Shown here in pieces: positions 1 to 48,653 of a stretch of 48,653 nucleotides of DNA. Made by a program: the position numbers and the translations under genes. The DNA is taken from assembly GCA_016839365.1 (NCBI GenBank), contig JAEOUH010000020.1, positions 1-48,653 on the forward strand, written 5' to 3'. The notes beneath the pieces were generated by a model, which worked only from the letters and a program-made list of their open reading frames with translations, made no database searches and was not told where the DNA came from. How positions within the stretch are numbered: position 1 is the stretch's first letter; each line of letters begins with the position of its first letter. Origin of the DNA: Candidatus Hermodarchaeota archaeon. Its GTDB lineage: Archaea > Asgardarchaeota > Hermodarchaeia > Hermodarchaeales > Hermodarchaeaceae.

Positions 1-1056
1 GCAAAAGAATCAGATGTGATCATCCTTCTTGTACCACTTCTTGTCTCTGAAACAGGTGAAGAGGATTATTCGATTATTAAAAACGCAGCTGGCGAAGCTG
101 GAAAAGGCTTGGAAAAAGGCGACCTCGTTATAACGTCAACAACTATGCCACCTGGTGCTACTGAAGCTGTTGTTAAACCTGTTCTGGAGGAAGCCAGCGG
201 ATTAATGGCAAGTAAGGATTTCGGGCTCGCTCATAGCCCTGAAAGGCTCATGGTAGGCCGAGTCTTACGAAATCTCTATAAGTTCCCCAAAGTTGTTGGC
301 GGGATTGATGAAGCAAGTACAGAAGCCGCTGCTGGTGTCTATGGCGCCTTTGGTGATGTTATCCAGACTTCATCCCTATTAGCTGCTGAGTTAGTAAAAG
401 TGGCTGAAGGAACCTTTCGTGACATAAACATCGGGTATGCGAACTTTTTAGCCAAACTCTGTGAACCTCTGGGAGTTGATGCGTGGGAAGTCATTGCTGC
501 AGCAAACAAGGACACACGTGAGCATTGTATGATCCATCGTCCAAGTGCCGGTGTCGGAGGCCATTGCATTCCTGTCTATCCGTGGTTTCTTATCAACAAA
601 GCCAAACAACTAGGCGTGGACCCTAACTTACTTCGACAAGCCCGTTACATCAACGATAGTATGCCGTATCATACGGTCGAGTTGATTATTCGATGCCTCA
701 ATGCTCAAAAGAAAGCTGTAAAAGGCTCAACAGTGAGTCTTCTTGGCATTTCTTTCCGGGCAAATGTCAAAGAGACACGTTTTGCCGCAAGCCTTCGAAT
801 TCTTGAGTTACTCCGAGAATATCATCCGAAAGCAATTCTCGCTCATGATCCATATTTTTCGAACCAAGAACTATCCGATTATGGATTCACTCCTTCATCC
901 CTCGAGGAAGCATTCATGGCGGACTGTGTAGTCCTCATCGCTTCGCATACAGAATTTCAGAATGCTAAGGCTAAAATTGCAGCAGTGGGGAATCGGTTAA
1001 TCGACACGACAAATATGCTTCCTCACACGTCGTGGAAAGTCGGTCGTATCCCTTGA
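1..1056 (+). CDS. Nucleotide-sugar dehydrogenase (UDP-ManNAc/UDP-Glc dehydrogenase family), 5' truncated
   Basis: The frame is open from base 1, so the N-terminal NAD-binding Rossmann part lies outside the window. What remains holds the SPER motif (HSPERLMVG), the central helical dimerisation domain, and the catalytic cysteine motif GVGGHCIPVYPWF, which resembles WecC-type UDP-N-acetylmannosamine dehydrogenases. The C-terminal UDP-binding domain follows (LLGISFRANVKETR). The family oxidises the C6 hydroxyl of a UDP-sugar to a uronic acid in two NAD-dependent steps, in the cytoplasm. The next gene, a DUF354 protein, starts 17 bases after the stop and has a strong ribosome-binding site, so the two probably act together in surface glycan or N-glycan sugar synthesis. 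The exact substrate cannot be told from the fragment. Confidence 0.88.
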   Translation, partial: AKESDVIILLVPLLVSETGEEDYSIIKNAAGEAGKGLEKGDLVITSTTMPPGATEAVVKPVLEEASGLMASKDFGLAHSPERLMVGRVLRNLYKFPKVVGGIDEASTEAAAGVYGAFGDVIQTSSLLAAELVKVAEGTFRDINIGYANFLAKLCEPLGVDAWEVIAAANKDTREHCMIHRPSAGVGGHCIPVYPWFLINKAKQLGVDPNLLRQARYINDSMPYHTVELIIRCLNAQKKAVKGSTVSLLGISFRANVKETRFAASLRILELLREYHPKAILAHDPYFSNQELSDYGFTPSSLEEAFMADCVVLIASHTEFQNAKAKIAAVGNRLIDTTNMLPHTSWKVGRIP

Positions 1057-1073
1057 CGAAAGGAGGTTACAAA

Positions 1074-2003
1074 GTGAAAATCCTTTTTGATGTCCTTACA
1101 CCAAAACAGGCTAGAATGGCAGCCGCAGTTTGGAAGCGCTTTTCTAGTGAGTATGAACTATTCATAACCTCAAGATTTTATGCTGAAACCAATGATGTTC
1201 TAACATATTATGAAGTCCCTTTTGTCAGCCAGGGGAATTTTCACGAAGAGACAAGGCAAAAACTTTTAGAAAGGACTCGCCGTCAGCAGTTCCTTACTGA
1301 AAACTATTACTCGGTTGATGTAGTAGTTACCCAAGCTTCAATCGCTGCGGTTTCAATGGGAGTGGGTTTAGGAAAACCCGTCATCGTACTGATAGACATT
1401 CCCAAACGAAAGTATCTGAGTCGGCAAATCATCCCAACTGCCACATATCATTTACGGGAAGAGTTGACACGCGGTGCATGGGAATATGAACCTGATGTGG
1501 CTATCTACATGGATGCAACACAAGAGCATTTCTACACAAAGCCTCTCAAACGAAAAAACCCTGATCTTATTGTTTATAGAAACTTCGAATACCAAGCCGC
1601 GTACGCCAAAGATCAGGTGCCTCCTGACATTTCAAAGGAACTCCGAAAAATCTGTTCAGATCATGGTGTTGATCTTTTAGAGCTAGAACGGTACCAAGAG
1701 CATGAGTTTGTGCCTCCTGAACGGCTCTTTGAAAGAGCTCAAGTGGTGATCACTGGTGGCTCATCAATGGCGGTGGAAGCAGCCATTCAACAAATCCCTG
1801 CCATCTCCTTTTATCCTGGATATTTTCCCAAATTCGAATACCTAATGGACTTGGGCTATCCCCTTGCCAGAGTTCATAATATCCAAGACTTACAAGAAGC
1901 AATCGACCGAATAATAAACCAAGAACTGACACACCACCAATTCGAAGATGATCCCTTGGAAAAATTAGCCGAGATATTCAAGGAGATAGCAGACAAACTA
2001 TAA
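1074..2003 (+). CDS. DUF354 family protein (UDP-GlcNAc 2-epimerase/GT-B-like fold)
   Basis: The GTG at 1074 is chosen because AAAGGAGGT at 1059-1067 sits at ideal spacing; an in-frame start at 1032 would overlap the previous gene. The protein (309 aa) begins with the DUF354-like strand MKILFDVLTPKQ and carries the sugar-nucleotide epimerase/glycosyltransferase-like motif ITGGSSMAVEAA followed by IPAISFYP. Members have a GT-B fold like UDP-GlcNAc 2-epimerase but no firmly established reaction. Its position directly after a nucleotide-sugar dehydrogenase supports a role in making or moving a modified sugar. No signal peptide or membrane segment is seen. Confidence 0.75.
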   Translation: MKILFDVLTPKQARMAAAVWKRFSSEYELFITSRFYAETNDVLTYYEVPFVSQGNFHEETRQKLLERTRRQQFLTENYYSVDVVVTQASIAAVSMGVGLGKPVIVLIDIPKRKYLSRQIIPTATYHLREELTRGAWEYEPDVAIYMDATQEHFYTKPLKRKNPDLIVYRNFEYQAAYAKDQVPPDISKELRKICSDHGVDLLELERYQEHEFVPPERLFERAQVVITGGSSMAVEAAIQQIPAISFYPGYFPKFEYLMDLGYPLARVHNIQDLQEAIDRIINQELTHHQFEDDPLEKLAEIFKEIADKL

Positions 2004-2089
2004 GCCGATTGAACACCACTTTTATGCTGATTTCACACAACGTATGCTGTTTACCCCTTTCCGCCTCTCATATTGGAAGGTGATATCTG

Positions 2090-2992
2090 GTGGATGTGAT
2101 TGATAAAGGGATTCTCATCGAACTCGTTAAAAACTGCCGAATTACTTATCGTGAACTAGCCATCAAATTTAACATATCCTCCAGTGCCATTAAGAAACGA
2201 GTCAAAAAACTTGAAGACACTGGAATAATTTCTAGCTACAGCACTCGGCTGTCCTTTGATATGGCAGGAGTTGACCTCCTTTTTGGGATGCTAGCCACTG
2301 ATGGCTCGCAGGATGAAGTTGATTTTGTTAATACATTAGGTGGCAATGATAAGATCATTGCCGCAGCTTCCTATACTGGTGGGCATTATGCCCTTATTGC
2401 GGAATTTCGCGATTCCCAAGATCTTTGGGATATTGGCGCTTTTCTTCGCAGCTTCGATTGTGTCCACAGTATTGAAACCCATCAGATACTAAGACCACCC
2501 GATCACATCATGGAGCTCTCAAAACTGCATCTTCGCGTGATAAAGACGCTTATGGAGGATCCGCGCATGTCCATTGTAGATATCGCGGATCAATCCGCGT
2601 TAACTGCACGGCGGGTTCGAAAACTCCTTAATGAGATCATCGACGGCAAGGCTGTGAGTTTTAGTGCCTTGGTTGAACTTGGGACAGCAGGGAGTATTCC
2701 TTTTTTGATGCGTATGACCTGGGATGAACGTGCAGTGGACCACCGGGCAATTCTTTCATGGTTAGAAGAAACGTTTGCAGTTTCTTTGTGGGAGACTTAC
2801 ATATCCGTGGAAGCTCCCATCATCATCAGTCTTCTCACAGCAGAGAGCCTCACTGAATTGGACAATATCGTCCGAAAGACTCGACGTCATAAGCACATTC
2901 CAACTGTGACCGTGCAAATTGCCAAGCACCACCAATACTTCCCGGGGCTTCGAACTCAACTCTTGCAGCAACTCCTTGAAAACTCTACGTAA
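2090..2992 (+). CDS. Lrp/AsnC-type transcription regulator with two winged-helix segments
   Basis: The GTG start at 2090 is preceded by GGAAGGTGA (2076-2084). Residues 1-60 form an AsnC-type HTH (ITYRELAIKFNISSSAIKKRVKKLE is read across positions 18-42). A ligand-binding RAM-like region follows, and a second HTH-like segment lies near residues 145-195 (ARRVRKLLNEI). At 300 aa it is about twice a typical Lrp (around 150 aa) and looks like an AsnC HTH duplication. It probably binds DNA and responds to a small molecule. The ligand and targets are unknown. The gene stands alone, ending in front of a convergent gene. Confidence 0.75.
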   Translation: MDVIDKGILIELVKNCRITYRELAIKFNISSSAIKKRVKKLEDTGIISSYSTRLSFDMAGVDLLFGMLATDGSQDEVDFVNTLGGNDKIIAAASYTGGHYALIAEFRDSQDLWDIGAFLRSFDCVHSIETHQILRPPDHIMELSKLHLRVIKTLMEDPRMSIVDIADQSALTARRVRKLLNEIIDGKAVSFSALVELGTAGSIPFLMRMTWDERAVDHRAILSWLEETFAVSLWETYISVEAPIIISLLTAESLTELDNIVRKTRRHKHIPTVTVQIAKHHQYFPGLRTQLLQQLLENST

Positions 2993-3018
2993 TCTCAGCG
3001 AGGCCAATCCCCCCCTAC

Positions 3019-3846
3019 TTATTCACTTGGAATGTCTCTCCTTCGATAGACTCGCTTTTTATACCGGTACTCGTTGATTGTTAGCAAATCCATGACCTTC
3101 AGGGGCTCTCTTTTCACAAGATTACGGCAGGCTCGATAGGCTATCCAATAGGAATTCTTATTGCCACTGCTCACCAATTCCTCAACGAGAGTATACACTA
3201 GGTCAGGAATCCGACGGGCTAAATCGCTAAGGTTATTCCCTACTGAAGTTCGAGGATAAGGTTCGGACTCCTTGAACAGATGTCTGAGGATTGACACTGA
3301 ATATTCAGGGTTCGAGTAGATCCATTGATTTTCTTGGACAGGACGGAGCGTTTCAGCAACGAATCGTCGTAAATTCGCTTCCCCCGATTTTACCGAGGTT
3401 AATAAAAATGGTCTTACCTCATGAGGGTACCCTCTGGTAAGTTTCCGAAAGAACATCTGTGCAAATTCACGAATCTCCCATTCAGGCGAAGCCGCTGCTT
3501 CTGCAAAATAAGGTAAAACGACTTGATACTGCGATAATCCATGGTATGAAAGAACTCCCAGGGTTACTCCTTTAGTGCGCCACTCTTCACCTTTCTCAAA
3601 TAATCGACGTGCAATCTCAAATACTGATGCCTTGTGATTTTGTAGTTTAGTGTGTAGGTACTCGCTGAGAATCTTAATGGTATACACTCGTCCATATGAA
3701 ATCCTACGCTTTTCCGGAATATTGCCATATAATTGATCTAGGATCTTGGGAAGAGAGGTAATGGCTGAATCGTAATCATTATGCAGTATAGGTTGTAAAA
3801 CCTGTTGATTAATGCGATTTTCGATGTGTGAATCTATCAGATTCAT
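3019..3846 (-). CDS. HEAT-repeat protein, DNA alkylation repeat (AlkC/AlkD)-like
   Basis: The protein (275 aa) is entirely helical with repeated HEAT-like pairs. The segments NLRRFVAETLRPV and SVGNNLSDLARRIPD resemble the AlkC/AlkD pattern, where short HEAT repeats grip alkylated DNA and release N3/N7-alkylpurines. I cannot place the catalytic Asp/Trp of AlkD with certainty, so it may be a non-catalytic HEAT scaffold. The ATG at 3846 lies 30-33 bases from a good TATA box (CTTATAAA on this strand), so the transcript is probably leaderless. It is divergent from the TFB gene. Confidence 0.6.
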   Translation of the reverse strand: MNLIDSHIENRINQQVLQPILHNDYDSAITSLPKILDQLYGNIPEKRRISYGRVYTIKILSEYLHTKLQNHKASVFEIARRLFEKGEEWRTKGVTLGVLSYHGLSQYQVVLPYFAEAAASPEWEIREFAQMFFRKLTRGYPHEVRPFLLTSVKSGEANLRRFVAETLRPVQENQWIYSNPEYSVSILRHLFKESEPYPRTSVGNNLSDLARRIPDLVYTLVEELVSSGNKNSYWIAYRACRNLVKREPLKVMDLLTINEYRYKKRVYRRRDIPSE

Positions 3847-3875
3847 CGGTAGCGCAAACCTTCAAAAATTTGGTG

Positions 3876-3883
3876 TTTATAAG
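3876..3883 (-). promoter_or_regulatory. TATA box for the HEAT-repeat gene
   Basis: CTTATAAA on the minus strand lies about 30 bases before the ATG at 3846, the usual archaeal TATA-to-TSS distance, which suggests a leaderless or nearly leaderless mRNA. Confidence 0.55.
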
Positions 3884-3919
3884 CACAAGTTGATGTTTTT
3901 GGTGCTATTATTGCGGAGT

Positions 3920-3927
3920 TATAAAAA
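3920..3927 (+). promoter_or_regulatory. TATA box for the TFB gene
   Basis: TATAAAAA lies about 40 bases before the TTG start of the TFB gene. A TSS near 3948 would leave a short leader that contains GAGGT at 3951-3955. Confidence 0.55.
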
Positions 3928-3965
3928 GACGCTTACGCCTCTCGATTTGTGAGGTTAAAGGCTTC

Positions 3966-4892
3966 TTGACTGTAGAATATACAAATAATACAACAGTCAC
4001 CCCAAAGCATTCTGATGTGGCCCGATGCCACGATTGTGGGTCAAACGATATCGTGCATGATCCACAACGTGGTGAACTCATCTGCACAGGATGTGGCGTG
4101 GTTCTCTCTGAATCCATGATTGATCCACGTGCTGGTGTGCGAGCGTTCACACCGGAAGAAAAAGCCGAGCGGAGCACCAATGGTTTACCACTTTCACAAA
4201 TGCTCCCTGACTTTGGCTTATCAACCAAAGTGTCCACCCGTTTAAACGGAAATGGCATTTCTCCGGAAAGAGCCGGGCGACTTGAACGGATTATGCGTTG
4301 GAATTCACGGTCGACTTGGCGACGACGTAACTTTACTATTGCTTTTACAGAGATTCGTCGAATGGCCGAGAAGTTGAGTATCCCTGGGCATATTCGCGAA
4401 ACCGCGGCGATTTATTATCGAAAAGCTTACAAACAGGATCTGCTTCGCGGGCATAGCATCAAGGCCATGGTTGCCGCCTGTGTATTTGCATCCGCGAAAA
4501 CCTGTGGCTTTCCTCTAACCTTGGACAGTATTTTGAAAACGTCAGCAGAAGAGGAAAGGGTCATTAAGCGTTGTTATGTACTCTTAGTAAAAACGCTGAA
4601 TCTTAAGCCCAAAAAACAAAATCTTACCTCAATTGTGCCAAGGTTTGCTAATGCTCTGGGCTTGTCTGCACCCGTTGAGCAACGTGCGATTGAAATCTTA
4701 GGGGTCACTGCTCAAAAACTGCAGTTATCTGGAAAAGATCCGAAAGGCTATGTTGCGGCTGCCATCTATCTAGCAGCCAAACAACTTGGTGAAACCCGGT
4801 CACAACAAGTTGTTGCTACAACACTAGGGATTACTGAGGTCACCTTACGCTCACGACAACGAGAAATTGCAAAAATCATTCATTTTATGTAA
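3966..4892 (+). CDS. tfb: Transcription initiation factor TFB (TFIIB)
   Basis: TFB bridges TBP bound at the TATA box and RNA polymerase. The 308-residue protein has an N-terminal zinc ribbon with Cys21, Cys24, Cys40 and Cys43, a B-reader/linker segment, and two cyclin folds (about 110-205 and 210-305) with the usual GYVAAAIYLA signature in the second. The start is TTG at 3966, supported by a TATA box at 3920 and a GAGGT about ten bases upstream; no in-frame ATG precedes the zinc ribbon. It is monocistronic. Length and domain order are typical of archaeal TFB. Confidence 0.96.
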   Translation: MTVEYTNNTTVTPKHSDVARCHDCGSNDIVHDPQRGELICTGCGVVLSESMIDPRAGVRAFTPEEKAERSTNGLPLSQMLPDFGLSTKVSTRLNGNGISPERAGRLERIMRWNSRSTWRRRNFTIAFTEIRRMAEKLSIPGHIRETAAIYYRKAYKQDLLRGHSIKAMVAACVFASAKTCGFPLTLDSILKTSAEEERVIKRCYVLLVKTLNLKPKKQNLTSIVPRFANALGLSAPVEQRAIEILGVTAQKLQLSGKDPKGYVAAAIYLAAKQLGETRSQQVVATTLGITEVTLRSRQREIAKIIHFM

Positions 4893-5002
4893 TACCTGAC
4901 GATTCACAGCTCGCTTCCATGAACAGCCAGCAAGTCTTAAAACACCCCAAGTTCTTGCAATCCAACAGCCCTATTTAGGAATATTAGCTGTACTTCGACT
5001 CT

Positions 5003-6382
5003 GTGGTGTCCTACGTGTCTCGTCATTCGTTGAACTCCCTATTTATGCCCAAGTCCATTGCAGTGATTGGAGCTACTAATAACCGCAACAGAATTGGGCA
5101 TCAAGTCGTCCGCAGCTTGCTCTTAGGCGGTTTTGACGGTCCTATTTATCCAATTAATCCCAAACTTAAAACACTCCTTAAGCTTCCTGCCTTTCCTTCC
5201 ATTGAGGCTGTAACAGAGGATATTGATCTTGCAATTATCGTTCTAAGAAAAGATCGCGTCTTGGAGGTTATTGATGCCTGTGGACGAAAAGGTGTCAATG
5301 GTATCATTGTGATGACTTCAGGTTTTAGCGAGTTGGGGGATGAAGCCACAGAAGATGAGCTCCAAAAACGTGTCCAGAAGTATGGCATGAGACTGCTCGG
5401 GCCAAACTGTGCAGGATTTGTTGCTACAACCGAACGAATCTATGCAAGCTTTGAAAACCGACTTCAACCCGGACAATTAGCTTTTATTTCCCAAAGCGGA
5501 GCCATGTGTGGGGTCGTGTTGGCTCTAGCTCGATCAGTGGGTCTCGGGTTCAGTATGTTTGTCAGTTACGGAAACGCCACTGATATTGGTCCTGAAGAAG
5601 TGCTTAGCTACCTAGGGGAGCATGCACCTACGAAGTTGATAGGCTGTTACCTTGAGGGCATCAAACACGCCCGAGGGTTCTTATCAGTGGCCCAAACCAT
5701 CACCCAATCCAAACCTGTGGTCGTCCTTAAACCTGGGGAAACACGAGCCGCATCACAAGCCATTCAATCACACACAGGGACCATGGCTGGAGTACAAGCA
5801 TTGTATACTGGGGCCTTTCGACAGGCTGGAATTCTCCAGGCCCACACTTTAGACGAGTTCATTGATGCATGTCTAATCTTGTCAAACCAGACACCACCTA
5901 AGGGTAATCGCGTAGGGATCATAACAAATAGTGGAGGACCTGGGGTTCTTGCTGTCGATGCCTGCGCCCGCTCAAATCTAGCAGTCACACCCTTTCCCAA
6001 AAATTTAGTCCAGGAATTTTCCTCCTTCTTACCACCCGTCTGTCCGATGATGAATCCTGTGGACTTAGGTCCTGAAGGATTGCCTGCCACTTATCAACGA
6101 GTTACCGAAATCCTACTAAAGCATCCTGATGTTGACATGGTGCTTGCTTTATGCGTTCCCACTGTCTTTTCTGATATCAAGGGAATATCCGAAGGAATCG
6201 TGCAAGCAAAGACCATTAATCCAAAGAAACCATTGGTTACTTCTTGGCTAACTGAAGATATCGTGAAGGCAGGACTACCTACTCTTATTGAAGCAGGAAT
6301 CCCGAATTTCCCCACGCCCCAACGGGCTGCGACAGCACTCCGCTTTCTTCACCAACGTGCTGAATGGTTGCGCTCACGATAA
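5003..6382 (+). CDS. acdA: ADP-forming acetate/acyl-CoA synthetase, alpha subunit
   Basis: The family converts acyl-CoA + ADP + Pi to acid + ATP + CoA, an energy-conserving step in archaeal sugar and amino-acid fermentation. The N-terminal CoA-binding Rossmann domain is clear (LFMPKSIAVIGAT), followed by two succinyl-CoA-synthetase-like domains with FISQSGAMCG and GNATDIGPEEVL. SHTGTMAG contains the His that is phosphorylated in this family. At 459 aa it matches a stand-alone alpha subunit. The ATP-grasp beta subunit is not fused and is not in this window. GTG codons at 5003 and 5006 are both possible starts. Confidence 0.9.
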   Translation: MVSYVSRHSLNSLFMPKSIAVIGATNNRNRIGHQVVRSLLLGGFDGPIYPINPKLKTLLKLPAFPSIEAVTEDIDLAIIVLRKDRVLEVIDACGRKGVNGIIVMTSGFSELGDEATEDELQKRVQKYGMRLLGPNCAGFVATTERIYASFENRLQPGQLAFISQSGAMCGVVLALARSVGLGFSMFVSYGNATDIGPEEVLSYLGEHAPTKLIGCYLEGIKHARGFLSVAQTITQSKPVVVLKPGETRAASQAIQSHTGTMAGVQALYTGAFRQAGILQAHTLDEFIDACLILSNQTPPKGNRVGIITNSGGPGVLAVDACARSNLAVTPFPKNLVQEFSSFLPPVCPMMNPVDLGPEGLPATYQRVTEILLKHPDVDMVLALCVPTVFSDIKGISEGIVQAKTINPKKPLVTSWLTEDIVKAGLPTLIEAGIPNFPTPQRAATALRFLHQRAEWLRSR

Positions 6383-6459
6383 CCTATTATCCACCGATTC
6401 GCAATGCCCATAAAACTAAAAACCGAAACTGTAGTCGAAGATGACGGAGATTTGCTTCA

Positions 6460-8259
6460 ATGCGCATCGCTGTATTAGACCCTCGAGTTTGTAATCCCGC
6501 CAAGTGCACAAGAGAATGTCAACGATTCTGTCCACCTCAACGTATGGGAGACGAAGTTGTTGTCTTTGAACAAAAGAAAGATGCCCAACCCCGTATTGTT
6601 GAAATCTTATGTAGCGGTTGTGGCATTTGCACACGGAAATGCCCATTCGGTGCACTGCGTATCATCAACCTCGCCGATGAACTAGAAACCGACACCTCTC
6701 ACCGTTATGGCCCCAACAGCTTCAAACTCTTCCGATTACCCATCCCTGCCCCTGGATCTGTGACAGGTCTTGTTGGAGCAAACGGAACGGGCAAATCAAC
6801 AGCATTGCAAATCCTTGCCCTGCAACTCAGGCCCAATCTTGGAAACTTTGAGGAACCACCCGAATGGTCCGAAATCATCCGTCATTACCGCGGCTCAGGC
6901 CTCCAACCCTACTTTGAAAAAGCCTCCCAAGGCGAGCTGACCGTCGCTTATAAACCACAAATTATAACCTCTATTCCTGAGGTCTACAAAGGGTCAATAC
7001 AATCTCTACTTGAAGCCACAGATGAACGCGGTCTCCTCTCGACCCTAACAGACCAATTAGAACTCCAAGGTATCATGCAGCGGGATATTTCGGTGCTCAG
7101 TGGTGGTGAGTTACAACGTGTGGCTATAGCTGCAGTCATGGCCCGAGATGCAGATGTCTATCTCATTGATGAGCCCACATCATATCTTGATGTGTATCAA
7201 AGGGTACGCACCGCCCGAGCTATCCGATCCCTGGCTCTGGAAGGAAAAATGGTAATTAGTGTGGTTCACGATTTAGCCGTGGCAGACTACATCTCTGATT
7301 ATGTCTGTATCTTCTATGGTGAACCAGGTGTCTATGGAATAGTATCAAACCCCCATGGTGTCCGAGAAGGCATCAATATCTATCTTAATGGGTTTTTGCC
7401 AGACAGCAATGTACGGTTTCGAAGTGAGGAGATACGATTCGACACCAGGCCCCCCTCAGAAGAATATTGGACCTCCGTAGAAGTCCTTCTTGAATATGAG
7501 GCAATGATGAAAAAGTTCGATGACTTTACACTCCAAGTGATGCCAGGACAAATCCATCAAGGGGAAGTAATTGGAGTTCTTGGGGCAAATGGCATAGGAA
7601 AGACGACCTTTGTCCGACTCCTAGCCCAGGATTTAGAACCTGATGAAGGTGCCATCCCAGAAACTGATGTTAAGGTCAGTTACAAACCGCAGTATCTCAA
7701 AGCTGAGAGTGATCGCACTGTTATTGAAGCCCTCCAAGAGGCAGGTGGTGCTTCAGTACTAACCAGCCTCTTCAGGTCAGACGTGATTCGCCCCCTATCA
7801 CTTGATAAACTCGAAGACCGCGTGGTTAATGAATTAAGTGGGGGGGAACTTCAACGCCTTGCCATCGCTGTATGCTTGGCACGTTCTGCAGACCTCTATC
7901 TTTTCGATGAGCCCTCTGCCTTTTTGGACATTGAACAACGGCTGGCTGTAGCCAAGGTGATTCGTTCTGCTGTACACGATAAAGGAAAGGCTGCCTTTGT
8001 TGTCGAACATGATATGGTAACTATCTCTGCTTTTGCAGACACTATTTCAGTTTTCACTGGAACCCCGGGGGCAAATGGGCTCTGTCAGGCCCCCGTAGAT
8101 CTCCGTTTAGGTATGAACACCTTTCTCCAGGATATGGGAGTTACATTTCGACGCGATCATGCAACAGGGCGGCCTCGCGTCAACAAAGAAGGCAGTCGCC
8201 TAGATCGTGAACAAAAACAGCGCGGAGAATATTACTACATTAGTACAGAAGGTGAATAG
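6460..8259 (+). CDS. rli1: ABCE1/Rli1 ribosome-recycling ATPase
   Basis: Rli1 splits post-termination ribosomes together with aRF1/aPelota. The N-terminal domain holds two 4Fe-4S clusters: Cys11, Cys16, Cys20, Cys24 and Cys51, Cys54, Cys57, Cys61. Two ABC domains follow, with Walker A motifs GANGTGKST (about 106-114) and GANGIGKTT (about 375-383), signature motifs LSGGELQRVA and LSGGELQRLA, and Walker B strands ending in DEPT and DEPS. At 599 aa it is full length and very conserved. It converges on the DUF89 gene with a 14-base gap. Confidence 0.98.
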   Translation: MRIAVLDPRVCNPAKCTRECQRFCPPQRMGDEVVVFEQKKDAQPRIVEILCSGCGICTRKCPFGALRIINLADELETDTSHRYGPNSFKLFRLPIPAPGSVTGLVGANGTGKSTALQILALQLRPNLGNFEEPPEWSEIIRHYRGSGLQPYFEKASQGELTVAYKPQIITSIPEVYKGSIQSLLEATDERGLLSTLTDQLELQGIMQRDISVLSGGELQRVAIAAVMARDADVYLIDEPTSYLDVYQRVRTARAIRSLALEGKMVISVVHDLAVADYISDYVCIFYGEPGVYGIVSNPHGVREGINIYLNGFLPDSNVRFRSEEIRFDTRPPSEEYWTSVEVLLEYEAMMKKFDDFTLQVMPGQIHQGEVIGVLGANGIGKTTFVRLLAQDLEPDEGAIPETDVKVSYKPQYLKAESDRTVIEALQEAGGASVLTSLFRSDVIRPLSLDKLEDRVVNELSGGELQRLAIAVCLARSADLYLFDEPSAFLDIEQRLAVAKVIRSAVHDKGKAAFVVEHDMVTISAFADTISVFTGTPGANGLCQAPVDLRLGMNTFLQDMGVTFRRDHATGRPRVNKEGSRLDREQKQRGEYYYISTEGE

Positions 8260-8273
8260 CCCAGATTATCTCT

Positions 8274-9197
8274 CTACTTCTGTAATGGACCTAAGGGTCC
8301 TCGGTGATTGATTAATACATTAACGACATTTTGATCCTTGGTGATATTCAGGGACCGAGCGACTGGAGCGCATTTTGTTCGAAGTAGGTGCGCAGTCGGG
8401 GTCGGTAAGGTAAACTCTGGAAGAGTTTCATGATGTCCCATCCCCTTGGCGATCACCAAATCAACTTCATTAAATTGATCGAGAAATGTCTTTGAACACC
8501 ACTGAGGAAGAACTCCCACAGCACCTCCACCTGTCGTGATAATATCTGCACATTTAGCCAATCCAGCGACCTCCGCATCCTCTACCATGGCATCGTTCAA
8601 AACTGGTGCCTCTTTAACTGCAACAGTTACCTGGCAACCTAACTCACTGAACGCTTCAATTAGTAATCGATCAAACACCACTTCTCCAGCATTATCAGTT
8701 AAATAGAGCGTCCTCTGTGCCTGTTTCGCCAATTGGTATAGATTCGGGATATGATCGATGGTTAATTCACTCTCAGCCTGGGAAATAAGTAATGGCAGAT
8801 TATCCCAAGGAATTACGTGACCCGCAACACCATATTCAATGATATTGCCAAGAGAAGCAGCGATGCAGGCCCGTCGAAAACGATGTCTAGAATCACTCGG
8901 TTTCTTCACATATTCTTCCAATGGCTCAATGAGTTTCAAAGCTGCTTCATTCGATTTCCGTTTCAAATGAGCATATGGATCAGGACAACCAGTAATCCGT
9001 TGAATTACATGATCACGACGTGAACCAACATACGCAGGAATCTTCTCCAATCTCCCCCCATGCCTAAGTGAAGCATGCAGTATTTCGACGACTTCAGTCA
9101 TCGCGTTTAACTGGACATCCAAATCCTCAGTTGCCAGTTGCACTTCCTGAAACGCCCGTGAAATTAAGCAACTGACACACTGAGACTCCATTTGCAA
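8274..9197 (-). CDS. DUF89/ARMT1-like damage-control phosphatase
   Basis: The 307-residue protein shows the DUF89 signatures: CVSC near the N terminus, ASLGNIIEYG with the conserved Asn, LTDNAGEVVFD with metal-binding Asp/Asn, and GMGHHE near the C terminus. DUF89 proteins are metal-dependent phosphatases thought to hydrolyse damaged or excess sugar phosphates. It resembles the stand-alone archaeal subfamily. A TTG at 9197 follows GGAGG by eight bases; an in-frame ATG at 9191 is the alternative. The true substrate in archaea is unknown. Confidence 0.85.
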   Translation of the reverse strand: MQMESQCVSCLISRAFQEVQLATEDLDVQLNAMTEVVEILHASLRHGGRLEKIPAYVGSRRDHVIQRITGCPDPYAHLKRKSNEAALKLIEPLEEYVKKPSDSRHRFRRACIAASLGNIIEYGVAGHVIPWDNLPLLISQAESELTIDHIPNLYQLAKQAQRTLYLTDNAGEVVFDRLLIEAFSELGCQVTVAVKEAPVLNDAMVEDAEVAGLAKCADIITTGGGAVGVLPQWCSKTFLDQFNEVDLVIAKGMGHHETLPEFTLPTPTAHLLRTKCAPVARSLNITKDQNVVNVLINHRGPLGPLQK

Positions 9198-9290
9198 TGG
9201 CGTAGCCTCCAGATATATTGCGTCCTAGCTAGAGAGACCTTTAAGGCTTTTAGATAAGCCAGGATAAGATTGAGAATGAGAAATCCAAAG

Positions 9291-9368
9291 TGGCGGGCCC
9301 TCCGCGATTTGAACGCGGGACCTACAGGTCCGGAACCTGTCGCCCTATCCATACTAGGCCAAGGGCCC
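9291..9368 (-). tRNA. tRNA-Arg (anticodon CCG), CCA encoded
   Basis: On the minus strand the cloverleaf is complete. The acceptor stem GGGCCCT pairs with AGGGCCC. The D stem is GCCT/GGGC, the anticodon stem ACAGG/CCTGT with loop TTCCGGA (anticodon CCG, reads CGG), the variable loop is AGGTC, and the T arm CCGCG-TTCAAAT-CGCGG is followed by G and an encoded CCA. No intron is seen. Confidence 0.96.
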
Positions 9369-9400
9369 CCAAATTGGTCTTTCGAAGGGAATCCATGCTC

Positions 9401-9410
9401 ATATATAAAT
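9401..9410 (-). promoter_or_regulatory. TATA box for tRNA-Arg(CCG)
   Basis: ATTTATATAT on the minus strand ends about 33 bases before the tRNA 5' end, a typical archaeal tRNA promoter. Its near-symmetry means it could also serve the plus-strand M24-like gene starting at 9497. Confidence 0.6.
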
Positions 9411-9496
9411 GGCTTGAGGATGCTGGTGACCAAGAAAGGGGCAAAGAGATATAGCTTTAACTACACCGAACAGGATGGTACAGTGGTGTTCCTAGA

Positions 9497-10600
9497 ATGC
9501 GTTTGGACCGGGCTCAACGAATTATGACCCGTGAAGAAATCAATGGTATTCTCCTTTTCAATCCCTTTAATATTCGATATCTCACTGGCTACAAACCCGC
9601 TGGAATATTAGGTCAATCTGCGGCGGTTCTTGTCAGGGATGCGGAGCCCATACTAATTGTTCCCCCAGGAGAATCTGAATTTGCTCAAACGGAATCTTGG
9701 TTTCGCCATGTGACCTCTTACAATTCCCAAACGGGGATATCTGTCTCTTCGACCCTCCTGGATTCAATAAAAAAAGCCTTTGATCTGCACAACCTTCGCT
9801 CAGTCGATGTTGGTGTGGAACTAGACTATGTTTCAGCCCGTCGGTTTGAGGAAATCAAGCGACTTCTACCTGATGCCGGTTTCAAAAATATATCATCATC
9901 GATTACCGAACTACGGATGATTAAAGATGATGTTGAAATTGAGAAACTCAAGACTGCTTTTCAAATTGCTGAAAACGGATTACGTGCCGCCATTGAATTT
10001 GTTCGTCCGGGGATTTCTGAGATCGAGGTAGCTGCTGAAGTAGAACGCACTCTTCGGAAGGCTGGTGCAACACACACTGGGTATCCCACGGTCATCGCCT
10101 CAGGACCCCGTTCGAGGTGTCCATTTGTCCCTGCCAACCGCCGAGAAATTGGGACTGACGAATTCGTAGTCATTTCTGTTTCAGCAGTTAACGATGATTA
10201 CTGTTCGAATTTAACACGCACAGTTCTTACGGGGAAACCTGGGAAGAAACACAAAGCAATCTTCGATTGTGCTCGGGATTCGCTAAATACAGCGAAATCT
10301 CACCTTAATCCTGAAACCCTCGTCCGTGATATTGCCTTGAGCATTCGGCGCATTGCTGATGATCGTGGTTTTCTTCAGCAGTTAGATCCGCAGATGGGAA
10401 GCGGAATTGGCCTGCAACCTATTGAACCGCCCCATATTTCTATTACCGAGGAAATGCCGCTCGCTCCTGGAATGGTCTTCACTATCGAGGTTGGGGTAAA
10501 TTCATCTGAGGTAGGTTCTGTCCGACTCGGGGATACAATCGTTTACCACAAGGAAGATGAATTCAGTATTTTAAATCAAATTCCCCTTGAAACTATCTAG
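9497..10600 (+). CDS. M24 (Xaa-Pro peptidase/creatinase) fold protein, probably catalytically inactive
   Basis: The protein (367 aa) has a creatinase-like N-terminal domain (1-140) and a pita-bread M24 domain. Against the five M24 metal ligands, four appear replaced: Ser227 where the first Asp is expected, Asn238 in YCSNLTRT where SDLTRT is usual, Ser302 in GSGIG where GHGIG is usual, and Gly345 in VRLGD where VRIED is usual. Only Glu331 (FTIEVG) remains. Its paralogue at 11410-12594 keeps all five. It is therefore probably a binding or scaffold protein of unknown target rather than a peptidase. The reading frame is intact, so it is not a decaying pseudogene. The ATG at 9497 is used. Confidence 0.82.
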   Translation: MRLDRAQRIMTREEINGILLFNPFNIRYLTGYKPAGILGQSAAVLVRDAEPILIVPPGESEFAQTESWFRHVTSYNSQTGISVSSTLLDSIKKAFDLHNLRSVDVGVELDYVSARRFEEIKRLLPDAGFKNISSSITELRMIKDDVEIEKLKTAFQIAENGLRAAIEFVRPGISEIEVAAEVERTLRKAGATHTGYPTVIASGPRSRCPFVPANRREIGTDEFVVISVSAVNDDYCSNLTRTVLTGKPGKKHKAIFDCARDSLNTAKSHLNPETLVRDIALSIRRIADDRGFLQQLDPQMGSGIGLQPIEPPHISITEEMPLAPGMVFTIEVGVNSSEVGSVRLGDTIVYHKEDEFSILNQIPLETI

Positions 10601-10732
10601 CTTTTTCCCTAATTTTCACTCAATCTCTTTGCAGATGGTGATTATATCAAGAAAAACGTTATAACGAGTTTCCTTAATATTCCTCTTAAGCACTGGGCAT
10701 CATCTATTTCCCGCACTTAAAGGTCGAAACTC

Positions 10733-11236
10733 ATGTCCTATGAAAAAGAAGTCCGTGACCATCGGAAAACACTCGAAAAACTTCTTGAGGATACCGCCAA
10801 AACTTTAGAAAGCCCACCAAATGTTATCGCACAAAACAACCTGATTGTTCTGAAATCAATCCTTGAAAAAGCCCTCATGGTGGCGGACGAAGCTCTCCGT
10901 GCGGTAAATCTCCAACCTATTGAAGTCGAAGAAGTTCTTGATCGCTTTTCCCAAAACTCCGATCAATACGGCACAAACCCGGCATTGGACGAGGTAGATG
11001 CCATGAAACGCGAAATAGAACGCTTGTCTCGAGCGGTAGACATCTTACAAGCCATGCGAAAACGCCGGGAACTATCTCATCGACTCGTCGGGCATGATCC
11101 ACGGCTTATGGGCCCTTGGGCGCGATGGATTCGCACCCTGGAAGGATATAAGATCAATCAAGACCTTAGCCCGAAACACCGGGAAAACCTCTTGGCAGAC
11201 ATCGATGAATGGCGCACTATCTTGGCTGGCACCTAA
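10733..11236 (+). CDS. Coiled-coil/helical protein of unknown function
   Basis: This is a 167-residue, highly charged helical protein with no recognised domain. Residues 5-60 and 80-115 have heptad-like spacing (VDAMKREIERLSRAVDILQ) and the C-terminal third is Trp/Arg-rich (PWARWIRTLEGY). There is no membrane segment or signal peptide. It lies between the inactive M24-like gene and a tRNA-Arg gene, each separated by a promoter-sized gap. Codon use resembles the neighbours, which supports a real gene. Confidence 0.65.
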   Translation: MSYEKEVRDHRKTLEKLLEDTAKTLESPPNVIAQNNLIVLKSILEKALMVADEALRAVNLQPIEVEEVLDRFSQNSDQYGTNPALDEVDAMKREIERLSRAVDILQAMRKRRELSHRLVGHDPRLMGPWARWIRTLEGYKINQDLSPKHRENLLADIDEWRTILAGT

Positions 11237-11277
11237 AAGAACAATTTCACCATACTGCTTTCTTTTTAGGAGAAGCC

Positions 11278-11284
11278 TTTAAAT
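11278..11284 (+). promoter_or_regulatory. TATA box for tRNA-Arg(GCG)
   Basis: TTTAAAT lies 37 bases before the tRNA 5' end, in the expected position for an archaeal promoter. Confidence 0.5.
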
Positions 11285-11320
11285 CCCATATTTTACCCCT
11301 ACAAGAGATACTAACATTCT

Positions 11321-11397
11321 GGGCCCGTGGCCTAGTAGGATATGGCGCCGGATTGCGGATCCGGAGATCCGGGGTTCAAATCCCTGCGGGCCCGCCA
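11321..11397 (+). tRNA. tRNA-Arg (anticodon GCG), CCA encoded
   Basis: The acceptor stem GGGCCCG pairs with CGGGCCC. The D stem is GCCT/TGGC, the anticodon stem CCGGA/TCCGG with loop TTGCGGA (anticodon GCG, reads CGC), and the T arm is CGGGG-TTCAAAT-CCCTG, followed by G and an encoded CCA. No intron is seen. It is clearly related to the CCG isoacceptor 2 kb away on the opposite strand. Confidence 0.96.
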
Positions 11398-11409
11398 TGC
11401 TCTCCGAAG

Positions 11410-12594
11410 TTATTCAATGCAAATAAGTTCGGTTTGTGGTGTTGACAAGAACCTACAACCGTTTTTCGTTACCACAATGTTCTCTTCAAGGCTAACCTGT
11501 CCATAATCCTTGGTGGTCACATATAATTCCAAGGTGAAGACGTGGCCTGATTCGACAAATCCCTTTGGGCTAGAGCCGTATCGATCCCACAACGGTCCTA
11601 GGAGTGTCCCTCCATCATGAGCCTCTTGTCCAATTTGGTGGCCTAAGGCGTGTTGATATTCCTCATATCCTTGATCCTGAACAAAGTCTCGGGCAACGGT
11701 ATCAACTTCGAATCCTCGAACACCAGGTCTAATAAATTTGGAGGCCTGTTTAATGGCATCACGAACCGTTTCAAAGGCTACTTGTACTACTTCAGGGATG
11801 TCACGAGGTGAACCGAAGAAGAACATGCGTTGTAAATCTGAGCAATACCCTTGATAGCGAACACCAAAATCAAAATGTAGCAGATGCCCCAACTTGGTTT
11901 TATTATTAGTTGGTCCCGCATGACCAAACTGCTTATTGGGACCTGCGTCAACGGCCGGGTTATGGTCAAATCCCCAAGCAAAGGTGACATCATGTTCTTT
12001 CATGCGTTCATGAAAGAAATGGTAGATTTCTAGTTCGGTTTGCCCGACCCGGACAAACTTTTGTGCTTCCTGATAAATTTTCTCTGTGAGCGTTACTGCT
12101 TTTTGAATACGTCGAAGTTCTTCCGCAGTTTTTCTCCCTCGCAACTTAATGAGTAGTGGTTCTGCACTTGTAATGCGCTTTTCATAAGGTGTTCCTCTGA
12201 GGTATTCAATCAGCAAGTTATACATCCCATAAGTCAATCCATCAGCGGCCACATCATCACGGCTAAAGTTCACCCCAAGGGTCTTCGGGTTCAATTTGTC
12301 AAGAGTTAGTCGAAGGGTTTCACGAATGCTTTTGGTATAAGGGATAATCTCATGGAAGACCTTCAAAGGTTCAATCCCCGCGGCATCAAGATTCCCAACA
12401 ATAGCAATTCGCTCTCCTGTCTTCGAGAAAATCAGCGCTGATTCCCAAACTAAGTCAACGCCTAATACTAAAGTCAAAACCGGATCTGCCATCAGTTTCG
12501 TTTCTCGAACCCAAATCATCCAGGCATCCAAGTCCAATTCCTTCAGAAGGTCAGAGGCCTGCTGACTTTTCTCCTGGATAAGGGTAGCCTTCAT
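11410..12594 (-). CDS. Xaa-Pro aminopeptidase/dipeptidase family M24, active-site complete
   Basis: This 394-residue M24 metallopeptidase has a creatinase N-terminal domain (1-155) and a catalytic domain. The dinuclear metal ligands are all visible: Asp242 (FDFG), Asp253 (CSDLQR), His319 (ALGHQIG), Glu356 (FTLEL) and Glu370 (SLEEN). It likely removes N-terminal residues next to proline or cleaves Xaa-Pro dipeptides in the cytoplasm. The ATG at 12594 is chosen because AAGGTGAT lies about nine bases upstream; an in-frame GTG at 12618 would put that site inside the gene. It ends 13 bases from the tRNA-Arg(GCG) 3' end. Confidence 0.9.
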   Translation of the reverse strand: MKATLIQEKSQQASDLLKELDLDAWMIWVRETKLMADPVLTLVLGVDLVWESALIFSKTGERIAIVGNLDAAGIEPLKVFHEIIPYTKSIRETLRLTLDKLNPKTLGVNFSRDDVAADGLTYGMYNLLIEYLRGTPYEKRITSAEPLLIKLRGRKTAEELRRIQKAVTLTEKIYQEAQKFVRVGQTELEIYHFFHERMKEHDVTFAWGFDHNPAVDAGPNKQFGHAGPTNNKTKLGHLLHFDFGVRYQGYCSDLQRMFFFGSPRDIPEVVQVAFETVRDAIKQASKFIRPGVRGFEVDTVARDFVQDQGYEEYQHALGHQIGQEAHDGGTLLGPLWDRYGSSPKGFVESGHVFTLELYVTTKDYGQVSLEENIVVTKNGCRFLSTPQTELICIE

Positions 12595-12685
12595 TGATTC
12601 AATCACCTTCACGTACACAGTTGGCGGGGGAAACTTTTATCCATACTGACACGAGATTTGCCGAGTATAACTGAAATTGTATAGG

Positions 12686-14107
12686 ATGGCGTTAGCCTTG
12701 GCTAAGTACTTACTCATTGACTCAAAAGGTGTTGAAAAGCCGCTTGACTTAGACAATTTGGATAGCCATGAAGCTATCCACGGGGAACTTCGCACCTTCA
12801 TTGAGACAGAAGAACTTGGCCGACCAGCAAAAGGGGAACCTCCTCATATTCGAATTATGCGCCAACTGGAACTCATCGATTACGAACCCGCTTCTGATGT
12901 AGGCCATTTCAAGTTCTTCCCCAAGGGTTCTTTATTGAAAGAACTGATGGAAGATTATGTGACCGAAATTGCTGTTGAATTGATTGGTGCAATGCGCATT
13001 GAAACCCCTCTGATGTACCGGATCAGCCAAAAAGATATTGCAGAACAAGCAGAGAAGTTCCTTGAGAAAGATTATCGCATTAAACTCAGCAAAGACAAAG
13101 AACTGCTTCTCCGTTTCGCAGGAGACTTTGGCCTATTTTCCACAATGAAAAACGTACAGATGTCTCAACGACAGCTCCCCATTCGGGTCTTTGAATTATC
13201 ACCTTCGTTTCGGCTAGAGAAGCGAGGTGAATGCGTGGGACTCCGACGCCTTCGAGCCTTCACGATGCCTGACATTCATTGTTTCTGTGCCAATTATGAA
13301 CAAGGCAAAGAGGACTTTGCCATGATCACGAAAAACTATGATATTCTAATTCGTGGTCTTGGAATCAACTACATCCTCGTCTTCCGTGTCGTCGAAGAAT
13401 TTTATGACCAGACTAAGGATCTCTTACTGAGTCTTGCAGAGGACTTGAAACGTCCAATCCTAGTTGAACTTCTTCCTGAGATGAGCCACTACTGGAACGT
13501 GAAAAACGAATTCCAATTTGTTGATGCAGCAGAAGGCTCAGGGCAATTGAGTACTGTCCAGCTTGACGTTAGCGATGCAGAACGTTATGGTATCACCTAC
13601 ACCAATGAGGCGGGTGAAGAGGTAGGCTGCATCATCGTTCATACCAGTATCGGTAGCCTAGAACGACTCATTTATGGACTTCTAGAGAGCGCTGCCAAAC
13701 GCCAACAAGAAGGCCACCTTCCAATGCTTCCAGTCTGGCTTTCACCAGTACAAGTACTCGTTATACCAGTTGCGGATCGACACAAAGAACATGCAGAAAA
13801 AACTGCAGATAAATTACGTGCTCACAACGTGCGTGCGGTAATTGATGATCGAGGAAAAACCGTGGGGTGGAAGGTTCGTAATGCGGGACAACAATGGGTA
13901 CCCTTTGTCGCCGTAATCGGAGACAAAGAAATGAAGGCCGCTAAATTACCTGTCACTATTCGTGAGAAATCAGTAACAAAAAATACAACGGTTGAATCAC
14001 TTACTCCTTCAGCCTTAGCGAAAATTATCAATGAAGCAAGTAAAGGCAAACCTTTCCGACAGCTGACCCTACCTAAGCATATGTCTATGTGGCCTATTTT
14101 CATTTAA
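12686..14107 (+). CDS. thrS: Threonyl-tRNA synthetase lacking the N-terminal editing domain
   Basis: A class II aaRS core is clear: motif 2 FRLEKRGE followed by GLRRLRAFTMPDIH, and motif 3 GSLERLIYGLLE. The C-terminal anticodon-binding domain begins LPVWLSPVQVLVIPV. This order and wording match archaeal ThrRS. Archaeal ThrRS is usually above 600 aa with a D-aminoacyl-deacylase-like editing domain in front; here only a short remnant (1-50) precedes the catalytic core, as in the split ThrRS of some Crenarchaeota. The archaeal AACFG motif that supplies the zinc Cys reads AGDFG (Asp147), while both His ligands (PDIH, VHTSIGS) are kept. The ATG at 12686 is preferred; a TTG at 12677 is possible. 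It overlaps the convergent rRNA methyltransferase by four bases. Confidence 0.87.
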   Translation: MALALAKYLLIDSKGVEKPLDLDNLDSHEAIHGELRTFIETEELGRPAKGEPPHIRIMRQLELIDYEPASDVGHFKFFPKGSLLKELMEDYVTEIAVELIGAMRIETPLMYRISQKDIAEQAEKFLEKDYRIKLSKDKELLLRFAGDFGLFSTMKNVQMSQRQLPIRVFELSPSFRLEKRGECVGLRRLRAFTMPDIHCFCANYEQGKEDFAMITKNYDILIRGLGINYILVFRVVEEFYDQTKDLLLSLAEDLKRPILVELLPEMSHYWNVKNEFQFVDAAEGSGQLSTVQLDVSDAERYGITYTNEAGEEVGCIIVHTSIGSLERLIYGLLESAAKRQQEGHLPMLPVWLSPVQVLVIPVADRHKEHAEKTADKLRAHNVRAVIDDRGKTVGWKVRNAGQQWVPFVAVIGDKEMKAAKLPVTIREKSVTKNTTVESLTPSALAKIINEASKGKPFRQLTLPKHMSMWPIFI

Positions 14108-15498
14108 TCGGCCACAGCCCGGTCACCATTAATTGTCTCAGTTCGTTTTATTTTTGCGATAAAAAAGCCTTCAGTGTTATCCCGATGAGGAAACAATCTC
14201 TGACACGCAGTTAGGCCCTCAAATGCTTCGGAGCCTAGGTGAGGTTCAGTTGGAACCAATTCAAAGGAGGGATGAGCGTCAAGGAAATTGCATATCAAAT
14301 GCTCGTTTTCATCGAGGGTAATGGAGCAAGTGGAATAAACAACATGTCCGTCTGGTTCAACCAGTCGACTCCCTACCTCCAACAGCTTGGATTGGATTTC
14401 AGTAAGGTGCCGAACCTTGTCGGGGGTCATGATCCATTTTGTTTCAGGGCGGGTTTGAATAACTCCGGTGTTACTACAAGGAGGATCGACCAACACAGCA
14501 TTCGCTTGGAAGCTATTTCGAAAAGGAAGATTGAAACTATTAGCAAAAATCACGTGGGTATTTTGAACTCCCAATCGAAGTAAATTGCGTTTCAACTTCT
14601 GAACGCGGTTAGACATATTATCGATTGCTAATATATTTCCTGTGTTGTTCATAAGTTGGGCAAGGTGAGATGTCTTACTTCCAGGGGCGGCGCATATATC
14701 GACAACGATTTCATGAGGATTGGGATTTAGAATCCGAGATACGAGGATACTGGCTAAACTCTGAAGATATATTGCATTCTGTTCATAGGCTTCTGTTTGA
14801 CTAACTGGCTTTTCCCCTCGTTGTATTTTGAAAGCTTCTGAGAGCTCTGGAATGGAGGTGCATAGGAACTCGGCTCTTTCAAGCTCATTGATGGTTTCCT
14901 CGATTGATTGTTTCAGCGTATTCACACGAATTATTACTGACGGGTTTTGTAAAATGGCAGAAAAAAATGCCTGTGCTTCATCTGGTTCGAAAACCTTGTT
15001 GACATAATCAAATAGCCAACGCGGTACTGAATACTTCAGTTCTGGAAGGCCTTGCTCCTGAAAGGATTTGTTAATATTTTCGGAATCAATTCGTTGGATC
15101 TTGCGCAAAACCGCGTTTACGAGCCCAGCGAGACGTTTATTCTTTCGTAACTTGATGATGGTCACAGCCTCATTCGTAGCAAGAGCAGGTGGAACCTCAG
15201 CAAATTGAATAAGGTATGTGGCAACACGTAATGTATTCCGAATAATTGGATCTAAGTCAATAATTTGGCTCTTTTCAAGTACTTGGTTAAGAAGGAAATC
15301 CAGTGTATTGAGCCGTCGAACCGTTTCGAATACAAGACTGTGAATAGCGGTCCGAATTTTCCAGTCGCTTATTTGCCAGTCCTTGGCTAGTTGGTTCATC
15401 GCGGCACGTAGTGATTGTGACTGCTCTTCCCAAATACAAAGAACTTCAGCCGCCGCCTCTTCACGACTAATTTCAGTTTTGGAAGTTTTCGTCGACAC
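14104..15498 (-). CDS. rsmB: 16S rRNA m5C methyltransferase, RsmB/NOL1-NOP2-Sun family with NusB domain
   Basis: The protein (464 aa) has an N-terminal NusB-like helical RNA-binding domain (about 10-145, with LVNAVLRKI) and a class I methyltransferase domain. That domain carries the SAM motif VDICAAPGSKTS, the DPPCSNTG catalytic-loop Cys, and the YSTCS nucleophilic Cys. It should form 5-methylcytosine in small-subunit rRNA. The NusB-RsmB fusion is the classic bacterial arrangement and is less usual in archaea. The GTG at 15498 is preferred because the TATA-like TTTATAATTC at 15533-15542 would place transcription start after the TTG at 15528, and GAGGAG lies upstream of the GTG. Confidence 0.88.
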   Translation of the reverse strand: MSTKTSKTEISREEAAAEVLCIWEEQSQSLRAAMNQLAKDWQISDWKIRTAIHSLVFETVRRLNTLDFLLNQVLEKSQIIDLDPIIRNTLRVATYLIQFAEVPPALATNEAVTIIKLRKNKRLAGLVNAVLRKIQRIDSENINKSFQEQGLPELKYSVPRWLFDYVNKVFEPDEAQAFFSAILQNPSVIIRVNTLKQSIEETINELERAEFLCTSIPELSEAFKIQRGEKPVSQTEAYEQNAIYLQSLASILVSRILNPNPHEIVVDICAAPGSKTSHLAQLMNNTGNILAIDNMSNRVQKLKRNLLRLGVQNTHVIFANSFNLPFRNSFQANAVLVDPPCSNTGVIQTRPETKWIMTPDKVRHLTEIQSKLLEVGSRLVEPDGHVVYSTCSITLDENEHLICNFLDAHPSFELVPTEPHLGSEAFEGLTACQRLFPHRDNTEGFFIAKIKRTETINGDRAVAD

Positions 15499-15633
15499 GG
15501 TCCTGCTTCTCCTCGCGTTGCCTGGCAAAGGTGAATTATAAAACCTTTCAAGTTTTGGTTTTAGTCACCCCACAAAAGACTAAAAATATAGATAGCATCT
15601 CATGGGTGCAACTATCGCATCGGTTGGGTATTC

Positions 15634-16449
15634 ATGACGACATTATGGGAGGTTATCTCACAAGTGCGTAAACTTGCACCAGCAATGTATGTACCAGAAA
15701 ATGATATTGATGGTGTATTTCTTGGGGTGAGTGATGAAGCAAAGCAGAAACGCATTCGTGTGTCTGCTGTAGACGTTTGTGTAGACATCACATTGCCTGT
15801 AATCGTTCGAGCAGGTGAGCATAAAGCCAGTCTCTTAATTGCGCATAGATCTCCCTTTGTATCCATTATACGTAGTTTCACAGGATTACCTCAACTCCTA
15901 CTTGAGCATTTATTGAAGCGGAAGATCACCGTCTACATCGCCCATTACAACTGGGCTATGGTAGAGGGGGGCATGAATGATGTCTTGGCGTATACTCTCG
16001 GCTTCAAGGTCAATGATGTGTTTCGGGTTCCGCTTCTAGGTGGTAATTATCCTCTTGGACGTACCTGCAGCGTTCCTGAAGAGACAAATTTGAAAACCTT
16101 TATCCAATATGTGTCTAAGCGGCTGAAAGTTCCGTCAATAGATTATGTGGGAAATCTGGACGACGAAGTGGAACGGTTGGTAATCGTTAGTGGAAAAGGG
16201 ATAACTCCTGAGTGGCTACATCTCGCTTGGGTGCAGGGATATGACACATATCTTACTGGTCATATCACTCATGAGCTGGCAACGCAGGCGAGTCAACTCA
16301 AAATCAAACTCGTTGCCGTGCCTCAGCTTACCACCGAAATCCCTGGAATGAGTAGGCTAACTCAGATACTACAGGTCGAATGTCCCCAAGTTACATTTAA
16401 TTTCATTGAACCTACTTTCTCTTACTCCACACTACTCACACAGCCTTAA
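15634..16449 (+). CDS. NIF3/DUF34-family protein with altered metal site
   Basis: At 271 aa it follows the NIF3 (GTP cyclohydrolase I type 2-like, YbgI) plan: an N-terminal half ending IAHYNWAMVEGGMNDVLAYTLG, an inserted region, and a C-terminal half with GYDTYLTGHITHELATQA. Typical members bind two metals through His-His, Asp, His and Glu. Here the His pair reads AHRSP, the Asp is not at its usual place, and the GHYxxE motif reads PQLTTE, so only part of the site survives. Function is unknown, as for most NIF3 proteins. It stops 33 bases before the first actin gene on the same strand and may be co-transcribed with it. Confidence 0.78.
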   Translation: MTTLWEVISQVRKLAPAMYVPENDIDGVFLGVSDEAKQKRIRVSAVDVCVDITLPVIVRAGEHKASLLIAHRSPFVSIIRSFTGLPQLLLEHLLKRKITVYIAHYNWAMVEGGMNDVLAYTLGFKVNDVFRVPLLGGNYPLGRTCSVPEETNLKTFIQYVSKRLKVPSIDYVGNLDDEVERLVIVSGKGITPEWLHLAWVQGYDTYLTGHITHELATQASQLKIKLVAVPQLTTEIPGMSRLTQILQVECPQVTFNFIEPTFSYSTLLTQP

Positions 16450-16482
16450 TGTGTTTAACTTGTCGAGGAGTTCTGAAAAGCC

Positions 16483-17505
16483 ATGAACAATCCGCTAATT
16501 GTCGATTTAGGAACAGGATTTCTCAAGTATGGCTATCCTCAACAAACCACACCCCATATCATGCCTGCTTATCTCAGAAGCGAAAGGGCTTCCCAAGGCG
16601 ATTCGTATCTCCTTATGCTTGATCCCACACGTTTAAGGAAATTCTTTCCCATGGAAAATGGAAACCTTCCCGATAGCGAAGTGTTGAAACCATTGATGCT
16701 TGATGTCTTTGACCGGATGGCAATTGGGGGATACCAACGGGTAGCAACAGAGCTTCAACTCCTTGTTTTCTCCACAGTTGATCAGAACCGCATCTATGAT
16801 GTGTGTGATAAACTCAGGGAGGATCTCGGCTGTCGGAAGCTTCTTGCAGCCTATCAACAAGTACTCACCCTCTTGTTCCTTGGAAAGCACACGGGAATGG
16901 TTATTGATATTGGTCATACAATTTCAATAGCCACGCCTATATACCAAGGCTTTTTGTTGAGAGAGCTTGTTGAAGATACGGCTGCGGGAAGTCTCTATGT
17001 CACAGCAGCGTTACGCCGAATGTTCGAGGAAAAAGCGAAAGAATCTACGAAATATTCGGATTATGCAAAAATCGCCACTGACATGAAAGCAATAGAATAC
17101 ATCAAACGGAACTTCTGTCAAGTCCGCCCAAATCCCCGCGACAAAAAGGTCCCGAGAGAATGGCAATACCGGCGGAAGGACATCAATGTCTCTTTGGGGG
17201 AAGTCCCATGGAAAGCGACAGAAGTTCTCTTCGATCCATCACTCATTGGGATTGGTGACAAAGGGCTCATCGATGCAGTAGTTGATTCAATTGAACAGGC
17301 GGATATCACTATTCGCCGGGAATTATCAAATGATATAATTCTTAGTGGGGGCGGATCACTGTTTCTTGGGCTTCGAGAGCGGTTTGAACATGAATTGAAA
17401 AAGCGTCTACCCCACCTCCCCGTCAATTGCTACGCATTAGAGGATGCATTGACGAATGCCTGGTCGGGTGCTGCAGCCCTGCACAGGTCACCTGAAAAGG
17501 GCTAA
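16483..17505 (+). CDS. Divergent actin-family ATPase (first of a tandem pair)
   Basis: This 340-residue protein aligns from end to end with actin. Phosphate loop 1 is IVDLGTGFLKYGY (Asp8, Lys15, matching actin D11, K18) and FPMENG matches YPIEHG. Gln125 sits at the actin Q137 position (YQQVLTLL). Loop 2 is VIDIGHTISIATPIYQG (Asp142 = D154). ATEVLFDPSLIGIG matches the EALFQPSFLG segment, and ILSGGGSLFLGLRERF is the adenosine motif. Differences: D157 is His, H161 is Ile, the DNase-loop region is shorter, and the protein ends soon after AWSGAAAL, lacking the last roughly 30 residues of actin subdomain 1. It heads a tight gene set with a second actin and two coiled-coil proteins. Confidence 0.88.
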   Translation: MNNPLIVDLGTGFLKYGYPQQTTPHIMPAYLRSERASQGDSYLLMLDPTRLRKFFPMENGNLPDSEVLKPLMLDVFDRMAIGGYQRVATELQLLVFSTVDQNRIYDVCDKLREDLGCRKLLAAYQQVLTLLFLGKHTGMVIDIGHTISIATPIYQGFLLRELVEDTAAGSLYVTAALRRMFEEKAKESTKYSDYAKIATDMKAIEYIKRNFCQVRPNPRDKKVPREWQYRRKDINVSLGEVPWKATEVLFDPSLIGIGDKGLIDAVVDSIEQADITIRRELSNDIILSGGGSLFLGLRERFEHELKKRLPHLPVNCYALEDALTNAWSGAAALHRSPEKG

Positions 17506-17538
17506 TCTACGCTAGACTTAAGCTTCTCTAGGTTCTAT

Positions 17539-18639
17539 TTGTCAAATTATTCACATAAAGCCGTCAATCATGCCTTGGGAATAGAAACTGTTTTCAAACA
17601 TGCTTCCAACACTTCACTTGTGAAAGATACCCAAGCCAACCTCATCATTGACCTGGGTAGTGGCTACATGAAATGTGGGTTCTCCGAGCAACCGGAGCCC
17701 ATAGTCATTCCTGCTGCTTTCAAGAATCCCAAACCAGGCAATGATAGGTCGATATTCAGCGATTTTGATCCAGGGCGCCGCGCTTGGGTGTTTCCTCTCG
17801 AAAATGGGTTACTCCCCCAAGATACATCTCAGCTGATTCACCTATGTAATCTCGCATTAGAGCAGTTCCCCATGATGAACAAGCAGCGCGAGAAACTCCA
17901 ACTAACACTATTGCTATTTCCTCAGGTAAAAACCGAACAGGTAACCGCGATATGTAAGGAGTTGCAAGAAGCGCTCGGGTGCCTACATGTTGAGGCTGCG
18001 ATTCAACAAATCTTGACATGGGGCTGCTGGGGACGAAAAACCGGACTGATAGTCGATATCGGATATACAATCACGTTTGTCACTCCGATTTATCGGGGAT
18101 TTCTATTGGAAGAGGAGATTCTTCCATTGGTTACCGGTAGTTTCTTCGTATCCGCAGAAATCCGAAAACTCCTCCTCCACAAAGTCGAGACATCACCGGC
18201 TGAGCTTACCTCATACTACAATCGGCTTGCAACAAATGGAAGTGCAATACGCTCCATTAAACAATCACATTGTCAAGTATTTCCTATGGCCGTAGACGAT
18301 GTCTTCGAAGATAACATCGATTTCGCCTTTAAAGGGGTTAACCTACCACTTGGTCCTCTTCCTTGGCAAGCCCCAGAGGTATTGTTTCAACCGACACTTC
18401 TTGGAGTTGGAGACAAAGGCTTAACTGAGGCAGTTATAGATGTATTACAAGGAGTAGATCCTACAGTGCGCGCTGAACTAGCCTCAAATATCGTCTTCGC
18501 AGGCGGAGGGTCCATGATACCCGGTCTAGCGACCCGCTTAGAAACGGATATCAAATCCCATATTCCTCACCTAACTGTCAAGGTTTATGACCTTGAATAT
18601 CCACTCTACAGTAGTTGGCTAGGCGCCGCAAAAATGTAA
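17539..18639 (+). CDS. Divergent actin-family ATPase (second of a tandem pair)
   Basis: A paralogue of the preceding gene (366 aa) with an extra N-terminal stretch of about 30 residues if the TTG at 17539 is the start; a GTG at 17620 would remove it. Loop 1 is IIDLGSGYMKCGF (Asp38, Lys45), Gln156 matches actin Q137, and loop 2 is IVDIGYTITFVTPIYRG (Asp173). APEVLFQPTLLGVG and FAGGGSMIPGLATRL are clear actin signatures. As in its neighbour, the positions of actin D157 and H161 are aromatic or hydrophobic (Tyr176, Phe180), and the chain ends at SWLGAAKM without the actin C-terminal tail. The 33-base gap before it and 13-base gap after it indicate an operon. Two different subunits side by side suggest a heteromeric filament or a regulator/filament pair. 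Confidence 0.87.
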   Translation: MSNYSHKAVNHALGIETVFKHASNTSLVKDTQANLIIDLGSGYMKCGFSEQPEPIVIPAAFKNPKPGNDRSIFSDFDPGRRAWVFPLENGLLPQDTSQLIHLCNLALEQFPMMNKQREKLQLTLLLFPQVKTEQVTAICKELQEALGCLHVEAAIQQILTWGCWGRKTGLIVDIGYTITFVTPIYRGFLLEEEILPLVTGSFFVSAEIRKLLLHKVETSPAELTSYYNRLATNGSAIRSIKQSHCQVFPMAVDDVFEDNIDFAFKGVNLPLGPLPWQAPEVLFQPTLLGVGDKGLTEAVIDVLQGVDPTVRAELASNIVFAGGGSMIPGLATRLETDIKSHIPHLTVKVYDLEYPLYSSWLGAAKM

Positions 18640-18652
18640 AGAAGGAAAGACT

Positions 18653-19042
18653 ATGACGGACACTGTTACCGTGAAAGAAGCCATTGCAAAAGTCGAAAAG
18701 GGGCTTGATGAACTCGGGGAACAACTCAAAGCTACTCAATCATCAATTGAGCAGCTTGGACAAAATCTTTCAGCACAGATGGAGCAAACAGCGAAACAAG
18801 CAAATATGGCTGCAGAAGAGATTCACCGTGATGTAACCACTTTCCGCGAACAACGTCAACTGGTCGAAACCCAGCTTCTTGCCGAGGTGGAACGAGCCAA
18901 AGAACTCAGCAACCTCAAGGATATTGAAGAAGCTATTCGAGTTATTATTGAAATCGTCGATGAATTGACGAATCGCATTAATCTTGATGATGTCCTCCAA
19001 GCAGTAAAAGAATTCGAGGCTTCGAGGAAACAAGGAAAATAA
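18653..19042 (+). CDS. Coiled-coil protein of the actin operon
   Basis: A 129-residue, almost wholly helical protein with heptad patterns over about residues 5-100 (VEKGLDELGEQLKATQ) and many Glu, Gln and Lys. There is no recognised domain, signal peptide or membrane segment. The ATG follows AAAGAAGGAAAG and lies 13 bases after the second actin stop, so translation is probably coupled. Its position makes an actin-binding, nucleating or tethering role plausible, but this is inference from context only. Confidence 0.72.
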   Translation: MTDTVTVKEAIAKVEKGLDELGEQLKATQSSIEQLGQNLSAQMEQTAKQANMAAEEIHRDVTTFREQRQLVETQLLAEVERAKELSNLKDIEEAIRVIIEIVDELTNRINLDDVLQAVKEFEASRKQGK

Positions 19043-19059
19043 AAAAGGTGTATACACAT

Positions 19060-19503
19060 ATGACTGAACAACCTCCACCTCCACCTGCACCTCCTTCAGA
19101 CCAACCTGCTGCAGGTGATGAATCCCTTATTCCCTTTGTGACCCAAGCATTCAACAATCTTTTCACTAGATTGGGTACCCTTACTCAAGAAGTGTCTAAC
19201 CTTAAGGAAACAATCAATCACATTGATCAACTCGTCAAAGCCCGCTTAGAAACAATTGAGCCACAATTTCAGGAGCTCTTGTCAAATCTCCGCGAACAAC
19301 GACGCAGTAGTGTTACCCACTATTCCCAGCTTGCAGCTACTATTGCACAAGGCTTTGAATCACTCGGTGATTTAAGAACCTCTTCTGCAGATGCACAAGC
19401 CTTAGAATTACTTACTGAAACTTTACAAGCTGCACAAGACGCTTTATACTGCTTACGCATTGAACGTCTTGTCCGGCGCTATCTTGAGCTACAAAAGAAA
19501 TAA
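19060..19503 (+). CDS. Coiled-coil protein with proline-rich N terminus, actin operon
   Basis: The ATG at 19060 is chosen because AAAAGGTG ends about nine bases upstream; the GTG at 19048 is part of that site. The protein (147 aa) starts with a proline-rich tract (PPPPPAPPSDQPA, residues 5-17) and continues as a coiled coil (about 40-90) and helical tail ending RYLELQKK. Poly-proline next to coiled coil recalls profilin- or SH3-binding partners of eukaryotic actin, but no homology to them is seen. It is the last gene of the actin set, five bases from the end of a convergent coiled-coil gene. Confidence 0.72.
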   Translation: MTEQPPPPPAPPSDQPAAGDESLIPFVTQAFNNLFTRLGTLTQEVSNLKETINHIDQLVKARLETIEPQFQELLSNLREQRRSSVTHYSQLAATIAQGFESLGDLRTSSADAQALELLTETLQAAQDALYCLRIERLVRRYLELQKK

Positions 19504-19508
19504 TGCCA

Positions 19509-20057
19509 CTAGACCTTTCCGGGTTTCTTCTTCAAACCATACTTCTCACGCATTTTTTCGCGCCAGGGTTGGTCTGTGCCGCTAGTTTCGGCATACGCAT
19601 CCGCGGCTGGTTGGGGGCTAGTTGCTGCTTCTGTGGCTTTAGATGGAGTAGTAACTGGCGCTGGTTCTTTGGTCTCTAATGTTCTTGGTGAGGGTGAATT
19701 GATTATAGTCCGTGGAGTAAATCCTTGTCCTGTTTCAAGGCGTGAGAGGACCTCAGTAATTGTAAACATCTGCATTCGTTTGTCCAACTCACTAATAGCT
19801 CGCATCATCATGCGGTTGAGTTCTTGGGGTTCTGACTTGCTTAGCTCTGTGAGTTTCTTGCTTAGTGAGTCGATGCGATTGTTTAGATTTGCGATGTTAT
19901 CTTTGAGCACACCTACAGCATCTAGTTGCCGGCGAATACTCTCCAGATCCTTTGAGATATGCTGCTCGACTTCACTGATTCGGTTTAACGTTCTTTCGAG
20001 GATTTCAGTCATTTGTCGGAAGACATCATCCATTTGGGCTTCTCTGAATTCAGACAT
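19509..20057 (-). CDS. Coiled-coil protein with Pro/Thr/Ala-rich linker and basic C-terminal tail
   Basis: The protein (182 aa) has a long coiled coil (about 10-80, with LNNRIDSLSKKLTELS), a short helix, then a disordered Pro/Thr/Ala segment (115-160) and a basic end (WREKMREKYGLKKKPGKV). It converges on the actin operon and resembles its two coiled-coil proteins in style, so it may belong to the same system. The ATG at 20057 lies about 31-38 bases from a TATA-like AATAAAAG at 20088-20095, which suggests a leaderless transcript. Confidence 0.7.
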   Translation of the reverse strand: MSEFREAQMDDVFRQMTEILERTLNRISEVEQHISKDLESIRRQLDAVGVLKDNIANLNNRIDSLSKKLTELSKSEPQELNRMMMRAISELDKRMQMFTITEVLSRLETGQGFTPRTIINSPSPRTLETKEPAPVTTPSKATEAATSPQPAADAYAETSGTDQPWREKMREKYGLKKKPGKV

Positions 20058-20093
20058 CACTCTTCACTGCTGTTTTTTCTGACCAAGACTTTT

Positions 20094-20118
20094 ATTCCTT
20101 CCTATTTGTAGAAGGAAT
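20094..20118. promoter_or_regulatory. Perfect inverted repeat between two divergent starts
   Basis: ATTCCTTC (20094-20101) and GAAGGAAT (20111-20118) form a perfect 8-bp dyad around a 9-base spacer. It lies three bases before the ATG at 20122, and its right arm is the only Shine-Dalgarno-like sequence of that gene. It also overlaps the TATA-like region of the opposite gene. It could be a protein operator or, if transcribed, an SD-masking hairpin. Confidence 0.55.
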
Positions 20119-20121
20119 GGT

Positions 20122-21162
20122 ATGCCATTTTCTGTGAATAATTCAGTGACAATTTCAGAAGGTCAAAGTCAGAAACTGGGTCACCTTTTAGAACAATTAC
20201 AGCCCCAAACCGAAGACTTCTTGGATCCTCGCCTTTTTCCATCACAAAAATATGACCCTACAGATGTTGCTAATTTCTTCTTTTTCGTCACGGGAATAGA
20301 TCACCGTACTAGCCCTCCGAACCAAAGCTTTGAAGGAACCGTAGAAGGTAATTATTTTCAAGGCGCTGACCTCTTATGGCATTTGAGCCTACGAAAATTC
20401 ACAGAAAACCCGCGGTTTTTTCACCCTTCTTCCATGGCTCAAATTACGACGGCCACGGTAAGAGACTGGTACACCGTCATGTCTCCTAAACGCGTTACAA
20501 TTAGAGATCCTCAAGAACGGGCTACATTACTCCGAAACTGCGCAAAACTACTCTTAGAGAATTATGCGGGGTCAACCCTCTTCTTAATAGAACACGCAAA
20601 GAATCGGGTAACGCCTGACCCTGAGACGAATAGAGCAGGGCTGTTACAATTACTGACTCAGTTCAAAGCGTACCAGGATCCTGCTCACAAGAAAAGCTAT
20701 CTGTTACTAAAATTCCTTCTTCGCCGTGATCTTTGGTCGGTAATTGATCTGGATTTAGTTCGAATTCCGGTGGATAATCATCTGACCCGAATTGCACTTC
20801 GGGTGGGCATCGTTTCTGTGTCACTAAACCTTGCTCATCAGCTTCGAATGCAGAAACCGGTTTCATCGGATACCGATGTAGTTCTACGCTCAACAATCGC
20901 AGACGCATACTCGCTAGTTGGCCAATACGCTAAGCGCTCTGTGCTTGAGCTCGATGATTTTTTCTGGCATTTCGGTCGCCAATGTTGTCTTACAGTTAAT
21001 CCAATCTGTGTCACAGGATGCACGATGGACTGCTTTGTGGTCGAGCAATTGTTGGCTGCCTCCTGTCAAGGAACCTGTCCGCTTACTGATGTCTGTCTTG
21101 CCTCAACTGATGACATGCAACGGGCCTTAATTGAACCAAAAATCAAAACCTGGTATTATTAA
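20122..21162 (+). CDS. HhH-GPD/queuosine-salvage (DUF2419)-like N-glycosidase with Cys cluster
   Basis: The N-terminal two thirds (346 aa in all) read like the DUF2419 queuosine-salvage glycosidase family: NFFFFVTGID near the start, LSLRKF, then the helix RNCAKLLLENYAGS. The motif IPVDNHLTRIALRVG (215-229) strongly resembles the HhH-GPD DNA glycosylase motif PVDTHVxRVxxRLG, whose Asp (here Asp218) is catalytic. The C terminus has eight cysteines (288, 289, 296, 300, 304, 315, 319, 325), comparable with the endonuclease III Fe-S loop. It may release a modified base such as queuine, or act on DNA. The Fe-S cluster is inference. Confidence 0.68.
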   Translation: MPFSVNNSVTISEGQSQKLGHLLEQLQPQTEDFLDPRLFPSQKYDPTDVANFFFFVTGIDHRTSPPNQSFEGTVEGNYFQGADLLWHLSLRKFTENPRFFHPSSMAQITTATVRDWYTVMSPKRVTIRDPQERATLLRNCAKLLLENYAGSTLFLIEHAKNRVTPDPETNRAGLLQLLTQFKAYQDPAHKKSYLLLKFLLRRDLWSVIDLDLVRIPVDNHLTRIALRVGIVSVSLNLAHQLRMQKPVSSDTDVVLRSTIADAYSLVGQYAKRSVLELDDFFWHFGRQCCLTVNPICVTGCTMDCFVVEQLLAASCQGTCPLTDVCLASTDDMQRALIEPKIKTWYY

Positions 21163-21167
21163 CCCTG

Positions 21168-22913
21168 CTAGGCTTTAGGCTTGTACTTGTATTTTCCCAC
21201 GAAGCTTTCTCGACTCATCATGGTCGGCAATGCCCAGGTAACTACCGTACCATTCATCGTGTCACGGAGAGCAGGTTCAGGTGTTCCTGATGGAACACCA
21301 ACATATTCGAAGTTTGGGGGAATTAAATCTTGCAGCTCTGGATCCTGTAAACTTGTTTCTCCATCATTGACAAAGGTAACTGTAACTAGCAGTTCACCTG
21401 CTTCGGTCGTTGGAGCGACCGTTCTAGTCTTGCGGAGTTTTCGAACCACCGATCGAACCTTGATAAGAGGTGCCATTGATTCGGGTACCTCAGTAGTAGC
21501 CTTGGGTCCTGGGGGATAGGTGTTGGCTTCGATTGTTACGGGAAGTCGGTGCTCTTGGTTTGGCTTCGGTGTTCGGGCAATTGAGATGTAGTTGACGGTC
21601 ACTGTGTCACCAGGTTTAATTGGTGAGTGATTTTCTATCAGGTCATGAAGCAGAATCTGGAGAGTATGGGGTAACTTTGGATCGCGGTCTTTGGGACGAA
21701 TATCGACCTTGAGGGTACGAGTCACTGGTTTGTCGGCAATCCGCACTCGAATTTGGGTGTTATCTGGAGGCTCGAAGCCAGGTGGAAGGGAGTCGATGAA
21801 TGTGATTTCGTCACAGTCTATGGTTCCTGTGTTTCTTCCTTGTAGAGTGATGGCTACAGGTGCAGGCTCCCATGCCAGTAACTCAAGCGGTTCAACTCGT
21901 TTCTTTCCTTCAATACGAAGCACCGGAAATATATTCTCAGCTTTTTCAATGGTTCCGATAATTTCTTGGTGTAAGGGTGCCTCGACGGTGGAGAGGGCAA
22001 TGACATCAAATTCGGGTTGCTCAGCGCGAACTTCAAGTTCATGTCCCCAGACTTCGCCTGGGTCCAGGCGGAGATCAGGGGATCCTTCATATAATAACTC
22101 GTTTTCTGGAGCCGTCAAAACCACTTGAACCCGTTTAAGGCGAAGAGGAAATTCACTGGTGTTGGTCAGCGTAGCTTTACATCGCCAAAATCCCACTCTC
22201 AAAGGATTCTCCTCCTTCTCGACGCTCACTTCAGTTTCTGTTGACCCATGGAGTGTAGGATTAAGTGTGCTCCGAACGACATCAGCTATCCGGTAGGTGG
22301 CACGTACTTTTCCACCCGATTTTGGCTCCGTATCTTCGGCTGTTATAGTTGCGCGAATCCGTTGAATGGCAACACCTTCCGAAGGTAATTCTTTGATTTG
22401 CCACACGATTTGACCAGCTTTCGAATCGTACTCCGCCTTGCCTATTTGTGACTGTTGAATCTTAATATCCCGAAAAATTGGGGGAATCTCTTTGGTCACT
22501 ACAATGTCATTAATTCTTGCTCCTGAATGGTTTCGAAGGTTCAGGCTGATTTCAACGGGCATCTTATACTCATACACTAACGCGTTATTCACACCCACCC
22601 GTTCATAAAAGGTGTCGAGTGATTCTGAGAGGAGCAGCATGGGCGATTCAATTTCTTTGACGATAAAGTCTTTCTCCCATTCGGTCATCGGATTTAGTCG
22701 TCCGATATCAAGTGTATCTGCTCCAAGAGTAGTGCGATTTTGTCGATTGAGTTCCAGTTCTGCATCCCACACCGCGTGTTTCCGAGAATTGTTCTTCACA
22801 ATCACTTGGCCGCGGGGATCGAATCGAGAAATGGTGTTATCCGCCGTTAATCGAGTATGTTCATGTTCCTTAATGGAGATAGTTAACCCTGCTGGAGTCT
22901 GTGCCGAAGCCAA
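21168..22913 (-). CDS. Large multi-domain beta-sandwich protein with DUF11-like repeats, cytoplasmic
   Basis: The 581-residue protein contains several Ig/DUF11-like beta domains: LRNHSGARINDIVVTKEIPP, GRNTGTIDCDEITFIDSLPPG and VTFVNDGETSLQDPELQDLIPP each follow the pattern of conserved Asn/Gly then a conflict-free proline-ending strand. DUF11 domains usually occur in secreted surface proteins, yet no signal peptide or membrane anchor is present here. The start is TTG at 22913, with AGGTGTGAT five to thirteen bases upstream. The function is unknown. It ends five bases from the convergent glycosidase-like gene. Confidence 0.7.
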   Translation of the reverse strand: MASAQTPAGLTISIKEHEHTRLTADNTISRFDPRGQVIVKNNSRKHAVWDAELELNRQNRTTLGADTLDIGRLNPMTEWEKDFIVKEIESPMLLLSESLDTFYERVGVNNALVYEYKMPVEISLNLRNHSGARINDIVVTKEIPPIFRDIKIQQSQIGKAEYDSKAGQIVWQIKELPSEGVAIQRIRATITAEDTEPKSGGKVRATYRIADVVRSTLNPTLHGSTETEVSVEKEENPLRVGFWRCKATLTNTSEFPLRLKRVQVVLTAPENELLYEGSPDLRLDPGEVWGHELEVRAEQPEFDVIALSTVEAPLHQEIIGTIEKAENIFPVLRIEGKKRVEPLELLAWEPAPVAITLQGRNTGTIDCDEITFIDSLPPGFEPPDNTQIRVRIADKPVTRTLKVDIRPKDRDPKLPHTLQILLHDLIENHSPIKPGDTVTVNYISIARTPKPNQEHRLPVTIEANTYPPGPKATTEVPESMAPLIKVRSVVRKLRKTRTVAPTTEAGELLVTVTFVNDGETSLQDPELQDLIPPNFEYVGVPSGTPEPALRDTMNGTVVTWALPTMMSRESFVGKYKYKPKA

Positions 22914-22998
22914 GGTCCATCACACCTCGCTCAAGTTAGATAGTCTATTGACAATTTAATGTCTTTCGTGACGGCTCCTAAGACCACCCTAACCGTTA

Positions 22999-23448
22999 TT
23001 AAATCGAAAGTAAGGCCAGATTCAACTCGTTATTTCGCTTACGCCTCAAAACTCCCTCAGCTTTCAGAAGAGTTAACTCAGCTGTTGGGTTAACACGGCA
23101 ACCTTCAAGTAAATGTCCACCCATAATTTCTCCACACTCACCGGTGAAAGTGATATGTGCATGGATAACCACATCATCATCAAGGAGTGCAACGTTTCCA
23201 GTACAGTTCACAATTTCAAGGGCAAGTGATGAATCTGAGGTGGGTTCCCAACTCAGATTAGTATATGCCTTCTTCACGGGATGATAGAAGCCATATTTGG
23301 CTCGGTCAACGGCTCCTATTACCATGAACATCCCAGCCTTAACCGCATGGTTCACAACTACTTGCTTGATGTTTTGGTAAAGATCTTCACCGGCATCAAA
23401 TCGGGCAACAATAAGCTCTTTCACTGGAAAGGAACGAGATGGCATCAT
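22999..23448 (-). CDS. PPC/DUF296 domain protein
   Basis: A 149-residue protein that is essentially one PPC (plants and prokaryotes conserved, DUF296) domain. It includes IHAHITF, GEIMGGHLLEG and NPTAELTLL, the His-rich and GGHL motifs typical of the family. Prokaryotic members are trimeric and often annotated as DNA-binding, though the biochemical role is unproven. ATG at 23448 is used, with TGGAGAG upstream. Confidence 0.87.
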   Translation of the reverse strand: MMPSRSFPVKELIVARFDAGEDLYQNIKQVVVNHAVKAGMFMVIGAVDRAKYGFYHPVKKAYTNLSWEPTSDSSLALEIVNCTGNVALLDDDVVIHAHITFTGECGEIMGGHLLEGCRVNPTAELTLLKAEGVLRRKRNNELNLALLSI

Positions 23449-23516
23449 CAACTCTCCACTAATATGCTCATTCTAACAGGGGGCTAAAGGCTAAAAAGTG
23501 GGATGGTTCTTAATCG

Positions 23517-26500
23517 GTGCGGAAGCGATATTACGTGCCATCAAATCTGTCCTCATGGATGGGCTCATCAGAACCAAATCCCAAAACAAAGGAACAGTCG
23601 AAGCCAAAGAAGAATCGGCTCTCACTATTAACCCAGATCATTGCCCAAAGCAAAGATCAGCCCATTCGCCCGTCCGAATATCCCCATACCCCAGAGTCGG
23701 GACCTCCAGGTGTTCTAATCAACATTGACTATCAAGGAAGCGTAGGGGCTGCCAAACTCAAACTCTATGATATTACTAAAAGCCAAATCTATGAGTGGGT
23801 GGATAACACCGGACATCAACCATATTGCCTAACGGATTTATCCCAAGAGGATCTCTCACAACAAAATGATGTTGTTGGCCACTCGGGATTCCTGAAATTC
23901 GAGGAGGGGCTCAAATATAATTTATTACACGATTCAGAGGAACAATACACCATCATCATTGCAAAAGATCCTTTAGCAATTGGTGGACGCCCTGACTCCA
24001 TCCGAGAAAAAATTGGAAGAGACCATGCCTGGGAGGCAGACATCCGGTACACGCAATGCTATACAATGGACCGAGCCCTGACACCAGGCCTTCTGTATCA
24101 GGTTCAAAAGGGTCGACTAGTTTCCGTTCCTCAGGAATTTTCGACTGAAGACGCCACCAAGATTCGTGGATTATTCAAAGACGACAAGGAGCTCTCTAAG
24201 CTCATTGAAGAGTATCTTCCCCTTTTTCTGACTCCTGCCTCGTCGTTACCTCGACTTGCTATTGATATCGAAGTAGAATCGGAATTCATCGATCGAATAC
24301 CTGATCCGGAGCAAGCGCCACAACCAATCATTTCCGTAGCAGTCGTGGATGATACAGGTGTTGGTAGAGTATTACTGCTGGAGCAAGGCTCGCAGGGACG
24401 TGAAGCAAGGAATCTTCCCGACACCGTGACCGTCGAGAAATTTGATAATGAAAAATCCCTCGTTGAAACGGTCTTTCGAATTCTATGGCGTACCCCAATT
24501 CTATTGACCTTCAATGGGGATAACTTTGACCTTCGATACCTTGTCAATCGAGCAAAGAAACTCGGTATCCCCCCTGCTGACAATCCTGTTCGCTTACGAG
24601 GTGGCTTCCGCGGCAATCCCGAAGCAGAACTCGAATATGGCGTCCACATCGACCTCTATCGATTCCTTCATAATCGGTCCATTCAAATCTATGCCTTTCG
24701 GAATCGGTACAGCGAAGTTCGCCTTGAAACGGTCAGCCAAGCCCTCCTCGGAGAAGGAAAGTTACCACTCCCCGACGAGATTAATAAAATCCCTGCCCAC
24801 TTACTCGCTCAATACAATTGGCAAGATGCAAGCCTAACCATGCGCCTCTCAACGTTTGATGATGACCTCATCATGAGCCTCATCCTCCTGCTCATGCGAA
24901 TATCCCATCAAGGCATGCACGACCTCACCCGCACCGCCGTATCCAACTGGATTCGCAGCCTCCTCTACTACGCCCACCGACAACGCAACTACCTCATCCC
25001 ACGCCAAGACGAAATCGCAAGCTTGAAAGGCGAAGCCGTCACCGAAGCCATCATCAAAGGCAAAAAATACATGGGCGCCATCGTCGTCGAACCCAAAGAA
25101 GGCGTCCACTTCAATGTCACCCTTGTTGACTTTGCCTCACTCTATCCCAGTATCATGAAAGCATACAACCTCAGCTACGAAACTGTACGCTGCGATCATC
25201 CTGAATGCAAAGGCAATCTGGTTCCTGGCACACCCCATTGGGTTTGCACTCGCAGGCAAGGAATTACCAGTCTTATCATTGGGCTAATACGTGATGTTCG
25301 TGTTGAGCACTTCAAATTAAGAGCAAAGGACAAAACACTCCCCCCTGAACAAAGAAGCTGGTTCAGCGTAGTCGAGCAAGCACTCAAAGTATTTTTGAAT
25401 GCGCAGTATGGCGTGCTAGGCGCCAGTCATTTTCCCTTATATTGTGCCCCTGCAGCTGAATGTTATTCAGATGATACTGAGATTTTGACAGAAAATGGAT
25501 GGAAATTGTTTAAGGATTTACTTCCGAATGAAAAAGTTGCCACACTAGGAAAACGTGGTGAATTAGTTTATGAGCAACCGCAAAAGCATATTGCAGAATA
25601 CTATTCAGGAACTATGTTTTCTCAAGTCAGTAGTAACATCGATTTGTTGGTAACACCTAACCATAGAATGTATATTGGATGGCGGGGGAAAAATAATTAC
25701 AAGCAGGTTATCAGATGGGGCTTTAGAACTCCTTTAGATATGCCACGATATGTGAAATATAAAAGAAATGCTGAATGGACGGGCAAGGAGCAAGAGTGGT
25801 TTATTCTTCCTCCTGTGATGAAAAAGAAACTTGCCGGAATAAAAATTAATACGCGAGATAGAAAGGGGCGAATTGTTGAATCTGAACATCAATTCGAGGA
25901 AGTTGTAGAAAAACCAATCAGAATCTCGATGGATGATTGGCTAAGGTTTTTTGGCATCTGGCTAGCCGAGGGTTGTTCTACTGGAGGAAATTCGCAAGAA
26001 TACAAAGTTATAATCACGCAATCAAATGTTGAAAAAAGAGCGAAAATCAAGAAATGGTTAGCGAGGCTGCCATTTGATTTTAAGGATTACGGAAAAAATC
26101 TGACAGTCCATAATAAACAACTATATTCATATCTTGAACAATTTCATCAGAGTTATGATAAGTATATTCCAAGAGATTTGCTAAATCTGTCTCCACGACA
26201 ATTACGAATTCTATTCGAATCCATGATGCTCGGAGATGGTTGGAGAGGGAGATGCTATGGCACTGCGTCAAAAGCCTTGGCTGATAACTTTCAAGAACTT
26301 GTACTAAAAATGGGATATGCCTCTACAATTACTAATTCTAAAAACTTCAATAGTATTTACATTTCATATCAAATGCTACAACCAATGCAGAATAAGGGGA
26401 TCGATCATAGATCCTGGGTTGAGTATGATGGAATGGTCTATTGTGTCGATGTTAAGAATCATCTTGTTTATGTTAGACGAAATGGGAAAGCATGCTGGTC

Positions 26501-27248
26501 GGGTAATAGTGTAACAGCTCTTGGTCGTTACGCAATTACCCAGACAATCGAAAAGGCTGAGGAGATAGGAGCTACGGTGATTTATGGAGATACAGATAGC
26601 CTGTTTTTAGATAATCCCACCAAGGATCAGTTGAGGCAACTCATCGATTATAGTGAAAAGAAATTACGAGTGGAGTTGGACATTGAAAAGGAGTACCGGT
26701 TTGTTGCATTGTCTAGTCGAAAGAAGAATTATTTGGGTGTGTCAAAGGACGGTCAAGTTGACATTAAGGGCTTGACGGGTAAGAAACGGAATACGCCTCT
26801 ATTTTTACAGGAGGCATTTATGGAGATGATAGATATCCTAAGTCAGGTTCGTGACCCTGATGGTTTCACCTCTGCGAAAAAACGGATCCTTCAACTTGCC
26901 CGGGATAAGTTAACGATGCTGGATCGCCGAGAATTTGATGTGGAAGATCTAGCAATTCGAGTCCAACTAACGAAGAATCTCAGCGCCTACACCAAAACTA
27001 CTCCCCAACATGTTAAGGCAGCTACGCAGCTCCAAAAAGCCGGAAAAGAAGTGACAGCTGGAGACATCATCGCTTTTGTCAAAACGACCGACGGCGTGAA
27101 GCCTGTTGAGCAGGCTACCGTCCAAGATATTGATGTATCAAAATACAAAGACCTGGTGAAGAGTACCTTTGAACAGGTCCTTGATGCCTTAGGCATTGAA
27201 TGGTTGGATACTATAGGAATGCGTAGGCTGGATACCTTTTTCGGCTAA
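23517..27248 (+). CDS. polB: Family B DNA polymerase with in-frame intein
   Basis: This is a replicative or repair DNA polymerase with proofreading. The 3'-5' exonuclease motifs are visible: Exo I AIDIEVESEF, Exo II FNGDNFDLRYL, Exo III YNWQDASLT. Polymerase motif A is DFASLYPSI, the motif B region is KVFLNAQYGVLG, and motif C is YGDTDS. The 1243-residue frame contains a 349-residue intein (residues 649-997); the spliced protein would be 894 aa. The N-terminal 60 residues are Lys/Pro/Ser-rich and may be disordered. The start is uncertain: GTG at 23517 is used, and ATG at 23559 is an alternative. Confidence 0.95.
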   Translation: MRKRYYVPSNLSSWMGSSEPNPKTKEQSKPKKNRLSLLTQIIAQSKDQPIRPSEYPHTPESGPPGVLINIDYQGSVGAAKLKLYDITKSQIYEWVDNTGHQPYCLTDLSQEDLSQQNDVVGHSGFLKFEEGLKYNLLHDSEEQYTIIIAKDPLAIGGRPDSIREKIGRDHAWEADIRYTQCYTMDRALTPGLLYQVQKGRLVSVPQEFSTEDATKIRGLFKDDKELSKLIEEYLPLFLTPASSLPRLAIDIEVESEFIDRIPDPEQAPQPIISVAVVDDTGVGRVLLLEQGSQGREARNLPDTVTVEKFDNEKSLVETVFRILWRTPILLTFNGDNFDLRYLVNRAKKLGIPPADNPVRLRGGFRGNPEAELEYGVHIDLYRFLHNRSIQIYAFRNRYSEVRLETVSQALLGEGKLPLPDEINKIPAHLLAQYNWQDASLTMRLSTFDDDLIMSLILLLMRISHQGMHDLTRTAVSNWIRSLLYYAHRQRNYLIPRQDEIASLKGEAVTEAIIKGKKYMGAIVVEPKEGVHFNVTLVDFASLYPSIMKAYNLSYETVRCDHPECKGNLVPGTPHWVCTRRQGITSLIIGLIRDVRVEHFKLRAKDKTLPPEQRSWFSVVEQALKVFLNAQYGVLGASHFPLYCAPAAECYSDDTEILTENGWKLFKDLLPNEKVATLGKRGELVYEQPQKHIAEYYSGTMFSQVSSNIDLLVTPNHRMYIGWRGKNNYKQVIRWGFRTPLDMPRYVKYKRNAEWTGKEQEWFILPPVMKKKLAGIKINTRDRKGRIVESEHQFEEVVEKPIRISMDDWLRFFGIWLAEGCSTGGNSQEYKVIITQSNVEKRAKIKKWLARLPFDFKDYGKNLTVHNKQLYSYLEQFHQSYDKYIPRDLLNLSPRQLRILFESMMLGDGWRGRCYGTASKALADNFQELVLKMGYASTITNSKNFNSIYISYQMLQPMQNKGIDHRSWVEYDGMVYCVDVKNHLVYVRRNGKACWSGNSVTALGRYAITQTIEKAEEIGATVIYGDTDSLFLDNPTKDQLRQLIDYSEKKLRVELDIEKEYRFVALSSRKKNYLGVSKDGQVDIKGLTGKKRNTPLFLQEAFMEMIDILSQVRDPDGFTSAKKRILQLARDKLTMLDRREFDVEDLAIRVQLTKNLSAYTKTTPQHVKAATQLQKAGKEVTAGDIIAFVKTTDGVKPVEQATVQDIDVSKYKDLVKSTFEQVLDALGIEWLDTIGMRRLDTFFG
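25461..26507 (+). mobile_element. Intein with LAGLIDADG homing endonuclease domain, in PolB
   Basis: The host sequence breaks at CAPAAE and resumes at SVTALGRYA, a known conserved stretch next to motif B. The insert starts with Cys (CYSDDTEIL), shows intein block B (VTPNHRM), two LAGLIDADG-like helices (FGIWLAEG and FESMMLGDG) and ends CWSGN before Ser+1. The penultimate residue is Gly instead of the usual His. The insert is clearly AT-richer than the flanking polymerase codons, which points to horizontal spread. Confidence 0.93.
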
Positions 27249-27303
27249 TTGACCATAACTTTATTCAGGCTTTTATCCACAGTTGGTATAGTTACTCTTG
27301 TAG

Positions 27304-28323
27304 GTGGAAACTGTGGAGATACGGGACCTCCTAACCCGGGGGGTTTCACTCATTGTGGACCCTCGCGGACTAAAAACTAGCCTTGATGATTTCTTTGCAA
27401 GCTATGGTGGATACCTCGAATACGTTGTTGCCGTTGCAAAGGATATGTCGGGACGTGTATTTTATTCCAGTAAAGCAGCACCAGCGGATGAAGAATATCC
27501 CACCTTCTTTGACGAATTCATCGACACAACAGATGCCGTGGGAATCCCCGCAGGCGCATACCTAAACGTCTTTGCTGACGCCTTCTTCGCTGCTGACCAA
27601 GAATTTAAGACCTTCACTGCTGATGGCCAACCATTAAACAACTTTGTCTGCCCCAATAAACCACCTTTCATCCAACACATGGCTACGGTCATCAAAGAAG
27701 TGGCTGAAAACCCAATTGAAACCCTCTTCTTAGGTAACCTTGGGTATTCTCATGCGAGTTACTGTTACTGCAATGAATGTCGAAATGAATTCAGTGAATA
27801 TGCTGATTTACGACACACCTTCCAAATCGCTGATCAGTCAGCTAATCCTGCGCTCTATAATCAATGGATTGAATGGCGGGTAGCTAAAATATCGGGGATG
27901 GTTCAACAACTGGTCACAGCAGCAAAGGAAGTCCAGCCAGACCTGAAGGTAATCTCTACCTATCCAATTGACTCTGAGAGCGGATATGTTGCTGGAACAA
28001 GAACCAATCTAGGGTTGGACCTCGACACCATTGCAAAAATAAGTAAGAATATCGCCATTGAGGTCTTTCCCTGGACTCCAATTCTACCCGATCCAGGTTC
28101 CAAAGACTTCAACGATTACATCGAAAGCCTATCTTTCATTAGTTCATTGACGAAGCTCGGGGTCGAATTCTCAATGACCCATTGGGTGTTAGAAGACGAG
28201 ACCGAATATGGACGGGCGAAAGCTCTGGCCGATGCTGCGGATATCGCATCGCTCTATTCGATGCTCGGATACCCTTCAGGTTATCAATCCCTGCGGGAGA
28301 TCAGGTTAGGTCTTGGATACTAG
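27304..28323 (+). CDS. TIM-barrel protein resembling hypothetical glycoside-hydrolase-like (GHL) families
   Basis: The protein (339 aa) looks like a TIM barrel: repeated strand-helix units, an early segment VAVAKDMSGRVFYSS, a mid-protein Cys motif YCYCNECRNEF, and FPWTPILPD in a late strand. The order CP near residue 118, then a strand ending in an acidic or Asn-rich turn, then CxCxxC, recalls uncharacterised glycosidase-like proteins. I cannot assign catalytic acids. There is no signal peptide, so it would act inside the cell. GTG at 27304 (or 27313) is the start. Confidence 0.55.
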   Translation: METVEIRDLLTRGVSLIVDPRGLKTSLDDFFASYGGYLEYVVAVAKDMSGRVFYSSKAAPADEEYPTFFDEFIDTTDAVGIPAGAYLNVFADAFFAADQEFKTFTADGQPLNNFVCPNKPPFIQHMATVIKEVAENPIETLFLGNLGYSHASYCYCNECRNEFSEYADLRHTFQIADQSANPALYNQWIEWRVAKISGMVQQLVTAAKEVQPDLKVISTYPIDSESGYVAGTRTNLGLDLDTIAKISKNIAIEVFPWTPILPDPGSKDFNDYIESLSFISSLTKLGVEFSMTHWVLEDETEYGRAKALADAADIASLYSMLGYPSGYQSLREIRLGLGY

Positions 28324-28373
28324 CTCATTGCACCTACAATTGAATCAGACTAAGTTGAGGATTTGATAACGGC

Positions 28374-29006
28374 GTGAGTGAAATCGAAACTGTTCAGCGG
28401 CTCGAAGAACTGTATCGGCAACTTATGGGTTCTGATATCGCCACAGCCCAAGAAGTCAAGGCTAAGGCTGAAATTATTTCCCTTATTCCACAATTGAAGG
28501 CCGTCATTCAAGCTGATAATAGCGCCGAGACACAGGAGCTTGGTCAAGAGTTAGAAAAGCTCTATGAACTGGTTTCGAAATGGAATCCCCTCACAGCCTG
28601 GTTCCGTGATGAAGAACCATTGGTCCAACTTTACTTTGATATCCTCTCAAAGGTACGTCTTTTCCTCATTCGCCGAAAAGGACCCACAGAGGAATCCAGC
28701 ACACTCGTTAGCGAGAGCCTCTCTTCGATTCGTCAAACAATGACTCAGCTAGCCACGGTTCTTGAAGAAATTCGGGTCACTGTCAAAACCTTACTAGAAA
28801 TTGTTTCTCCCACGCCCGAAGTTCATGCGCGTATTGCAGGGCTAAGCAGCCGTGCTCTTGAACTTGAACGTCGTATAACTGACTTTGAAGCCGTTAACGG
28901 CGCTAAAACTGAAGCCGACATGGAGAAGATTCAACGCTGGAAAAAGGACCTCAATAAACTCACGAAGCAAATCGATACCCTGCGGAAATTAGCCAAGAAG
29001 GGCTAA
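28374..29006 (+). CDS. Helical coiled-coil protein of unknown function
   Basis: The 210-residue protein is helical throughout, with coiled-coil patterning over about 110-150 and 170-210 (KKDLNKLTKQIDTLRKLAKKG). A central hydrophobic/aromatic patch (WNPLTAWFRDEEPLVQLYFDIL) is cited here in part: residues WNPLTAWF near 70-77. The start is GTG at 28374. It follows the TIM-barrel gene by 50 bases on the same strand. No domain is recognised. Confidence 0.65.
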   Translation: MSEIETVQRLEELYRQLMGSDIATAQEVKAKAEIISLIPQLKAVIQADNSAETQELGQELEKLYELVSKWNPLTAWFRDEEPLVQLYFDILSKVRLFLIRRKGPTEESSTLVSESLSSIRQTMTQLATVLEEIRVTVKTLLEIVSPTPEVHARIAGLSSRALELERRITDFEAVNGAKTEADMEKIQRWKKDLNKLTKQIDTLRKLAKKG

Positions 29007-29065
29007 CAGATCTGCTTGGTGACATCAGAACTCCATTTGAAATCTATATCCGGCTTCCACGCTGC

Positions 29066-29830
29066 CTATCTTTGGCTGCGTCCACAACGACTACAGAACT
29101 CACTATCCTCTCGTAAATCTTGACCACAAAAGATGCAAAATCCGGTTGGAGATGAGTGGGTTGAAGCCGTTTCACTTCCACCTGAAGAATACCATCCATC
29201 CGATGAAAATCCGCTGGACTCGTGAGTTCCACGAGAGGAGGTAGGGGTAAAGGGATCTGGATCTGTCAATGACTTGGAACTGTACTCTTCAGGCGCTGCG
29301 AACAACCCGCCTAAATCCACTTTTCCAGAACTAGAGGATTGGATCGCATCTCGACTCGTGCCATATCGTCCTGAATTTGTTCTTTCTCGCCAGGATTCAA
29401 ATGATTCGTGCTCGGAGAGATCATCCGAACCTGAATAAGAACGGGAATACTCGGAATCTGAAATCCCGTACTGCTCCTGTGGCCACCGGCGCTCTCCATA
29501 CCGTAGGAACTGCTGGTGGCAGTCTCTTTGGATTGCTCTGTACTCCTCCTTTGAGATTCCCAGCAATTCAATGGCTTGATCTCTTAGATGACACTCGCGG
29601 TTCAGGTCACAACAAAATGCAAGGCTACCATAACAAGTAAGTTTCATAGCTTGTTCAGGGGTTGTTTTCCCAATTGGGCGGACCCGCTCTTTGCCAATCC
29701 AGAGTTCGTCGCCAACCGCCCGTAAGGACGTCATAGCTTGACGTTCTAATGCCTGCAGCACCTCTCTAGCTGGATATGCATGGCCGTTGATTAAGACTAC
29801 TCCCTGGGCGTAATCGGTATTCGATGACAT
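29066..29830 (-). CDS. Ser-rich protein with N-terminal Cys motif domain and C-terminal zinc ribbon
   Basis: The ATG at 29830 is chosen because GGAGAGATGA lies upstream; the in-frame start at 29878 lacks one. The protein (254 aa) has a folded N-terminal domain (1-120) with several cysteines (CYGSLAFCCDLNREC), a long Ser/Gly/Tyr/Glu-rich low-complexity linker (120-225), and a C-terminal zinc ribbon (FCIFCGQ then FCSRCGRS). The architecture suggests an adaptor in which a flexible arm links two metal-binding modules. Its function is not recognised. Confidence 0.65.
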   Translation of the reverse strand: MSSNTDYAQGVVLINGHAYPAREVLQALERQAMTSLRAVGDELWIGKERVRPIGKTTPEQAMKLTCYGSLAFCCDLNRECHLRDQAIELLGISKEEYRAIQRDCHQQFLRYGERRWPQEQYGISDSEYSRSYSGSDDLSEHESFESWRERTNSGRYGTSRDAIQSSSSGKVDLGGLFAAPEEYSSKSLTDPDPFTPTSSRGTHESSGFSSDGWYSSGGSETASTHSSPTGFCIFCGQDLREDSEFCSRCGRSQR

Positions 29831-29931
29831 GGACTCATCTCTCCAGAGAAACAACAGGCAGCACGATTTATTAAACATGGTAAAACCGATTTTATACGTG
29901 AACCACCGTTGCGGAGTTTAATTCAGTGTAT

Positions 29932-30783
29932 CTATTTTGACCGTATGTATCGTTTCACTTGAATTGCAATGATATAGGAGAGGGCCGCGATAATTCCCGC
30001 AATTGCGCTGGGTGAGGCACTGATGACAAAAGAACCGGCTAGCCCAAGAAACATCGCTAAAAGCGCGATGACAAAGGTGCCAATGATGACGTTGTTGACG
30101 GTCTTCATCACCTCATTTGAAGCGGCAGCAGGCGCAATGAGAATGGCATAAACAAGGATTGCTCCCACTGCCTTAATGGTGAGGGCAATGGCGATGGCGG
30201 CGAATATCAAGAGAAGATAGTTGTAAGCTCGTGCGTTCATACCATGCGCGGTTGACCCTTCCATATCGATACTAAGGTATACAAATTCTTTCTTGAAGAG
30301 GATGAACAGGGTCACAAGGGATAGGGCGACTCCCAGTAAGAGGATGATATCCAAGTTATCGAGAAGAAGAATGTCTCCGATCAAATACCCCCAGATGACG
30401 GGTACTAGTGTAGGTGGTAAGTAGTACATCAAAAACACAGCGATGCTCATCGAAAGAGCAAAGGAGACTCCCACGGCCACTTCCATTTTTTGAGCAACCC
30501 CTCGTTCACCAGCATAAGCCGTCAGTACAGCGACAAAGACAGCAAAGATGACAGCTCCTAAAATAGGATCAAACCAAGGTGCAATGGCTGTGGCTTGCAG
30601 AAACAACGCTAATGCCACACCTCCCAATGCAGCATGGGCAACACCTGCGGTGAGAAACGATAATCCACGGAACACCACGAATGTCCCCGCTGTCGCCGCA
30701 ATTATCGATACAAGAATTGATGCAATTATTGCACGTTGAATAATTGGTGAGGTCAGAATGAGGTTTAGGGCATCAATGATCAT
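29932..30783 (-). CDS. znuB: Metal ABC transporter permease, ABC-3 (ZnuB/MntB) family
   Basis: The 283-residue integral membrane protein has about eight hydrophobic segments. It carries the ABC-3 family wording near the start (FRGLSFLTAGVAHAALGGVA) and GAILVYAILIAPAAAS in the second half, the segment facing the metal path. It moves zinc, manganese or another divalent metal inward across the cytoplasmic membrane. It overlaps the ATPase gene by eleven bases, so the two are translated together. Confidence 0.92.
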   Translation of the reverse strand: MIIDALNLILTSPIIQRAIIASILVSIIAATAGTFVVFRGLSFLTAGVAHAALGGVALALFLQATAIAPWFDPILGAVIFAVFVAVLTAYAGERGVAQKMEVAVGVSFALSMSIAVFLMYYLPPTLVPVIWGYLIGDILLLDNLDIILLLGVALSLVTLFILFKKEFVYLSIDMEGSTAHGMNARAYNYLLLIFAAIAIALTIKAVGAILVYAILIAPAAASNEVMKTVNNVIIGTFVIALLAMFLGLAGSFVISASPSAIAGIIAALSYIIAIQVKRYIRSK

Positions 30784-31579
30784 GGCGGTCGAACCCCGAA
30801 TCTCCTGTTATGCAGTATTTGTGGCCTGCCAATTCGACAATCTTCGCCGTGGGTCCATAGACCTGCTTCAAGAGCTCAAGGTCCATGACTGCGCAGGGGT
30901 GTCCAATTCCCATGACCCTACGGTTCAACATGAGCACGTCTTTTACTACAGTGTGGATAGGGTTCAGATCATGGGTCACCATGATAATGTTGACTTGGCT
31001 TTCATTGTAGTACTCTTGGAGTGCTTCAACGATTTTCACCTGACTATCATGATCTGCTCCTGACATCGGTTCATCAAGCATCATTATTTGACCTTCTGCG
31101 GCCAAAGCTCGTGCCACTAAAACCCGTTGGCGTTGTCCCCCTGACAATTCTGGAAACGGATGGTCCCAAAGATCTAATAAATCGACACGTCGTAATGCAT
31201 CTTTAGCAAAATCCACATCTTTCCTGGAAGCCATACGTAATGGCGGCTTCTTCAGAAGGCGCCCCATCAATACAATGTCTTTAACCTTCACCGGGACTGT
31301 TGCTTCAATTTCGTCACGCTGTGGCAGGTACCTAACCATGCGTCGGATTTTCTGGTATTCTTTCCTCGTATCCAAGCCCATAACGCGCAGCGACCCTTCG
31401 GCAGGCTTAATCAAACCCAGCATCGTCTTGAGAAGGGTGGTCTTCCCTGATCCATTGGGTCCAATAATGGCCATAAAGGTTGAAGGGTCAATTGAGAAGG
31501 TGACATCCTCAAGGGCTAGGTCACCATTAGGATATTTTACTGCCAAATTTTCTGCTTCAATTAAAGGAGTTGTTACCAT
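30773..31579 (-). CDS. znuC: Metal ABC transporter ATP-binding protein (ZnuC-like)
   Basis: An ABC ATPase of 268 aa with Walker A GPNGSGKTT (40-48), a Q-loop (LPQRD), the signature LSGGQRQRV, Walker B IMMLDEP and the switch His in VTHDL. It drives the adjacent ABC-3 permease. The ATG at 31579 lies seven bases after the NikR stop, so the regulator, ATPase and permease form one minus-strand operon. Confidence 0.93.
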   Translation of the reverse strand: MVTTPLIEAENLAVKYPNGDLALEDVTFSIDPSTFMAIIGPNGSGKTTLLKTMLGLIKPAEGSLRVMGLDTRKEYQKIRRMVRYLPQRDEIEATVPVKVKDIVLMGRLLKKPPLRMASRKDVDFAKDALRRVDLLDLWDHPFPELSGGQRQRVLVARALAAEGQIMMLDEPMSGADHDSQVKIVEALQEYYNESQVNIIMVTHDLNPIHTVVKDVLMLNRRVMGIGHPCAVMDLELLKQVYGPTAKIVELAGHKYCITGDSGFDRHDH

Positions 31580-31586
31580 CGCCTAT

Positions 31587-31979
31587 CTACTCTCCAATAA
31601 TAGCCACTTTCACAGTGACGATTTTCCGGTTTCCTTTCAGCGTTTTCACCAACTCGCGCACCTCGCTAGCCGGCCCGTTCACTACGACGACTTCAATACA
31701 CTCACCGTTTACCGTGTGAGAGTGAAGTAAAGCGTCAATGAGGCTTGCCTGGCGGTGAAGAAGGAAATTACTCTCAATGCCTTTTCCTTTCTTCCCGTAT
31801 ACAATGGTTATCACAGCGGATACTTTACCGGTGATGGTTTCAACCTCTTGGAGCTCTTTGGCTAGCGTCCTGACGGCTTGACGAAGTAGCTCTGAACGAT
31901 TAGCAAAGCCTCCAGATGATTGAAGACGGTCGAGTGTTCGCAGGTCTTGTTCATTAACTGAGATGCTAATTATGGGCAT
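31587..31979 (-). CDS. nikR: NikR-type ribbon-helix-helix nickel-responsive regulator
   Basis: The ATG at 31979 has GGTGATT just upstream. The protein (130 aa) has an N-terminal ribbon-helix-helix (IISISVNEQDLRTLDRL then NRSELLRQAVR) and a C-terminal ACT-like metal domain. The nickel ligands of E. coli NikR (H76, H87, H89, C95) are matched at the same spacing by His75, His86, His88 and Cys94. It should repress or activate metal-uptake genes when loaded with Ni(II). It is the first gene of the ABC transporter operon and is divergent from the binding-protein gene, with a palindrome between them. Confidence 0.92.
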   Translation of the reverse strand: MPIISISVNEQDLRTLDRLQSSGGFANRSELLRQAVRTLAKELQEVETITGKVSAVITIVYGKKGKGIESNFLLHRQASLIDALLHSHTVNGECIEVVVVNGPASEVRELVKTLKGNRKIVTVKVAIIGE

Positions 31980-32023
31980 GGAATCACCGTAAGGCGTTTC
32001 TGTTAATAAAAATACCAATAAGA

Positions 32024-32046
32024 TTATTAATATTCGGGATTAATAA
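32024..32046. promoter_or_regulatory. Palindromic operator candidate between nikR and the metal-binding-protein gene
   Basis: TTATTAAT (32024-32031) and ATTAATAA (32039-32046) are perfect inverted arms around ATTCGGG. Further TTAATAA half-sites lie at 32003-32009 and 32062-32068. This is the likely binding region for the adjacent regulator and would control both divergent units. Confidence 0.6.
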
Positions 32047-32100
32047 GAAATCCTAAAGAAGTTAATAACTTCTCATAATGCCCTTAAAAATGTGATTTCT

Positions 32101-33171
32101 ATGCGAAAAAAACAATTGGTGGCCCTTGTTGGAATCCTATTGGTTGTCTTCGGGGTAATTAGCGGTTTCCCGAACACCTTTGCCCAATCGACCCCTGCGC
32201 TGCGTATTGCCGTTTCCATACAACCTCTAGCTGGAATCGTTCGGGAAGTTGGTGGTGTGCAGGCTGAGGTGGCCATTTTGCTTCCTGAAGGGATTGAACC
32301 GCACGCCTTCACACTCACCCAATCGGTCATTGACGCTGCCAATGCAGCAGATATGCTAGTCTTAACCGGGCATTTTGACTGGGAAGAAGAGCTCGCGACA
32401 CAAGTCGGAAAACCATATATCACTTTGCTGGATTTTGAAACCTTCGGGGCCATGCTTCTTCCGCTATTTGGACATGAAAACGCTCAACCTCCATCATTTC
32501 TTAGCAGTCAACCGCCTGATCAAAACGAAAATCTGCATGGGTACTGGCTTCTACCCAGAAATGCAATAGCCATTGCAAATGCGACACGTAACCTTTGCAT
32601 CTCGCTTAACTCGACCTACACGCAATATTGGGAAAGCCGTTTCACAGAGTTTGTCACCGAAGTCACCGCTTTTGAAACCTTCGTTTTAGAACAGAACTTT
32701 TTGCATCAGCTATCCAACAAGAAAGTGATTATCACCTTTCCTGCAGAAGCCTACATTGCTGAAACCCTAGGTCTACAAGTGAAGGGGTTACTAATGGAAA
32801 GTGAAAACGTCTTCATTTCAGGTCCTGAACTCATAGCCATTGAACAGGCATTGCAAAATGGATCAATCGACCTCATATTGGCCTCTGATGTCGCCCAGCT
32901 TCAAGCTGCTGGTGAATTTGCCCAACAGCTTTCAGCTGATTCTGGGGTTCCACTGGTTTGGATCCGAGCAGTATTTTCCACACTCGAAGATTATGTGGGA
33001 ATAATGGCTTACAATACCGGTGTCATCACTACCGGCATCAGTGTTGGTATTCCCCCAGCCGCAGATTTCCTTTCAATTAGTATGCCAGTCATCATCCTAG
33101 CAGCAGTTCTTGCCGTTCTCGTTGTTATCGAACTTATTCTGTTAATTCGTTGTTCTCGCGCACAGGAATAA
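32101..33171 (+). CDS. znuA: Membrane-anchored metal-binding lipoprotein-like substrate-binding protein (ZnuA family)
   Basis: This is the extracellular binding protein of the metal ABC transporter (356 aa). A signal peptide spans about 1-27 (hydrophobic core VALVGILLVVFGVISG, then FAQS). The ZnuA fold follows, with a first metal His in EPHAFTL, further His (GHFDW, LHGYW) and an inter-domain helix. A C-terminal transmembrane anchor (about 329-350) holds it to the membrane. Instead of the long His-rich loop of zinc-specific ZnuA there is only a short segment. It starts at ATG 32101 with TGTGATTT upstream. Given the NikR neighbour, the metal may be nickel, zinc or both. Confidence 0.88.
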   Translation: MRKKQLVALVGILLVVFGVISGFPNTFAQSTPALRIAVSIQPLAGIVREVGGVQAEVAILLPEGIEPHAFTLTQSVIDAANAADMLVLTGHFDWEEELATQVGKPYITLLDFETFGAMLLPLFGHENAQPPSFLSSQPPDQNENLHGYWLLPRNAIAIANATRNLCISLNSTYTQYWESRFTEFVTEVTAFETFVLEQNFLHQLSNKKVIITFPAEAYIAETLGLQVKGLLMESENVFISGPELIAIEQALQNGSIDLILASDVAQLQAAGEFAQQLSADSGVPLVWIRAVFSTLEDYVGIMAYNTGVITTGISVGIPPAADFLSISMPVIILAAVLAVLVVIELILLIRCSRAQE

Positions 33172-33227
33172 CTGTCCGAAATCCTTTTTACAGGGTTTGG
33201 GAAGGATGCCTCGAAGTTGATTCAAAG

Positions 33228-33419
33228 ATGACGGTTGTTGCTTGCCCTCAATGTGGCTTTCAATTCGACACTAGTTATGGTCGCATAATGGCCTGTGGTA
33301 GTTGTCCTTCGGCAACCATAGGGAATTGTGGCTTTGCTAAGTGCCCTCGATGCCAACATGAATTCCCTTTGAATGAAAGTGGAGAGCAGGCTCAACAATT
33401 TGGTCGTCGCGTTGCCTAA
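33228..33419 (+). CDS. Small double zinc-ribbon protein
   Basis: A 63-residue protein starting at ATG 33228. It has CPQCGFQFDTS, then MACGSC, GNCGFAKCPRC and HEFP, giving at least two CxxC knuckles that likely bind zinc. Small proteins of this pattern are seen beside metal-transport genes in archaea. It follows the binding-protein gene by 56 bases on the same strand and could be a metal chaperone or sensor; that role is inference from context. Confidence 0.72.
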   Translation: MTVVACPQCGFQFDTSYGRIMACGSCPSATIGNCGFAKCPRCQHEFPLNESGEQAQQFGRRVA

Positions 33420-33423
33420 CAAG

Positions 33424-36318
33424 CTACTCTAAAAAGAGTGCTGGACGGCCCGGTAACGCTTTGGGTGCCCGATTCTCAGGATCCTTGGTGGGTTTGTCAC
33501 CATCTTGAATGTCCACTTCAAATCCGGTTTCTTCTTTTATTAGGTCACGGTTTTCGGATATAGCCTTGGTTTCCGTTGCTTTATCGACGAAGGTCCAAAA
33601 TCCTCCTGTCTTGACAATGGCTTGAACTAGCTCATTGACCTCCTTTCCACGCTTCTTGAGTTTAGCATCCTTCATTAGAATCGGCATTAACTCCTGAACT
33701 GTGGGAGCCGCATTAGCTTTCGTCACTTTTTTCAATGCCATATATTTCCAGGCAGGGCTGATGTAGATGTGAACGGTCCTCACATCCTTTCCTTTGAGTA
33801 GCTTTCTGATTTCCTTGATGTCTGAAATGGTATTTAGTACGACATCCATTGCTTTCTCGATTTTGTCATCGATGAATTGTTCCTCAGGTTTTGGCCAGAC
33901 TTCAAGAGAGACGAATGAAATACTGCCTAACTGTTCCCAGATTTCTTCGCTTAAATGAGGCATGATTGGGGTGAGTAATTTCACCCATCGAATGACAATA
34001 TAACGCAAGACCGCATCACGTTCGGCGCTGTTTTTCTTCATCCGCCGCAAATAGAATTCGACATTTGTTAGTAGTTGAAAGAACGTTTCTATCGCATAAG
34101 TTCGGAAGTGCATCGCTTCTAATGCTTCTGTTGCCCTTTGGATTGCAGTGTTGATTCTTGAGAGAATCCAGCGACTCATCATGCTGAGCCTTGTTTCATC
34201 TAGTGGCATTTCAGGAAGTTTTGCACCTTCCTCCAGAATGTTAGTTAACCGCTTAATACGGCGTTGTATGGTGGTAACATCTTTCTCCCTCCAATCGACA
34301 AGAGCTTGTAAATCTCCGATTTGGCTAATATAAAGACGGTAAAGATCTGCTCCGTACCGTTTTGGAATTTCAGCCATGGGTATGAAATTGCCCTTGCTTT
34401 TGCTCATCTTCTCACCTTGATGAATTACATATTCATTGATTGTAATCGCCTTTGGCCAGTATCGTTCAGGGAATAATGCTGCATGGTGGAAGATAAAGAA
34501 GGAAAGATGATTGGTTATGTGTCCGACAGCGGTGTGTCGTTGATCGTTGGGGTACCAGTACTCGACTTCTGATCGCATTGCCCTTAGTGTTTCTTCGGAT
34601 ATTCTTGTTTTTTCAGCGACCTTTTGAATTTCTCCCTCTCCTAAAAGGACATAATCAAAGAAAATTAAATCCAATTGCTGGGTAGTGATTTGGTTAGTTC
34701 TGATGTGATGGATAATTAGGTAGAAGACCATGTAGATTGTCGAATCGGAAAGCGATTCAATGACCCATTTTCGGTCAAAGGGTAACTTGGTTCCTAAACC
34801 ACGTTTTCGGGCTGCTGGGCGCTGTTTCAGCCAATCAAAGGTGGATTCGAATAGTCTGCGGTACACCTCGGGGTAAATGAGCATCTGATTTAAGGCCTTC
34901 GTTGCCATTGCCTTCCATCCTGGATTGCCGTAATTGAGAAACCACTGATCAGGCAAGACCGCGACAACGACTTCACTACCACATCGACAGACGACTGTTT
35001 TCTGGTCGGGTTGATAGAATAGAAAAGCTCGCTTTTGGTTTTCAAGATAGTTAATGACTTCTTCTTTGATTTCACTCACTTTTCGACCAGAAAAAGGTCC
35101 CGTATTGGTTCTCATGATGCCTTGATAGTATTCTGCTTTGTATAGTGTCTCTGTAGCTTCGTCAAGTTTGGCCGTCGCTTTTTGGTTCTTGATCTGCATC
35201 CTCTCAGTTAACTCGATTGCTGGGTGGTTGCCAAAACCTTCGATGGTGATTATGGAAATGGGTTCGATTGCTTTTACAGCATCAAAATCTAGTTTGAAAC
35301 CCTGAATTGCGGTTTTTGTCTGCTGGATATCCTGCAGTGCGACCCAGTCGAATGGGGCGTGAGATGGAACACTGTAGACTATTCCAGTGCCATTATCTGG
35401 GTTGACGAATTCCGCTGGTAGAATTAGTAGTTCTCGATCGTCAACTGGTGATTTACAGGTTTTTCCAATGAACTCCATCCCAGGGATTTCTTCTAATCGT
35501 TTTGAACGGTGGCCTTGGTTAACCAGTTTTCGGACTGCTGGTTTAGCTACATACCAGATTTCTTCATCAACTTGTATTTTCGAATACTCGGTAGATGGAT
35601 TGATCCAGACATTGGTTACGCCATATACCGTTTCTGGGCGTAGAGTTGCTGCAATTAAGAATCCATCTTCGAATGGGAATTTAATTGCCACAAACTCGGC
35701 TACCTTTGCTGTTTCGCCCTTCAATAAGTCATCTTCGCCAACGGCGTTTCCACAGGACACACAATAGAGGATGGGATATTTACCCTTGGTAATATATCCG
35801 AGTTTTTGTAGGTTGATGAACTGCCAGGTTACAAAAGCATGATATTCGGGATCGTCAGTGGTGAATTTGCGCCGCCAATCAATTGAATAGCCTAATTTTC
35901 GGAAGTCGCTTTCGAAGACGTTCGTAAAGAATTGTGCAATAGCCTTTAAATCCGTAAAGGTTGCCAGCACTGATTCAATGTCTTTCTTCGGTCGATAGTA
36001 TCCAATGCTGGAACGGTATTCTTTCAGTATGACTGGATCTTTGTCACGGATTCGTTTTGCTACTCCCGCAACAGGTGTTCCAGTTACATGGGCCGCCATG
36101 GGCCACAGGACATTGAAACCACGCATGCGCTTATATCGAGCAATAATATCTCCGATTGTATAGGTTCGACCATGCCCCACATGCATCGGTGCGTTGGCAT
36201 ACGGGTAAGGGACAGTTAGATAGAATTTGGGACGTTGAGGATTAGGGTCTGCTTCAAATGCCTGCGCTTCGCGCCATCGCATTTGCCACTTTGGCTCAAT
36301 CTCTTTAGGGTCAATCAT
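33424..36318 (-). CDS. leuS: Leucyl-tRNA synthetase, archaeal/eukaryal type
   Basis: A class I aaRS of 964 residues. The HIGH-type motif is HVGHGR (46-51) and the KMSKS motif is KMSKSKGN (about 636-643). Between them lie the CP1 editing domain (TLRPETVYGVTNVWI), which hydrolyses mischarged tRNA-Leu, and zinc-binding Cys motifs (CVSCGNAVGEDD). The C-terminal anticodon/tail region is complete. GGGGAGGTTCG precedes the ATG. It is transcribed alone, ending four bases from the small zinc-ribbon gene. Confidence 0.97.
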   Translation of the reverse strand: MIDPKEIEPKWQMRWREAQAFEADPNPQRPKFYLTVPYPYANAPMHVGHGRTYTIGDIIARYKRMRGFNVLWPMAAHVTGTPVAGVAKRIRDKDPVILKEYRSSIGYYRPKKDIESVLATFTDLKAIAQFFTNVFESDFRKLGYSIDWRRKFTTDDPEYHAFVTWQFINLQKLGYITKGKYPILYCVSCGNAVGEDDLLKGETAKVAEFVAIKFPFEDGFLIAATLRPETVYGVTNVWINPSTEYSKIQVDEEIWYVAKPAVRKLVNQGHRSKRLEEIPGMEFIGKTCKSPVDDRELLILPAEFVNPDNGTGIVYSVPSHAPFDWVALQDIQQTKTAIQGFKLDFDAVKAIEPISIITIEGFGNHPAIELTERMQIKNQKATAKLDEATETLYKAEYYQGIMRTNTGPFSGRKVSEIKEEVINYLENQKRAFLFYQPDQKTVVCRCGSEVVVAVLPDQWFLNYGNPGWKAMATKALNQMLIYPEVYRRLFESTFDWLKQRPAARKRGLGTKLPFDRKWVIESLSDSTIYMVFYLIIHHIRTNQITTQQLDLIFFDYVLLGEGEIQKVAEKTRISEETLRAMRSEVEYWYPNDQRHTAVGHITNHLSFFIFHHAALFPERYWPKAITINEYVIHQGEKMSKSKGNFIPMAEIPKRYGADLYRLYISQIGDLQALVDWREKDVTTIQRRIKRLTNILEEGAKLPEMPLDETRLSMMSRWILSRINTAIQRATEALEAMHFRTYAIETFFQLLTNVEFYLRRMKKNSAERDAVLRYIVIRWVKLLTPIMPHLSEEIWEQLGSISFVSLEVWPKPEEQFIDDKIEKAMDVVLNTISDIKEIRKLLKGKDVRTVHIYISPAWKYMALKKVTKANAAPTVQELMPILMKDAKLKKRGKEVNELVQAIVKTGGFWTFVDKATETKAISENRDLIKEETGFEVDIQDGDKPTKDPENRAPKALPGRPALFLE

Positions 36319-36566
36319 TGTATCGAACCTCCCCTAGGTTGCAGGAGCTTGCCTTCAAAAGGGTTCTCTTTCGTCGCGATCCCCTCCATAATCTGGGGTA
36401 GTTAGTTTTTTGCGAAGAATTAATTGTTTGGGAGAAAGTCATACCACACGGGGATCACTTCGCAGAGAAGATTGAAGGCTCCTAACTTAAAGGTTTCGCC
36501 AAAACCTGCGAACCGAAAGCAAATAAGTCTCCTCTACGAGGTTCTGATAGCGGGTGTGTCTACTCA

Positions 36567-37325
36567 ATGTCCAAACTCCGGTGCCCTGAGTGCCTTGTTC
36601 AGTTGGAATCCCAAGACGCCGTCTGCCCCCAGTGTGGATATCGAATTCGGACGGAGCAGTTCGAACGCATCCTTCCTTTTATGAAACGTCCCGAACAACA
36701 ATGGGAAAGTCGACTAACTTTATGGCAACGACTCTGGGGCGTGCTTCGCTTTCCTTCCATTGCTTTTTGGGATATCGCACACGACACAGATACACGCGGA
36801 CCAGCTTTGATTTTCTTGGGAAATCTTGCAGCCATCTCGCTTTGGTATGTTGCAATGGCGCTACACGTTGTTGATGCTGGCCCTCTGCTCTTGTACGGGT
36901 TTGTTGGAGTATTTGCAATTCTGTCGTTGTTATACCTACTCTTGAACCTAGTGTATTTCGGAATCATGCATGCGATAATCAACTATTCTGGTCGTGAGGG
37001 GGATTTCTCGAAAACCTTTCTCATGGGGCAGTACGCGCTGTTTCCGTTTCTTCTTACGAATCTTCTCTCATTTGGGCTTCTCTCCGTCGGTCTTCCTCCC
37101 ACTACCTGGGCAAACATGACGGTTTTGTACCTTCATCCCATATGGCTAGCAGTCTACGCACTTGCCAGCATTGCAGTCTTATGGGGCGCTCTGATTTTAT
37201 CACTAGGAATCCGTGAAAGCTATCGGATGCCTTCAATGACTGCCCTAATCATCACTATGAGTGTTACTCTTTTTATCGTCGTAGTGGCGATCTTAGTTCG
37301 GTTGACCGTTATTCCGATTATTTAA
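36567..37325 (+). CDS. Yip1-domain membrane protein with N-terminal zinc ribbon
   Basis: The 252-residue protein starts with a zinc ribbon (CPECLVQLESQDAVCPQCG, residues 5-23), then a cytosolic linker and five hydrophobic segments with the Yip1-family look (LWQRLWGVLRFPSIAFWDI ahead of the first membrane span). In eukaryotes Yip1 proteins sit in ER-Golgi membranes and bind Rab GTPases; prokaryotic members are uncharacterised. Its last eight bases overlap the end of the convergent E1 gene, placing it at the edge of the ubiquitin-ESCRT locus. Confidence 0.82.
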   Translation: MSKLRCPECLVQLESQDAVCPQCGYRIRTEQFERILPFMKRPEQQWESRLTLWQRLWGVLRFPSIAFWDIAHDTDTRGPALIFLGNLAAISLWYVAMALHVVDAGPLLLYGFVGVFAILSLLYLLLNLVYFGIMHAIINYSGREGDFSKTFLMGQYALFPFLLTNLLSFGLLSVGLPPTTWANMTVLYLHPIWLAVYALASIAVLWGALILSLGIRESYRMPSMTALIITMSVTLFIVVVAILVRLTVIPII

Positions 37326-38361
37326 AGACAGCCAACAGTTTCAATGGTTGTGCTAGTGCAGCATCAATGATAAAAAGCGGTTCTTTGTCTTTCATCCGAA
37401 GTTTTCCAAAGACCTGTTCATCCTCTAAGACTTTCCCACGCAAGATGATTTTGGGATCTTGCATTCCGAAGGTCATAATCAATCTGTTTTTCAATTCTGC
37501 CACAGTTTCTTTCCGACCTACTGCGTAGATTTCACCTTCCAGGCGGAATCGGTCACTACATAAAAAGCAATTGGGGTTTCGGGCGAGTTTCAGAATTGTG
37601 AATTGCTGATGAAGGCTGTCATAGAAGAGATAATTGTCAAGGGGAGATCCCACCCCTAGAAGTTGTTTCAAAACTTCTTGAAACTGAATTCCTGCTATTA
37701 TGGTGGCGACGCTGAGGAGGGCGGGGAACTTGGGAAGTGGTTCTTCCACTTTCCTTTGTTTTCCTGGAGGCGTACAAGCTTTTTGTAAGCGTTCAGCAGG
37801 CACCAATGGTTGGCATTCCAGGCAGGCAGTGTCAAAAGGAACAACACGTTGAACATTCCCCCACCAACCATACATACCCCCATGAATGAAGACTTTATTC
37901 TTTTGGACGCAAAGTGAGTTCAACCAACGTCGGGCCTCAAAGGTATCAAGCCCATCAACAATCAGGTCCGCTTCCTCATAGATGGAGTGACGCACATCTT
38001 GGATTGCGCAGTTTAAGGCAAGTACATGTACATCTGGGTTCATTTCACGAAGCCGTTGGCCCGCAACGACAGCTTTTGCTTTGCCTACATCTTCATCATG
38101 GTACAAGAATTGGCGACTTAGATTCGATAATTCGATCGTATCAAAGTCAATTATTACAACCTTGCCAATTCCAGTGAGAACCAAATCCACAGCAATGATT
38201 GTGCCTAAGGCTCCCATACCTGCTACGACAACCGTTGACTGTGAGAGTTTTTCCTGATTCCAATCGTCTAGGAGTAATTGACGGGCATACCTCTCAGTGC
38301 CATGATACACGGGGACCTTTTTTTTCTGTTCGACAACCTGCTCATCCATGGCTAATTTCAT
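37318..38361 (-). CDS. E1-like ubiquitin-activating enzyme with C-terminal ubiquitin-fold domain
   Basis: E1 adenylates the C-terminal glycine of the ubiquitin-like protein and then carries it as a thioester. The ThiF/MoeB-type adenylation domain shows GMGALG (48-53), IDFDTIELSNLSRQF (71-85) and VDGLDTFEARRWLN. Structural zinc cysteines are Cys180/183 and Cys265/268. Cys196 (KACTPPG) sits where eukaryotic E1s have the catalytic Cys followed by Thr. Residues 275-335 form a ubiquitin-fold domain that, as in eukaryotic E1, would recruit E2. The ATG at 38361 overlaps the E2 stop (ATGA), so the two are translationally coupled. Confidence 0.92.
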   Translation of the reverse strand: MKLAMDEQVVEQKKKVPVYHGTERYARQLLLDDWNQEKLSQSTVVVAGMGALGTIIAVDLVLTGIGKVVIIDFDTIELSNLSRQFLYHDEDVGKAKAVVAGQRLREMNPDVHVLALNCAIQDVRHSIYEEADLIVDGLDTFEARRWLNSLCVQKNKVFIHGGMYGWWGNVQRVVPFDTACLECQPLVPAERLQKACTPPGKQRKVEEPLPKFPALLSVATIIAGIQFQEVLKQLLGVGSPLDNYLFYDSLHQQFTILKLARNPNCFLCSDRFRLEGEIYAVGRKETVAELKNRLIMTFGMQDPKIILRGKVLEDEQVFGKLRMKDKEPLFIIDAALAQPLKLLAVFK

Positions 38362-38819
38362 CCTCGTTGTATCTGATCCCAACCAGCAAAGCGTTTCACC
38401 CAATCTTTAGCTGTGCGCTCAAAGGCTATTGGGTTCTGCTTTGCTTCCCGTGATGCCCGTTGATTCAAAGGATCGTCAGGATTGGGGAAATTTAAAAGAT
38501 TACGAAGCGTTTCCACGACACCGGTAAGTGACATGCTGGGGAGCCAATCTTTTCCTAAAATACCCACACAGACTCGACTTCTATAGATATTGGGATGCCA
38601 TATCTGAGTGATAAATTGTACCTGTGGGGGTTCATAAGGGAAGGATCGGGGAACATTGATTTGTACAACAAAGACACCATTATCATAAATACCAGTGCCC
38701 AGAATAAATCCACGCCATCGTCGGAGGTCGCCTTGGATAGGCTGGAACGACGGTTCCTCGGTTTCCATATTCTTAGCTTCAAGGGCTAATCTTGCCCAAT
38801 AATCCTCTTCTGATAACAT
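38358..38819 (-). CDS. E2-like ubiquitin-conjugating enzyme, catalytic
   Basis: A 153-residue UBC domain. The fold markers are clear: WRGFILG, the PxxPP strand (SFPYEPPQVQF), WHPNIY with HPN at 75-77, the catalytic Cys84 (RVCVGIL), W92 and PDDPLNQRASREA with the C-terminal helices. It accepts the ubiquitin-like protein from E1 and passes it to targets with the small RING protein. It follows the ubiquitin-like gene after 198 bases and overlaps the E1 start. Confidence 0.95.
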   Translation of the reverse strand: MLSEEDYWARLALEAKNMETEEPSFQPIQGDLRRWRGFILGTGIYDNGVFVVQINVPRSFPYEPPQVQFITQIWHPNIYRSRVCVGILGKDWLPSMSLTGVVETLRNLLNFPNPDDPLNQRASREAKQNPIAFERTAKDWVKRFAGWDQIQRG

Positions 38820-39017
38820 GTGGACAGCGCCTCTGCCTAGATAAGCCGGTCCCCATTACACTAACCAATTGCGTATGTCGTAAATACCTTTTCGGTTGGT
38901 AGTGATAGAAATTTCATTTGCTCAAGGCAAACGCAGAATGCATCAGGTCCTAATATTAAGGGATGAGGATAAAATAGGGGGGGCGACTGAGATCGAAACC
39001 GTTAGGTTTAGCTAGTC

Positions 39018-39254
39018 CTAGCCGCCCTCTGTCCTCGTAATGAGGTACAGCTTATCGTGGGGTGTGATGCCAACACTCTTGATTGTCTGTTCATCGGTTA
39101 GTTGGGCTCCACGGTATGCGAGGATAACGATGTTTGGCGGTATCCGGCGCATTTGAGCCACACGGTTCCGAATCTCCCCAACCGTAGTGTTTGGTTCGAC
39201 TTCAAGAGCAATGGGGTCACTGCCACCAATCGCTGGTACAACTTCTATTCGCAT
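39018..39254 (-). CDS. Ubiquitin-like protein ending in Gly-Gly
   Basis: A 78-residue beta-grasp protein with ubiquitin-like order: IEVVP, VGEIRNRVAQMRRIPPN (the main helix and following loop), VILAYRGAQLTDEQTIKSVG and DKLYLI. It ends RTEGG with the stop directly after, so it is made already mature and needs no peptidase to expose the Gly-Gly used for conjugation. The internal acceptor lysine is limited to Lys59 and Lys68 by my count, so chain formation may differ from eukaryotic ubiquitin. It lies 13 bases after the RING gene. Confidence 0.93.
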   Translation of the reverse strand: MRIEVVPAIGGSDPIALEVEPNTTVGEIRNRVAQMRRIPPNIVILAYRGAQLTDEQTIKSVGITPHDKLYLITRTEGG

Positions 39255-39267
39255 TTTTAACCACCGA

Positions 39268-39519
39268 CTATTTTCTAACCGGTTTCAACCTTCGTATGTT
39301 AATGCGGTGCCGACAGATGGGACAAGAGCCTTTCATCTTCACCCATTCTGCTAGATGTCGATAATGGGCAGGATTCCCGCAATGCGGGCAATGGACCATT
39401 TGTTCACCATCACGGATTTGGAGCCGACAGACACAACACATGTCAGTGGACTTGGTCCAATCCCATCGGCCAATTTCTTTCACCGATGAAATAACGAACC
39501 GTCCCGCTGCTTGTGTCAT
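39268..39519 (-). CDS. Small RING-finger protein, candidate E3 ubiquitin ligase
   Basis: From ATG 39519 (AAGGGG seven bases upstream) the protein is 83 aa. Its zinc ligands are Cys28, Cys31, Cys44, Cys47, His52, His55, Cys66 and Cys69, with W59 and CPIC as in RING-H2 fingers. RING E3s bind E2 and the target without a covalent intermediate. The frame stays open up to a TTG at 39663, which would add 48 residues, but that start is too close to the likely TATA box. It heads the order RING-Ub-E2-E1. Confidence 0.88.
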   Translation of the reverse strand: MTQAAGRFVISSVKEIGRWDWTKSTDMCCVCRLQIRDGEQMVHCPHCGNPAHYRHLAEWVKMKGSCPICRHRINIRRLKPVRK

Positions 39520-39665
39520 GGTTAGGCCCCTTATTCGGTTCCGCTTGGGCTTTTCTTCTAGATGCGTTCTTAAAAAACTATGGAAATGCGGCAACCCCAA
39601 GTGTGATTCTGGATTTTTCGTGAATGACCCAGTCTTTTCTAATCTTTTCACCAAACGAATCAAAG

Positions 39666-39673
39666 CTTAAAAG
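39666..39673. promoter_or_regulatory. Shared TATA-like element between the ubiquitin and ESCRT operons
   Basis: CTTAAAAG reads as a weak TATA box in both directions. It lies about 50 bases before the GTG of the plus-strand operon and 147 bases before the RING ATG on the minus strand. It is the best promoter candidate seen in this divergent region, but the match is weak. Confidence 0.35.
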
Positions 39674-39720
39674 TCTGAGGTGAGTAAACTTGAATGAGAG
39701 CTTCGGGGGTTACTTGAATC

Positions 39721-40257
39721 GTGTCCGCTGATCCACCCAAATATGCGATAGAAATTGAAGCCATCAAAACGCCAAAGGGGTTAGTCCCTACTGTCGAGTC
39801 CCTGAAGCGTATTGTGAAAGGTTTGAACTTACTCGATTCTGACCTTGGACGGATGAATCTAAAGATGGAGGCGAATATTCGAGCCCTCCTCCGGGAGGTC
39901 AAAACATTGCAGAAGCTGGTAGCTGATGATACCATCGCGTCGGAGTCTTCGGTTGAACGGTTGGGCGTATTGGTCGACCGGTTCGAGGACTTGGAGAAGA
40001 CCATGGATAAAGTCGCGAAAAGCAAACCCGAATCAGGTTCCAAGGAATTACGGGAACTGCAGAAGGAACTTGTTCCCACCTTGACTCAGGCCGTGCAGCG
40101 ACTTGAGGAAATGGTCACTATCTTTGAAACGCGGTTTGAGGAATTTCTCCGCGAACTTCAGGGAAATATCTTGATTACCGTCCGACAAGCCGTTAAAGCG
40201 GAAACGCCTAAAAAGAATGTGCTGTCCAAGAAGAAGACTAAGAGTAGTTCAACATAA
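39721..40257 (+). CDS. Coiled-coil protein, first gene of the ESCRT operon
   Basis: A 178-residue helical protein starting at GTG 39721. Coiled-coil patterns run through about 20-75 and 85-150 (VERLGVLVDRFEDLEKTMD), and the tail is basic and Ser/Lys-rich (KKNVLSKKKTKSSS). It does not look like ESCRT-III, which has a basic N-terminal helix bundle and C-terminal MIM motif. ESCRT-I in eukaryotes needs a coiled-coil subunit (Vps37) beside Vps23 and Vps28, and this gene precedes both, so it may supply that role. This is inference from position and shape. Confidence 0.72.
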   Translation: MSADPPKYAIEIEAIKTPKGLVPTVESLKRIVKGLNLLDSDLGRMNLKMEANIRALLREVKTLQKLVADDTIASESSVERLGVLVDRFEDLEKTMDKVAKSKPESGSKELRELQKELVPTLTQAVQRLEEMVTIFETRFEEFLRELQGNILITVRQAVKAETPKKNVLSKKKTKSSST

Positions 40258-40340
40258 CTTACTTTGGCAGGCTCTAGTTGCCAAAGATTAAATGTCCGCT
40301 CTCACAGGAAGAATTCAAACAGATATCATGGTGTGTTTCA

Positions 40341-41096
40341 ATGGCACAGGCTATGAGAAGTCAAACAGAATTGGCGATTGCACGCGAAGCCCAGTTAATG
40401 TACCGTCGTGCACCCACCTTTGCGCCCGTTGAGTCCAATCTCCGTCGTTGGCGTGGGAAGATTAAGGGTGGACCACGGGGTAAAGACGAGTTTCTCGTCG
40501 AGATCATTGTCCCTGCAAACTTTCCAGCTCAACCACCAGTTGCTCGAATGCTTGCTCCAACAAAACATCCCCGAGTCGACTCTGAGTCTGGAGCTATCCA
40601 TCTTCGAATAGTTACTCAATGGCAACCTCATTATCACGTCTACCAGGTGGTTAATAGCATCAAGGGTCTTTTCGCCCGCGAACCTCCTGTGCCAGATGCA
40701 ACCCGAGAAGTTCCAAAGGTTACAATGCCTCCCGAAGAGGAAGTCCTCCAACAACGCTTTCAGCAGCTTGAACGCGATGTCTCAAGCCTTACTAAGAAGG
40801 TACAGGACCGTGATGAACAAATCGCCCGAATGTCTGCTCAAATCGACACGGGGTCGTTAACTACTGGCGAAGTCACTGACGAAGAAGAACTCGATGCACT
40901 GATTCTTCCAACGGATGCAAAAGAAAGGGAGAAGCTTGAGCTCGAGAGTGAAAAACTAGCCATCTCTGACCTTTTACAGAATCTTGAGCAGAAGTTTGAT
41001 GCTGCAGAAATTACCTCCACTGAATATACTAAGTTGTACAAACGATACAAGAAACGACTCTACCAAATCGACAAAGCGCTTGAAAAATATCAATAA
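40341..41096 (+). CDS. ESCRT-I Vps23/TSG101-like protein: UEV, coiled coil and steadiness box
   Basis: ATG 40341 is preferred because GGTGT precedes it and the E2 fold starts right after; a TTG at 40278 would add 21 residues. Residues 5-115 are an E2-like UEV domain (NLRRWRGKIKG, FPAQPPVARML, KHPRV). The E2 catalytic Cys is replaced by His87 (GAIHLRIV), so it can bind but not transfer ubiquitin. A coiled coil follows (about 130-165), then a steadiness box (185-251: LILPTDAKEREKLELESEKL, then AISDLLQNLEQKF), matching the Vps23 ESCRT-I core. The domain order is that of TSG101. The unit likely reads ubiquitinated cargo and passes it to ESCRT-II. Confidence 0.92.
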   Translation: MAQAMRSQTELAIAREAQLMYRRAPTFAPVESNLRRWRGKIKGGPRGKDEFLVEIIVPANFPAQPPVARMLAPTKHPRVDSESGAIHLRIVTQWQPHYHVYQVVNSIKGLFAREPPVPDATREVPKVTMPPEEEVLQQRFQQLERDVSSLTKKVQDRDEQIARMSAQIDTGSLTTGEVTDEEELDALILPTDAKEREKLELESEKLAISDLLQNLEQKFDAAEITSTEYTKLYKRYKKRLYQIDKALEKYQ

Positions 41097-41120
41097 AACA
41101 GTCATTCAGAGTCGATTGCT

Positions 41121-41768
41121 ATGGCAGTGCGTGAAAAGAAACGACAAAAACCGGCTAAGGTTGTTGAATTGGAGGCAGAACTCTATGGCACGATAGCAAC
41201 TCTTGACAGTATTTCTGAGAAGTTCGATGAGGGTGATCTTCAACCCGCAATCTACAAACGTCAATTCAAATCCCTTGTCCGAGATACCATCAAGACACGT
41301 CAAATACTTGAGGCAGAGGGTGAAAGTTGGGACCAGTTCGTCGAGGATGAAAAGATTGTCGAACGGTTTCCCACTGCAGTCGAGAAACTCCAACTTGAAC
41401 AGCGTGCTCCTGAAGGAGAAGAAACTGTTAAACTAGCTCCCCAGACTTCTGCTCGAATGGCGGCGAAAACAGCAGATATTGTCTCGGATTTAATTACACT
41501 TATTGATATCGCCAAACTCGGTGACGTAGCAAAAATGAGCCTTATTGTACCACTCTTGGATGATGCTATCATTCTGCTGACAAAGTATCCTAACTTCCCA
41601 CCCCAGTATTGGATTCTGGTAGCGCTCAAAGATTGGCGGAACCAGCTGCAAGACCGCGATCCTCATGAAACCCTTTCACCTGAAGAGGCTAAACAGTTGG
41701 AGTTCCAAGCGGTCCGATGGCTGAATGATTTCAAGCGACGGCTCCGAGAGATGGCGGTTGATGAATAG
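41121..41768 (+). CDS. ESCRT-I Vps28-like protein with both core and C-terminal domains
   Basis: The 215-residue protein aligns by eye with eukaryotic Vps28 along its length. The core half has ELYGTIATLDSISEKFDEGD and later WDQFVEDEKIVERFPTAVEKL is read in parts, where Vps28 has a helix ending in CPLAMERI. The C-terminal half has TADIVSDLITLIDIAKLG, FPPQYW and a final helix LNDFKRRL, matching the four-helix Vps28 C-terminal domain that contacts ESCRT-II. It lies 24 bases after the Vps23-like gene. Confidence 0.85.
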   Translation: MAVREKKRQKPAKVVELEAELYGTIATLDSISEKFDEGDLQPAIYKRQFKSLVRDTIKTRQILEAEGESWDQFVEDEKIVERFPTAVEKLQLEQRAPEGEETVKLAPQTSARMAAKTADIVSDLITLIDIAKLGDVAKMSLIVPLLDDAIILLTKYPNFPPQYWILVALKDWRNQLQDRDPHETLSPEEAKQLEFQAVRWLNDFKRRLREMAVDE

Positions 41769-41787
41769 ATGTTGAGGCAGAAAGCTG

Positions 41788-42081
41788 ATGGTACACCCAA
41801 TGCGTTCCTTTGCAGAAATGCGCGAACGGTTGGTGAACGCCATCAATAAAGCGAATCTGCGCATCAACGCTGAATACATCCTAGAAGATTTAGACGTTGT
41901 CGCTGCCTTTGCGGAAGCGATGCTCGGTCCCGATCACCCGGTCACCCAAGAAACCCAGGAATGGTACGAATACTTCTGGGCAAAATATGGTAACAATCTT
42001 ACCCAACATGTGGAGGAATTAGAAGCGCGACGATTCGCAATGCGAGCTGAAACCTGGCTCAACTATATTCGGCAAATATGA
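41788..42081 (+). CDS. Small helical protein inside the ESCRT operon
   Basis: A 97-residue protein starting at ATG 41788 with GAGG upstream. It is predicted to be all helical, rich in Ala, Glu and Trp/Tyr (EWYEYFWAKYG, ETWLNYIRQI), with no known motif. Gaps of 19 bases before and 13 after show it belongs to the operon between Vps28-like and Vps22-like genes. It could be an extra ESCRT-I or ESCRT-II subunit or a linker between them. Confidence 0.75.
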   Translation: MVHPMRSFAEMRERLVNAINKANLRINAEYILEDLDVVAAFAEAMLGPDHPVTQETQEWYEYFWAKYGNNLTQHVEELEARRFAMRAETWLNYIRQI

Positions 42082-42094
42082 GGAGGAACATCAG

Positions 42095-42829
42095 ATGGGA
42101 CTTTGGGAAATCGAAAAGCAAATGGAAATGGATGCCGCCTACAAGAAGAAACGTGTTGAGCTCATGCTCAAAGAACTCGAACTCATGCTCCAAACAATTT
42201 CAGAACTACGCGATAAAGCAGACGCCTTCGAACAAACCTATGGGGAAGTCATCGAAGTCTCCCCAGAATATAGTGATAAGGCCGCTGCCATCGCCCACGA
42301 ACTCGGTATCACTATGCCGGGTATTCCATTCTCTGAAGACATGAAAGAAAAACCAGGTCTAATGGAACGGCTCACAGGTCGTGGTCGATTCTATGACGAA
42401 CTCGGTCTCCAAATCCTAGATATCGCCAAGCGACGACGGGAGGCTACAGGAGGCATCATGACACTGGCGGAAATTGTTCTCATCGTTAATAAACAAAGAC
42501 GTTCAAGTGTCTCCCAAGTCGATGTCGCCAAAGCCATCCAAAACCTTGCGAATGCCAAACTCATTCCAGGCATCCGAAAACTACCATCAGGGATTCGCAT
42601 TGTCGAACTGGTCCCACGAGAACTCACCAACGACCAGGTTGCCGTCCTCTCCCTCGCTAGTCGGTCCGGCTACACCACTCTGGAAGAAGTTATGACCCAA
42701 ACCAACTGGGCTCAAGAACGGGCCGATGCAGCCCTCAAAAGCCTTGAATCTGTTGGAGCTGCAAAAATCGATGAGTCCTTTGTCCATGGAAAACGGTACT
42801 TCTTTCCTGGACTCAATCCAACGGAATAA
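42095..42829 (+). CDS. ESCRT-II Vps22/EAP30-like protein
   Basis: This 244-residue protein matches EAP30/SNF8 in order: an N-terminal helical hairpin (25-70), then GRFYDELGLQILDIAKRRR near 95-113 (human: GDFYYELGVQIIEV), GGIMTLAEI, and two winged-helix domains ending SGYTTLEEVMTQTNW and GKRYFFPGL (human: NGYVTVSEI, HYWLPAL). In ESCRT-II Vps22 pairs with Vps36 and Vps25 copies. No Vps36 is seen here. GAGGAGGAAC precedes the ATG. It converges on the Vps25-like gene, 18 bases away. Confidence 0.93.
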   Translation: MGLWEIEKQMEMDAAYKKKRVELMLKELELMLQTISELRDKADAFEQTYGEVIEVSPEYSDKAAAIAHELGITMPGIPFSEDMKEKPGLMERLTGRGRFYDELGLQILDIAKRRREATGGIMTLAEIVLIVNKQRRSSVSQVDVAKAIQNLANAKLIPGIRKLPSGIRIVELVPRELTNDQVAVLSLASRSGYTTLEEVMTQTNWAQERADAALKSLESVGAAKIDESFVHGKRYFFPGLNPTE

Positions 42830-42847
42830 TTCGATTCTAATAGATCA

Positions 42848-43576
42848 TTAGACGAGAACTTCGACCACTTCACGTTCTCGGTCCAACCATTTTGCCTGTT
42901 TACGCTCAACCAGGCGTTCTAAGATAATGCGTAACTCGGATTTAGGTAAGCTAGCCAAATCTTTTCGATATTCCTTCAGTTTAAAGAGCGTAAAGGTGGT
43001 TCGTCCAGTTTTCAACGCCCATTGACGAATCTCGTTCGCCCATTCATCATCCGTCTTCCAGGTAATCCGGACAATCCCTTCTGCCTCGTCAATCCATCGT
43101 CCAAGCTCTTCTTTCACAAGCACGCCAAGGATAATCTTCACGGCCTTTATCCGGTCTGGGCGGATGTCATTGAAGGGATCCAACATGACCAGGGTGCGCG
43201 TCGAAACAATGTGTAACAGCATTTCACGGCAATAATCGACGGTGAACCCAGCCCATTCTGCACCCCATTGTTCGATATCAGATTCGGAGGTGGGAATGAC
43301 AAACATAAACCCGTACCGACCGCGTTTCGCAATCCATACAAATCGTTGACCCAGCTTTTCAACCACTTGCTGAGCCAGTTGTTCAAGCTGTTTTTCTTCC
43401 TCTTCGGTAACTGGCATGACCAGAACAGCCGTCTCGTCTTCTTGTTCTAGGCTTTTCATGTGTTCACGTGTCTTCTTGAGAAGGTCCAACCAATCTTCTT
43501 CTGTGAGCTCCGTATCTGCACGAAGATCATCTTTCTCCTTCTCTTTCACACGTTCCCGGGGCTTTTCCTTCGACAC
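42848..43576 (-). CDS. ESCRT-II Vps25-like protein with charged N-terminal extension
   Basis: GTG 43576 follows TAGGGG, which overlaps the Vps4 stop, so translation is coupled to Vps4. The C-terminal half is a tandem winged-helix Vps25 domain: IRPDRIKAVKIILGVLVKEE, WIDEAEGIVRITWKTDDEW (human: WLDKSKSSFLIMWRRPEEW), TTFTLFKL (human: SVFTLYEL) and LRIILERLVERKQAKWLD. A 90-100 residue Lys/Glu-rich and partly coiled-coil extension precedes it, which human Vps25 (176 aa) lacks. It would link ESCRT-II to ESCRT-III. Confidence 0.9.
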   Translation of the reverse strand: MSKEKPRERVKEKEKDDLRADTELTEEDWLDLLKKTREHMKSLEQEDETAVLVMPVTEEEEKQLEQLAQQVVEKLGQRFVWIAKRGRYGFMFVIPTSESDIEQWGAEWAGFTVDYCREMLLHIVSTRTLVMLDPFNDIRPDRIKAVKIILGVLVKEELGRWIDEAEGIVRITWKTDDEWANEIRQWALKTGRTTFTLFKLKEYRKDLASLPKSELRIILERLVERKQAKWLDREREVVEVLV

Positions 43577-43586
43577 GTTTGTTCCC

Positions 43587-44744
43587 CTATGAACCATGGG
43601 TGTTATCCCATTCAATATATCGCGCTTGCTCTTCAGGTGACACGACCGATCGGATGTTTTGCAAAGCCTCAAGGAAATCTTGCAGATTTACCGCCCTGGC
43701 CATGACTTCTTTATCGCGAATGGCACCTGATGCATCTAATTCACGAATGGGTTGCAGGGACGCCTCTCGGCAAATGAGTGCGATATCTGAGCCCGCGTAT
43801 CCATCAGTTTTTTCACCGAGGAAGTTAAAGTCCACATCCGGCGCCAAATCAATGCCCTTGGTATGAATCTCGAAGATCCGCACCCGGGCCTCAAATTCCG
43901 GAATCGGCACCAAAATTCGTCGCTCAAACCGCCGACGAAACGCCGCATCCAGATCCCATGGACGATTCGTAGCACCTAACACGACGATATGATCATCCTT
44001 CTTGCTCTTCATCCCATCCATCTCAATTAAGAACTGTGTTTTCAACCGCCGCTCACCGCCCACCTGATCCGCACCACGTTCCGCAGTCAGCGCATCGACT
44101 TCGTCCATAAACACAATCGCTGGCTGCTCTTTTCGGGCTGACATGAAGAGATTTTTTACTAGCCGCTCAGATTCACCCAGCCACTTCGAAACAAGAGACG
44201 CTGCATCTGCGTTGAAGAAAGTACAACCCGCTTCATTTGCCACCGCTTTGGCGATTAGGGTCTTTCCACAGCCCGGTGGACCGAAGATCAACACGCCTTT
44301 CCACGGGCGCCTAGCCCCCGTAAACAAGTCAGGCCGTAATAACGGTAAGATGACGGATTCGCGGAGCGCTTGTTTTGCTTCCTCAAGGTTCGCCACGTCC
44401 TCCCACTTGACATCAGGTTTCTCTTTGATAATCATGCTATCGATGTCTTCTTGCAGTTCCTTCTCATCCTGATCTTCAATCTCCACTCCCTCAAAGTCAG
44501 GGGCTGGTCCCCCCGCAGGGATCCTTGCACTCCTCAAAGTCTTCGCACGCGCCACATATTGATCAGCGCGCTCAAGGGCGATTCGACGGAGTTGTGGATT
44601 CTTGGATACTTTCATGACCCGCACGAGGATATCAGCGGCTTCAATGTACTTGGACATCGCCGCAGAGCGCTTCCCCTGCTGGTCTAAGACTAGGGCTTCA
44701 TTGGCTTTTGCTTCGGCAAGCTGAAACATCGCTGAGCTGGTCAA
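43587..44744 (-). CDS. vps4: Vps4-type AAA ATPase with MIT domain
   Basis: Vps4 disassembles ESCRT-III polymers using ATP. An N-terminal MIT three-helix domain (1-75, with ALVLDQQGKRSAAMSKYIEA) should bind the C-terminal tails of ESCRT-III. The AAA domain has Walker A GPPGCGKT (155-162), Walker B IVFMDE (210-215), sensor GATNRPWDLD and arginine fingers FRRRFERR. At 385 aa it is full length, ending IEWDNTHGS. Start is TTG 44744 or ATG 44729. It precedes the Vps25-like gene on the minus strand. No ESCRT-III gene adjoins it here. Confidence 0.95.
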   Translation of the reverse strand: MTSSAMFQLAEAKANEALVLDQQGKRSAAMSKYIEAADILVRVMKVSKNPQLRRIALERADQYVARAKTLRSARIPAGGPAPDFEGVEIEDQDEKELQEDIDSMIIKEKPDVKWEDVANLEEAKQALRESVILPLLRPDLFTGARRPWKGVLIFGPPGCGKTLIAKAVANEAGCTFFNADAASLVSKWLGESERLVKNLFMSARKEQPAIVFMDEVDALTAERGADQVGGERRLKTQFLIEMDGMKSKKDDHIVVLGATNRPWDLDAAFRRRFERRILVPIPEFEARVRIFEIHTKGIDLAPDVDFNFLGEKTDGYAGSDIALICREASLQPIRELDASGAIRDKEVMARAVNLQDFLEALQNIRSVVSPEEQARYIEWDNTHGS

Positions 44745-44785
44745 TTCTGTTCAACCTATCATGAACACTTAACTTATCTCTGGAA

Positions 44786-44842
44786 AACGCCTTCTTTAGT
44801 CTTTGTGGGTACGCATTAGCGGATGGCAAATTTTGCAGGTTA
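44786..44842. repeat. 57-bp dispersed repeat, copy 1
   Basis: This segment matches 46568-46624 at 49 of 57 positions, in the same orientation, without gaps. The last 20 bases (ATGGCAAATTTTGCAGGTTA) are identical and include the near-palindrome GCAAATTTTGC. It lies in the 288-base gap upstream of Vps4 and before the small membrane-protein gene; nothing else is seen in that gap. Confidence 0.85.
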
Positions 44843-45032
44843 GCTTTCTTATCCTGAGAAACGACAATTAATCCATTGGTATTCTGCGCTTTCTCAGATT
44901 GGTCAAGCTTCTCAATACAGAAAGGGAATCAGCTTTCTTCGAAATCTTCTAGATTTAAAAGGTTCAATGTTGTACGCCTTCAAAAACTGATACATCATTG
45001 GAAGTCTAACATAAATCTGGAGAGTTCATATT

Positions 45033-45389
45033 ATGACAAAAAACGCATATCAACGCGTTGGTGAATTGTTAATCCTTATTGGTTCTATTATCGCATTAAT
45101 TTTCGGAATACTCTTACTCATCCCTGGTGTTGGGATCCGATTTGTCCCCTGGTGTGCCCATTGTTTACCTTTTGTTGCTGGGTTCTTTGGAGTAGAATGG
45201 CTCTTTGGCGTAATCGTTATCATCCTTTCTATCATTACAATGGCTACATCCGGATTCATCAATCTCCCCTGGAAACTTGAACGAAACTGGCTCATTCCGC
45301 TGATACTCGGTATCTTCATGTCAATATTTGGCGGAGATGTTGGTGCAATTCTAGTAATTATTGGAGCCATTGTACTAATTTTTGTTTAA
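45033..45389 (+). CDS. Small membrane protein of unknown function
   Basis: A 118-residue protein with about four hydrophobic segments (LLILIGSIIALIFGILLLIP near 12-31, VIVIILSIITMA, LIPLILGIFMSIFG, ILVIIGAIVLIFV). The last two are separated by only a short Gly/Asp turn. There is a Cys-x2-Cys in WCAHC. GGAGAG precedes the ATG by ten bases. It resembles generic small membrane proteins (DUF4064-like) but is not firmly assigned. Confidence 0.65.
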   Translation: MTKNAYQRVGELLILIGSIIALIFGILLLIPGVGIRFVPWCAHCLPFVAGFFGVEWLFGVIVIILSIITMATSGFINLPWKLERNWLIPLILGIFMSIFGGDVGAILVIIGAIVLIFV

Positions 45390-45413
45390 AAGAGGGTTAA
45401 CTTTTCTGGTTAT

Positions 45414-45427
45414 CGTCCGTAAGGACG
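45414..45427. other. Short hairpin with GTAA loop after the membrane-protein gene
   Basis: CGTCC-GTAA-GGACG forms a 5-bp stem with a GNRA-type loop 25 bases after the stop at 45389. The surrounding 45390-45816 stretch has no other convincing gene or RNA apart from the doubtful small frame listed separately. Confidence 0.3.
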
Positions 45428-45584
45428 CCTTCTTAAATATGGTCTACTCCATAAAACTCGGTAGCTTCAAATCGTCAAATCTTATTGCTCAAGTGAAATT
45501 CGAAAGTACAAGTTTTTGTTATTAGCTAGTGCTTGGAATTTTATGGTAATAGAATCTCTACATCGTTGCATTAATCTCTCCGAT

Positions 45585-45755
45585 TTAGGGGTTGATGAAG
45601 AATTGCACCTGAGTTTTTTTGTTGGGAACAGCTATTGGAGCATAAATCTCCAGGGTTTCTATTCTCTTAGGGGTAAGTGGAACGACCAATGGTTCAGGAA
45701 GTAGGAAGTTGTTTAGTGTGGCAAAGAGCACACCATTTTGCAAATAAATTTCCAT
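45585..45755 (-). CDS. Doubtful small or fragmentary coding region
   Basis: From an internal ATG at 45755 this frame gives 56 residues with alternating hydrophobic strands (MEIYLQNGVLF, LEIYAPIAVP), more protein-like than a random frame. The frame continues upstream into the end of the methyltransferase gene. No good ribosome-binding site is seen. It may be the tail of a broken gene or a chance frame. Confidence 0.25.
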   Translation of the reverse strand: MEIYLQNGVLFATLNNFLLPEPLVVPLTPKRIETLEIYAPIAVPNKKTQVQFFINP

Positions 45756-45816
45756 AGCAAACACATTTTTGAATCTAAAGGAGAAGACACGGATATGTGG
45801 AGAATATTGTGCCCAA

Positions 45817-46410
45817 TTATTCTTGAACACTAAGCTGCTTCTGATTTGGTTCAAAGACGAAGAGAATTGTGCCTAAGTGTGATCGTTTATATGCACGATG
45901 GTTGGGATCGATTTCAGTGAGGACCTGAGAATTCACTGCTTTTATACTCGTATTAAAAATAAGCCAGTCCCAAATCTTCGAATAGTAGTGCATCCACGTA
46001 TTTGGCTGAAAATCAAATAGAAACAGTTTATCCGCGACTCGGGTTCCCTCAGATATAAGGGCACGAATATTACACACGTGATGAGCAAGGTAAACGCCCC
46101 AAGTTCTACCGAAAACGTGATCACGGAAAGGAAGACAAGTTGCATCGCAAATAACATCGAGGTCCGGTAAGGGGGTCAAATCAGTTCGTATGCAGTTGCC
46201 GAGACCATAACTAGCAGAGCCGCCTTCTGATCCAATCTCCAGTGTGAGATGATTTTTTAGAAAAGGTAATATGTCAAGAGCGCCTCGTACCGCCTTTACA
46301 AAGGGGTTATAGCTATTAGACTTGTGAATTTTTTGAATTCGTGATTGGTGCTGTTTGTCTCGGTGGTTCAATATAAATGCTAAAATCATTCCCGGATCAA
46401 TAAAGGGCAT
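45817..46410 (-). CDS. Class I methyltransferase-like protein with weak SAM motif
   Basis: ATG 46410 is used because GAGGAGG lies eight bases upstream. The 197-residue protein has an N-terminal helical lead, then LTLEIGSEGGS in the place of the SAM glycine-rich loop, TDLTPLPDLDVICDATCLPF in the next strands and FGRTWGVYLAHHV. The pattern of D and PF in these strands is typical of Methyltransf_11 proteins acting on small molecules or lipids, but the glycine motif is atypical. The region is AT-rich compared with the ESCRT genes. Confidence 0.6.
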   Translation of the reverse strand: MPFIDPGMILAFILNHRDKQHQSRIQKIHKSNSYNPFVKAVRGALDILPFLKNHLTLEIGSEGGSASYGLGNCIRTDLTPLPDLDVICDATCLPFRDHVFGRTWGVYLAHHVCNIRALISEGTRVADKLFLFDFQPNTWMHYYSKIWDWLIFNTSIKAVNSQVLTEIDPNHRAYKRSHLGTILFVFEPNQKQLSVQE

Positions 46411-46766
46411 TACTAAGCCTCCTCTGTTTTTTATCAAATATTTTGATCATAGGAGAACTTTCAATATTTTATTATCGCAATGAAAGAAACATATATCCTT
46501 AATACTTTAAAAATATGCAAAGCTGATAAAACGCCCCTGGGAAAATTAATCCGTTATCGGCCGCAAGAACGCCTTGTTTATTTTTTGCGGGTGCGCACTA
46601 GCATATGGCAAATTTTGCAGGTTAATGTTCTACCAACAAATGAGGAGAAGTTAAAATGCTATTGCTGAATTCTTTAGGGTTTCCTATTGTAAAACTCTGT
46701 TGAAATAGAATGCGTGCGAGAAAAAGAAAAGAAGATTGCGATTGTGAACAATGCAGGTTCTTTGAG
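46411..46766. other. 356-base intergenic stretch holding the second repeat copy
   Basis: The stretch is AT-rich and contains the repeat at 46568-46624. A 62-codon plus-strand frame (46480-46668) crosses the repeat, has no ribosome-binding site and resembles nothing I know. No tRNA or other RNA gene is seen. Confidence 0.5.
46568..46624. repeat. 57-bp dispersed repeat, copy 2
   Basis: This is the second copy of the element at 44786-44842 (49 of 57 identical, same strand), 1782 bases further on. The two copies bracket the small membrane protein and methyltransferase-like genes. Confidence 0.85.
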
Positions 46767-47159
46767 CTAACCTTTCTGTTTAGGCCATGTCCATGCATAC
46801 CAAAAAATCAGTGCAGTAAATACAAGGTATAAAATTCCCAAAAATATCTCATAAGAGGGCGCAGTTAAAATTGCTGTGATCAAAAAAATGAGATCAAAAC
46901 CTACCATGAATATGCCTACAATGAGGTTTGCCCACCGATTGGCTTTATATGGTAATGTCAGGGACGGGAAAACCATAACAGCCGGAATCACCGTGATTAC
47001 TGTTATTAGCAGCAAAAGTTCATTAGTCATTGGTATACCGCCCCAGATCTCTCCCGATATTATTTGCTCCAACTTCCCTGGCTCAAGAAATCGGATGATA
47101 TCACCTACAAAACCAGTTATCAATCGAGTTATCCATAATATTGAAAGTTTTATCTTCAC
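46767..47159 (-). CDS. Four-helix membrane protein, DUF6326-like
   Basis: A 130-residue membrane protein with about four spans. The N-terminal segment KLSILWITRLITGFVGDIIR followed by FLEPG and IISGEI matches my memory of the DUF6326 family, which is mostly bacterial and uncharacterised. It starts at GTG 47159 with no clear ribosome-binding site. Its AT-rich codons and bacterial-type family suggest transfer. Confidence 0.62.
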   Translation of the reverse strand: MKIKLSILWITRLITGFVGDIIRFLEPGKLEQIISGEIWGGIPMTNELLLLITVITVIPAVMVFPSLTLPYKANRWANLIVGIFMVGFDLIFLITAILTAPSYEIFLGILYLVFTALIFWYAWTWPKQKG

Positions 47160-47337
47160 ATCTTCTATAATAGGCTCACATCCCCCGATTGGCGATATCT
47201 TAGGTTATCTGAAAACTTGTATTATTTATTACTTTTGAGTCGCTGAAACTTTGGAAGTGAAAAAAATGAAAGCAATAGTATGCACAAAATCTGGACCACT
47301 CTGAGACCTTCAGCTTTTCTAGATTTCTGTTTGAGAA

Positions 47338-48432
47338 TTATTTATTCAGACTATCTTTCAAAACAACATCTATCAATAGTTCCTCGTATCTCTCTTTCTC
47401 TTCTATCATTGGCAAATGCCCCGAATTCTCAAAAATAATGAGCTTTTTACCTTTTTCAGCATCTAAGTTGTAATAAAATTTCTCAACAAGAACTGTGGGA
47501 GTAGTCATATCATATTTACCTTCAAAGAAGTATATGGGAACTCTAATAGATTGTATTTCCTTTGTAAGATCGACCTTTTTCAATTCCTCCCACATTGCAT
47601 TCATAGAAAAATGGAATCCTTTGTTTCTGAGAGCTCTAATTCCTTCTGCTAAGGAATATTCAGGAGAAGTCAAGAAGTGCATCACTAAAGCTATCATTTC
47701 CCTAATAGGCTTATCACGCATGAGTCCTCCATAGCGGGTAATCTGCCCTTCCATTTTTAGGAATTTCTTCGGTGATTCATAAGGTGGTGGGCCAATTGCT
47801 TTTATTGCCTTTTGTCTCCCTGCATCTCCGGATTTTTCAGCTTCTTCAACTAGAAAATCGTATGATACTTTTTGCCCTTCATATTCGTTTACAACTTGCG
47901 CCACTCCTACATACGCATGTATTTTCTCCGGATATTTGTGTGCAGTCTTAATTCCTATTATCGTTCCCCCTGAATGCCCAATAATGAAAACCTTCTGCGT
48001 GTGAAATCGGTTTCGCAAATAATCAATTAACTCATTACAGTCCTCAACAAACCTATCTAACGTCATTGAATCAACTGGGATATCACGATTAAATGATTTG
48101 CCAGCCCCGCGTTGATCCCAATGAACTACCGTGAAATGTTTAATTAACTCCGCATCATATTTACGCGAACTTGACATCCCCAACAATGGCGCACCAGGAC
48201 CACCATGTAAAAATAACAAAACTGGATTTTTTTGATCTGTCCCTCTGATAAATATCCATTGTTTTACACCACCCAATGTAATCTCTTCTAATGAACTTAT
48301 GCCATTAGGAGTTTCTATTTTCGTCGAATTTTTCAAGTAGGCTCTGTACACGTGTAAGCTCACAAAAACAAGGAATGAAAGCCCTAATACAATATACGCA
48401 ACCCATCTCATAATCTGTAAAAGTCTGTTCAT
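47338..48432 (-). CDS. Membrane-anchored alpha/beta hydrolase (proline iminopeptidase-like)
   Basis: ATG 48432 is used: AAGGAGAAATG precedes it and the ATGA overlaps the stop of the DUF4386 gene. The 364-residue protein begins with a membrane anchor (about 8-28, VAYIVLGLSFLVFVSLHVY) and then an alpha/beta hydrolase domain. The oxyanion motif is LHGGPG, DQRGAGKS follows, the nucleophile elbow is GHSGG (Ser), and a late Asp (EGKYD) and His (SGHLP) complete the triad. The HGGPG plus DQRG combination is typical of prolyl iminopeptidases (S33). The substrate is unknown. Confidence 0.86.
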   Translation of the reverse strand: MNRLLQIMRWVAYIVLGLSFLVFVSLHVYRAYLKNSTKIETPNGISSLEEITLGGVKQWIFIRGTDQKNPVLLFLHGGPGAPLLGMSSSRKYDAELIKHFTVVHWDQRGAGKSFNRDIPVDSMTLDRFVEDCNELIDYLRNRFHTQKVFIIGHSGGTIIGIKTAHKYPEKIHAYVGVAQVVNEYEGQKVSYDFLVEEAEKSGDAGRQKAIKAIGPPPYESPKKFLKMEGQITRYGGLMRDKPIREMIALVMHFLTSPEYSLAEGIRALRNKGFHFSMNAMWEELKKVDLTKEIQSIRVPIYFFEGKYDMTTPTVLVEKFYYNLDAEKGKKLIIFENSGHLPMIEEKERYEELLIDVVLKDSLNK

Positions 48433-48653
48433 CTCATTTCTCCTTGTAATGCAAATGCATTGAATCCTTTCACGATCAGCCAGAGTGCCATCACCATTTC
48501 TTGCACGGCGATTGGAAGATCCCACAAGATCCCCAACACGGGAACGTCAGTAAGCCAGCCGAACATCACGAACACGCCTGCTGTGAGATGCAATGCGGCT
48601 CCAATAAAGCCCCAGCCCGATAGCCATCGCGGAATGAGTTGTGATTGATACAA
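48429..48653 (-). CDS. DUF4386 family membrane protein, C-terminal part
   Basis: The frame runs off the right edge of the window, so only the last 74 residues are seen. SQLIPRWLSGWGFIGAALHL, then WDLPIAVQEMVMALWLIVKG, is typical of DUF4386, a bacterial-type multi-span membrane family of unknown function. It is translationally coupled to the hydrolase by an ATGA overlap. Confidence 0.8.
   Translation of the reverse strand: MYQSQLIPRWLSGWGFIGAALHLTAGVFVMFGWLTDVPVLGILWDLPIAVQEMVMALWLIVKGFNAFALQGEMR

Follow-up and report, generated by a model that had tools for sequence, protein, structure and literature searches.

A Hermodarchaeal ubiquitin–ESCRT island with an overlooked gene for a predicted hairpin-coiled-coil protein, a likely partner of a small RING ligase

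The window, the whole stretch of DNA analysed here, comprises 48,653 nucleotides of contig JAEOUH010000020.1 (assembly GCA_016839365.1) from an uncultured Hermodarchaeon, Candidatus Hermodarchaeota archaeon. Genes for E1, E2, ubiquitin and a RING protein lie beside genes for ESCRT-I, ESCRT-II and Vps4 (Table 1), in three runs: RING–ubiquitin–E2–E1 on the minus strand, CC–Vps23–Vps28–Vps28C–Vps22 on the plus strand, and Vps4–Vps25 on the minus strand. CC denotes a predicted hairpin-coiled-coil protein described below. The original prediction, made from the sequence alone, had described two operons, but the putative operons number three by this layout. The tight gaps that it reported hold for most neighbouring genes of the island, which are spaced by 10–24 bases, and for E2 and E1, which overlap by ATGA if E1 starts at 38361; they do not hold between ubiquitin and E2 (198 bases) or in the divergent gap between RING and CC (201 bases). 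A Yip1-domain gene is convergent with E1, overlaps it by 8 bases, and is kept as a neighbour in some families. A promoter scan was of the bacterial type and thus uninformative for an archaeon.

Table 1. Features of the ubiquitin–ESCRT island and its Yip1-domain neighbour.
Feature	Coordinates	Strand	Matches and remarks
Yip1-domain membrane protein	36567..37325	+	PF04893 4.1e-12; Zn_ribbon_3 5.5e-04 (below cut-off)
E1-like ubiquitin-activating enzyme	37318..38361	-	ThiF PF00899 1.1e-62; ORF opens at 38403
E2 ubiquitin-conjugating enzyme	38358..38819	-	UQ_con PF00179 2.5e-32
Ubiquitin	39018..39254	-	78 aa; PF00240 3.6e-12
Small RING protein	39268..39519	-	zf-RING_2 5.1e-06; ORF opens at 39663
Hairpin-coiled-coil (CC) protein	39721..40257	+	178 aa; carries IKTPKGLVPTVES
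Vps23-like (UEV, coiled coil, putative steadiness box)	40278..41096	+	UQ_con 7.9e-15; Vps23_core 1.7e-04; UEV 1.8e-04
Vps28	41121..41768	+	PF03997 2.6e-13
Stand-alone Vps28 C-terminal domain	41788..42081	+	between Vps28 and Vps22
Vps22 (EAP30), ESCRT-II	42095..42829	+	PF04157 2.9e-26
Vps25, ESCRT-II	42848..43576	-	PF05871 4.7e-10; ORF opens at 43672
Vps4 ATPase	43587..44744	-	AAA 1.8e-40; MIT 6.9e-10; Vps4_C 4e-06; Walker motifs

Pfam searches bore out the proposed identities of all four ubiquitin-side genes on the one strand, the RING falling just below its cut-off (zf-RING_2, 27.1 bits against 27.3). In E1, Cys194, 197, 210, 279 and 282 (ORF numbering) are kept in all 15 rows that have a residue there, in an alignment of 17 E1 rows, and a C-terminal ubiquitin-like stretch (residues 293–340) matches PF00240 at 3e-04, below the cut-off. 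The catalytic cysteine of E2, Cys84, follows an HPN motif and is conserved in 13/13 rows, and ubiquitin ends in GG, without a tail. The likeliest start of the RING, at 39519, gives 83 aa, compared with 81–83 aa in its family relatives. A search with the window RING alone hinted at an Rbx-like RING with an N-terminal strand as in Rbx1/Rbx2, since the 24 sequences at E ≤ 10 included 23 that were either RBX1 or RBX2 or a single RING-type chain, with a best E of 0.045. However, two RING family profiles and one relative gave no Rbx match as queries, and we did not build on this hint.

On the ESCRT side, the Vps28-like, Vps22-like and Vps25-like proteins were all recovered by their Pfam families. 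Vps28 matches occur in 77/99 genomes, and the start of Vps25 is most likely at 43576, which makes the protein 242 aa long, the length also seen in G003 and G004. The protein announced as UEV/steadiness-box was recognised as Vps23-like, with a clear UQ_con match. The UEV and Vps23_core matches, the latter being the support for the steadiness box, were both below their cut-offs (21.9 bits against 26.8 for Vps23_core). Its UEV domain lacks the E2 cysteine, the sole cysteines of the protein being residues 6 and 19. Two genes had been overlooked in the original prediction. The product of one, at 41788–42081 on the plus strand, has both profile similarity to the Vps28 C-terminal domain and its four-helix fold; the other, at 39721–40257 on the plus strand, encodes CC.

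The claim of completeness was too strong. The ubiquitin cascade, ESCRT-I, ESCRT-II and Vps4 are present, but other components lie on other contigs: two ESCRT-III genes on contig C7, next to a PH/steadiness-box protein with weak matches to both PH and Vps23_core, and a JAMM protease gene on contig C60. In a sister genus (G005, G006 and G007) ESCRT-III adjoins Vps4. The suggested synteny comparison found the block again, whole or broken by contig ends, in seven other genomes of the same family, so the arrangement is not due to chance. A ubiquitin-driven ESCRT pathway, as originally proposed, is the best reading of the island as judged from its gene content. Its least explained part is CC, whose gene sits right at the junction of the head-to-head runs.

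CC has no Pfam match above cut-off. It is predicted to consist of a β-hairpin with a TPxGxVPT signature and coiled coils; the AlphaFold model (mean pLDDT 78, pTM 0.35) places strands at residues 14–17 and 20–23 and helices at 25–100 and 109–159. In family alignments the coiled coil diverges, whereas the hairpin signature, partial in some members, persists from family to family. In a sequence search against solved structures, the best 60 of 369 matches were assorted coiled coils, none of them covering the hairpin, and Foldseek with the CC model returned 27 matches at E ≤ 10 but none at E ≤ 0.001. We found no description of the family in searches of the main text of open papers, in which an unnamed family is not searchable by name. 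A profile of the CC N-terminus matched 61 of 227 Asgard genomes, and 60 of the 227 carry a total of 62 stand-alone copies. Left out of the latter two counts were two long proteins also matched by the hairpin profile (L160 and L161), presumably GTP-dependent PEPCK and treated as unrelated, and the genome G019, which has no other match. The hairpin is also carried by seven AAA ATPase proteins, five of them encoded head-to-head with a RING of 74–77 aa and two near E1-like genes.

Conserved linkage to a RING gene, as expected of an accessory subunit of a RING E3, was found for 44 of the 62 stand-alone copies of CC, which have a small RING within 1.5 kb. The two genes are divergent in 24 copies; in 10 others RING comes first and in 9 CC does (43 copies), to which G121 is added. 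In one of the 44 (G120:C153) the RING runs through two stop codons and was not found as an ORF. Eight further copies, named below, adjoin an E1-like gene. The link extends over 13 family labels (f1, f4, f10, f11, f12, f13, f16, f21, f23, f25, f26, f27 and f29). Neither RING nor E1 was present in the fetched stretch of five of the 62 copies (G011, G013, G027, G047 and G052); three others are at contig ends (G012, G020 and G034) and two outside the fetched set (G129 and G120:C209). Conversely, of the 46 genomes whose small RING is full-length and reaches E ≤ 1e-21, 45 carry CC. This proportion is biased upward because the RING profile used (A4) derives from RINGs that neighbour CC. Of the 60 fetched stretches, 18 have a Vps23, Vps28, Vps22, Vps25 or Vps4 gene within 1.5 kb of CC and 28 have one anywhere in the 2–20 kb covered, after removal of false neighbours in G027, G047 and G052 caused by a stray coiled-coil row (L094) in the Vps28 family of 25 rows. 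The first iterated profiles had drifted, mixing E2, Vps23 and the PH/steadiness-box family into one and Vps28 with a 97-aa family; the later counts use stricter families. The genomes behind all these linkage counts include related ones, which do not count as independent, and many that are incomplete. The linkage of CC tracks ubiquitin-type genes more than ESCRT genes.

We considered the possibility that CC takes the place of Vps37 in Asgard archaea, as a third ESCRT-I subunit so far missing there, within a Vps23–Vps28–CC stalk. Like Vps37, CC is small, predicted to be helical and encoded beside Vps23; in the window it heads the plus-strand ESCRT run, 20 bases before Vps23, and Asgard archaea are reported to be without Vps37 in the available text of Hatano et al. 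2022 (PMC9192718). Besides the 18 copies with a nearby Vps gene, five more genomes (G020, G034, G041, G057 and G198) have no Vps gene nearby but a PH/steadiness-box gene 3.7–4.1 kb from CC; its product has been proposed in the literature to belong to ESCRT-I. However, in two of these (G041 and G057) CC faces RING–ubiquitin–E2–E1 while Vps23, Vps28 and Vps22 are on other contigs, and 7 of 28 CC genomes have no Vps28 match. Nor did hhalign link CC to any ESCRT family tested: the probability was at most 4.1 against Asgard Vps28, Vps23, Vps22, Vps25, ESCRT-III and PH/steadiness-box profiles, below 2 for Vps23, Vps28, Vps22 and PH/steadiness-box, and below 1 for Vps23, Vps28 and PH/steadiness-box, the comparison covering Asgard families. 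In family f23, CC is paired with RING alone: around the RING–CC pair of nine f23 genomes, and of one f21 copy, no E1, ubiquitin or Vps gene occurs within the fetched 3.3–18 kb. With no profile match to Asgard ESCRT families, and with linkage to RING or E1 exceeding that to Vps genes, a Vps37 identity found no support, and we regard a place for CC in ESCRT-I, the stalk model included, as unlikely.

The f23 arrangement also speaks against the view that CC serves the E1 step in general, by docking or recruiting E1 or E2, and that its linkage to RING merely reflects the operon. This reading, to which we give a minor share of probability, draws on eight copies in which the CC gene directly adjoins an E1-like gene, or overlaps it, and has no small RING close by (G023, G030, G037, G043, G048, G053, G058 and G062), and on the AAA fusion in G139, which has an E1-like gene and a UFC1-family E2 in its vicinity. 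Because some CC copies adjoin E1-like genes in genomes that lack this RING, the partner cannot always be the small RING in question. It is quite improbable that the island is an ordinary Asgard ubiquitin–ESCRT cluster and CC a coiled-coil protein of the lineage that takes part in neither pathway. Clusters of this kind have been published, and coiled-coil sequences match many unrelated chains through composition. Against this reading stand the hairpin signature, shared between families whose coiled coils diverge, and the position of the gene, which remains beside RING or E1 through three gene orders. On balance, we favour, if by a modest degree of confidence, an island of the known Asgard kind in which ubiquitin marking likely feeds into ESCRT and CC partners the small RING rather than ESCRT-I. 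As far as sequence evidence goes, CC is likely to work as the partner of this ligase, most likely as an accessory subunit.

The following working order may be envisaged. E1 would activate ubiquitin, for which trimming should be needless, since it already ends in GG, and hand it over to E2; its transfer to the target would be guided by RING. CC would offer its predicted TPxGxVPT hairpin, the conserved part, to the ligase side, while its coiled coil may oligomerise or hold the substrate. Next, Vps23 would recognise the ubiquitin through its UEV domain, and Vps28, together with the extra stand-alone C-terminal domain, would make the connection to Vps22 and Vps25. Cutting of the membrane would fall to Vps4 and to ESCRT-III, whose genes lie elsewhere. 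More tentatively, and with somewhat less than even confidence, we suggest that Asgard ligases have two parts, RING and a CC scaffold or substrate holder, and that the hairpin plugs an AAA ATPase into second ubiquitin-type systems. If so, reconstitutions of the Asgard pathway have worked without the CC subunit.

Ubiquitin-to-ESCRT sorting belongs to those parts of the eukaryotic cell that have Asgard roots. Current work to rebuild it in vitro relies on parts lists that are based on known domains. CC, which belongs to no Pfam family and lies beside RING or E1 across many Asgard families, is a concrete candidate for a missing part. A copy is present in G010, which we take to be Odinarchaeum, the species with purified ESCRT-I, making target choice by archaeal RING ligases directly testable.

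The Caldiarchaeum subterraneum operon (Hennell James et al. 2017, in the part available) likewise has E1, E2, ubiquitin and a small RING in one run, and a C-terminal UBL domain is reported there for E1. It differs in its pro-ubiquitin, whose tail is removed by the neighbouring Rpn11; the window ubiquitin already ends in GG, and the JAMM gene lies on a separate contig. The stand-alone Vps28 C-terminal domain is of a kind already described in the accessible text of Makarova et al. 2024 (PMC10936438), and no difference of the product in the window from that kind was found beyond sequence divergence. The Asgard origin of the DNA had been predicted correctly, but the completeness and divergent layout put forward as the main value of the locus are not new, as similar islands have been published for other Asgard lineages. 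In the available portions of these papers, the full set is in one cluster in Odinarchaeum, with clustering also in Hel- and Heimdallarchaea (Hatano et al. 2022, PMC9192718), and Vps25 shares its direction with Vps4, and Vps22 shares that of Vps23 and Vps28 (Makarova et al. 2024, PMC10936438); no mention of the CC gene was found in those portions of either. The clusters of Odinarchaeum yellowstonii and others share with the window the same gene set and the Vps4–Vps25 and Vps22–Vps23–Vps28 pairings, beside E1, E2, ubiquitin and RING, and vary between lineages in whether ESCRT-III is included. The island in the window differs from these in its Hermodarchaeal origin, in the location of the ESCRT-III pair at another site, in an additional Vps28-C gene and in a ubiquitin without a tail. 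It also places Vps23 and Vps28 next to each other, whereas ESCRT-I genes are described as not tightly clustered by Hatano et al. 2022.

The island comprises eleven genes on contig C71, which is 48,653 bases long in its entirety and comes from a 2.2 Mb genome of 84% completeness. The original prediction had described two operons; the genes instead form three runs (see table). Pfam bears out the identities proposed for the named genes, with the RING, UEV and Vps23_core matches falling just under or under the cut-offs. The catalytic cysteine of E2 is retained in all 13 alignment rows, five E1 cysteines are kept in the 15 rows that have a residue there (17 E1 rows in total), and the only cysteines of Vps23 are residues 6 and 19. 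Ubiquitin and E2 are separated by 198 bases, and the E2-E1 pair could therefore have a separate promoter. The island was found again, whole or cut by contig ends, in the seven other genomes of the family (G001–G007). A gene for a Yip1-domain membrane protein adjoins E1 in the window and among its relatives (families f1, f4, f12 and f21), with nine rows, the window included, in one neighbourhood survey and seven in another.

Coordinates and order of the features discussed
Feature	Coordinates	Strand	Description
Ubiquitin/ESCRT island, window	37318-44744
Yip1-domain membrane protein, window	36567-37325	+
Small RING, ubiquitin, E2, E1		-	centre outward, in that order
CC, Vps23, Vps28, 97-aa protein, Vps22		+	in that order
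CC	39721-40257	+	hairpin-coiled-coil protein, 178 aa
97-aa protein	41788-42081	+	stand-alone Vps28 C-terminal domain
Vps4, Vps25		-	in that order, facing Vps22
L157 (G020:C406)	101-5719		second ubiquitin-type locus
L158 (G139:C220)	3360-3887	-	UFC1-family E2
L169 (G043:C65)	1788-4272		E1-like gene, CC and neighbours
L160	1547-3445	+	long protein
L161	1391-3322	+	long protein

The locus had also been considered complete, but the window contains no ESCRT-III gene: two copies are found on contig C7, convergent with the gene for a 494-aa protein, and a JAMM protein is encoded on contig C60. The 494-aa protein matches PH and Vps23_core weakly, below the cut-off in each case, and is consistent with the Znr_PH_CC_SB protein described by Makarova et al. 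2024 (PMC10936438). In the sister genus (G005, G006 and G007) ESCRT-III adjoins Vps4, followed in G007 by a strong PH/steadiness-box profile match and in G005 by a 498-aa gene equal in length to that match. The ubiquitin of the window ends in GG without a tail, as it does in its family and in several others; some have a short tail, such as SVKY in genome G010, which would need trimming.

The CC gene, overlooked in the original prediction, gave no Pfam match over cut-off. Its relatives commonly share a TPxGxVPT signature near the N-terminus, followed by a divergent coiled coil. P23 is the sole invariant residue in a 24-row alignment, where T17, P18, G20, V22 and T24 are conserved in at least 90% of rows; with six divergent or cut rows removed, T17, P18, G20, V22 and P23 are invariant in the remaining 18. 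A few later-found members (L185, L187 and L188) keep the signature only in part. In the structure model, the signature forms a β-hairpin at residues 14–23, and there are two long helices. A six-frame profile search matched 61 of 227 Asgard genomes, or 60 when G019, whose sole match is a long, unrelated-looking protein, is left out. A scan of one genome per species (84,980 species), with patterns drawn from a 7-row subset, yielded 19 confirmed loci, all with Asgard names or isolate labels save one labelled Crenarchaeota; this is apparently G023, which a classification tool placed in the window's own phylum. A near-signature stretch close to the C-terminus of two long proteins (L160 and L161; profile E = 2e-06 and 2e-04), which resemble GTP-dependent PEPCK, is probably local convergence.

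The neighbours of CC were counted in genomes related to one another, many of them incomplete. A small RING gene lies within 1.5 kb of 44 of the 62 stand-alone copies (43 in one survey, plus G121); among the 43, the pair is head-to-head in 24, with RING first in 10 and CC first in nine. Eight further copies (families f14, f16 and f19) abut a shorter E1-like gene, and a small RING search of those genomes at E ≤ 1e-8 found none in seven and a weak match in G048. Among the rest, two went unfetched and three lie at the end of a contig; the fetched stretch of the other five shows neither RING nor E1. A full-length small RING was matched at E ≤ 1e-21 in 46 genomes, and 45 of them carry CC, but the RING profile had itself been built from CC neighbours. 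For comparison, of the 60 stretches fetched, 28 hold a Vps23, Vps28, Vps22, Vps25 or Vps4 gene, and in 18 of these it lies no more than 1.5 kb from CC. Nine genomes of f23 and one copy from f21 have a RING-CC pair that is isolated within 3.3–18 kb, except for a weak PH/steadiness-box match in the G131 stretch. In G041 and G057, CC lies opposite RING-Ub-E2-E1, and Vps23, Vps28 and Vps22 are encoded on other contigs. A counter-observation is a PH/steadiness-box gene 3.7–4.1 kb from CC in these two genomes and in G020, G034 and G198.

Long proteins account for nine of the 71 hairpin matches, and seven of these are AAA ATPases (three assigned through Pfam, four through the Vps4 profile). Five of the seven genes (L153–L157) are head-to-head with a 74–77 aa RING, the same geometry as CC and RING in the window, while the remaining two (L158 and L159) are separated from E1-like genes by one or two genes. 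Since the hairpin module accompanies RING and E1 whether or not ESCRT genes are close by, we infer from this linkage and a single-chain model that CC probably serves the ligation step as an accessory subunit. The hairpin would be the docking part and the coiled coil the self-assembly or substrate part; the island as a whole would then proceed from tagging through reading to cutting, with CC belonging to the tagging step. An Rbx-type identity considered for the small RING was dropped after testing.

Other ubiquitin-type loci were also seen. L157, parts of which recur in L153–L156, has ubiquitin-like, E2 and E1 genes, a 74-aa RING, the hairpin-AAA ATPase, a 290-aa protein that weakly matches UBC, RWD and RING in a FANCL-like order, and an M48-type protease with weak SprT and RING matches; the locus resembles a ubiquitin system of the repair or quality-control type. 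In L169, the E1-like gene, which presumably encodes a UBA5-like protein, and CC adjoin a 103-aa protein (ubiquitin-like in appearance, no Pfam match), a JAB-type protease match under cut-off and Sec61-beta; L178 (G048:C91) resembles it by eye. In L095, L179, L183 and L087 (f14 and f16), the CC/E1-like pair appears by eye to lie in a run with primase-large-subunit-, ScpA/ScpB- and SMC-like genes. L158 encodes a UFC1-family E2 (PF08694, 1.3e-06, over cut-off) directly after the E1-like gene and before the hairpin-AAA fusion; its L159 counterpart has no Pfam match. UFC1 was reported as eukaryote-only by a 2023 paper (PMC10183829).

The island as such is of an already published kind. Hatano et al. 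2022 (PMC9192718) described such clusters, including a full ubiquitin/ESCRT set in Odinarchaeum, together with ubiquitin binding by UEV and a Vps23-Vps28 complex, and stated that Asgard archaea have no Vps37. A C-terminal UBL domain on E1 was described by Hennell James et al. 2017 (PMC5654768). Makarova et al. 2024 (PMC10936438) reported identical gene pairings and stand-alone Vps28-C genes. Their wording that Hermodarchaeia "have none" may refer to unusual ESCRT families or to all ESCRT; the core ESCRT set is plainly present in this Hermodarchaeal genome.
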